A DNA stretch of 28,965 bases from a virus. The notes beneath the pieces are model-generated. The model did no database searches. It was not told the DNA's origin and saw only the letters and a list, made by a program, of their open reading frames with translations. Positions 1 through 28,965 of this stretch are shown here, piece after piece. How positions within the stretch are numbered: the stretch's first letter is position 1; every line of letters begins with the position of its first letter. The translations under genes and the position numbers were made by a program. The stretch spans positions 1-28,965 of the IMG/VR virus record IMGVR_UViG_3300019761_000117. The stretch is one strand, 5' to 3'.

Positions 1-2388
1 ATCAATAAAAATTTCATTTGATAATTTATTTGAATTCCAAGATATTATGAGCATTTCTTCTATTGCGCCATCTTGTTTCGGTAATAAAAATTGTTCTACT
101 TTTAAGTTTGTTGTTTGATTAATAGGAGAGTAAACAATACTTTCAGGAAGTTCTTCATCATCAATATAAACTTCTGGGATGTACTCTTCTGCAACTATCG
201 TATAATCAAAATCCATAGAGGAAGTAATTGCTTTTATTTTAAATAAATCTGTTTCACTAAAATCTGATTCAAAGACCTTATAAATATCATCTTTATAAAA
301 TAGTTGAGATACTGGTCCATCGTTATTTGTAAGAATCACTTCATTTGTAGTGTTTAATGTATTTGATATTTGATATTTAAAGACTTCATCTGTTCTTTGA
401 TTTTTTATATCAATATTATAATTTTTTCCCTCTTCAAATGTAAATTCATTATCTAAAATAAGAGTATTTCCTGTCGTTGCAATAAGTCTTCCATCAGTAA
501 CAGCATCAGTCAAATATTCATATCCAACATTTATTACCTTTCCAACTTTTCCTGCAAGTCCTTCAATACTTGTTCCTAAAGAAACTGTTTTACTTATTCT
601 TTCATTTTGTTTTATAAGTCTTCTTACTTCTTTGTAGGCATGAGCTCTTGAAGTACAAGTATATCTATTTAAAGAAACTTTCATTTCCTTCGAAGTGGCA
701 TCATAATTTTTCGTTTTTTCTATTATGGGAGTAGCTTCATAATCTTTTTCCCTATCATAATATGTATATTCAATAATATTTGCTCTATCAGAATAATCTA
801 TGTAATCAATTGAAAAACTATCTTCTGTAATATTTCCTCTTGTCATCAAAAATTTTCTACTTGCAGATTCAACAGCTCTATCTACTAAAGGAGTCCAAAC
901 CATACCTTCTTGAACTACGCTTGCGAAACCAGCAGGAGAAAGAAGTGACAAAGCCGTTCTTAAATCTTGTATCGTGTCTAAAACAATATTACATTCTAAT
1001 TCTTCCTCTTCACAATAAGAAGCCCAAATTTCAAACTCTGTTATGTTTATATATTCGTCTTTTATATTTGCTCTTTTTAAAGCATAATAACAAGCCCAAG
1101 CAGGATTACTTATTTTTTTTGTTGGAGATTCAAAAAAGGCATTATCTTCAAAATATCTTAGTTTTGTATTTTCAACTACGCATTTAACAATTGGTCTATT
1201 ATTTTGTAAGTCTTCTGTTGCCATTCCTTTAATAGCTAAAATTGCAGTATTTGGATAAATAAAATCTGTATAATTTATCTCATTTATATACTCTATGGAC
1301 AAATCATTTGCAATAGAAGTTACTTTACTATGAGAACTTATTCTTTTTACTTTTATATCATATTTATCAGTAGGTAAGTCTCTTATACTATACACAAGTT
1401 TTTTTGTAGTCTTATATACAGTATTAAGATTTACCATTTGGAAAACTGTATAATCCGAATCACTATTTTTTTTATAACTTATTTCAAAGGATAAAGAATA
1501 ATTTTTATATTTACCTGAGCTTAAATCGTAAAGACCAGGTAAAGACATACATATTTGTACTTCATTTAAAGAATTTGATAACGTAGTGTATGATTCATCA
1601 TCATTTTGGACATTTAAAGGTCTATTTAAAGGATGGGTTACTCTGTCTTTATAAAAAGATATTGCTGTTTGATCGTTGGTACCATAACGTATTTCATAGC
1701 TTACATTATCGTATGTATTTATGTCCTGGTCATTTACTTTTATATCTGTTATATTATCAATTTGTCCATCCTGTATTACATACATTGCATTGTAATATTG
1801 TTTATCATCTTCTGTAGAAAAATAATCACCTAAAATAGGTGGAACAATCTTCATGGTTCCTAAAATCAAAGGATAGGCAGTTCCTTCTTGTGCAGCATTA
1901 CTTACACTTCCAAAAGCATATGTAGGACTAACTTCTGATAAATTATTTGATACATTTGAAGAAGGTGTTTCAGCTGGAAAAGCAGAATTTATTAAAGCTC
2001 CTCCTGCCATCATTATACCAGTGCTTAGCATAGTAGCAGAAAGAGAACCTGCAGCAAAAAAACCACCTGAAGTTGCAAGCCACCCAGCTGTTGCTCCACC
2101 ACTCACAACAGTAAGTGCCAACATCGCCACCATTGCTAGTGGATTTTTACCATCACCTCCACCTTTAGGAATTGGTGCAACTAACAATTCATCATCATTT
2201 TTTAATTGTATAAATAAATTATCTGTAATATTTCCATTTATTGAAAATATATATTCAACATCTTTGCATTGAGCATATTTAAAACTATAATCATCAAGTA
2301 TTTCATATATCTTTTTATTTTTAATATTTTCATATTCTTTTTGATCAGAAGGATTAAAAATATTATTTATGATAATTAGCTTTGCCAT
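1..2388 (-). CDS. Tail tip / host-specificity protein J-like, with gpI-like N-terminus (partial, C-terminus off the window)
   Basis: The frame is open without a stop from the ATG at 2388 to the window edge (796 codons), so the C-terminus is missing. Residues 1-70 (start MAKLIIINNIFNPSDQ) look like the ubiquitin-like head of lambda gpI-type proteins. Residues about 77-138 are Gly/Ala-rich and hydrophobic, as in gpI and in the N-terminal part of many J-like proteins. The rest is a long mixed beta-rich region, as expected for the central tail-tip protein that binds the receptor and closes the tube. The start overlaps the end of the NlpC/P60 gene by 13 bases. Order (M, L, K, then this) is that of lambda, with no separate I gene between K and J. 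Family assignment rests on position, the hydrophobic segment and length; receptor specificity cannot be inferred. Confidence 0.85.
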   Translation of the reverse strand, partial: MAKLIIINNIFNPSDQKEYENIKNKKIYEILDDYSFKYAQCKDVEYIFSINGNITDNLFIQLKNDDELLVAPIPKGGGDGKNPLAMVAMLALTVVSGGATAGWLATSGGFFAAGSLSATMLSTGIMMAGGALINSAFPAETPSSNVSNNLSEVSPTYAFGSVSNAAQEGTAYPLILGTMKIVPPILGDYFSTEDDKQYYNAMYVIQDGQIDNITDIKVNDQDINTYDNVSYEIRYGTNDQTAISFYKDRVTHPLNRPLNVQNDDESYTTLSNSLNEVQICMSLPGLYDLSSGKYKNYSLSFEISYKKNSDSDYTVFQMVNLNTVYKTTKKLVYSIRDLPTDKYDIKVKRISSHSKVTSIANDLSIEYINEINYTDFIYPNTAILAIKGMATEDLQNNRPIVKCVVENTKLRYFEDNAFFESPTKKISNPAWACYYALKRANIKDEYINITEFEIWASYCEEEELECNIVLDTIQDLRTALSLLSPAGFASVVQEGMVWTPLVDRAVESASRKFLMTRGNITEDSFSIDYIDYSDRANIIEYTYYDREKDYEATPIIEKTKNYDATSKEMKVSLNRYTCTSRAHAYKEVRRLIKQNERISKTVSLGTSIEGLAGKVGKVINVGYEYLTDAVTDGRLIATTGNTLILDNEFTFEEGKNYNIDIKNQRTDEVFKYQISNTLNTTNEVILTNNDGPVSQLFYKDDIYKVFESDFSETDLFKIKAITSSMDFDYTIVAEEYIPEVYIDDEELPESIVYSPINQTTNLKVEQFLLPKQDGAIEEMLIISWNSNKLSNEIFID

Positions 2389-2783
2389 TCATAAAATCCT
2401 TCAATTTTATTTTTATAACACAAGTGGTCTAGCTCTACAATATGCGATTCAATATTTCTAAAAGTATGGAGCATTTGTAGCTTTCCTTCATACTTCACTA
2501 CTACTCCAAAATGTGTAACCATATTTGGATGTATTGGGTCTGTTTTTAGTGCAATACCATAATCTTCTGCAGGAAGATCACATCTTTTAAAATGCTCTGA
2601 AACTACGTTTAAAAATTTCATCATCGCAAGAGCTGATTGGTCTGGATGAATTAATACTTCGGGAAGTTCAATTTTTAATTCATGTTTAAAATAAAGCTTT
2701 ATAAGACCATAACAATCACATCCTTCAAAAGTTCGACCTTCATCTAAAAAAGGAATTCCTATATATTTATTTAAATTTTTCAT
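2376..2783 (-). CDS. NlpC/P60 tail-assembly peptidase (gpK-like)
   Basis: The 135-residue protein has the papain-like NlpC/P60 pattern: catalytic Cys24 in DCYG, His91 in HFGVVV and a third polar residue, probably His106 in LHTF. In lambda-type tails this protein is incorporated at or near the tip and is thought to open peptidoglycan during entry or act in tip assembly. It lacks the N-terminal JAB/MPN domain found in lambda gpK, so only the NlpC/P60 half is present. I chose the ATG at 2783 because it overlaps the stop of the L-like gene as ATGA (translational coupling); the longer frame starting at 2852 would lie wholly inside gene L and adds a sequence with no family resemblance. Confidence 0.85.
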   Translation of the reverse strand: MKNLNKYIGIPFLDEGRTFEGCDCYGLIKLYFKHELKIELPEVLIHPDQSALAMMKFLNVVSEHFKRCDLPAEDYGIALKTDPIHPNMVTHFGVVVKYEGKLQMLHTFRNIESHIVELDHLCYKNKIEGFYEWQS

Positions 2784-3400
2784 AAAATAATTCCTTTGTT
2801 TCCAACATATGGTGCGCCACCAAATCTTGCTCCATTTTGCAAAGCTAAGCATCTTGAAAGTGTGCCATCACATTTTTTTTCAGGACCTGCATATCCACAT
2901 CGAATATCTTTAAATTTAAACCTACATATATTTCTTAACATACGAGATAAAATAAGTACCATACTTCCATTTGTGGCAGAAAGCGTAAAAGTTACAATCG
3001 ATGGAGTTATGTTTGGTTTTCTTAAAATCATTTTCAATGATGTTTCAGGAATGGGATTATCAAGATTGTTTGAAAAAACTACATTTATTACAACTGATAA
3101 ATCATCTTTATATCCATTGTTCTTAATGTCTTTTTCATATAACCTTATATATTTTGCAACTTCATTTTTTACATTTGAAAGCTTTAAATTGAATTCAGGA
3201 ATTTCCCCTGTACTATTATTTGTAATATCATCAATTTCTATGTCAAGGGCAATATATTCATGCCCATTCCAAGTGATAGATTCATTGTTATTTGTGATAT
3301 ATAATATTTCATTTAAAGAAGGAATATTAATATCTAAAAAATACAATGATGCAGCAGTACTACTTAGTTTGTTTTTTTCTTCGATTCCATGATTGGTCAT
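2780..3400 (-). CDS. Minor tail protein L-like, probable Fe-S protein
   Basis: A 206-residue protein with four cysteines in its C-terminal third (Cys159, 168, 177, 184; local motifs RCGYAGPEKKC and SRCLALQNG). This matches lambda gpL, which is known to carry an iron-sulfur cluster in its C-terminal domain and to act in tail-tip assembly. The C-terminal GGAPY-type ending is also typical of the family. The N-terminal part is beta-rich. It lies between M-like and K-like genes, exactly the lambda order. Cluster binding here is inferred from the conserved cysteines. The opposite strand has a 198-codon open frame that is a shadow. Confidence 0.85.
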   Translation of the reverse strand: MTNHGIEEKNKLSSTAASLYFLDINIPSLNEILYITNNNESITWNGHEYIALDIEIDDITNNSTGEIPEFNLKLSNVKNEVAKYIRLYEKDIKNNGYKDDLSVVINVVFSNNLDNPIPETSLKMILRKPNITPSIVTFTLSATNGSMVLILSRMLRNICRFKFKDIRCGYAGPEKKCDGTLSRCLALQNGARFGGAPYVGNKGIIL

Positions 3401-3402
3401 TT

Positions 3403-3744
3403 TTATATTTCCACCAATTCAAATGATTCAAAAGTCATATCTTCTTTATTTAAGGTGGTTTCTATCCAAGAAAGAGGTTTAACAAATCTAACTTCGTGAT
3501 TAGTTTGCTTAGTAGGATGAATCCATATAAAAGATGAATATGTTTCTACAGACTTATAAAACTCTATTAAGTTATCTGCCTTTTCAGTTTCTAAATCAGA
3601 AAGAGCCAATTCATAGGTATATCTTGTTTTTGTATATTTTTTTGCTGAAGAGACATATCCCCCTGCCATTTTAGATTCTCTTGAATTCTTTTCAGGGATT
3701 GCTTTAATACTTTTATATTCTAAATCATTAGGGAAAAGAGCCAT
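3403..3744 (-). CDS. Minor tail protein M-like
   Basis: A 113-residue protein, close to the usual length of lambda gpM. It begins MALFPNDLEYKSIKAIPEKN and has the family's WIHP segment near the middle. In lambda, gpM joins the tail-tip complex after the tape measure and before L. The ATG at 3744 touches the tape-measure stop, and the next gene begins two bases after this stop. Assignment rests on length, motif pattern and fixed gene order between the tape measure and L. Confidence 0.75.
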   Translation of the reverse strand: MALFPNDLEYKSIKAIPEKNSRESKMAGGYVSSAKKYTKTRYTYELALSDLETEKADNLIEFYKSVETYSSFIWIHPTKQTNHEVRFVKPLSWIETTLNKEDMTFESFELVEI

Positions 3745-5783
3745 TACTTATTACCTTTCATCATTTTTCCAAATCCTAAAACATCTAATCTAGCACCTTC
3801 CATAACTAAACCAATTGTATGAACAAGTTCTCCTCTGTGATTTTTTTTACTCATAGAACTCACTTGTTCAGCACTAATATCACTACCACTATTATTCTCT
3901 ATATTTAAATTAAATTGAATATTTCCTTCAGTAGAACTTGATACAAAAGGGAGTTGTCCTGTTTTATTAATATAATCCATTGTTCCAAGACCTACAGAAT
4001 TTACAGAGCTTTTATTTACTATATATTCTCCCCCCATCGCATAAATATTGTTGCCGGTTGCATTTCCTAGATATAGGTCATCGCGTACCCCACTCCCCCC
4101 TTTTAGATGTCCACCATTTGCATATTTCATTGCTCCACTTGATACATGGCTTCCTGTTGTCCAACTATTACTATTTCCAGAAAATTTACTCCCTACAAAT
4201 GAAAATAAATTCCCTAATAAGCCTGTTGCTTGTTTTTGAACCTGAATTCTTATCATGTCCTTGATTATACTTTTGGCCATATCACTAAAACTATCTTTTG
4301 ATCCAGTTGCGAAGTTTGCTACTGCTAGGCTCATCTCATCAATAGAATTTGTAAAAAAATTCTTTGAAACTTGATATGTATCTTTTGATTTATCTTCATA
4401 CTCTTTTAAAGCATCTTCCATCCCATATACCCAATTATTTGATGCTTCTCTCTTTTTTTGCATATCTTGTTCAAATTGTTTAGATTCTAAAGCACTAATT
4501 TCTTTGCTTTGTTCGCTGTACCATTTATCAACTTCAAGTTTATTCTCACCATAATATAAATATTCTGTTTTTTTCTTTTCTAATAATTCCCGCTCATAGT
4601 TATATCTATTCATGGTCGTTGTTTTAAACTGTGTTTCAAATTCACTTGATATAGATTTCTTTTTAGCTGTAAATTCTTCATATGCTTTTATATAATCAGA
4701 ATCATCTGGTCCATAAAATTCTGTTTTTTTTTCTTTTGATTTTTTATTTTTTGCATCAGCCACCGCTCTCATTTTTTTTATACGTTCTAACAAAGCTTTT
4801 TCTGCTGCAATTTTATTTGCATTCAATACTTCTGTTTTTTTGTTTTCATATGTAATGATTTCTTGATATTCTCTTTTTGCTTTACTTAGATGAGTTGACT
4901 TTGTTGAAGCTGTTGCATAATGGTCAGCAGCAAGAAGAGGTTGGGTTTGAGCTAATTTATTAAGTTTTTTTATTTCTTTTTCTAATTCAATAATTTCTCT
5001 TTTTATTTCAAAGGCACTTTGTTTTCTTTGAACACCTAGAAAATCTTCTAATGCTCTTGTAGCTGTTAATATTGCAGGAGTAAATTCAATAAGAACTTTA
5101 TTTCCAATACCTGTAAAAGTAGTTCCTAATACATCAAGTGCTTCGTTTACTTCTCCTGCATCAGAAGCAAATTCTGTTGAGATAATATTACCTGTACGTT
5201 GGGCTTCATTTCCTAATCTTTGAATTTCAGTTGCACCAAGGTTTGCATACCTAACAACTTGACTAGCAGATTTAGAAAAAATATCTTGTGCAATAGCAGT
5301 TTTTCTTGTTCCATCTTCAAGTTGAGATAATTTTCCTATAATAATTTCAAATGTTTTATCAGCAGTTGTGAAATTTTTTCTTGCAAATTCTGTTGTAATA
5401 CCTAATTCTTGCATTGCAGTTTTAGCAGCTCCGCCACCAGTTCTTACAAAATTATTTGTTCTTCTAGTCATTGCACCAAAAGCAGCACTCAAAGTTCCAA
5501 CTTCAACACCTGCAAATTTTGATATGTATATATATTTTGACCAAGATTCTGAAGCTAAGCCTAATGCTTCCGCTTGTTCACCAATTGCATCTGCATTATC
5601 GAGTAATGCTTTTATTGAGGCTGTTCCACCAACGGCAGCTACTGCCGTAGTAATAAGTCCAAGAGATTTTTTAATCATCTTTGTTTTTTTATCTGCTACT
5701 TGCTGAGCTTTATTCATTCCATTCACAAGTTTTGAGATGTCTGCTGCAACATCAATAAGAACTCCACCAACTTTTGCACTCAT
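3744..5783 (-). CDS. Tail tape measure protein (lambda gpH-like C-terminus)
   Basis: A 679-residue protein. The N-terminus (AADISKLVNGMNKAQQ) is the usual opening of tape measures, followed by a hydrophobic Ala/Gly segment at about residues 41-61. A long charged, probably coiled-coil stretch lies at about 250-460. The C-terminal part has the lambda-family signature (SFSDMAKSIIKDMIRIQVQKQ) followed by a Gly-rich region with ANGGHLKGGSG and YAMGGEYIVNK, common at tape-measure ends. The protein spans the tail lumen and sets tail length; by the usual 0.15 nm per residue it would give a tail near 100 nm (inference). The gene follows the G/T chaperone, its normal place, since the chaperones keep this protein soluble. 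Confidence 0.92.
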   Translation of the reverse strand: MSAKVGGVLIDVAADISKLVNGMNKAQQVADKKTKMIKKSLGLITTAVAAVGGTASIKALLDNADAIGEQAEALGLASESWSKYIYISKFAGVEVGTLSAAFGAMTRRTNNFVRTGGGAAKTAMQELGITTEFARKNFTTADKTFEIIIGKLSQLEDGTRKTAIAQDIFSKSASQVVRYANLGATEIQRLGNEAQRTGNIISTEFASDAGEVNEALDVLGTTFTGIGNKVLIEFTPAILTATRALEDFLGVQRKQSAFEIKREIIELEKEIKKLNKLAQTQPLLAADHYATASTKSTHLSKAKREYQEIITYENKKTEVLNANKIAAEKALLERIKKMRAVADAKNKKSKEKKTEFYGPDDSDYIKAYEEFTAKKKSISSEFETQFKTTTMNRYNYERELLEKKKTEYLYYGENKLEVDKWYSEQSKEISALESKQFEQDMQKKREASNNWVYGMEDALKEYEDKSKDTYQVSKNFFTNSIDEMSLAVANFATGSKDSFSDMAKSIIKDMIRIQVQKQATGLLGNLFSFVGSKFSGNSNSWTTGSHVSSGAMKYANGGHLKGGSGVRDDLYLGNATGNNIYAMGGEYIVNKSSVNSVGLGTMDYINKTGQLPFVSSSTEGNIQFNLNIENNSGSDISAEQVSSMSKKNHRGELVHTIGLVMEGARLDVLGFGKMMKGNK

Positions 5784-5786
5784 TTA

Positions 5787-6436
5787 TCATCCTTGAACTT
5801 TTTGCATTGCTTCTATAGCTTGTTCAGCTAAGTTTTTTGACCTCTTTTTTTCTGTTTTCACATCAGAAACCATAAAATCAGTAAAATAACAATGTTTACT
5901 CTCATCTTGTTGATATTTATTTATTGATAAAGCCATACTTTTTGCAATCATTATTTCAAATCTATCTGCAGATGTTGGCTCTAATCTTAAATATTCAACC
6001 CACTCTTCTAACTCACATTGAGACATATTATTTTCTATGTCTGCAACTGTTTTCCCTAAATGAGAGGCTAGACGGAATAAAAACCGTCTAGCCTCTACTT
6101 TTTTGCTTTGTTTATCTCCAATATTTCTAAATTAGCTTGATCTACAAAATCTTTATCTTTTAACAATTCAACTTCTTCTAAAGAAAAAATTTTCTCACCT
6201 TCTTTGTCAACAAGACCAAATGTAAGTCTTGTATAAATACTGTTAATATATGATTCTCCATCTACAATTATTTTATTTTCATCATCAGTTGAAGTAATTC
6301 CATTTGCGGTTAAAACACTATGAACAATATCATTTTCTTTTACCGTCAATTCTGTAACAAAAAGGCCTTTTTCTTTACTAAAAGGTTTTTTATTTAAAAT
6401 ATTTTGTTTTAAAAATGCAGTTTTATTAAAAGACAT
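5787..6436 (-). CDS. Tail assembly chaperone G-T fusion, made by -1 ribosomal frameshift
   Basis: Translation starts with the G gene at 6436, slips -1 on A AAA AAG (6104-6098) and continues in a second frame to 5787, giving about 216 residues. The frame entered after the slip has no stop between 6098 and the ATG at 6026: it reads VEARRFLFRLASHLGKTVA and then runs into MSQCELEEWVEYLRLEP, a pattern typical of the T-domain (DUF4035-like). This conserved LA..LGKTV...MS..E..EW sequence crosses the supposed start at 6026, which shows that the downstream part is normally made as a fusion. In lambda, gpG and gpGT hold the tape measure and recruit tail-tube subunits. Confidence 0.85.
6063..6104 (-). 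promoter_or_regulatory. Programmed -1 frameshift signal: slippery heptamer plus 13-bp hairpin
   Basis: On the minus strand A AAA AAG occupies 6104-6098, in phase with the G frame (GCA AAA AAG TAG). One base later starts a perfect 13-bp stem, AGAGGCTAGACGG (6096-6084) with CCGTCTAGCCTCT (6075-6063), and an 8-base loop. The spacer is shorter than the usual 5-9 bases, so the lowest pairs would be melted when the ribosome sits on the heptamer. The stem also codes for the first residues of the T part. Confidence 0.85.
6095..6436 (-). CDS. Tail assembly chaperone G (unshifted product)
   Basis: A 113-residue protein, begins MSFNKTAFLKQNILNKKPFS and ends INKAKK with TAG directly after the slippery codons. 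It sits between the tail-tube gene and the tape measure, where siphophages place the abundant short chaperone. The slippery heptamer covers its last two codons plus one base, so every ribosome reaching the end meets the frameshift signal. The start ATG touches the stop of the tail-tube gene. No catalytic motif; the assignment comes from position and from the frameshift architecture. Confidence 0.82.
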   Translation of the reverse strand: MSFNKTAFLKQNILNKKPFSKEKGLFVTELTVKENDIVHSVLTANGITSTDDENKIIVDGESYINSIYTRLTFGLVDKEGEKIFSLEEVELLKDKDFVDQANLEILEINKAKK

Positions 6437-6891
6437 TACTCTGCCCCTTTAAAGTCAACAGAACCTGTGATTTCAAGACTACTATCAAAAGAAACTGTTT
6501 GATCATTTGATATATTTCCAATTTTAAAGGTTTGAATAAAAGCATTAAAAATCCAATTCGAACCATTAGTACCCTTTGAATTATCAAGTTCAATTTTTAT
6601 TTTTACTTTTGTACTTTCATTTCTTGCTGATTGCATTGCAATTTGTCCTAAATCATCTTCTATATAATTCCCACCAAGAGAAACTTGCCCTTCGTCTTTT
6701 AATCCTAACCTTTTTTCTTTTGCAGCTGAATTTAGATGAGTTACATCTTTTACAGAAGCACTTCCTCCTCCAATTCCATCAATTGAATTTACTTCTTTTA
6801 CTTGTATCCATGTTGTACCATCATCTACACTTATACTTATTTCTGCACCTTGTGCATCTTGAGCTTTACTATCATATGTATCATTTGACAT
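6436..6891 (-). CDS. Major tail tube protein
   Basis: A 151-residue beta-rich protein with the features of the gpV/TP901-1 tail-tube group: an N-terminal segment with VKEVNSIDGIGGGSASVKDVTHL, then KRLGLKDEGQVSLGGNY, and an ending with a series of beta strands (SLEITGSVDFKG). It would form the hexameric rings of the tail tube. Position upstream of the G/T chaperones supports this. The start ATG follows closely after the tail-terminator gene. Confidence 0.85.
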   Translation of the reverse strand: MSNDTYDSKAQDAQGAEISISVDDGTTWIQVKEVNSIDGIGGGSASVKDVTHLNSAAKEKRLGLKDEGQVSLGGNYIEDDLGQIAMQSARNESTKVKIKIELDNSKGTNGSNWIFNAFIQTFKIGNISNDQTVSFDSSLEITGSVDFKGAE

Positions 6892-6892
6892 G

Positions 6893-7243
6893 TTATTTCC
6901 TTTTGCTTATTGAATAATCTACTTTGATAGAATGAAGTTTTGTATCATTTTCATATCCATCTACAGCACTTAAAAAAACTGCTTTATGTTCTAGTGTCTT
7001 TTTTAGAGCATAAAGCAATGTTTCTGTCTCTTCTTCGGTTTCTGCATAGACTGAGAATTGAAACCTTCCTTTTTCTGGGTACAGTCCTTTTAGATGAGAT
7101 TTTGTTGTATCTGCAATTCTTTGATAAGTCATTGCCGGATAAGTGCATTCTTTTGGTAATATTTTTGAATAAATTCTTTTTCCTACAACTGGAGATAACA
7201 ACTCACTGTTCTTTAAAATGTCATACACTTGTTGTTTAAGCAT
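6893..7243 (-). CDS. Tail terminator / completion protein, DUF3168-like
   Basis: A 116-residue protein starting MLKQQVYDILKNSELLSPVVGKRI, with YPAMTYQRI and the FQFSVYAETEEETETLLYALKKTLE segment typical of DUF3168 tail-terminator proteins, which cap the tail tube and allow joining to the head. It lies between the HK97 gp10-like gene and the tube gene, the standard place. It overlaps the preceding gene by 8 bases. Confidence 0.8.
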   Translation of the reverse strand: MLKQQVYDILKNSELLSPVVGKRIYSKILPKECTYPAMTYQRIADTTKSHLKGLYPEKGRFQFSVYAETEEETETLLYALKKTLEHKAVFLSAVDGYENDTKLHSIKVDYSISKRK

Positions 7244-7664
7244 TTTTTGCCTTTTTTATCTCTCTATCTAATCTTTGATTTAATCTTTTTTCTACTATTC
7301 TTATTACATCTTCGGCTTCCTCTTCTAATGCAGGTCTCATAAAGGGTTGAGCAGTCATTTTTGAAGTACCAAATTCAACCATATGTGAGTAAAAAGGATC
7401 TTTTACTTTTGGACCATAATTTTTCATAGAAATACCAATTTGAAATTTAATAAAGTTAATATTATTAGGTTTTCTTTTTTTTATTTTTATTGCTTTTTTT
7501 AATATCCCTTTATCAATAGGAACTTTTGTTTTTGCATTTTTTGCTATTTTAGAAGCTCCTGCACGAACAGCAGAATTTAAAATATTTTTCTGAATATTTC
7601 TAGGTAATATATGTAAAGACCTTTTTAATTCTTCTAGTCCTCTTATTGTTGTTGTTTGTTTCAT
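7236..7664 (-). CDS. HK97 gp10-like head-tail / tail component
   Basis: A 142-residue basic protein. It shows the HK97-gp10 pattern: IRGLEELKRSLHILPRNIQK, then an Ala-rich helix (AVRAGASKIAKNAKTKVP) followed by DKGILKKAI, and near the C-terminus YSHMVEFGTSKMTAQPFMRPALE, which is the best-conserved family motif. It takes part in the neck or tail completion. It starts 4 bases inside the end of the head-closure gene. Confidence 0.85.
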   Translation of the reverse strand: MKQTTTIRGLEELKRSLHILPRNIQKNILNSAVRAGASKIAKNAKTKVPIDKGILKKAIKIKKRKPNNINFIKFQIGISMKNYGPKVKDPFYSHMVEFGTSKMTAQPFMRPALEEEAEDVIRIVEKRLNQRLDREIKKAKNA

Positions 7665-7984
7665 CTGACAACTTTCGAATATAACAAAAGGTCTTTATTG
7701 CTATTAAAAGGATTTGAAATTTCTAAGATTTTATATGCTAAATCATTAAAAACAATTTTCATTGATGTATCAATACCAGGCATGTATCTAATCACAAACT
7801 TTAATTCTGAAATAGTTTTTGTCTTTTCTGATACAAAATTTTCTTTTTCACTTACAGATTGAATATCGCAAGGTATCTCATAGGGAAAAGCATCTTCTAG
7901 TAGCTCAATTGGTCCACCAAGAGGACCTTTTAATTGAGTTGTTTTTTTGAATACAAGATTATGTTTTAATCTTCTTGCTCTCAT
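7661..7984 (-). CDS. Head closure / head-tail joining protein (SPP1 gp16-like)
   Basis: A 107-residue beta-rich protein starting MRARRLKHNLVFKK. The middle has ETKTISELKFVIRYMPGI-type spacing and the end has a short strand typical of the head-closure group (Phage_H_T_join). It would sit below the connector ring. The call rests on size, the FVIRYMPGID segment and position between the gp6-like connector and gp10-like gene. It begins 4 bases within the connector gene. Confidence 0.7.
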   Translation of the reverse strand: MRARRLKHNLVFKKTTQLKGPLGGPIELLEDAFPYEIPCDIQSVSEKENFVSEKTKTISELKFVIRYMPGIDTSMKIVFNDLAYKILEISNPFNSNKDLLLYSKVVR

Positions 7985-8505
7985 CCTAATGGTCCTATTC
8001 GATATTTTCCAATCATATTGTCAACATATTTGTTGATATTTTCTTCTTTCCCATCAAATAAACACATAGTTTTATATTTAATCCATGTTTTAATTGGCTC
8101 TGGGACGACTTCATAACCACAAATAAATGTAATTTTTATTGCTTTTTTATGATTAATTAAAGAAATATTTTCTAGTATTTTCAATCTTCCTATTTCTAAT
8201 TCTTCATATAAATAATATTTCGATGAATCAAGGACAATATAATTATTGTCTTCATCTAAAATTTCAATCTTTTCTATACTTTGAATTGGATTTTTAGGAA
8301 ATTTAAACCCATCATAAATATTTTCTAAAAATAAGATGTAAGTGGCTGTACCAAACTGTCTATTTGTATATTTTTGACCATCTTCAATTACAGAATCAGT
8401 CAATCTTTGTACTTCATCATCATCAGCTATTCCTACAACACGTAAATATTTTTTAACTTCTAATAAAGTTATAGGTTCAGTTACATTACCACTTAAAATT
8501 AACAT
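7981..8505 (-). CDS. Head-tail connector, gp6-like
   Basis: A 174-residue protein with the Phage_connect_1 pattern: VTEPITLLEVKKYLRV, an acidic DDDEVQRL stretch and a helix ending in AYTNRQ-like YTNRQFG, then P-X-N-P-I-Q-S-I-E-K-I (FPKNPIQSIEKIEI), strands, and a C-terminal helical part after ITFICGY. These features match HK97 gp6-type adaptor proteins that bind below the portal. It lies directly after the capsid region and before the closure protein. Confidence 0.8.
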   Translation of the reverse strand: MLILSGNVTEPITLLEVKKYLRVVGIADDDEVQRLTDSVIEDGQKYTNRQFGTATYILFLENIYDGFKFPKNPIQSIEKIEILDEDNNYIVLDSSKYYLYEELEIGRLKILENISLINHKKAIKITFICGYEVVPEPIKTWIKYKTMCLFDGKEENINKYVDNMIGKYRIGPLG

Positions 8506-8925
8506 CTATTTTTCACCTTCACCTGGTAATAAATCATTTTCTTTATTGTCATTAGAATCTTGATTTTCATCTTTTGACTCACTTTTTTGTTTTTCTAAAT
8601 CTGCAGCTAAATCACCATAAGGTTTATAATAAATAACTGCATCACCTAAAGCATTTGTAATCTCATCTACTCTTGATTGAAGTTTTGCTCTTTCATCTTC
8701 AAGTTCTTCTTTATGAAGAATTGCAGAAGCTTTTTTTTCTTTTTCTTTTTCAGAAATTTCTTTTTCTTCTATTTTTTTAACTGCTGTTTTAAGAGCTGTT
8801 TTATTTAATGGTTCTGCAAAACCTGCATTAACTAAACGAATAGCTTCTGCATCTTCAAAAGATTCTGTATCTCCTTTGTGGTAATTTTTACCACCACAAA
8901 GAGACATTAAAAATTTAACTTTCAT
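8506..8925 (-). CDS. Unknown head-region protein with charged coiled coil
   Basis: A 139-residue protein. Residues 1-40 form a small folded part (MKVKFLMSLCGGKNYHKGDT, followed by EDAEAIRLVNAGFAEPL), a pattern that often occurs in small phage proteins next to the capsid gene. The rest is highly charged, with many Lys/Glu and a probable coiled coil at about 50-90, ending in an acidic tail. It could be a head decoration, fiber-base or assembly protein, but I recognise no defined family. The start has a weak GGGT ribosome site. Confidence 0.65.
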   Translation of the reverse strand: MKVKFLMSLCGGKNYHKGDTESFEDAEAIRLVNAGFAEPLNKTALKTAVKKIEEKEISEKEKEKKASAILHKEELEDERAKLQSRVDEITNALGDAVIYYKPYGDLAADLEKQKSESKDENQDSNDNKENDLLPGEGEK

Positions 8926-8935
8926 TTTTTACCCT

Positions 8936-10093
8936 TTACGGCATTTTTAAAGTTTTAATAGCTTCCGCTAATACAAGTTTTCCATCAACTCTCTTATCAA
9001 TTCTAAAACCAACATGACCAGATTTTGCATATAACTCATCTAATCTTTTTAAAGTCATTACTTTTCTATCTTTGATGTGATAATAAGAGAAATCACCATA
9101 AGCAATTGGTTTAGTTCCAGTTGCAACATCTGGCATATATTTGTTGATTTTAATTGGTTTACCATCAAAAGTATCTGGATTACCTTGGAATCCTTGTGTC
9201 CATAAATATTGATTATTGCCATCTTTCATTTTTCTAAGGGCATTTCTTGTGTTTTTATTCATCATAAGAACTGCATTATCTTCATAATCTTCATCTAACG
9301 ATGTCATTAAGTCTAAAACTTCATCTCCTGCAATAGCTGTAGCAATAGCTGCTTCTTTACCTACCTCTGCAGTAATTAAAAATCCAGTTGGTTTTTTAAC
9401 TCCATCACCACTTACAAATGCTGGTTCTTCTGCTTTAGTAGTAGATTTAGTAAATTTCATTGCAACATAACCTTCGATTGCAGGAACAGTATCTTGAAGT
9501 GATTCATCAGTTACTTTTACAATTCTTCCTGTTTTATATGCAGCAAGAGATACATTACCAATAGTTGGGTCTGACTCTGGATAATCACCTTCTTCATCTA
9601 TCCAACCATTTGCACCATCATCACCTTCAACTGGAATATTTTCTGTATGAGTGGAAGTTGTAACTGTTGCTAAGTCTCTTATATAAGATTTCTCAGAAGC
9701 TTTCATAATAATCGTATCTGCAAAAGTTTCAGGAACTAAATACCCACCTTTAGTATCTGTACTTACTGTTAATGCTCTTTGCTCTGTTGGTGTAAGAATT
9801 TCACCTCTTGCCATTTTCCAAAAGGCATTTCTTGAACTTTCATCTTGTCCATCAACTTCTACAGTTTCAACTACTTGAGATGCAGCAACAGAAGTTTCTG
9901 CATTCATATAAGTTTCTCTTTGTTCAGCTTTTTCCAATCTTTTAATTTGTGCTTCATCTCTTTCAAAATCTAATTCTAACTCGTCATATCTTGTTGCTTC
10001 ATCACTTGATAAACCTTTTGGATCTGCAGCTTTTAAAATAGCTTGTAGTCTTTCGTATCTTTCGGCATTTGCTTTTCTTAATTGTTCTAACAT
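8936..10093 (-). CDS. Major capsid protein, HK97 fold
   Basis: A 385-residue capsid protein. Residues about 1-75 are a charged helical delta/scaffold region (LRKANAERYERLQAILKAAD), which the prohead protease would remove. The body begins around residue 90 with the family motif TKGGYLVPETFADTII, then SYIRDLATV, and the C-terminal domain with NPDTFDGKPIKINKYMPDV and a FGDFSYY-like AYGDFSYYHIKDR. The ATG at 10093 is preceded by a good AAGGA site. The protease lies directly upstream, as in HK97. Confidence 0.93.
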   Translation of the reverse strand: MLEQLRKANAERYERLQAILKAADPKGLSSDEATRYDELELDFERDEAQIKRLEKAEQRETYMNAETSVAASQVVETVEVDGQDESSRNAFWKMARGEILTPTEQRALTVSTDTKGGYLVPETFADTIIMKASEKSYIRDLATVTTSTHTENIPVEGDDGANGWIDEEGDYPESDPTIGNVSLAAYKTGRIVKVTDESLQDTVPAIEGYVAMKFTKSTTKAEEPAFVSGDGVKKPTGFLITAEVGKEAAIATAIAGDEVLDLMTSLDEDYEDNAVLMMNKNTRNALRKMKDGNNQYLWTQGFQGNPDTFDGKPIKINKYMPDVATGTKPIAYGDFSYYHIKDRKVMTLKRLDELYAKSGHVGFRIDKRVDGKLVLAEAIKTLKMP

Positions 10094-10094
10094 C

Positions 10095-10727
10095 TTATTT
10101 CCTTTTTAGTTGTTTTAGTTTTCTTGAATAAAAATCGTGAGAATATCTTTTTTCATTCTCATTAACCTCTACAGATTCGCTTTTTGAAATTTTAACTGCT
10201 CCTGAATCTGCACCTTTCCAAACTGCTGATAATTCAACAATGTCATAATCCGTAACTAGCACATGATTTGGCTCATCTTTATTTTTTGTTTCAACAATTT
10301 CATTAATTCTATATCCAATGGATACATCAGAAAGAATTCCTTCATCATATTTTTGTTTTATTAGTTGAGAATATTCATCACTTCCATATCTAACATCAGA
10401 TAATAATTCTCCATTCTCTATTTCAGTGTTTTCTATTGCTCCAATAGCTGTGTCAACACGTGGATTATGATCAGTAAAAAATGTTTTTAACATATCAAAT
10501 TTTGCACCATCAAGAGAAAGTTCTTCAATAAATATTTCACCGTCCCACCAGTCATATCTTTCACATGAATTATCTTTTGAAATTAAAACAAATCTATGTT
10601 TATTTTCATCAGTTCCGACATCTGGAGATTCTCTGTTTTCTGATTGTGTTTCAATTTGAATAACGGCAGCATTTCTATAAAAAACACTTCCACAAATTGC
10701 ACTTCTAATATCAATAATCTTACTCAT
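10095..10727 (-). CDS. Prohead maturation protease, HK97 family (S78)
   Basis: A serine protease of 210 residues when begun at the third of three consecutive ATG codons. The probable catalytic residues are His87 in FFTDHNPRVDTAIG and Ser136 in ILSDVSIGYR, with an acidic partner, perhaps in the DIVELSAVWKGAD region. It trims the capsid N-terminus and possibly itself. Three starts exist (10733, 10730, 10727); the AAGGA site is too near the first and well spaced for the third. With that start, the gene overlaps the portal stop by 8 bases (ATGAGTAA). Confidence 0.88.
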   Translation of the reverse strand: MSKIIDIRSAICGSVFYRNAAVIQIETQSENRESPDVGTDENKHRFVLISKDNSCERYDWWDGEIFIEELSLDGAKFDMLKTFFTDHNPRVDTAIGAIENTEIENGELLSDVRYGSDEYSQLIKQKYDEGILSDVSIGYRINEIVETKNKDEPNHVLVTDYDIVELSAVWKGADSGAVKISKSESVEVNENEKRYSHDFYSRKLKQLKRK

Positions 10728-11922
10728 CATCATTTCCTTCAGTTATTGTCATATTTAATGGTTGTAGATATGCGTCACCTCCATCTTTTATTGGGTTCAT
10801 TTCTTCTTTTTCTCTTATTTCATTTGCATTTAGCCAACCGCCATTTCTTCCAATATTATAAGCTGCATATCTTGCCGCTATATCACCTCTTAAAAGACCA
10901 TCTACATTAAATTTTGCATAATATTTATCTTTTTCTTTTTCTGTTAATAATTGTTTATTTATAGCCTGTTCAATTCTTATAAAATAAATGTGATATGTAT
11001 ATTTGACTAATTCTTGTGATTGTTCTTGAATATTGTTAAATGAAGATTTTGACAAATCAGCAATCAAGTGTGGAGGAACTCTAAACACACCACAAATATC
11101 ACTTTTTTGAAACTGTCTAGTTTCTAGATATTGACTATCTCTATTTGAAACTGACATTGGTGCAATTTTCAAGCCACCTTCTAAAATTGCAGGAGAATGT
11201 TGATTTGAGCCGCCTTGTCTATTTGCCCAGTCAGTTTTCATTCTTGCGTATGCATCATCAGATAATGTAGTTGGATGTTCTAGTGCAAAATTTGGAGTAG
11301 CATCATTTTTAAAAAATCTTGAACCATGTTTTTCACTTGCTTTTGCGAGTCCTAAAGTTTCAGCTTGGTATGTAATTGGTGAAACTCCAACAAAACCATT
11401 TAAAGTTAATCCCATAACTTCAAAAATCTCTTCTTTTTTAAATTCTATTATTTTCCCATTTATAAAATATGTAAATATTATATGACCACTTTCAAGTCTA
11501 TATTTTCTTACATTATTTGCAAACAATGGTATAAGTTGAGTTATCTCACCTTTCCTATTTCTTATTATTTGTGCGTAAAAATTCCCATTTAAACATAAGT
11601 GAACTATACACATTTCCCAAAAAGTAACTGCGACATTATCAGGATTTGGGCTTAGATATAACAATCTATAAAGAGGATGTGCCTTTGCTTTTAATTTTTC
11701 TTTGCCATTTTGAACATAAAGGTGAAGAGGTAGTGAAGATATTCCCTCACATAAAACTCTAATACAAGAAAAGACTGTAGATATTTTCATAGCATTGTCT
11801 TTTGTAATATTTTCTCCTGATTCATTTTTCGATGAACTAAATAGTTTACCCATTCCCTCAACATCAGAAGTTTTAACAATATCATTTCTATTAGATAATA
11901 AATCACTAAAAAATCTTTTCAT
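10720..11922 (-). CDS. Portal protein, HK97 family
   Basis: A 400-residue protein with typical HK97-portal motifs: STVFSCIRVLCEGISSLPLHLY near the N-terminus, HPLYRLLYLSPNP, and WEMCIVHLCLNGNFYAQI, followed by SRFFKNDATPNFALEHP and the late FNNIQEQSQELVKYT segment. It forms the dodecameric channel for DNA entry and the docking site for terminase. The start ATG overlaps the stop of the small membrane-protein gene as ATGA. Confidence 0.93.
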   Translation of the reverse strand: MKRFFSDLLSNRNDIVKTSDVEGMGKLFSSSKNESGENITKDNAMKISTVFSCIRVLCEGISSLPLHLYVQNGKEKLKAKAHPLYRLLYLSPNPDNVAVTFWEMCIVHLCLNGNFYAQIIRNRKGEITQLIPLFANNVRKYRLESGHIIFTYFINGKIIEFKKEEIFEVMGLTLNGFVGVSPITYQAETLGLAKASEKHGSRFFKNDATPNFALEHPTTLSDDAYARMKTDWANRQGGSNQHSPAILEGGLKIAPMSVSNRDSQYLETRQFQKSDICGVFRVPPHLIADLSKSSFNNIQEQSQELVKYTYHIYFIRIEQAINKQLLTEKEKDKYYAKFNVDGLLRGDIAARYAAYNIGRNGGWLNANEIREKEEMNPIKDGGDAYLQPLNMTITEGNDDE

Positions 11923-12113
11923 TTTTGAACCTCTTTTTTGTTTCCTTCGGCAAGAAAGAAAAATAAAACTACCGTCAAAACTGAAACAATTAAAGCTGCA
12001 CCAAGAAGATAAGTGAAGGCTTCAGCATAAATAAAAAATGTTCCAATACTCAAAACTAATGAAAGGAGAACAAACAATAGTAATAATGCGATTGATAGTT
12101 TTATTTTTTCCAT
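11919..12113 (-). CDS. Small two-helix membrane protein
   Basis: A 64-residue protein with two hydrophobic helices, about residues 6-28 and 34-54, and a Lys/Glu-rich tail. No family recognised. It lies between terL and the portal and its stop overlaps the portal start (ATGA), so it is part of the late operon. Two starts are possible: ATG at 12113 (used here) and an in-frame GTG at 12137; neither has a good ribosome site and the GTG lies inside a hairpin. Small proteins with two helices can be holins, but the place in the head cluster and the lack of an endolysin nearby give no support, so function is left open. Confidence 0.6.
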   Translation of the reverse strand: MEKIKLSIALLLLFVLLSLVLSIGTFFIYAEAFTYLLGAALIVSVLTVVLFFFLAEGNKKEVQK

Positions 12114-12134
12114 GAGAGAATGATACAAAATTGC

Positions 12135-12152
12135 CACCGACCCAAGTCGGTG
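12135..12152. other. Hairpin between terL and the small membrane gene
   Basis: A perfect 7-bp stem, CACCGAC and GTCGGTG, with a 4-base loop, in the 50-base gap after terL. On the minus strand it is followed by a short AATTTTG stretch, which makes at best a weak terminator. It also covers the GTG alternative start at 12137. It could reduce transcription or translation of the downstream genes. Confidence 0.45.
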
Positions 12153-12189
12153 TTGGAAGGTTTTGGAAAAGAATTTGGAAATTTATAAA

Positions 12190-13845
12190 TTAAAGAGTTC
12201 TTAGCCCCCTAGTTTCATATACTGAAGTAGTATCTTCTTGAGTAATTTCAAAGTGACATAGTGCATTTATCCCTGCAGCAGGTCCATCTATTTTTCTGTT
12301 TTGTTCAGTTTTATCAGGTTTTATATTCCCTGCAGCATCTCTTGCAATAATCAAATTTGAGATTTGCCAATTAGTACAAGGATTATTATCATGAGTGATT
12401 TCTTCTTTTTTAATTAGATCTTTAAAAAATTTAGTTGGAGAAGTAAGAGAAAGAAAACCTTGCCTTACTGGTGTACAATTCTCAAAGCCGTTATCTTCTA
12501 TACGCTTAACTAAATGTTTAGCTTTATAGGGGTCAAATAGTATTCCTTCACAATTTTTCAAATCTTTTTTTATATCTTCATAAATATAATCATAATCAAT
12601 AGTACTTCCTGGTGTCGCAGTTACATGCCCTTCATTTACCCACGCTAAAAGCGGTACTTTTAAAGTTTTTTCTCTCTCTTTTACATTATCTTCAGGTATA
12701 TAATATTTGATTTCTAAATAATATTGTTTATCAATCTTCCATATTTTTGCAAGTGCTGAGAAATCATCTGTTACAGATAAATCGAAACCAAATACATGTT
12801 TTATATCATCACTATATATTAATTTTCCTGCACATTTTTTCCATTTTTCAAAAGGAATATATGCATCTGCAGCATTGGTCCACACATTTAAATTTTTTAC
12901 TAAAAAATTGTTTTTAAGTTCAGGTCTATCATTTGCTTTTTTTGCTTGTTTTTTCATATAATCAACAGAAACCGAAACACCATAGTTAGGATTAGCAGCC
13001 TTCCAAATCTCTTCACGATAATACCAATCATGATATTTATCACCTTCAGGCTGTTTTGGAGCTTCTGCAATAAAAGCAAAAAAGTTGTCATCTTCTAATG
13101 CACCTTCTAAAACTTTTTTTGCATGTTCATACATATTAAATGCAGGACTCATTAAATTAAATCCTCCTGTTGTTATTGAAAGCATCAAAGGTTGAGTTCT
13201 TGCACCTTGTCCTGATTCAACAACTTCATATAGTGAGTTATCTGGATGTGCATGATATTCATCTGCTACTCCAATACTTGGATTTGAACCATCTTCCGTA
13301 TCACTATCCCGTCCTAACGTTGAAAAAGTAGTATCTGTTTTATTTATATTAATTACACCATACGCAGTGTGACTATTTTCTTTGAGTTCTGGATGTGCGT
13401 TTATCATTTTATCTACGCCTATCCATGCTAATTTGGCTTGTTTATTTTTTGTTGCAAAAATAATCACTTCACCACCAATTTCAATTCTCAGTAAACTGTC
13501 GGCAATAGTAATAGCAGAAGCCAAAAGAGTTTTTCCATTTTTTCTAGGAATAAAAATAAATACAGTATTAAACCTTCTTACCCATTTATTATTTGAATTA
13601 AGTTCTTCCCAACCAAATGCAATTACGATAACTTTTTTTTGCCAAGGTTCAAGTTTTATATTTTGTTTAGCTAAATCACCTTTATAATGTTTTAGTTGTT
13701 CAATTATTTTCACATATGCAAGACCTAATTTTCTATTAAATCTTAAATTTGGTTTTTCTCCATTTTTAACAGCTAATAAATCTCGTTGATGTCTTTCAAA
13801 AGTTTTTTCATAATAAGGTTTTATTTCTTTATTATCAAATTCCAT
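12190..13845 (-). CDS. Terminase large subunit
   Basis: A 551-residue two-domain packaging motor. The ATPase part has a Walker A-type PRKNGKT (residues 100-106) and a Walker B with catalytic Glu in VADEYH (Asp195, Glu196), followed by the coupling-type stretch MLSITTGG (221-228). The nuclease part has the RNase H-like acidic residues Asp355 (GFDLS), Asp438 (LFDPY) and Asp520 (KIDGPAAGINAL). This is the Terminase_1 family that pairs with P27-type small subunits. The start overlaps the terS stop by 11 bases, with no strong site of its own, so translation is probably coupled. Confidence 0.95.
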   Translation of the reverse strand: MEFDNKEIKPYYEKTFERHQRDLLAVKNGEKPNLRFNRKLGLAYVKIIEQLKHYKGDLAKQNIKLEPWQKKVIVIAFGWEELNSNNKWVRRFNTVFIFIPRKNGKTLLASAITIADSLLRIEIGGEVIIFATKNKQAKLAWIGVDKMINAHPELKENSHTAYGVININKTDTTFSTLGRDSDTEDGSNPSIGVADEYHAHPDNSLYEVVESGQGARTQPLMLSITTGGFNLMSPAFNMYEHAKKVLEGALEDDNFFAFIAEAPKQPEGDKYHDWYYREEIWKAANPNYGVSVSVDYMKKQAKKANDRPELKNNFLVKNLNVWTNAADAYIPFEKWKKCAGKLIYSDDIKHVFGFDLSVTDDFSALAKIWKIDKQYYLEIKYYIPEDNVKEREKTLKVPLLAWVNEGHVTATPGSTIDYDYIYEDIKKDLKNCEGILFDPYKAKHLVKRIEDNGFENCTPVRQGFLSLTSPTKFFKDLIKKEEITHDNNPCTNWQISNLIIARDAAGNIKPDKTEQNRKIDGPAAGINALCHFEITQEDTTSVYETRGLRTL

Positions 13846-14389
13846 CTAAATCGTGGTCCTCTTTTGAAAGTTCTCCAAAAATATCAAAAATACTTGCTTG
13901 TTTTTGTCCTGGTCTTTTAAATTTTAATCCAAGTTTTTTTCTAGCTGAAATTGATAATCCTAATCTATCAGATACAGTCATTAAATTCTTTTGAACTGCT
14001 TGATAAGCATTGAAAGTTGGGTTTAAATATGTGGCTCCTGTTTTTGGACTCATGCAAGTGTAACCTTCTAAAGAAACTTGTTCGCCTAAATCTAAATACT
14101 CCTCATAAGATTTAGCACACATTACAATCAAAGGTTCATCTGTTGGTGAATAATGTTCACCTAGTTCTTTTATAATCTCATCCATTTTCCTAATAGCAGT
14201 TGGCCCTAGAATTCTCTTGTAAGGCGTCATTTGATTGGAATTTTTGGAAATTCTGTGCTCAGTATCCCATTTATCTTTTTTGACAATTTTTCCAATTTGT
14301 GTGTGATTAGTACCGTATTGCTCGGCTATTTTACGATATGAAAGTTTTGTATTTTCTACTAGATCCTTTATTTCTTCATAGTGTTCCAT
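13835..14389 (-). CDS. Terminase small subunit, P27 family
   Basis: A 184-residue protein. Residues about 10-35 form a helix-turn-helix (LSYRKIAEQYGTNHTQIGKI), expected to bind the packaging site. The middle and end carry the P27-type pattern: YEEYLDLGEQV, then NPTFNAYQAVQKNLMTVSDRLGLS and ARKKLGLKF. It recognises phage DNA and recruits the large subunit. The ATG at 14389 is preceded by GAGGGG about 9 bases away, which belongs to the GC-rich spacer discussed as cos. It is the first gene of the late packaging cluster. Confidence 0.85.
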   Translation of the reverse strand: MEHYEEIKDLVENTKLSYRKIAEQYGTNHTQIGKIVKKDKWDTEHRISKNSNQMTPYKRILGPTAIRKMDEIIKELGEHYSPTDEPLIVMCAKSYEEYLDLGEQVSLEGYTCMSPKTGATYLNPTFNAYQAVQKNLMTVSDRLGLSISARKKLGLKFKRPGQKQASIFDIFGELSKEDHDLDGI

Positions 14390-14511
14390 TATAGGGTACC
14401 CCTCGAAAACAGATTGTGTGAAAATTTGTGAGGGGGTCGGTCTTTAAGGCATTCTACTTTGTAGGATTTTGACCGCCCCTCCCCTATGATTTTATTTAAG
14501 ATACTACACAT
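14390..14511. other. GC-rich intergenic region, candidate cos/packaging site
   Basis: In a genome of very high A+T content this 122-base gap holds three GC-rich blocks: ATAGGGTACCCCTC (14391-14404), GAGGGGGTCGGTC (14430-14442) and GACCGCCCCTCCCCTAT (14471-14487). They are mutually inverted: CCCCTC with GAGGGG, AGGGGGTCGGTC with GACCGCCCCT (one extra base), and ATAGGG with CCCCTAT. The gap lies between an HNH gene and terS, the usual place of cos in HK97-type phages with HNH-dependent packaging. The cut position cannot be read from the sequence. Confidence 0.55.
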
Positions 14512-14733
14512 TTAATTTTTTTCTAATTCTAAACATTGGTTTATAATTGTCTTTTCTTTGTGTTTAGATGTAATTTCCCAATGATTAGACCAAATTACAA
14601 TTATCCCATCTTTTGTTGTTTTTTGTATCTCATAAACAATGGCTTCTTTTCTTATGGATACTGAGATAATTATTCCTTTAAAAAAATTGTTAACTTCTAC
14701 TTTTGTTCCAATCGGAATTATTTTAATTTGCAT
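14512..14733 (-). CDS. Small unknown protein, probable beta-barrel
   Basis: About 73 residues from MQIKIIPIGTKVEV; a start 21 bases further upstream (14754) is also open. The alternating pattern GTKVEVNNFFKGIIISVSI, then VYEIQKTTKDG and a late WSNHWEI, resembles a small SH3-like beta barrel, but I recognise no family. It overlaps the end of the HNH gene, so it is probably coupled to it. It is the last gene before the candidate cos region. Function unknown. Confidence 0.6.
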   Translation of the reverse strand: MQIKIIPIGTKVEVNNFFKGIIISVSIRKEAIVYEIQKTTKDGIIVIWSNHWEITSKHKEKTIINQCLELEKN

Positions 14734-15058
14734 TTCTTTTTCTTTTTTCTTCATGAGTTTTAATACTATGACATGCTTTACATAAAGTTTCTAAGTTATT
14801 TAAAGCATATGCATCGCCACCATCTTTAAGTTCTTCTATATGATCTACAACTAAGTTTTCTTTACTATCACATTGAACACATCTTGCAGCATCACGAACT
14901 AAAACTTCTGCTCTTACTGCTTTCCATTTTGCACTATTATAAATTTTCTTTGAATTTTTATCTCTTGTCTTAGTATCATATTCTTTGTTACACTTTGGAC
15001 ATCTTGTATTTTTTGTAGGTTTTAGATAATAACCATGAATACTACATAAGCTTCTCAT
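14723..15058 (-). CDS. HNH endonuclease, packaging-associated
   Basis: A 111-residue HNH protein. The core has CVQC (60-63), the VDHI motif (Asp72, His73), an Asn at 87-88 in ALNNLETLC and CKACH (93-97): two Cys pairs for structural zinc and the DH/N/H active site. An extra N-terminal pair CPKC (20-23), with Cys5 and His8, could bind another zinc. HNH proteins beside terS are known to work with terminase in cutting concatemers of cos phages; this gene is separated from terS by only one small gene and the GC-rich region. It starts inside the preceding stop (ATGA). Confidence 0.88.
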   Translation of the reverse strand: MRSLCSIHGYYLKPTKNTRCPKCNKEYDTKTRDKNSKKIYNSAKWKAVRAEVLVRDAARCVQCDSKENLVVDHIEELKDGGDAYALNNLETLCKACHSIKTHEEKRKRNAN

Positions 15059-15435
15059 TTGTAAAATCCTAATAAAGTATTTTTTGTAAGTGAGATAGTT
15101 TTATCGTATGAGTCTGATTCTTCAGGTGTGATTTTGCAACAAATATATTCATCAGATAAAAGCTTTATAATTTCATAATCTAATTTTACATAGATAAAAT
15201 TTTGTTGTTTTAATATCTTTGCTTTAATATCTATTTTATTTCTATAAGCATTTGAAAAATACTTAGAACTAAGTCCTAACTTTTGTTCAACCATAAAAGC
15301 TAATTCATACTCTTTTGAATCAATCTTGCTTGGTATGTTATTTAAAATATCAAGAACAATTTTCTTGCTAACATTTGGATATTTAGCTGAGATAGTATCT
15401 GCATATTCTGATAAATTTGTAGAGAAAGTATTCAT
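15055..15435 (-). CDS. Unknown early protein (126 aa)
   Basis: A 126-residue soluble protein with no recognised motif. It starts MNTFSTNLSEYADTISAKYP and has mixed helices with a basic middle (KIDIKAKILKQQ). It overlaps both neighbours by 4 bases (ATGA), between the DnaC-like loader and the HNH gene, so it is co-translated with replication functions. It could be an accessory replication or recombination-related protein; that is only inference from position. Confidence 0.7.
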   Translation of the reverse strand: MNTFSTNLSEYADTISAKYPNVSKKIVLDILNNIPSKIDSKEYELAFMVEQKLGLSSKYFSNAYRNKIDIKAKILKQQNFIYVKLDYEIIKLLSDEYICCKITPEESDSYDKTISLTKNTLLGFYK

Positions 15436-16076
15436 ATTTTTTCACCTCTTAAACTTTTTCCATTTAGAAGAACTCGAATAACTTTATTTTCTCGAAGTCT
15501 ATCCGTAACCCTATCGCCAACAAATGTTTTAAATTCTTCCAATTCCATATTGGTAATATAAATCGTGGGTAGCATTTCATTGTATCTATAGCTAATCAAT
15601 TCTTCTAGCTGTATTTTTTGCCAATCAATTAAATCTCTTTTGCCTAACTCATCAATAACGAGAATAGAAACCTTTTTAAATCCTTCAAATTCTGAGTATC
15701 TTTTTTGAGAGTGTAAATCCAGAAGGTGATGCTCTGTTGCGTATCGGCAATAAACATTAGCTTTGATAAGTTTATGTAAGAATCCAATAGTAAGATGTGT
15801 TTTACCTGTTCCTACTGAACCATAAATTAAAATATCTTTGATATCTTTAAAATTTTTACCCTGAAAATTTATATTAAAAATTGAAACTAACTTTTCCTGA
15901 ATTGGATTAATAGCCTTAAAATCTGCATGTGCATATCTTGAGGGAATATTTGCCCATTGATAAATATGAGATACGTTACTATCCAATAATTCAATTTGAA
16001 CATCACTATTATTTTTAATATTTTCAGTTCCAACTATATCTCCAATATTGAGATTATTTACCATTTTCATTGTCAT
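15432..16076 (-). CDS. DnaC/IstB-like AAA+ ATPase, helicase loader
   Basis: A 214-residue ATPase. Walker A is GSVGTGKTH (residues 86-94), Walker B is ILVIDELG (138-145), and sensor-like TIYITN (171-176) and an arginine-rich GDRVTDRLREN (187-197) follow, in the order of DnaC/DnaI loaders. It would deliver the host replicative helicase to the phage origin. It follows the initiator-like gene directly (TAATG overlap), as P follows O in lambda or DnaC follows the initiator in many phages. Confidence 0.85.
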   Translation of the reverse strand: MTMKMVNNLNIGDIVGTENIKNNSDVQIELLDSNVSHIYQWANIPSRYAHADFKAINPIQEKLVSIFNINFQGKNFKDIKDILIYGSVGTGKTHLTIGFLHKLIKANVYCRYATEHHLLDLHSQKRYSEFEGFKKVSILVIDELGKRDLIDWQKIQLEELISYRYNEMLPTIYITNMELEEFKTFVGDRVTDRLRENKVIRVLLNGKSLRGEKI

Positions 16077-16777
16077 TAGAATTCCTCACTTTCTTTGTAT
16101 TCTTTGTTACTTAAATCAAAAGTATTTTTATTTGCAGGTGTATTGTTGAAGTTTTTTTTATTCCATTGCTTGTATGCACTTAAAAAATTTTTATATTTAT
16201 ATCCTTTTGCAATCAAAGAATTTACAAAATCTTCATGAGTTATTTTTAGATTTAATTTACTTATTTCTAGTTCTAATTTAGTTTTATATTCTGATGATAA
16301 TTTTTCATATGTAATTAAATTTTTTAGGGAAAAAGTAAATTCTTTTTTTTGTATATTTTTTTTATTACTTTGATTAATATTAGTAGTATGATATGTCGGA
16401 TTTAAATCCGAGTTATTTTCGGATTTATTTCCGACATAGTAACTCGGATTTATTTCCGACATAGTATTTGAGTAATATTCTTGACCTTTTTTTGTTACTT
16501 TTATACAGTCTTTTTTACCACTTTTTCTATATAAAATAAGACCTAATTCATCAAGCGATTTTAAGTGTCTATAGACTGTATCTGATTTCAAATTTAGTAT
16601 TTGAAGTTCATCACAAATATATTGTCGTGCAACCCAATAATATACTTCATTTTCAATAATTATTGTTTTTGCCCACAAGGAGCAAATTGATAATAAATCG
16701 AAGATATGTGCCTGATTTATATTTCTAATATTTAATTTAATTGCTTGATCCTGATTTACATATAAACTATATTTCAT
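16076..16777 (-). CDS. Replication initiator-like winged-helix protein
   Basis: A 233-residue protein. Residues about 1-100 form a winged helix (a DELQILNLKSDTVYRHLKSL recognition region followed by a wing with LILYRKSGKKDCIKV). Residues 110-145 are a low-complexity Asn/Ser linker whose DNA contains iteron-like repeats. The C-terminal part (about 150-210) is a small helical domain with ALKY/FLSAYKQWNKK-like character, as in phage initiators that contact the loader. The arrangement (initiator with internal repeats, then a DnaC-like loader) parallels lambda O and P. Initiator function is inferred from domain layout and neighbours. Confidence 0.7.
   Translation of the reverse strand: MKYSLYVNQDQAIKLNIRNINQAHIFDLLSICSLWAKTIIIENEVYYWVARQYICDELQILNLKSDTVYRHLKSLDELGLILYRKSGKKDCIKVTKKGQEYYSNTMSEINPSYYVGNKSENNSDLNPTYHTTNINQSNKKNIQKKEFTFSLKNLITYEKLSSEYKTKLELEISKLNLKITHEDFVNSLIAKGYKYKNFLSAYKQWNKKNFNNTPANKNTFDLSNKEYKESEEF
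16392..16466. repeat. Iteron-like repeat cluster inside the initiator gene, candidate origin
   Basis: Two direct copies of a 23-base unit beginning TCGGATTTATTTCCGACATA lie at 16419-16441 and 16444-16466 (period 25). An inverted, slightly changed copy lies at 16392-16411 and contains the perfect palindrome TCGGATTTAAATCCGA (16396-16411). Period 25 puts the copies in different codon frames, so the repeat is not kept for its protein sequence. A T-rich tract (16331-16390) adjoins the cluster and could be the unwinding element. In lambda the origin also lies inside the initiator gene. Confidence 0.65.
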
Positions 16778-16959
16778 TTTGCTCTTTCTAATTCTATTTC
16801 TTTTCCATATCCACGTATAATTGTTCTTTTAAACTGAGACTGATAATGTCTTTTCATAAGTGGATTACACCTTCTTAATATGGGTAATAATATCTTCTGA
16901 ACATCATTACTGCTTTTTATCTCAATTACCTCTGAAGAGTTAAAAATAAAAAGTTTCAA
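16774..16959 (-). CDS. Small unknown protein (61 aa, TTG start)
   Basis: A 61-residue basic protein (begins with a TTG codon; MKLFIFNSSEVIEIKSS). The C-terminal half is rich in Arg/Lys (RRCNPLMKRHYQSQFKR). No family recognised. Its stop overlaps the initiator start (ATGA), so it is likely co-translated with it. The start has only a weak GGTAAAG site. Function unknown. Confidence 0.5.
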   Translation of the reverse strand: MKLFIFNSSEVIEIKSSNDVQKILLPILRRCNPLMKRHYQSQFKRTIIRGYGKEIELERAK

Positions 16960-16977
16960 GGCTTTACCAACAGTTTG

Positions 16978-17187
16978 TTATAACACAAAATCTAAGTAGT
17001 AAACTTTGCAATTCTTACCATTTATCTTAGTAGGATAACTTTTCACTTCATGACCTCTATCATTCAATCTTTTTATCACTTGAGGCAATGATTTAATCTT
17101 CCATTTCTCCATTGCATCATCAGAAGTCAATTTGTTTCCCTCTTGAAGAAATTCTAAGACTTTTGTTATTTCAGGTTTTACACTCAT
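16978..17187 (-). CDS. Small helix-turn-helix protein
   Basis: A 69-residue protein with a winged-helix pattern: EITKVLEFLQEGNKLTSDDA, then MEKWKIKSLPQVIKRLNDRG as recognition helix region, then a short beta wing (VKSYPTKINGKNCKVYYL). Proteins like this in early phage operons are DNA-binding accessory factors for replication or control. Its ATG overlaps the TGA of a tiny upstream ORF. The specific role is not known. Confidence 0.7.
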   Translation of the reverse strand: MSVKPEITKVLEFLQEGNKLTSDDAMEKWKIKSLPQVIKRLNDRGHEVKSYPTKINGKNCKVYYLDFVL

Positions 17188-17243
17188 TTAACACCCTTTT
17201 TATTTGGAATCCATACTCTTCCATGACAAGTTCTATACCACAT
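17184..17243 (-). CDS. Putative 19-residue micro-protein
   Basis: ATG at 17243, two bases after the stop of the CII-like gene, reads MWYRTCHGRVWIPNKKGVK and stops with TGA overlapping the next ATG (ATGA). The exact fit between two genes, coupled at both ends, is the reason for listing it. Composition is basic and aromatic (two Trp, two Arg, three Lys), with no start site of its own other than coupling. It could be chance; function unknown. Confidence 0.4.
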   Translation of the reverse strand: MWYRTCHGRVWIPNKKGVK

Positions 17244-17245
17244 GA

Positions 17246-17743
17246 TTAATCCTTTGATAACTTAAAAGTTAAATCTTGTTTTAGTTGTTGCATTTCTTTT
17301 ATTGCATCATCTATTTCATTTGTTGCTTTTATTATTTCTCTATTAGTTAGAATTTCATCTGCAAGAGATTCTTTTGCTTCTTTCCAAGCTTCATTGAACT
17401 CTATCATTGCTTTATCAGCTTGATTGTTTATTTCACTTGCATTTTTATTAGTATCTATTACTTCAAGTTTTTGAATAGAAAAACCATGTTTTGAAGCAAA
17501 ATATTCTAAAGTAAGAAAATCCCCAGATAATTCTAAGTGATGATTCCAATCGGTAACTGTTATATCATGGTCAGGAGAAGAAGGTTTCATTTTTGCATCA
17601 AAAGTTGATTTGCTCATACCTAATTCATTGGCAGCTTCTTCTATGCTGAAACTATTATTTAACCTATCTTTATTAAATGATTTTCTAAAGACTGCTAAAA
17701 ACCTAGAGTCTTTTGATTCTTTCTTACAATGATATTTTTTCAT
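17246..17743 (-). CDS. CII-like regulator (Phage_CP76 type)
   Basis: A 165-residue protein. Residues about 31-60 have the pattern of the CP76/CII group: SIEEAANELGMSKSTFDAKM followed by P..P.H.ITV, then a second part LELSGDFLTLEYFASKHG at about 70-87, which is the most telling match. The C-terminal half is helical and charged. Proteins of this group act as transcription activators in lysis-lysogeny choice. It is the second gene of the left operon, next to the Cro-like gene, and overlaps it by 4 bases (ATGTCATGA), with an AAGGA site upstream. Confidence 0.65.
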   Translation of the reverse strand: MKKYHCKKESKDSRFLAVFRKSFNKDRLNNSFSIEEAANELGMSKSTFDAKMKPSSPDHDITVTDWNHHLELSGDFLTLEYFASKHGFSIQKLEVIDTNKNASEINNQADKAMIEFNEAWKEAKESLADEILTNREIIKATNEIDDAIKEMQQLKQDLTFKLSKD

Positions 17744-17970
17744 GACATTTTTCCTTCTTTGTGATGTTTACTTTTGTTTTTATTATTTGTTACACTTTCA
17801 ACAGAAAGAAAAGATTTGATGTCTTGCCATGCTGTAAAAGGTATATTGTGCTTTAAATTTAAGTTATACATTGTTTCATAAGATGGTCTCATTCTCCCAG
17901 CTAAAACTGATTTAATGCTATCTTCAGAATAATATTTATTTAAAATTTTTTTTAATTCTTTTCTTTCCAT
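17740..17970 (-). CDS. Cro-like small DNA-binding protein
   Basis: A 76-residue protein, divergent from the repressor and separated from it by three operator copies. It reads ILNKYYSEDSIKSVLAGRMR then PSYETMYNLNLKHNIPFTAW, which resembles a short Xre-type HTH (conserved G-R-M-R-P-S turn). The tail is basic (NNKNKSKHHKEGK). By position it is the Cro counterpart, expected to bind the same operators with other preference. No Shine-Dalgarno precedes the ATG and the first operator ends only 6 bases before it, so the message may be nearly leaderless. Confidence 0.65.
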   Translation of the reverse strand: MERKELKKILNKYYSEDSIKSVLAGRMRPSYETMYNLNLKHNIPFTAWQDIKSFLSVESVTNNKNKSKHHKEGKMS

Positions 17971-17975
17971 ATTCG

Positions 17976-18055
17976 AAGTGTAATATTATTACACTTAAAT
18001 AAAGCTTGATTAGTGTGTTTAAATTACACTAAGAGAAGTGTATAATAGATACACT
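17976..18055. promoter_or_regulatory. Left operator cluster (three AGTGT-N9-ACACT sites)
   Basis: Three 19-base sites: AGTGTAATATTATTACACT (17977-17995), AGTGTGTTTAAATTACACT (18012-18030) and AGTGTATAATAGATACACT (18037-18055). All fit AGTGT-N9-ACACT. The first is a perfect palindrome extending one base on each side. Centres are 35 and 25 bases apart. They fill the gap between the divergent Cro-like and repressor genes, like OR of lambda. Confidence 0.85.
18041..18046 (+). promoter_or_regulatory. Probable -10 of the repressor promoter
   Basis: TATAAT lies inside the third operator, 26 bases before the repressor ATG. No good -35 is seen (TTTAAA at the right distance), which is common in Campylobacterota. 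Because it is buried in the operator, the repressor should control its own synthesis by binding the third site. The repressor start is preceded by AAGGA. Confidence 0.6.
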
Positions 18056-18071
18056 AATAAAAAGGAAATAA

Positions 18072-18698
18072 ATGGCTTTCGATGGTGAATTCTTTGCAGA
18101 TCTAATTAATAAAAGAGGGTTGTCCTCGGAACAAATTCTTAATACTTTAAAAGAAGAATATAATATTGAGATAACTGAAAATACATTAAAATCTTATAGA
18201 AGAAAAAGTGGCAAGAATGCTACACCTTCGCTTGATAAATTAAAAGCTTTTGCTCAAATATTAAATGTAACTATAGACGAATTAGCAAATTCAAACCTAA
18301 ATATAAGACCTGTTAAACAAATTCCTTTGATTGGAAAATCATCATGTGGCAAACCTCAGAATTATGATTTAAATGGGCATGAACCTGTACCTATTTCTAT
18401 TGAATTATATAAAGATGGGATGTATGCTGTTGAAGCAGAAGGGGATAGTATGACGCCTAAAATAAATGAACGTGATTTAGTCTATTGTCAGCCAAATAGA
18501 ATTATTGATAATGGTAACATTGTTCATTATTGGTTAGATGGAGATAGTGGGATTAAAAAATATAAAATGAATGATGCAGGAACAATAATTTCACTGATAC
18601 CAATAAATCCATCTCATGAAATAATTACCATACATTGTGATGAAAAACATGAATTAATTATGTCCAGGGTTGTAGGTAAACTTGATAAAAATTTTTAA
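18072..18698 (+). CDS. CI-type repressor with S24 (LexA-like) self-cleavage domain
   Basis: A 208-residue repressor. Residues about 8-72 are an HTH domain (LSSEQILNTLKEEYNIEITE, TLKSYRRKSG). Residues 80-205 are the S24 domain, with cleavage bond probably Cys92-Gly93 (SSCGKP), catalytic Ser126 in EGDSMTPKI and catalytic Lys162 or Lys163 in GIKKYK. Cys-Gly bonds are also cut in UmuD. Such repressors cleave themselves when stimulated by RecA, so induction by DNA damage is expected. It should bind the AGTGT-N9-ACACT sites flanking this region. The ATG has an AAGGA site 6 bases upstream. Confidence 0.92.
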   Translation: MAFDGEFFADLINKRGLSSEQILNTLKEEYNIEITENTLKSYRRKSGKNATPSLDKLKAFAQILNVTIDELANSNLNIRPVKQIPLIGKSSCGKPQNYDLNGHEPVPISIELYKDGMYAVEAEGDSMTPKINERDLVYCQPNRIIDNGNIVHYWLDGDSGIKKYKMNDAGTIISLIPINPSHEIITIHCDEKHELIMSRVVGKLDKNF

Positions 18699-18720
18699 TA
18701 ATAGGAAAATTCCTATTATT
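18697..18720. terminator. Hairpin between convergent genes, possible bidirectional terminator
   Basis: A 10-11 bp perfect inverted repeat, AATAATAGGA and TCCTATTATT, spans the stop codons of the repressor and of the convergent nuclease-like gene. It is A+T-rich and lacks a clean U-tract on the plus strand, while on the minus strand AAAAATTTTT follows the stem. It probably ends both transcripts, weakly. Confidence 0.5.
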
Positions 18721-19777
18721 CTTCAAATCTACTTATTACTTTTTGAAGTTCTGACTTATAATTATAAATATCTTCAACTTTTTCTAATGTAAATTTTTCT
18801 TCTTTTTTATCTTCAATATGTATTGAAATATATTTTTGTTTTGTATTGAAAAGTAATCGACAAACCCATTTTCTATTATTATTGTCTAATAGTACCCCGA
18901 AATAACTCTTTGTGTCTCTTGCATAAATTCTATCAAGAGAAATATTTTCTGCTAAAATTGATTTGACAATAAAAAAGCCTTGAAGTTCTTCTTCTGTAGT
19001 TTCTATTCCATTATCATCGATATCATTTTTATTATTTTCTTCTTGTTCATTATGTATTTCAACATTTAATTTTGTTCTCAATGAGTTTATTTTGTCTTGT
19101 GCCAAATCAGTTACGACTTCTGAGAATGCAATTTTTATATAACTTTTAAACTCATCTAAAACATTTTGTCTCAATGATTTATCAGTTAATTGTGAAGCAA
19201 ATAACCTTGCGAAATCATCAGATGGTTCTTTTGTTTCTCTCTTAAATATAGATTTAATTCCGGCAATATATTTTTTGTTACCTGCACTTGCAATAATATT
19301 ATCTATGTCAAAATTACTATTTTTGAATTTTTCTAATTCTTTTATATCTCTATCTTTCAATTCTAGTAAGTTAAAACTAAAGAAAGGTGTTCTATCCATT
19401 TTATTTGTTTTTTCTAAATCTGTGAATATTTTGTATTCTATTCCATTTGTTAGAATTGCGAATCTACATTCTGTAACTGTAAAATATCTTTCTAATTGTG
19501 TAGCATGATTATCTAAATTTTGATTATGGCACTTAGCTTCGATAAGTATTAAAGGTTCATTATTATGCATAATTGCATAATCTACTTTTTCATTTTTCTT
19601 TTTACTAATATCTGCAGTAAATTCTGGTATCACTACAGTGGGGTTAAATATATCGTATCCTAATAAACTAATGAAAGGCATGATAAAGGAGTGTTTTGTC
19701 GCTTCTTCTGTTACAACACTTTCCCTTAAGTCAACAATTCTTTGAGATAAATTTTTTATTTGCTCTTGAAATTCCAT
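18716..19777 (-). CDS. PD-(D/E)XK nuclease-like protein (type I HsdR-N / COG4748-like), in the immunity region
   Basis: A 353-residue protein. The N-terminal half has a PD-(D/E)XK core: Asp66 in KVDYAI, then Glu80-Ala-Lys82 in LILIEAKCHN, followed by Q94xxxY98 (TQLERYF), the accessory motif of RecB-like nucleases. Residues about 17-50 (VTEEATKHSFIMPFISLLGYD) are the usual opening of this restriction-nuclease-like group. The C-terminal part (about 245-350) is a separate beta-rich domain of unknown role with an acidic linker before it. It has no helicase domain. It lies between the two operator clusters, converging on the repressor, so it can be expressed in a lysogen. That place is used for exclusion genes such as lambda rex; a defence role is inference. 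It starts with an AGGAG site. Confidence 0.75.
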   Translation of the reverse strand: MEFQEQIKNLSQRIVDLRESVVTEEATKHSFIMPFISLLGYDIFNPTVVIPEFTADISKKKNEKVDYAIMHNNEPLILIEAKCHNQNLDNHATQLERYFTVTECRFAILTNGIEYKIFTDLEKTNKMDRTPFFSFNLLELKDRDIKELEKFKNSNFDIDNIIASAGNKKYIAGIKSIFKRETKEPSDDFARLFASQLTDKSLRQNVLDEFKSYIKIAFSEVVTDLAQDKINSLRTKLNVEIHNEQEENNKNDIDDNGIETTEEELQGFFIVKSILAENISLDRIYARDTKSYFGVLLDNNNRKWVCRLLFNTKQKYISIHIEDKKEEKFTLEKVEDIYNYKSELQKVISRFEE

Positions 19778-19782
19778 AAATT

Positions 19783-19807
19783 CTCCTTTTGTATTATTCT
19801 TATTATA
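19783..19807 (-). promoter_or_regulatory. Probable promoter -10 and ribosome site of the nuclease-like gene
   Basis: On the minus strand TATAAT occupies 19807-19802, and AGGAG occupies 19787-19783, five bases before the ATG at 19777. This -10 lies outside the operator copies (nearest operator starts at 19852), so the gene could be transcribed in the lysogenic state, either constitutively or with partial control from the operators. Confidence 0.55.
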
Positions 19808-19851
19808 CTAAAAAAATATAAATTAAATGCTTTTTTTAATTATATTTATAT

Positions 19852-19905
19852 AGTGTAATATAAATACACTATATAAGTTATATTTAAGTGTACTTATATT
19901 ACACT
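19852..19905. promoter_or_regulatory. Right operator cluster (two AGTGT-N9-ACACT sites)
   Basis: Two 19-base sites: AGTGTAATATAAATACACT (19852-19870) and AGTGTACTTATATTACACT (19887-19905). Both match the sites beside the repressor, and their centres are 35 bases apart, the same as the first two sites of the left cluster. TATATT inside the second site could be the -10 of a rightward promoter for the plus-strand early genes. This is the counterpart of lambda OL. Confidence 0.82.
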
Positions 19906-20275
19906 TCTTTCACAGCTTATCAAATAGCTTAAGTTTTTTTAAAACCCACTGTTCAAATCCTTTTATAATAAATATGAAAATAAAAGCATATTTATTAGCA
20001 TATTTATTAGCATATATATTACATATAGAATATGTAAAGGTATCACACGATGAAATGTCGTAAAGAATATTTGTGAAGGTATTTTACAAATGTGATTTGA
20101 GTTTATTGAGGTATTGCGCAGCACACCAAGAAAAGAAAGTGTTGGAACTGTATTTATGTTTGAGTTACCAAGTTAGGTAATTCAATAGTGAATATCTATG
20201 TTAAATGTGATATAACAACTTTTTTTAAGTTGCAACCTTATATATTTTTACTATTAAAAAAAGGAGAAACGTATA
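19906..20275. other. Long leader region without gene
   Basis: About 370 bases between the right operators and the first plus-strand gene. No convincing ORF was found. It contains the 12-base tandem repeats at 19986-20021, three AGGTAT words at 20038, 20077 and 20109, and a weak hairpin CAACTT/AAGTTG (20216-20232). The end carries AGGAG before the next ATG. Likely an untranslated leader of the rightward transcript; an antitermination or regulatory RNA role is possible but not shown. Confidence 0.5.
19986..20021. repeat. Three tandem 12-base repeats
   Basis: GCATATTTATTA occurs at 19986-19997 and 19998-20009, followed by GCATATATATTA at 20010-20021. The tract is downstream of the right operators. 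It may be a binding site or an A+T-rich unwinding sequence, or slippage product. Confidence 0.7.
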
Positions 20276-20467
20276 ATGTTTAAATATTTAAAACTATTTA
20301 TGAGAGGAACTGATATTTTACTTGGTAATAGAAAAGTTGAAATACAGAGAAAAAAAACATTGGATATAAAAAAAGAAATAAGACTTGCTAGAAGTGTTAG
20401 AAAGTTAAATATGCTACAAAGGTCTTCTTGTAAAATCAGAAGAATTACTAATGAGGCATTATCTTAA
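20276..20467 (+). CDS. Small basic unknown protein (63 aa)
   Basis: A 63-residue very basic protein (MFKYLKLFMRGTDILLGNRK, then KKEIRLARSVRKLNMLQRSS). No family recognised. It has a strong AGGAG site 9 bases before the ATG and is followed by two terminators, so it is a single-gene unit, the first rightward product after the operators. By place and charge it could bind nucleic acid or regulate transcription, as N-like antiterminators do, but no sequence similarity supports that. Confidence 0.65.
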   Translation: MFKYLKLFMRGTDILLGNRKVEIQRKKTLDIKKEIRLARSVRKLNMLQRSSCKIRRITNEALS

Positions 20468-20484
20468 ATAATACATTAAAATTT

Positions 20485-20516
20485 AAAAAGCTATGACTTC
20501 GGCTATAGCTTTTTTT
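20485..20516 (+). terminator. Strong intrinsic terminator
   Basis: A 10-bp stem, AAAAAGCTAT (20485-20494) with ATAGCTTTTT (20505-20514), loop GACTTCGGCT, then a T-run to 20516. It follows the 63-aa gene by 17 bases. Confidence 0.85.
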
Positions 20517-20532
20517 ATGCTTAACAACTTTG

Positions 20533-20567
20533 AAAGGTTAGATATTGATTTATCTAGCCTTTTTTTA
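20533..20567 (+). terminator. Second intrinsic terminator
   Basis: A 12-bp stem with one G-U pair, AAAGGTTAGATA (20533-20544) with TATCTAGCCTTT (20551-20562), 6-base loop, then a T-run. It follows the first terminator directly, making a double stop. Confidence 0.82.
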
Positions 20568-20578
20568 TGCCTAAAATA

Positions 20579-20683
20579 ATATCCATCTAAAAGCCCAAGA
20601 ATTTAAAATTAAAATCAAACAAAAAACAAAGTAAAAAATCCATTAGAAAAGGAGTTTCTTTTTTTGGGTTTTTACATGGATAT
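20579..20683. repeat. 105-base region bounded by a 20-bp imperfect inverted repeat
   Basis: The arm ATATCCATCTAAAAGCCCAA (20579-20598) pairs with TTGGGTTTTTACATGGATAT (20664-20683) with one mismatch and one G-U pair. The loop is 65 bases, A-rich, and contains an AAGGAG that has no start codon at a fitting distance. It precedes a run of micro-ORFs. It may be a folded leader RNA or a tiny non-autonomous element; no target duplication is evident. Confidence 0.6.
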
Positions 20684-20710
20684 CAAAAATTGAAAAGATA
20701 AGGAGAATTT

Positions 20711-20797
20711 ATGGAGTTGACAGGGCAAGCAGTTATTTTTGGGTTTATAGTCGTTTTATTCGCTTATGATTTTATAAAACTTGAGGAATGGCTATGA
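20711..20797 (+). CDS. 28-residue membrane micro-protein
   Basis: ATG at 20711 has AGGAG at 20701-20705. The product MELTGQAVIFGFIVVLFAYD plus FIKLEEWL has one hydrophobic helix (residues about 6-20) and a charged end, as in small membrane proteins. Its TGA overlaps the next ATG (ATGA). The ribosome site and the coupled chain support expression. Function unknown. Confidence 0.6.
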   Translation: MELTGQAVIFGFIVVLFAYDFIKLEEWL

Positions 20798-20853
20798 AAA
20801 CTAAATTTTTAATAACATCAGCATTTGGAAAAAGAAGTAGGGATAAAAAATGA
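20794..20853 (+). CDS. 19-residue basic micro-protein
   Basis: The short frame MKTKFLITSAFGKRSRDKK overlaps its upstream neighbour by ATGA and ends in ATGA with the next gene. It may be a real small protein or a coupling leader that keeps ribosomes moving to the 84-aa gene. Basic C-terminus; no family. Confidence 0.45.
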   Translation: MKTKFLITSAFGKRSRDKK

Positions 20854-21104
20854 GTGAATCTAGCAGCATAATAAAAGGTCCTGTTCTCACTCAAAAATAT
20901 GAACTAAAGAAATTGGGAGTTTTAAAAGATGAAATCGAAATCATATTACCAACAAAAGAGGATATTAAAAATAGCGATACCTTGTATATTTTTATTGAAG
21001 ATAAGTTTGGTAATAAGCAGTTTATTCCTATTGATTGTAGAAAAATAAAAGAGTTTGTAATACTTACAAATAAAGAAGAAGCTATAAAAAAATGCAGCAA
21101 GTAA
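20850..21104 (+). CDS. Unknown protein (84 aa)
   Basis: An 84-residue protein starting MSESSSIIKGPVLTQKYELK. It appears to be a small mixed alpha/beta domain (KDEIEIILPTKEDIKNSD, then LYIFIEDKFGNKQFIPIDC). No family recognised. It is translated in a coupled chain after the two micro-ORFs and is followed by a strong terminator, so the three form one small operon. Confidence 0.65.
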   Translation: MSESSSIIKGPVLTQKYELKKLGVLKDEIEIILPTKEDIKNSDTLYIFIEDKFGNKQFIPIDCRKIKEFVILTNKEEAIKKCSK

Positions 21105-21114
21105 TTTCATAGAG

Positions 21115-21150
21115 ATATGTCAACGACATCAATGTTGTTGACATATTTTT
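21115..21150 (+). terminator. Strong intrinsic terminator
   Basis: A 14-bp stem with one G-U pair, ATATGTCAACGACA (21115-21128) with TGTTGTTGACATAT (21133-21146), loop TCAA, then a T-run to 21150. It lies 10 bases after the 84-aa gene and separates it from the next pair. Confidence 0.85.
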
Positions 21151-21184
21151 ACTGAGGAATACTCAAAAAAATAAAGGAGACAAA

Positions 21185-21505
21185 ATGTCAGTGAATGAAA
21201 TTGTACCAAGTGAAATTGAATCACTTATTGAAGCAATGAAAAGTGTGGGAGGGGGTGAGCTTACTCAGCAAGCAGCAAATAATTTGCAAAAAGCTGTAAA
21301 GGCAACAATGATAGAAGGAAAGAAATCAACAATTACAATTACTCTTGGAATCATTAGAACAAATGAAGAGATGATTACTATTGAAGGAACTACAAAAGCA
21401 ACTCTTCCTACTCCCAAAATATCAGGTGCATTTTTTGTTAATAAACAAAGCTATTTGCCAACTAGAAACAGACCAGACCAGGCTGTAATTGATTTTAATA
21501 AATAA
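21185..21505 (+). CDS. Conserved phage protein partnered with a DUF2303-like gene (106 aa)
   Basis: A 106-residue protein. The segment AVKATMIEGKKSTITITLGI resembles small phage proteins (GKKG.(L/V)T..(L/I).(I/V)) that are commonly found next to DUF2303 genes in proteobacterial phages. The end is R..PDQ. Function is unknown even in the known members. It has a good AAGGAG site and is followed after 9 bases by its partner. The link to that group is my recognition of pattern and neighbourhood and not a search result. Confidence 0.55.
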   Translation: MSVNEIVPSEIESLIEAMKSVGGGELTQQAANNLQKAVKATMIEGKKSTITITLGIIRTNEEMITIEGTTKATLPTPKISGAFFVNKQSYLPTRNRPDQAVIDFNK

Positions 21506-21514
21506 GGAATTAAT

Positions 21515-22291
21515 ATGTTAGATAATGTTTTAGATAAGTTTATAGGTTTCTTTCAAAAACCAACCCACGTTTTGACAAATGGCGTTGAAATTCAACATAA
21601 AGACTATTCAACAGTTAAAAAAGGTAAAAACTTCGCTTTACCTATTGAAAGAAATGTAATCAATCAATCAATTATAAATAAATATGATTTTATTGAATTT
21701 ATTAATGAATACAAAAATGATCAAACAAAAATCTTTTATACTGAAAATATTGTTCAAGCTATTTTTAACTACCCAACTGTTGAAAAAGCAGACCATGAAG
21801 ATAGTTATGTGAGAATGGAACTTCAAAAGACAAAAGATTTTATTGTATTTCAATCTTCTTTAGAAGATGATTTGACACAAAAGCAATTAATTAGAATACT
21901 AAAAAGGCTTGAACCTTGCATTGTTGGTTTTGATAATAAAAAAGTTGATGATATGGATATTATTGAAGTTGCTGAAAATCTCCAATCCACAAAAAACATC
22001 CAAAGCGTCCAAAGAAATTCATCTCAAGCTTTTATGATAGATGCAGAAGTAAAAGCCGGAAATGGAAACTTTACAGTGCCAAGATATATTAACTTTGAAA
22101 TGCCTATTTATAAAAATGATTTAAAGATTATTGCTAAATTTGATGTTGAGCTATTCCTTTCTGCAAATGAAGGAAACTTTACTGCAAATCTAGTTTGTTA
22201 TAAATTGGAGCAAACACTTGAAGAAACAGTAAGAGAGCTTACAAAACAAGTTTGTGAAGGTTGTGAAGGAGTTGAGTCCTTTATGGTTTAA
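21515..22291 (+). CDS. DUF2303-like protein (YfdQ group)
   Basis: A 258-residue protein. The order of features fits DUF2303: an N-terminal segment with DYSTVKKGKNFALPIE, then a helix FIEFINEYKNDQTKIFY (about 67-83), then a stretch with a conserved acid/His pair (KADHEDSYVRMELQKTKDF). The C-terminal part is beta-rich. DUF2303 proteins of phages have no known activity but are often encoded close to recombination genes. It makes a two-gene unit with the preceding protein. Family call is moderate because similarity is read by eye. Confidence 0.5.
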   Translation: MLDNVLDKFIGFFQKPTHVLTNGVEIQHKDYSTVKKGKNFALPIERNVINQSIINKYDFIEFINEYKNDQTKIFYTENIVQAIFNYPTVEKADHEDSYVRMELQKTKDFIVFQSSLEDDLTQKQLIRILKRLEPCIVGFDNKKVDDMDIIEVAENLQSTKNIQSVQRNSSQAFMIDAEVKAGNGNFTVPRYINFEMPIYKNDLKIIAKFDVELFLSANEGNFTANLVCYKLEQTLEETVRELTKQVCEGCEGVESFMV

Positions 22292-22536
22292 CATCTACCA
22301 AGTTTTACTAATCAAAGTAATTCTTGGCTAGGTGTTAAAATCTCTAACCTACCAAAAACAAAAATAGAATTTTAATACCTATTTTAACTATCAGCAAGTA
22401 GTTAATTATAGATCAACATAGAGTCTCGCTACTTCATCAAATTAGCATTAATAACTTCTTCCAACCTCTATGTTGATTTTAATTTCATTCAAGTAGTTAA
22501 AGACTATTTAAATGAGAACTAATCAAAGGAAAAACT
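22287..22536. other. Structured non-coding region between genes
   Basis: No ORF of note. A long imperfect stem joins TTTAACATCTACCAAG (22287-22302) to CTTGGCTAGGTGTTAAA (22323-22339), and a perfect 12-bp stem joins ATCAACATAGAG (22412-22423) to CTCTATGTTGAT (22466-22477) across a 42-base loop. The direct repeat CAAGTAGTTAA occurs at 22395-22405 and 22490-22500, flanking the second stem. It may be a regulatory RNA or small inserted element. Confidence 0.55.
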
Positions 22537-22995
22537 ATGGGAATGAATATTACAGTTGATCTTTTAGAGGGAATGAAAATAGCTCTAAAAAATGAACTAG
22601 AAAATGAATACACATTAATCAAGTCAAATAAAGATAATGAAATGTATGGGATATATGTATCCCATGTTATAAAACTTTCTGACTTAGATAATTTGGGCAA
22701 AGATTATATATGTACAAATGTAAGTTGCTTTACTGATGAAAGGAAAGTTATAGAGACACAGAATAAAAACTATTATGCAGTTGATAATGATTTTTCTATT
22801 GATGATTTTATTGATAATGAAATATTTTGTAAAAATGAATTTGAAGATGTTGGTATTAAGATAACTAATATGACAAAAGAAGAATATATGAAAAAAATAG
22901 GAAGAAATTTTTATTTTAATTGTAGAGATATTATCGCAGAGTCGTATGATAATCAAAGAAAAAGATTAAAAACCCCTAAAACAGTTAAGGAGTAA
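22537..22995 (+). CDS. Unknown acidic protein (152 aa)
   Basis: A 152-residue protein, starts MGMNITVDLLEGMKIALKNE, rich in Asp/Asn and with several Cys (TNVSCFT, FCKNEF, FNCRD). It looks soluble, mixed alpha/beta. No family recognised. A clear AAGGA site is present before the ATG. The next gene starts 4 bases after its stop, with its AAGGAG inside this gene's end, so the two are co-transcribed. Confidence 0.65.
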   Translation: MGMNITVDLLEGMKIALKNELENEYTLIKSNKDNEMYGIYVSHVIKLSDLDNLGKDYICTNVSCFTDERKVIETQNKNYYAVDNDFSIDDFIDNEIFCKNEFEDVGIKITNMTKEEYMKKIGRNFYFNCRDIIAESYDNQRKRLKTPKTVKE

Positions 22996-22998
22996 CAA

Positions 22999-23127
22999 GT
23001 GCCACAAGAACAAATAACATACTTAGTAATAGGGTTAATAGTCTTCGGAATAATAGTAAGAGTTTATGTAAATTTTTTTATGAAAAGAAGATGGAAAATT
23101 GATAAGAAAATTAAATTTAAGGAGTAG
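22999..23127 (+). CDS. 42-residue single-helix membrane protein (GTG start)
   Basis: The GTG at 22999 has AAGGAG at 22987-22992. The product begins MPQEQITYLVIGLIVFGIIV (hydrophobic helix at about 7-26) and ends in a basic tail (FMKRRWKIDKKIKFKE). The N-terminus outside, basic tail inside layout follows the positive-inside rule. Small membrane proteins of this kind are frequent in phages; none recognised here. Confidence 0.6.
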   Translation: MPQEQITYLVIGLIVFGIIVRVYVNFFMKRRWKIDKKIKFKE

Positions 23128-23415
23128 GTTTTAGACAGAGTTAAAAGAAGTTGTAAAAGATTGATTTTATGTAATGCTTTCGTCATATTTACTTAAGCAT
23201 TACTTAAAACTCTACTTGTAATACCTTAATTAGGGGAGTAAAGAATTTAAGCTTTATGTTTCTTTACTAACATTTTATAAACAAATTATTGCACATGCAC
23301 TTGAAAAGCTTTGAAAAAATGGAGAGTTAAGTAGAAAGGACCTCGAATCATTATTTGGTTTTATGGGGAGTAATAAAAACAAAATAGTATAGATAACTAT
23401 ACTGAAAGAGAAAAT
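23128..23415. other. Non-coding region with several hairpins
   Basis: About 290 bases without a gene. It holds GTAATGCTT/AAGCATTAC (23171-23179 and 23195-23203), AGTAAAGA/TCTTTACT (23237-23244 and 23261-23268), and AGTATAG/CTATACT (23386-23392 and 23397-23403), the last ending 12 bases before the next ATG. None has a clear terminator T-run. The structures could belong to a small RNA or a leader. Confidence 0.5.
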
Positions 23416-23805
23416 ATGACTACAGATGATATGAAAACAGGATTGCAATACATTAATAAAATTCTATTGGAAGATAATGATGATATAAAAATATTAAATG
23501 ATATTTTCATAGATATTAGACTTGGAGATATTGGGAAGGTAAAATGTATATCAAGTGAAGAGTTAGAATACTATAAAAAAGAGGGGTTTGATAAAGACCA
23601 TATTGACTCTTTATCGAATATTGATAATTTCTGTATCATTCCTTATCCTGACGATTTAGAACAAGAACCTTCAGAGGATTATTTAATTTTTCTTAGAGGT
23701 CAGCTTGATGGTACGAGAGGAGAATATTCAAATAAAGTATTTGATTGTAAATATTTTATAGATAAAGTAAAAGATGGAATTATAGTTGAGTTTATAAAAA
23801 CATAA
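23416..23805 (+). CDS. Unknown acidic protein (129 aa)
   Basis: A 129-residue protein, strongly acidic with many Asp/Glu (MTTDDMKTGLQYINKILLED). No family recognised. The C-terminal part has alternating strands (DYLIFLRGQLDGT, VFDCKYFIDKVKDG). Phage acidic proteins can mimic DNA and block host nucleases, but nothing here beyond charge supports that. It follows a hairpin close to the start, which may limit translation. Confidence 0.6.
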   Translation: MTTDDMKTGLQYINKILLEDNDDIKILNDIFIDIRLGDIGKVKCISSEELEYYKKEGFDKDHIDSLSNIDNFCIIPYPDDLEQEPSEDYLIFLRGQLDGTRGEYSNKVFDCKYFIDKVKDGIIVEFIKT

Positions 23806-23820
23806 AATAAAGGATACCAC

Positions 23821-23883
23821 ATGACAGATGTAGAGCAATATATAAAAACACTTACTACTGATAATATGGGAAAAGTATTTTAA
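23821..23883 (+). CDS. 20-residue micro-ORF
   Basis: ATG at 23821 is preceded by AAAGGA at a good distance and reads MTDVEQYIKTLTTDNMGKVF. It ends with TAA. It may be a short peptide or the remnant of a longer gene, because the start and ribosome site are good but the frame is brief. A still shorter frame (15 codons) follows at 23884. No function known. Confidence 0.35.
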   Translation: MTDVEQYIKTLTTDNMGKVF

Positions 23884-23965
23884 ATGGAATTAAATTTGAA
23901 AACAGACATTGAATTTCAAAATTTACAATAATTGTAACAATAATACTCACCTATAAAGGAAAACA

Positions 23966-25432
23966 ATGTCAGCTAACCCATACCAATTTGAATTAGACTT
24001 CGATAAGGAATTAATTGTCGATTTATTCGCAGGAGGTGGTGGTGCTTCATGTGGTATTGAAATGGCATTAGGTGTCTCACCTGATATTGCCATTAATCAT
24101 GATCCAGAAGCAATACAATTACATGAAAAAAATCATCCCAAAACATTACATTTTATAAATGATGTATTTGAAATTGACCCAACAAATGTTGCAATAGGAA
24201 GAAAAATTGGTTTACTTTGGTTAAGTCCAGATTGTAAACATTTTTCAAAAGCAAAAGGTGGAAAACCTAAAGAAAAGAAAATTAGAAGTCTTGCATGGAT
24301 TGGTGTTAAATGGGCAAAAACAAAAAGACCTAGAGTTATTATGCTTGAAAATGTAGAAGAGTTTAAAGATTGGGGTCCTATCTGTAAAGAGGGAAAAGTT
24401 ATAGAAGCAAAAAAAGGTGAAACATTTAAAAAATATGTAAAAGAACTTGAAAAACTTGGGTATATGGTTGAATGGAAAGAATTAAAAGCTTGTGATTATG
24501 GAGCTCCAACAATTAGAAAAAGATTCTTTATGATTGCAAGATGTGATGGCAATCCTATTGTATGGCCAAACCCTACACATGGAAAAGGTTTGAAGCCTTA
24601 TAAAACGGCTGCTGATATTATTGATTGGTCTATTCCTAGTTATTCAATTTTTATGGATAAAGAAGAAGCTAAAAAACACAGAGTTAAAAGGCCACTAAGT
24701 GAAAAAACTATGGAAAGGATAGGAAGAGGATTAGAAAAATTTGTAATTAATAATCCTGATCCATTTATTGCTAAAGACGCACTTCCTTTTATAACAACAT
24801 ATTATGGGAAATCTAAAAATGCAAATAATGTTAGAGGTCAAATACTTGGCAAACCTCTTGCTACTATTACAAGTGGTGGATTAAGACATGGTTTAGTTAC
24901 TCCAGTTGTAATAGGAATCGATAATAAATCAAGCAATGGTTCATGGGATATAAAAAAACCTTTGACAACAATTACAAGTAAAGCAAGACATTGCATTGTT
25001 GCTCCATTTATCACAAAATTTTATAAGACCGGAGAAGGTCAAAATATAAATGAACCTATGCATACAATAATGCCTGTAAATAAAAATGGTGTTATATCTG
25101 CTTTTTTAACCAAATATTATGGAACAGGAGAAGGTCAAGAGTTAAAAGGACCTCTTCATACAATAACAACAAAAGATAGATTTGGAATTGTGACTGTAAA
25201 AGAAAAACAATACCAGGTGCAAGATATTTATTTGAGAATGTTATCTCCAAGAGAATTATACAGAGGACAAGGTTTTCCTGATAATTATAAAATTGAGTTT
25301 ATCAAATCAAATGGTAAGCCATTACCAAAAACTGCACAAGTAAGAATGTGTGGTAATTCTGTACCACCGCCACTTGCAAAAGTTTTAGTTGAAGCTAATT
25401 ATAAAATACATGTATTAAAGAAGGTAGCCTAA
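23966..25432 (+). CDS. DNA (cytosine-5) methyltransferase, phage type with SPDC motif
   Basis: A 488-residue C5-cytosine methyltransferase. Motif I is DLFAGGGGASCGIEM (19-33), which binds AdoMet; motif IV is LWLSPDCKHFSKA with catalytic Cys90 (SPDC in place of the usual PCQ, as in a known phage group); motif VI is ENV (128-130); motif VIII is RKRFF (184-188); motifs IX and X are at the C-terminus (RGQGFPDNY, RMCGNSVPPPLAKVL). Between VIII and IX, about residues 265-410, lie four related segments with the pattern PL.TITS/TTK...GIV, the target-recognition region. It likely protects phage DNA from host restriction. AAAGGA lies before the start; its TAA overlaps the next ATG. Confidence 0.92.
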   Translation: MSANPYQFELDFDKELIVDLFAGGGGASCGIEMALGVSPDIAINHDPEAIQLHEKNHPKTLHFINDVFEIDPTNVAIGRKIGLLWLSPDCKHFSKAKGGKPKEKKIRSLAWIGVKWAKTKRPRVIMLENVEEFKDWGPICKEGKVIEAKKGETFKKYVKELEKLGYMVEWKELKACDYGAPTIRKRFFMIARCDGNPIVWPNPTHGKGLKPYKTAADIIDWSIPSYSIFMDKEEAKKHRVKRPLSEKTMERIGRGLEKFVINNPDPFIAKDALPFITTYYGKSKNANNVRGQILGKPLATITSGGLRHGLVTPVVIGIDNKSSNGSWDIKKPLTTITSKARHCIVAPFITKFYKTGEGQNINEPMHTIMPVNKNGVISAFLTKYYGTGEGQELKGPLHTITTKDRFGIVTVKEKQYQVQDIYLRMLSPRELYRGQGFPDNYKIEFIKSNGKPLPKTAQVRMCGNSVPPPLAKVLVEANYKIHVLKKVA

Positions 25433-25704
25433 TGGAAAACTATAAAGATGAATTTGAATACAAAAATGAAACTTATCAAAAGATTCAAGGTCAATCAAAA
25501 AAAGATAGTCATAAAGAACAATTACTAAATCAAGCTATAGGAATCATAATAGGATTAATAGTGATGTTTTTCCTGCTTCCTTTATTAAAAGATATTCCAC
25601 CAATATACGCAAGTCCTATTGCTGTTTTTGTGATGTTTTGTTTTAGTTATGCAAGAGGTTATGGATTAAGAAGACTGTTTAATTATATACAGAGAAAAGG
25701 TTAA
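25432..25704 (+). CDS. Small phage membrane protein, DUF7220-like
   Basis: A 90-residue protein with two hydrophobic helices at about 33-51 and 57-75. The sequence around the helices (QSKKDSHKEQLLNQAIG at 21-37, then FSYARGYGLRRLFN near the end) follows a pattern I associate with DUF7220 phage membrane proteins. Function unknown. It starts inside the methyltransferase stop (TAATG) and ends 4 bases before the next ATG, so these three genes are one unit. Confidence 0.65.
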   Translation: MENYKDEFEYKNETYQKIQGQSKKDSHKEQLLNQAIGIIIGLIVMFFLLPLLKDIPPIYASPIAVFVMFCFSYARGYGLRRLFNYIQRKG

Positions 25705-25708
25705 GAGA

Positions 25709-26938
25709 ATGAGTAAAAATACTCTATTAGGAAATAAAACTACATACAAAGCGTTAAAAGAAAAACAAAATTGGCTTTTATACAAGAAAGTAGAACATAC
25801 AAAAGGAAGAATCAAAGAATTCCTTCTTTTTACTGAGGGTAAAGCCTATATTTCATTTTCTGGTGGACTTGACTCTACTGTATTGCTTCATATTGCAAGA
25901 ACTATTTATCCTGATATTCCAGCTGTTTTCTGCAACACTACAAATGAAGATCCTGAAATTATTAAATTTGTGAGAACAATTGACAACGTAAAAACTCTAT
26001 ACCCTGTAATGAAATTTAAAGAAATTGTTCAAAAACATGGCTTTCCTTTTGTTAGTAAAAAAGTTTCTAGGTCTATTAGTGAATTACGACAAGAAAATCC
26101 TAATAGTCCTAATATTAGAAATCTATATTTATCAGGATTTAATAGAAAATCTCAATATGCTCAAAGTTGGAAACTTGCAAAAAAGTGGTACTTTTTATTT
26201 GATAAAGAAGAGACTAAATTTGATATTACTTCAACCTGTTGTGATATTCTAAAAAAAGACCCAATTGAAAAGTTTAATAAGGAAACAGGGATGTCTCCAA
26301 TTATTGGAACAACAGCAGAGGAAGGTCAAGATAGAGAATTGAATTATATTAAATATGGCTGCAATATTTATGATAGTAAAAAACCAAAATCAAGACCAAT
26401 GAGTATCTGGACGAATCAAGATGTTTGGGATTATATAAAAATACATCATATAAATTATTGCTCTTTATATGATGACTTAGTCCTAAAAGATGGAACCATT
26501 GTAAAAGGAGAATCTAGAACAGGTTGTGTCGCAGGTGGAATGGGTTGTAGTCTAGAGGAGACGAATAGATTTGAAACTCTAAAATTAAGAAATCCTAAAC
26601 ATTATAGAAATATAATGAAATACACTAATAATGGGATTACGTTTAAAGAAGCCTTTGAACATACATTTAACACTCCTAAAAAACTTACTTCAGAAGAATA
26701 TAAAAGTAAAACTTTAAAAAAAGGTTTTGAAACTCTTAAAAATCATCATGTAATTTGTCTGGAAAAAACACATTTAGAATTAAGTGATCAATTAAAAGAT
26801 AAATTAGATGTACAAGAGAAATATTATCAACTTAGAAAAACTTATGAGCATAGAGATATTTTATACATGATTTTAAATAAAAAATTAAAAATAGATTTAG
26901 AAATCACTACTAAAAAATCTTTGCTTGATTTCATTTAA
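25709..26938 (+). CDS. PAPS-reductase-like PP-loop ATP pyrophosphatase
   Basis: A 409-residue protein. The PP-loop is SGGLDST (51-57), preceded by a beta strand AYISF, so it should adenylate a substrate using ATP. Five Cys stand out: Cys177-Cys178 (STCCDIL), Cys218, and Cys273 and Cys280 (RTGCVAGGMGC). This CC...C.x6.C spread resembles the iron-sulfur site in APS reductases and DndC-like proteins, but with different spacing. Such 'phosphoadenosine phosphosulfate reductase family' genes are common in phages, with unknown substrate. Next to a DNA methyltransferase, a part in nucleic-acid modification is plausible; this is inference. Confidence 0.85.
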   Translation: MSKNTLLGNKTTYKALKEKQNWLLYKKVEHTKGRIKEFLLFTEGKAYISFSGGLDSTVLLHIARTIYPDIPAVFCNTTNEDPEIIKFVRTIDNVKTLYPVMKFKEIVQKHGFPFVSKKVSRSISELRQENPNSPNIRNLYLSGFNRKSQYAQSWKLAKKWYFLFDKEETKFDITSTCCDILKKDPIEKFNKETGMSPIIGTTAEEGQDRELNYIKYGCNIYDSKKPKSRPMSIWTNQDVWDYIKIHHINYCSLYDDLVLKDGTIVKGESRTGCVAGGMGCSLEETNRFETLKLRNPKHYRNIMKYTNNGITFKEAFEHTFNTPKKLTSEEYKSKTLKKGFETLKNHHVICLEKTHLELSDQLKDKLDVQEKYYQLRKTYEHRDILYMILNKKLKIDLEITTKKSLLDFI

Positions 26939-26947
26939 AGGAAAACC

Positions 26948-27526
26948 ATGAGTTTAAATCCTAAACCCATATCAAAAGAATGGATAAAAAAGAAATATTG
27001 GATTGAACAATTAACTGCAGAGGAAATGGCAGCAGTTAGAAAAGTAAAACCAACTTATATTCAAGACCTTATATGCAAATATGATTTAAGTAAAAAGAAA
27101 AATGGTATTAAAGCAAAAGGCAAAAAAAATTACATAATGCCTGAAAAAGAAAAAGTAAAACACAGAATTCAACCTCATGCAAAAGAAATAGTAGCGTTTA
27201 AAGGAATAAATAAAAAATATATCGGTTCTTTTAGATCTATTAATAAAGCAGCTATTGAGCTTAATCTTTCAAGAGCAAATATACGAGGTTGTTTGAATCC
27301 CAAAGTAAAAAGAAATTCTGTAAAAGGTTACACTTTTGAATATAAAAAATATAAAGGTGAAATAATTATTGGAAGAAGAGAAAGTTTAGATTTTACATTA
27401 GAATTTGAAAAAGTATGCAATGGGTTAACTGCAAAACTTCCTTTTTACCCATATGAAGAAAGAATTAATCATTACAATAAAAAATTAAAAAAAGTATTTG
27501 AAGATATAAGGAATAAAAATGAGTAA
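26948..27526 (+). CDS. NUMOD1-like DNA-binding protein without nuclease domain
   Basis: A 192-residue basic protein. Residues about 6-55 look like an HTH (WIEQLTAEEMAAVRKVKPTY). Residues about 82-132 have a NUMOD1-like repeat: IVAFKGINKKYIGSFRSINK, then AAIELNLSRANIRGCL, then GYTFEYKKYKG. NUMOD1 normally binds DNA in homing endonucleases, but no HNH or GIY-YIG motif is present. The rest is charged and helical. It has an AAAGGA site and overlaps the next gene. It may be a regulator or a remnant of a homing endonuclease. Confidence 0.65.
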   Translation: MSLNPKPISKEWIKKKYWIEQLTAEEMAAVRKVKPTYIQDLICKYDLSKKKNGIKAKGKKNYIMPEKEKVKHRIQPHAKEIVAFKGINKKYIGSFRSINKAAIELNLSRANIRGCLNPKVKRNSVKGYTFEYKKYKGEIIIGRRESLDFTLEFEKVCNGLTAKLPFYPYEERINHYNKKLKKVFEDIRNKNE

Positions 27527-27818
27527 GCCAATAAATATGGAGTCAATTGAAGAACTATTTGACACACAAAATAGTCTTATCCAGGAACAGAACAATCTAA
27601 TTAAAGATTTGACTCTAAGTGTTAAATCTTTAATCGAAATAAGTCCAGATTTTATCCCTCTTGCACGAATATGTGAAGAAATTGGAAAATCTAACCAAAC
27701 ATTATCATATCATTTGACTTCAAATTATGAACCAGAAAAAGATTTTAAAAAGAAAAATGGTAAGATAATAGTAGACAGCCGAATAGCTCTTTTAATAAAG
27801 GAGCATTATGTCAAATAA
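27519..27818 (+). CDS. Small HTH protein, probable excisionase
   Basis: A 99-residue protein. Residues about 8-40 are helical, possibly a coiled coil (NSLIQEQNNLIKDLTLSVKS). Residues 47-95 fit a small winged-helix: IPLARICEEIGKSNQTLSYH, then KDFKKKNGKIIVDSRIAL. It overlaps the integrase start by 11 bases, the usual coupling of Xis with Int. Excisionase function rests on size, DNA-binding fold and position; it could also be a regulator. Confidence 0.55.
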   Translation: MSKPINMESIEELFDTQNSLIQEQNNLIKDLTLSVKSLIEISPDFIPLARICEEIGKSNQTLSYHLTSNYEPEKDFKKKNGKIIVDSRIALLIKEHYVK

Positions 27819-28965
27819 AAAAAATTACTCTGTTAGATATGGAAACATCTATGTACAAGGCAGTGTAGATGGAGATTTTAAAAAATACTCCACAGGAAAA
27901 CAAGCCACGAAACTCAATATAAAATGGATTGAAAAAAATCATCGTGAAGTTCTTTTACAACTACATAATAAAAAAGTAAATAAAACAAGTATCGCCTCTA
28001 AAGATTTTATTGAATTTGCTAAGTTGAGTTTAGAAATAAATAAACCTAATCGAAAAGATAGTACGAATATAGAATATGAATCTATCTTTAAAAAATATAT
28101 CGAAAAGTATTTTAAATATTATGCACTTGAAGATATAAAAAAAGCTGATTTACAAAAATGGCAAAACTCTATGATGAAGCAAAAGAAAAAAGACAATGAA
28201 CTTTTAAGTGTTGGAAGAATTAAATTTGTACGTTCTGTTTTTTCTGGTATTTTAACGGATGCCGTAGAAAATGAATTAATAAATAAAAATCCATTTGAAA
28301 CAATCAAACAACCTAAAAGAGAAGGTCTTCAAGATGAAGAGATATTACCTTTTAATCTTAGTGAAATCAATAAAATTATAAATGTTTCAATTGGTCAAAA
28401 TAAAAACCTAATAACTACCTTATTCTTTACAGGTATGAGAACGGGAGAACTTTGGGGTTTAAAATGGAGTGATCTAAATTTTCAAAGTGATACTATTCAC
28501 ATTCAAAGAGCAATTAGACATGGAACTATTAGCAGCACAAAAACTAATAGTTCAAATAGAATTATAGAAATGCTTCCTATCGTAAAAGAAGCATTAATGA
28601 GACAAAAGACCTTTACTTATAGAGAAGATAGTTTTGTATTTTTAAATAGAGATAAAAAACATTTTTCTTCTGCAGCAAGTGTAAGTTTAGGATATTGGAA
28701 AAGGACTTTAAAGTTTTGTAAACTTGATTATAGAGTTTTATATCAAACTAGACATACTTTTGCATCTATGATGATAAGTCAAGGTGAGGATATTGTTTGG
28801 GTATCTAAAACATTAGGACATGCAAGTGTAAAGATTACCTTGGATATATACACTAAGTTTATTCCACATGAGAGAAGAGAAAGAGCAACTTTTTTAAATA
28901 ACTTTCAGGAAAAAAACTGTACTAAATCTGAACTTCCATTTATATCCCTTTCAAAAAGCTCGTAA
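27808..28965 (+). CDS. int: Tyrosine integrase
   Basis: A 385-residue tyrosine recombinase, complete, with the stop at the window end. An N-terminal arm-type DNA-binding part (1-60), a core-binding SAM-like domain (about 65-165), and a catalytic domain follow. Active residues are Arg211 (TGMRTGEL), Lys245 (STKTNSS), Arg315 and His316 (YQTRHTFAS), His338 (LGHAS) and Tyr348 (DIYTKF). The first His of the HxxR motif is Tyr312 (YQTR), which occurs in a known group of phage integrases. It integrates and excises the phage at attP, which should lie just outside the window. It has a GGAG site before the ATG. Confidence 0.95.
   Translation: MSNKKNYSVRYGNIYVQGSVDGDFKKYSTGKQATKLNIKWIEKNHREVLLQLHNKKVNKTSIASKDFIEFAKLSLEINKPNRKDSTNIEYESIFKKYIEKYFKYYALEDIKKADLQKWQNSMMKQKKKDNELLSVGRIKFVRSVFSGILTDAVENELINKNPFETIKQPKREGLQDEEILPFNLSEINKIINVSIGQNKNLITTLFFTGMRTGELWGLKWSDLNFQSDTIHIQRAIRHGTISSTKTNSSNRIIEMLPIVKEALMRQKTFTYREDSFVFLNRDKKHFSSAASVSLGYWKRTLKFCKLDYRVLYQTRHTFASMMISQGEDIVWVSKTLGHASVKITLDIYTKFIPHERRERATFLNNFQEKNCTKSELPFISLSKSS

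Follow-up and report, generated by a model that had tools for sequence, protein, structure and literature searches.

Probable programmed -1 frameshifting at the G/T overlap of a lambda/HK97-type siphophage, beside an unusually long and close hairpin

The window, that is, the whole stretch of 28,965 nucleotides analysed here (IMG/VR virus record IMGVR_UViG_3300019761_000117), carries on its minus strand a siphophage late operon, in which the genes for the tail terminator, the tail tube protein, G and the tape measure follow each other in succession:

7243-6893, minus strand: tail terminator gene, part of the late operon
6436..6891, minus strand: major tail (tube) protein gene, the upstream neighbour of G (PHROG 158, E 7.9e-23; Phage_TTP_11, E 1.9e-6)
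6095..6436, minus strand: gene G, putative tail assembly chaperone of 113 aa in the 0 frame, an ORF assigned from its position between the tail tube gene and T/tape measure
5787..6098, minus strand: T part of G-GT in the -1 frame, 103 aa and a stop (PHROG 337; Pfam Phage_tail_T)
3744..5783, minus strand: tail tape measure gene, the downstream neighbour (Tape_meas_lam_C, E 8.2e-20, and several tape-measure PHROGs)

The ATG of G overlaps the stop codon of the tail tube gene, and the tape measure start is preceded by AAGGA. The overlapping G and T frames thus occupy the place of a lambda/HK97-type G-GT pair, between the tail tube and tape measure genes. In family searches the G protein gave only a weak match, to the tail assembly chaperone family PHROG 344 (E 0.079), and none in Pfam or NCBIfam; the NCBIfam search as a whole returned zero matches, a PDB sequence search no meaningful match, and a comparison of the locus with Rfam chance matches only. 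Single-sequence searches of viral and genome collections with the fusion protein and the terminase found no close relative, the nearest phage proteins being distant.

Four candidate signals are located around the end of G:

6116..6119, minus strand: GGAG, a possible stimulatory internal Shine-Dalgarno sequence, read from the letters and weak when taken alone
6098..6104, minus strand: slippery heptamer A AAA AAG of the form X XXY YYZ, in phase with G
6095..6097, minus strand: G stop codon TAG directly 3' of the heptamer, its A and G lying inside the stem
6063..6096, minus strand: candidate stimulatory hairpin with a perfect 13-bp stem and an 8-nt loop, encoding EARRFLFRLAS in the -1 frame

The first-pass annotation had described an in-phase A AAA AAG followed at once by the stop, with a perfect 13-bp stem one base further on, and each of these elements was recovered. 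The minus-strand codons at the end of G are GCA AAA AAG TAG, the heptamer running from 6104 to 6098 and the stop from 6097 to 6095. The stem arms AGAGGCUAGACGG (6096-6084) and CCGUCUAGCCUCU (6075-6063) form 13 Watson-Crick pairs that enclose the 8-nt loop UUUUUAUU; the stem starts at the second base of the G stop, 1 nt past the heptamer, and its first pairs thus include the A and G of TAG. In-phase XXXYYYZ heptamers are common in this AT-rich window (116 in 7,666 codons, six of them A AAA AAG), and the heptamer alone is therefore weak evidence; it gains strength because the G stop follows directly and because homologs have conserved it. In E. coli, A AAA AAG ranks among the most efficient heptamers (PMC4066793). 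The GGAG, which had been overlooked at first, precedes the heptamer by 11 nt, within the 6-17 nt range of upstream Shine-Dalgarno-like elements (PMC4066793), and makes the site resemble those of dnaX and IS911.

The open stretch of the -1 frame extends from 6131 to 5787 and has no ATG, GTG or TTG upstream of 6026. Translation across the junction KAKK-VEAR yields a G-GT fusion of 216 aa. The 103-residue T part belongs to the T family by its match to PHROG 337 (tail; minor-tail-protein-T domain; E 3.9e-16), and its score against Pfam Phage_tail_T (E 5.2e-5, 24.0 bits) lies just below the cut-off of 25.9; it also matches T proteins of Moraxella, Psychrobacter, Campylobacter, Streptomyces and HK97 phages. 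Homology to T runs across the junction: the motif RRFLFRLAxHLGKT, with invariant L10, A11, L14, G15 and T17, lies within and just past the hairpin, 5' of 6026. The ATG at 6026, the only usable T start, is codon 25 of the T part and, in contrast to most genes nearby, lacks a Shine-Dalgarno sequence. The earlier observation that the -1 frame is open through the stop and that a conserved motif crosses the apparent start at 6026 is thus borne out, the motif in fact beginning well upstream. T overlaps the end of G in the -1 frame and lacks a start of its own before the conserved domain. Since the conserved motif lies upstream of a start codon that is devoid of a Shine-Dalgarno sequence, T makes sense only as an extension of G.

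The same arrangement is widespread. In a set of 123 distinct homologous loci collected from two viral-contig scans and a phage collection, 112 contain an in-phase slippery heptamer in the G/T overlap (69 A AAA AAC, 16 G GGA AAC, 7 C CCA AAG, 6 A AAA AAG and 14 others). The G stop follows the heptamer directly in 40 of these 112 loci and one codon later in 25. In the nearest clade of this data set (L095, L020 and L016) the heptamer is likewise followed at once by TAG, and VEGREFLF is read after the slip. Ten of the 11 loci lacking a heptamer were inspected; nine of them retain the -1 overlap of G and T, several with a GGGGGAA run, and the case named at the outset as refuting, heptamer-less homologs in which T is translated from its own start, was not found among them. 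The HK97 record NC_002167 annotates the homologous gene as translated by -1 frameshift.

Several other public records (L003, L004, L006 and others) let T begin only at internal codons that come after the conserved motif, with no fusion annotated; these T annotations therefore appear to be truncated. One locus (L096, 1440-1530) seems to depart from this pattern: entry into its T frame from the upstream ORF would take a shift of +1 and not of -1. Shine-Dalgarno-like 4-mers concentrate at a distance of 5-8 nt upstream of the heptamer: of 73 dereplicated loci in the L003-L161 family, 35 have one there, against 20.8 +/- 2.8 in synonymous sequences; considered as a sharp signal of the family, this concentration was tempered by the synonymous control.

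The hairpin is far more stable than its coding content demands. The minimum free energy of the 81 nt around the site is -27.1 kcal/mol, compared with -13.5 +/- 2.7 for dinucleotide shuffles (z -5.0, 0/200). Among 20,000 sequences that encode the same T-frame protein with codons sampled according to the usage of the window itself, 3 had a stem of at least 13 bp, and the energy of the real site deviated from these synonymous sequences by z -6.7. The stem includes the arginine codon CGG, which serves for 2 of the 278 arginines in the window, and across the codons of EARR-FLF-RLAS third bases pair with third bases. For the family, we compared the 57 nt after the slip with their synonymous versions in 76 dereplicated loci, using a region further downstream as control. 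With a mean z of -1.21 +/- 0.20, as against -0.31 +/- 0.12 in the control, the post-slip sequence exceeds its synonymous counterparts in stability; no other locus of the 76 is as extreme as the window (z -6.4).

Other phages have hairpins at the corresponding place. The same hairpin, written in different letters, lies on PARR-FKF-RLAG in the IMG/VR phages L097, L101, L103, L122 and L124; in CJIE4-type Campylobacter phages a related hairpin covers QGR-LIY-RLA. Among eight counterpart sequences, a small set chosen by protein motif, 6 of the 13 pairs have changes in both partners, where shuffles give 2.5, and the pairing is lost when the stem partner is slid along. For the whole family aligned on the exact motif the excess of third-base pairs is marginal (2.17 against 1.98 expected, 14/400), and the candidate of a family-wide conserved hairpin was dropped; since pairing across the family is only slightly above expectation, the hairpin is better regarded as a feature of some lineages. 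These observations suggest that in the T family a hairpin can anchor on a conserved piece of coding sequence, the motif ARRF-LF-RLA, in whose codons the palindrome matches third bases with third bases.

Such anchoring accounts for the short spacer. From the end of the heptamer to the R codon of the motif there are 20 nt in 79 of 109 loci and 11 nt in the clade of the window; the spacer is 1 nt because the hairpin stays on the motif while the slip site lies 9 nt closer than in most homologs. A simple rule is suggested, by which the spacer length changes as the slip site moves and the hairpin stays where it is. Other loci with short spacers are L032 (10 bp at 2 nt) and L077 (6 bp at 2 nt). The usual spacer is 5-9 nt (PMC5009743), and the nominal 1 nt of the window falls outside this range; nor does the stem begin 5-8 nt downstream, as expected of a stem-loop of the dnaX/IS911 type. 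The entry tunnel of the ribosome holds nucleotides up to +11, and a dnaX-type stem starts at +12 (PMC8861025). With AAA in the P site and AAG in the A site, the lower four base pairs (AGAG/CUCU) must consequently be open. The remaining nine would then begin at +12, as in dnaX, which amounts to a 5-nt spacer once the tunnel has opened four pairs. The remark in the first-pass annotation that the very short spacer makes the layout unusual therefore holds in part: a spacer of 1 nt is present and uncommon, but it is nominal, nine base pairs starting at +12, and it need not hinder function.

Comparison with known systems places the locus among phage tail chaperones and the signal among bacterial frameshift sites. 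The slip site of lambda is G-rich, whereas the window has A AAA AAG instead. No in-phase XXXYYYZ heptamer is found in the HK97 overlap, in contrast to the window, where moreover the stop stands directly behind the heptamer and a long hairpin lies 1 nt away, unlike in lambda/HK97. What is common to the window and the lambda/HK97 G-GT system (PMC5009743; NC_002167) is the gene order tail tube - G - T - tape measure, the -1 overlap at the end of G and, as predicted for the window, the product pair G and G-GT; the T protein of HK97 is homologous to the T domain of the window (37% over 49 residues). The E. coli dnaX gene, a different gene with no homology implied, has the same heptamer and a simple downstream stem-loop, and even CAAAGCAAAAAAG is common to both. 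It carries AGGGAG 10 nt upstream (GGAG at 11 nt in the window), with a 5-nt spacer and an 11-bp stem (PMC8861025), as against a nominal 1 nt and 13 bp here. IS911 likewise combines an upstream GGAG, a slippery heptamer and a downstream stem-loop (PMC4066793), but in the transposase of a mobile element, and stimulatory structures generally begin 5-8 nt downstream (PMC4066793), unlike in the window. The tail chaperone of CJIE4-type Campylobacter prophages (KF751795, L003) has a -1 overlap and a hairpin over the same motif, QGRLIYRLA; it differs in using C CCA AAG, in the distance from heptamer to R codon (14 nt, 11 in the window) and in a stop that comes 18 nt later.

Four other explanations were weighed. 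The frameshift could be real and the hairpin nevertheless serve as a plus-strand intrinsic terminator, a stem followed by ACTTTTTTG, that stops antisense transcription. On the plus strand there is indeed a GC-rich stem with a T-rich tail, and among terminator-like stems in window positions 1-20000 it has the most G-C pairs. The T run, however, is the complement of the heptamer and so comes free, while in the counterparts L097, L101, L103 and L124 the hairpin lies about 9-11 nt from a GGGAAAC heptamer and thus has no such run. No recognisable plus-strand gene ends at the hairpin, the flanking genes over many kilobases are all on the minus strand, and the hairpin does not mark the end of a plus-strand transcription unit; we consider a terminator very unlikely. 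Still less probable is the synthesis of T alone by re-initiation at the ATG of 6026, the heptamer and the overlap being incidental: this codon does lie in the T frame, and the public annotation of several homologs has T beginning at similar internal codons, but it has no Shine-Dalgarno sequence, it follows the beginning of the conserved motif by a long way, being codon 25, and the heptamer is kept in 112 of 123 homologs.

A change of frame by RNA polymerase rather than by the ribosome, through slippage on the run of six A, has equally little to recommend it. Transcriptional slippage usually needs runs of about nine A, so the A6 run, though present, is short for it, and a hairpin downstream of the run is able to affect ribosomes, though not the polymerase by which it was transcribed. 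The heptamers of homologs include kinds without a long homopolymer (GGGAAAC, CCCAAAG, AAATTTA and GGGAAAA), which favours ribosomal over transcriptional slippage; GGGAAAC, CCCAAAG and AAATTTA stand at the same place as the A6 run. A sequencing error or a broken gene is the least credible of all: a single-base change in the length of the A run would also join the frames, but the same overlap recurs in over a hundred homologs.

Programmed -1 frameshifting that makes G and G-GT of a lambda/HK97-type siphophage thus very probably explains the locus, and the initial reading of it as the source of a tail chaperone G-T is supported by the gene order, the T family, the heptamers and overlap in 112 of 123 loci and the HK97 annotation. 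Most ribosomes would read GCA AAA AAG and terminate at TAG, releasing the 113-aa G. A minority would pause while AAA occupies the P site and AAG the A site, the hairpin blocking the tunnel entrance; both lysyl-tRNAs would re-pair on AAA AAA in a classical two-tRNA -1 slip, and the ribosome would go on in the -1 frame to produce the 216-aa G-GT. We infer both the slippage, with an efficiency that leaves G-GT the minor product, and its stimulation by the stem and the upstream GGAG. By analogy with lambda (PMC5009743), G and G-GT would function as chaperones, coating the tape measure protein and recruiting tail tube subunits. A pair of this type would be made in a fixed ratio, with both proteins needed for tail assembly. 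The mechanism is a known trick common to many tailed phages; what stands out is just the hairpin, unusually long and placed almost on the slip site.

Since the stem takes its first pairs from the UAG stop, at the A and the G, it is conceivable, though improbable, that the hairpin acts twice, on the two tRNAs at AAA AAG and then at the stop codon. There it might dock toward the A site and delay the release factor, so that a single P-site tRNA on AAG slips back. Such a double action, if true, would be a hybrid between classical -1 frameshifting and the stop-codon hairpin seen in T4 gene 60. The site offers a useful test of the minimal spacer for a bacterial frameshift, its hairpin being long and close, and of any extra frameshifting due to a stem with the stop codon inside it. 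The analysis also identifies G-GT as the correct product of two genes that would be overlooked or cut short in automatic annotation. The junction peptide KAKKVEAR is fragmented by trypsin, and the mature lambda particle contains neither gpG nor gpGT (PMC5009743), which makes virions the wrong sample in which to look for it.

Other features were noted elsewhere in the window. Nested inverted repeats at 16376-16479, built of TCGGATTTA..TAAATCCGA units with 40-nt arms that are 80% complementary, lie within the ORF 16076-16777 and are possibly an origin or a protein-binding site. Overlapping AT-rich inverted repeats occur at 19835-19905, 5' of the ORF 18716-19777. In the rightward region 23966-26938, one translation reads as a probable DNA cytosine methyltransferase-like protein, and an ORF lying together with it, judged in the same way from its translation only, looks like a PAPS reductase / ATP pyrophosphatase with the motif SGGLDSTVLLH.

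Follow-up and report, generated by a model that had tools for sequence, protein, structure and literature searches.

The window, i.e., the whole stretch of viral DNA that we analyzed (one virus record of 28,965 bases), carries an immunity region in which a cro-like and a cI-like gene diverge. A palindromic motif, AGTGT-N9-ACACT, is found at three sites between these two genes and at two more sites about 1.9 kb off. The features of the region and its flanks are listed below, with operators and -10 hexamers given as predictions.

17246-17743, minus strand: CII-like gene (PF06892), beside cro
17740..17970, minus strand: cro-like gene, 76 aa, divergent from cI (AF2 model and Pfam matches of homologues)
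17977..17982, minus strand: predicted PR -10, TACACT, inside O1 (TANNNT conservation)
17977..17995, no strand: putative operator O1 (OR1-like), AGTGTAATATTATTACACT (exact motif match)
18012..18030, no strand: putative operator O2 (OR2-like), AGTGTGTTTAAATTACACT (exact motif match)
18037..18055, no strand: putative operator O3 (OR3-like), AGTGTATAATAGATACACT (exact motif match and scoring in relatives)
18041..18046, plus strand: predicted cI promoter (PRM-like) -10, TATAAT, inside O3 (hexamer conservation)
18072..18698, plus strand: CI-like repressor gene, 208 aa, HTH and C-terminal Peptidase_S24 (Pfam, PHROG, AF2, Foldseek)
18716..19777, minus strand: HsdR_N-type endonuclease gene (phrog_4225), converging on cI (PF04313, 2.5e-14; phrog_4225, 6.8e-121)
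19802..19807, minus strand: possible -10 of the endonuclease gene, TATAAT, located about 45 bp downstream from the left operator pair (read in the sequence)
19852..19870, no strand: putative left distal operator, AGTGTAATATAAATACACT (exact motif match)
19887..19905, no strand: putative left proximal operator, AGTGTACTTATATTACACT (exact motif match)
19900..19905, plus strand: predicted PL -10, TACACT, of a rightward early promoter (TANNNT conservation)
19912..20275, plus strand: PL operon leader, non-coding (no ORF of at least 55 aa before 20276)
21515..22291, plus strand: DUF2303 gene of the PL operon (PF10065, 3e-12)

CI matched PF00717 (1.1e-17), HTH_26 (0.00054), and the transcriptional repressor family phrog_4 (4.3e-22). 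Its AF2 model (mean pLDDT 83.6) was helical in the N-terminal domain and of beta structure in the C-terminal domain, and Foldseek returned the LexA, lambda, and 186 repressors as fold matches. Residues C92-G93, S126, and K162 were invariant in all 13 aligned CIs; C92-G93 resembles a cleavage site, and we take it to be the cleavage site and S126 and K162 to be the catalytic pair of the S24 family. CI hence combines an HTH with an S24 self-cleavage domain and is predicted to cleave itself. The window Cro protein itself had no match in Pfam, and Foldseek gave HTH matches that were all weak. An AF2 model based on 11 homologues was helical and HTH-like (mean pLDDT 81), and in Pfam 4 of the 11 homologues matched HTH_3 and 3 matched P22_Cro.

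Beyond cro, the minus strand carries the CII-like gene, a replication-protein-like gene, and a DnaC-like loader. The endonuclease gene lies between cI and the left operator cluster, past which a plus-strand operon comprises the DUF2303 gene, a C5-methylase gene, and an integrase gene at the contig end. The leader of this operon matched no Rfam family at the gathering score, and its sub-threshold matches were at chance level. Several relatives have a hairpin in their PL leader; a consensus fold over nine PL leaders contained no pairs, and pairs were found in the consensus fold of five hand-chosen leaders.

The operator motif was searched for in the entire 28,965-base record, with dinucleotide shuffles of the window as the null. 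It occurred exactly five times (shuffles: mean, 0.01; maximum, 1), with no further exact copy in the record. The preliminary description had placed three sites at the Cro/CI gap and two near 19860-19900 and had held that many copies elsewhere would speak against operators; all five exact copies are present, and the search for extra ones in the phage record brought up none. It had the stretch begin at 17976, and while the sites are there, the first begins one base later, at 17977. When up to two mismatches were allowed, 12 matches were found in the window versus 11.1 expected by chance, so there is no tail of weak operator copies. O1 ends 6 nt from the cro ATG. The centers of O1 and O2 are 35 bp apart, those of O2 and O3 25 bp, and those of the left pair 35 bp; the 35-base spacing claimed for both clusters is therefore right for O1-O2 and the left pair, whereas O2-O3 departs from it. 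The right three-site cluster spans 79 bp and the left two-site cluster 54 bp, and the distance from the center of O1 to that of the last site is 1,910 bp, in agreement with the earlier figure of about 1.9 kb.

We scanned viral contigs and the genomes of 84,980 species for AGTGT pairs with a free gap of 2 to 32 bases and obtained 18 and 24 loci, respectively, many of them unrelated and with other spacings. Only three of the 18 viral loci (L014, L018, and L020) were homologous by tblastn, with a homologous Cro beside the sites. The L014 record has a second cluster at 24083 (one mismatch) and 24118, with a spacing of 35 and a right-hand pair at 36, and the L020 record has one at 27131 (one mismatch) and 27167, with a spacing of 36 and a right-hand pair at 35; the L018 contig stops just past the cI start. 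Across five whole relative records, AGTGT-N9-ACACT formed operator clusters in three, and there was one stray match with one mismatch in G003.

In a first search for close relatives, the window CI alone as query found nothing. The DUF2303 gene served as an anchor for finding relatives, and loci L062 to L090 were obtained through CI and DUF2303 alignments. No close named phage was found by searches with CI, the endonuclease, DUF2303, the capsid, or the terminase. The terminase is 33% identical to that of Campylobacter CJIE4 phages, which says little.

The operators of the relatives are not all of the AGTGT type. De novo palindromes near cI were TATCA-N3 in L072 and L074, GATAC-N5 in L073, and GTAAG-N5 in L085, L087, L090, L064, and L024, and there are at least four different operator sequences among the relatives. 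We therefore scored the layout irrespective of sequence, as a pair of pairs, in 24 loci with 60 shuffles per locus; a locus passed if it scored above every shuffle. In 18 of the 24, the locus contained another copy of the pair besides the one next to cI, with a spacing of 33 to 36 bp in both pairs (the window, L020, L064, L024, L072, L073, L074, L076, L079, L080, L082 to L088, and L090), and the two-cluster layout was not seen in the other six (L075, L077, L078, L081, L089, and L018). L020, L018, L064, and L024 had been chosen knowing that sites were present, and L076 is the same record as L014, which had turned up earlier; among the loci found by CI similarity alone (L072 to L090), 14 of 19 passed. 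The loci are kin, and their counts do not represent independent events. As a yardstick, the method put lambda's own operators among its top rows, at a score of 39 that is near the top of the other loci's shuffle range. It found nothing above threshold in N15 and is thus not sensitive to every real switch; a CJIE4-1 control gave no two-cluster layout.

When the spacing was scanned from 20 to 60, the best value was 33 to 36 in all 18 passing loci, with secondary peaks at 24 to 26 and 57 to 60 in many of them that reflect O3. An independent database scan for GTAAG-N5-CTTAC with free spacing from 19 to 49 gave 36 pairs, 14 of which, including several from records already seen, were spaced by exactly 34; any other single spacing accounted for at most 4 pairs. 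Of 16 loci, 12 had an O3 that scored at least 9/12 and lay 24 to 26 bp from O2; O3 was weak or absent in L079, L083, L087, and L090. A third left site was found in none of the 16 loci: at 43 positions on each side of the left pair, the best score was 8/12, within background.

Across the relatives, the operator class tracks the HTH class of CI and Cro, and both clusters change jointly. A natural experiment is provided by L079, with ATTACC-type operators, and L085, with GTAAG-type operators, which are near-identical over long blocks. They differ in a block comprising cro, the operators, and the CI HTH, in two cargo blocks, and in an island of about 60 bp. This island is exactly the left operator pair; identical DNA flanks it on both sides, and it lies 2.4 to 2.6 kb from the cro/operator/CI-HTH block. 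Because the left pair is swapped along with that block, the distant cluster switches with the repressor, and this is the strongest sequence evidence for one repressor serving both clusters. Together with the exact motif copies, this pattern identifies the five sites as predicted operators of the S24-type CI repressor and, by analogy, very probably of Cro as well.

We then examined the promoter anatomy as predicted from hexamers. A TANNNT hexamer lies 5 to 7 nt ahead of the cro ATG and 4 to 5 bp from the O1 center in 17 of 17 loci, and the PR start point would fall on the A of the cro ATG. No Shine-Dalgarno match of at least 4 bases precedes cro in any of 18 loci, whereas one precedes cI in all 17 loci examined, and the cro mRNA is therefore probably leaderless. 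The -10 of cI sits 19 to 20 bp from the O2 center in 17/17 loci, mostly as TGN-TANNAT. At the left cluster, TANNNT is found 4 to 5 bp from the center of the proximal site (17/17 loci), and in 16 of these its offset equals that of the PR hexamer; this hexamer is not independent of the PR hexamer, since part of it lies in the shared operator sequence, and in the exception, L088, it was placed by hand. A generic sigma-70 scan returned 23 promoters versus 22.8 expected, without excess, so the predicted promoters draw on conservation alone.

Taken together, we consider it very likely that the five sites are a lambda-like 3+2 set of operators bound by CI and, by analogy, also by Cro, forming two promoter-operator cassettes under cooperative CI control. 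In each cassette, the proximal site would cover the -10 of the outward early promoter and the distal site would lie just upstream. PR would drive the leaderless cro and the replication genes, and PL the DUF2303 operon. A pair of CI dimers, cooperating over 34 to 36 bp, would close each promoter by covering its -10; such cooperativity is suggested by the fixed, phase-preserving spacing. At higher levels, CI would fill O3 and limit its own synthesis, since O3 overlaps the cI -10 and CI (and Cro) binding there would restrict cI transcription. During lytic growth Cro would compete, and self-cleavage of the S24 domain in an SOS response would free both promoters. Since the cI -10 is only 19 to 20 bp from O2, O2 would be centered near -32 of the cI start, about one helical turn closer than in lambda, where it is centered near -42. 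On this prediction, we doubt that cI is activated from O2 as it is in lambda.

Looping between the clusters would be an optional extra in this scheme, and we lean slightly toward clusters that act independently, each CI dimer pair blocking its own early promoter. Each cluster is a complete cassette, and the offset of the -10 is the same in both, which would suffice for the conservation of both. In addition, PMC4997575 describes two phiKO2 OL operators that are bound by CB and thought to control repA. Independence alone does not explain the strict two-site pair at both ends, but local cooperativity would.

Lambda-style looping, in which the CI dimers of the two pairs, right and left, would form an octamer across about 1.9 kb and tighten PR and PL repression, is plausible, although we would rather bet against it. 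The same repressor would be present at both ends, the pairs at both ends would suit a two-by-two octamer, and the CI C-terminal domain folds like that of lambda CI, with the octamer structure 1kca among the Foldseek matches (E, 4.6e-5). Lambda itself loops over about 2.3 kb, according to PMC5880393. The preliminary description had taken the conserved spacing as a sign of looping. This argument does not hold: the conserved 33 to 36 bp is a distance within clusters, which we attribute to the geometry of the promoter (the -10 falls in the proximal site, and the distal site lies upstream) and to cooperativity between neighbors, and the distance from O1 to the proximal left site ranges among relatives from 1,189 bp (L086) to 4,090 bp (L073). 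Such variation in itself neither supports nor excludes looping. Furthermore, the missing third left site would make lambda's OL3-OR3 autoregulatory bridge unavailable. In PMC5977221, the lambdoid phage 933W is likewise described as having no OL3 site, and the title of a work cited there reports that the 933W loop has no role in PRM control.

It is very improbable that the sites are targets of a protein other than CI and Cro, such as a replication initiator or a host regulator. Iterons, too, can be palindromic repeats close to replication genes, but across relatives the type of operator goes with the HTH type of CI and Cro, L079/L085 show the two changing together, and the sites overlap the predicted -10s of cro and cI. 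Chance palindromes in AT-rich DNA can be dismissed, for although the two-mismatch count is at chance level, the excess of exact copies and the pair-of-pairs layout conserved in relatives refute them.

The analogy with lambda OR and OL drawn in the preliminary description is right as anatomy, given the layout in 18 of 24 related loci and the joint change of both clusters. As in lambda, cI and cro diverge with three operators between them, and a second cluster lies about 2 kb away at the opposite early operon, whose promoter is here predicted. Both have an S24-type repressor, a CII-like gene next to cro, and one or more accessory genes between cI and OL (rexAB in lambda; here the HsdR_N-type endonuclease gene), and the PL-leader hairpin of several relatives is a further likeness. 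The spacing differs. The annotated lambda distances are 24 for OR1-OR2, 23 for OR2-OR3, 24 for OL1-OL2, and 20 for OL2-OL3, whereas the pairs here are spaced by 33 to 36 bp and are thus wider than 24 by about 10 to 11 bp, or one helical turn. In addition, the left cluster consists of two sites 35 bp apart instead of three at 20 to 24 bp, and it is cro rather than cI that is apparently leaderless.

The 3+2 operator set is shared with N15 and phiKO2, whose immB regions have three OR and two OL operators according to PMC4997575 and PMC4488713. The latter also reports that leaderless cI and cro mRNAs were demonstrated in PY54, a relative of these phages. The annotated N15 clusters are narrower, with OL spanning 39 bp and OR 65 bp versus 54 and 79 bp here. 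PMC4997575 states that phiKO2 Cro binds OR3 only and that the residues which self-cleaving repressors share were not found in the phiKO2/N15 repressor CB, in contrast to the CI described here, an S24 protein with C92-G93, S126, and K162 invariant. For the 933W repressor, PMC5977221 reports no cooperativity between OR1 and OR2.

To judge from its sequence, the locus is a genuine genetic switch of the lambda type, laid out slightly wider. The 3+2 set is already known from N15 and phiKO2, and what sets the locus apart is a spacing that exceeds the 24 bp of lambda by one helical turn. In the open-access literature on the layout, on such phages, and on immunity exchange, we found no description of a conserved 34- to 36-bp frame at both ends, nor of both clusters being exchanged along with the HTH domains. 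A more far-reaching proposal, which we put forward tentatively and regard as rather unlikely, is a family of "plug-in" immunity regions with two identical cassettes in a 34- to 36-bp frame. The CI HTH, Cro, and both clusters would be exchanged as a set, while the cleavage domain of CI would stay, as would much of the intervening DNA. The cI promoter, with its (extended) -10, would need no activation from O2, and there would be no positive autoregulation; in one relative, a two-HTH protein of the L014 record would be a bispecific repressor that adds an HTH of a foreign class and excludes heteroimmune phages.

Overall, these findings are a solid, not revolutionary, extension of the lambda paradigm. 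The conserved frame, one turn wider, offers a way to test, in phages other than lambda, how operator spacing bears on repressor cooperativity, and the near-isogenic L079 and L085 are a natural test of whether immunity needs the distant operator cluster. Finally, the operators amount to a readable code across many uncultivated temperate phages, by which CI and Cro helices can be matched to their operators and the immunity class can be read from DNA.

One gene near the left operators, an endonuclease, is oriented differently in the window and in two relatives, and is listed here with its counterpart.

Window 18716-19777: endonuclease
L023 and L024 (relatives) 5001-6065: the same gene, 71% identity

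While the endonuclease and cI are convergent in the window, they are co-directional in both L023 and L024. Despite this difference, the left operators remain at the outer end.

Downstream of these operators, a long noncoding leader precedes the first gene of the left operon in the window (19912-20275) and in its relatives L024, L063, L064, and L072. This leader harbors conserved blocks; for example, positions 188 to 252 of the window leader are 85% conserved in L024, L063, and L072. We also found a hairpin immediately 3' of the predicted left promoter, PL, at L080:9626-9663 and in the aligned parts of L086, L090, L074, and L070. Its outer stem (CAAACAA..) encloses a variable inner stem, and both-side changes were seen in 3 of 13 pairs across these five hand-chosen sequences. 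Because of its position just after the left promoter, this hairpin suggests a nut/put-like antitermination site; Rfam returned no family for it at the gathering score. A different short hairpin is found in the leaders of the window, L064, L024, and L072. Another stem-like motif is conserved in L065 to L069, L073, and L074: GTATCTA..ATGAG..CTGATTAAATAC lies upstream of the gene related to window 21185-21505, in the 5' region of this phrog_204 gene.

Further along, the left operon of the window carries the following cargo within 23966-27526.

C5-cytosine methylase
protein with a PAPS-reductase domain, matching BrxP/SspD weakly in the defence library
NUMOD-like protein

Pairs of such palindromes also occur in other genomes. 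In viral contigs (L096 to L129), we recovered 36 GTAAG-N5-CTTAC pairs whose spacing peaks at 34 bp, with 14 of the 36, in other viruses, spaced by 44 to 49 bp, about one helical turn more. AGTGT-N9-ACACT pairs at 33-bp spacing were present in five archaeal contigs titled Methanocalculus (L025, L031, L033, L034, and L039).

In the L014/L076 record, a gene immediately behind cI (L059:1538-2485) encodes a 315-amino-acid protein in which two HTH domains are fused to one S24 domain. No second protein with both HTHs was found in our search of viral contigs. The first HTH is closest to the CIs of the AGTGT class (L018 and the window), while the second shares 58 to 68% identity with those of the GTAAG class, all six members of which are its six best matches. 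The record itself lacks GTAAG operators, also when a single mismatch is allowed. Judging from these sequences, the two-HTH protein may therefore be a bispecific repressor that excludes heteroimmune phages.
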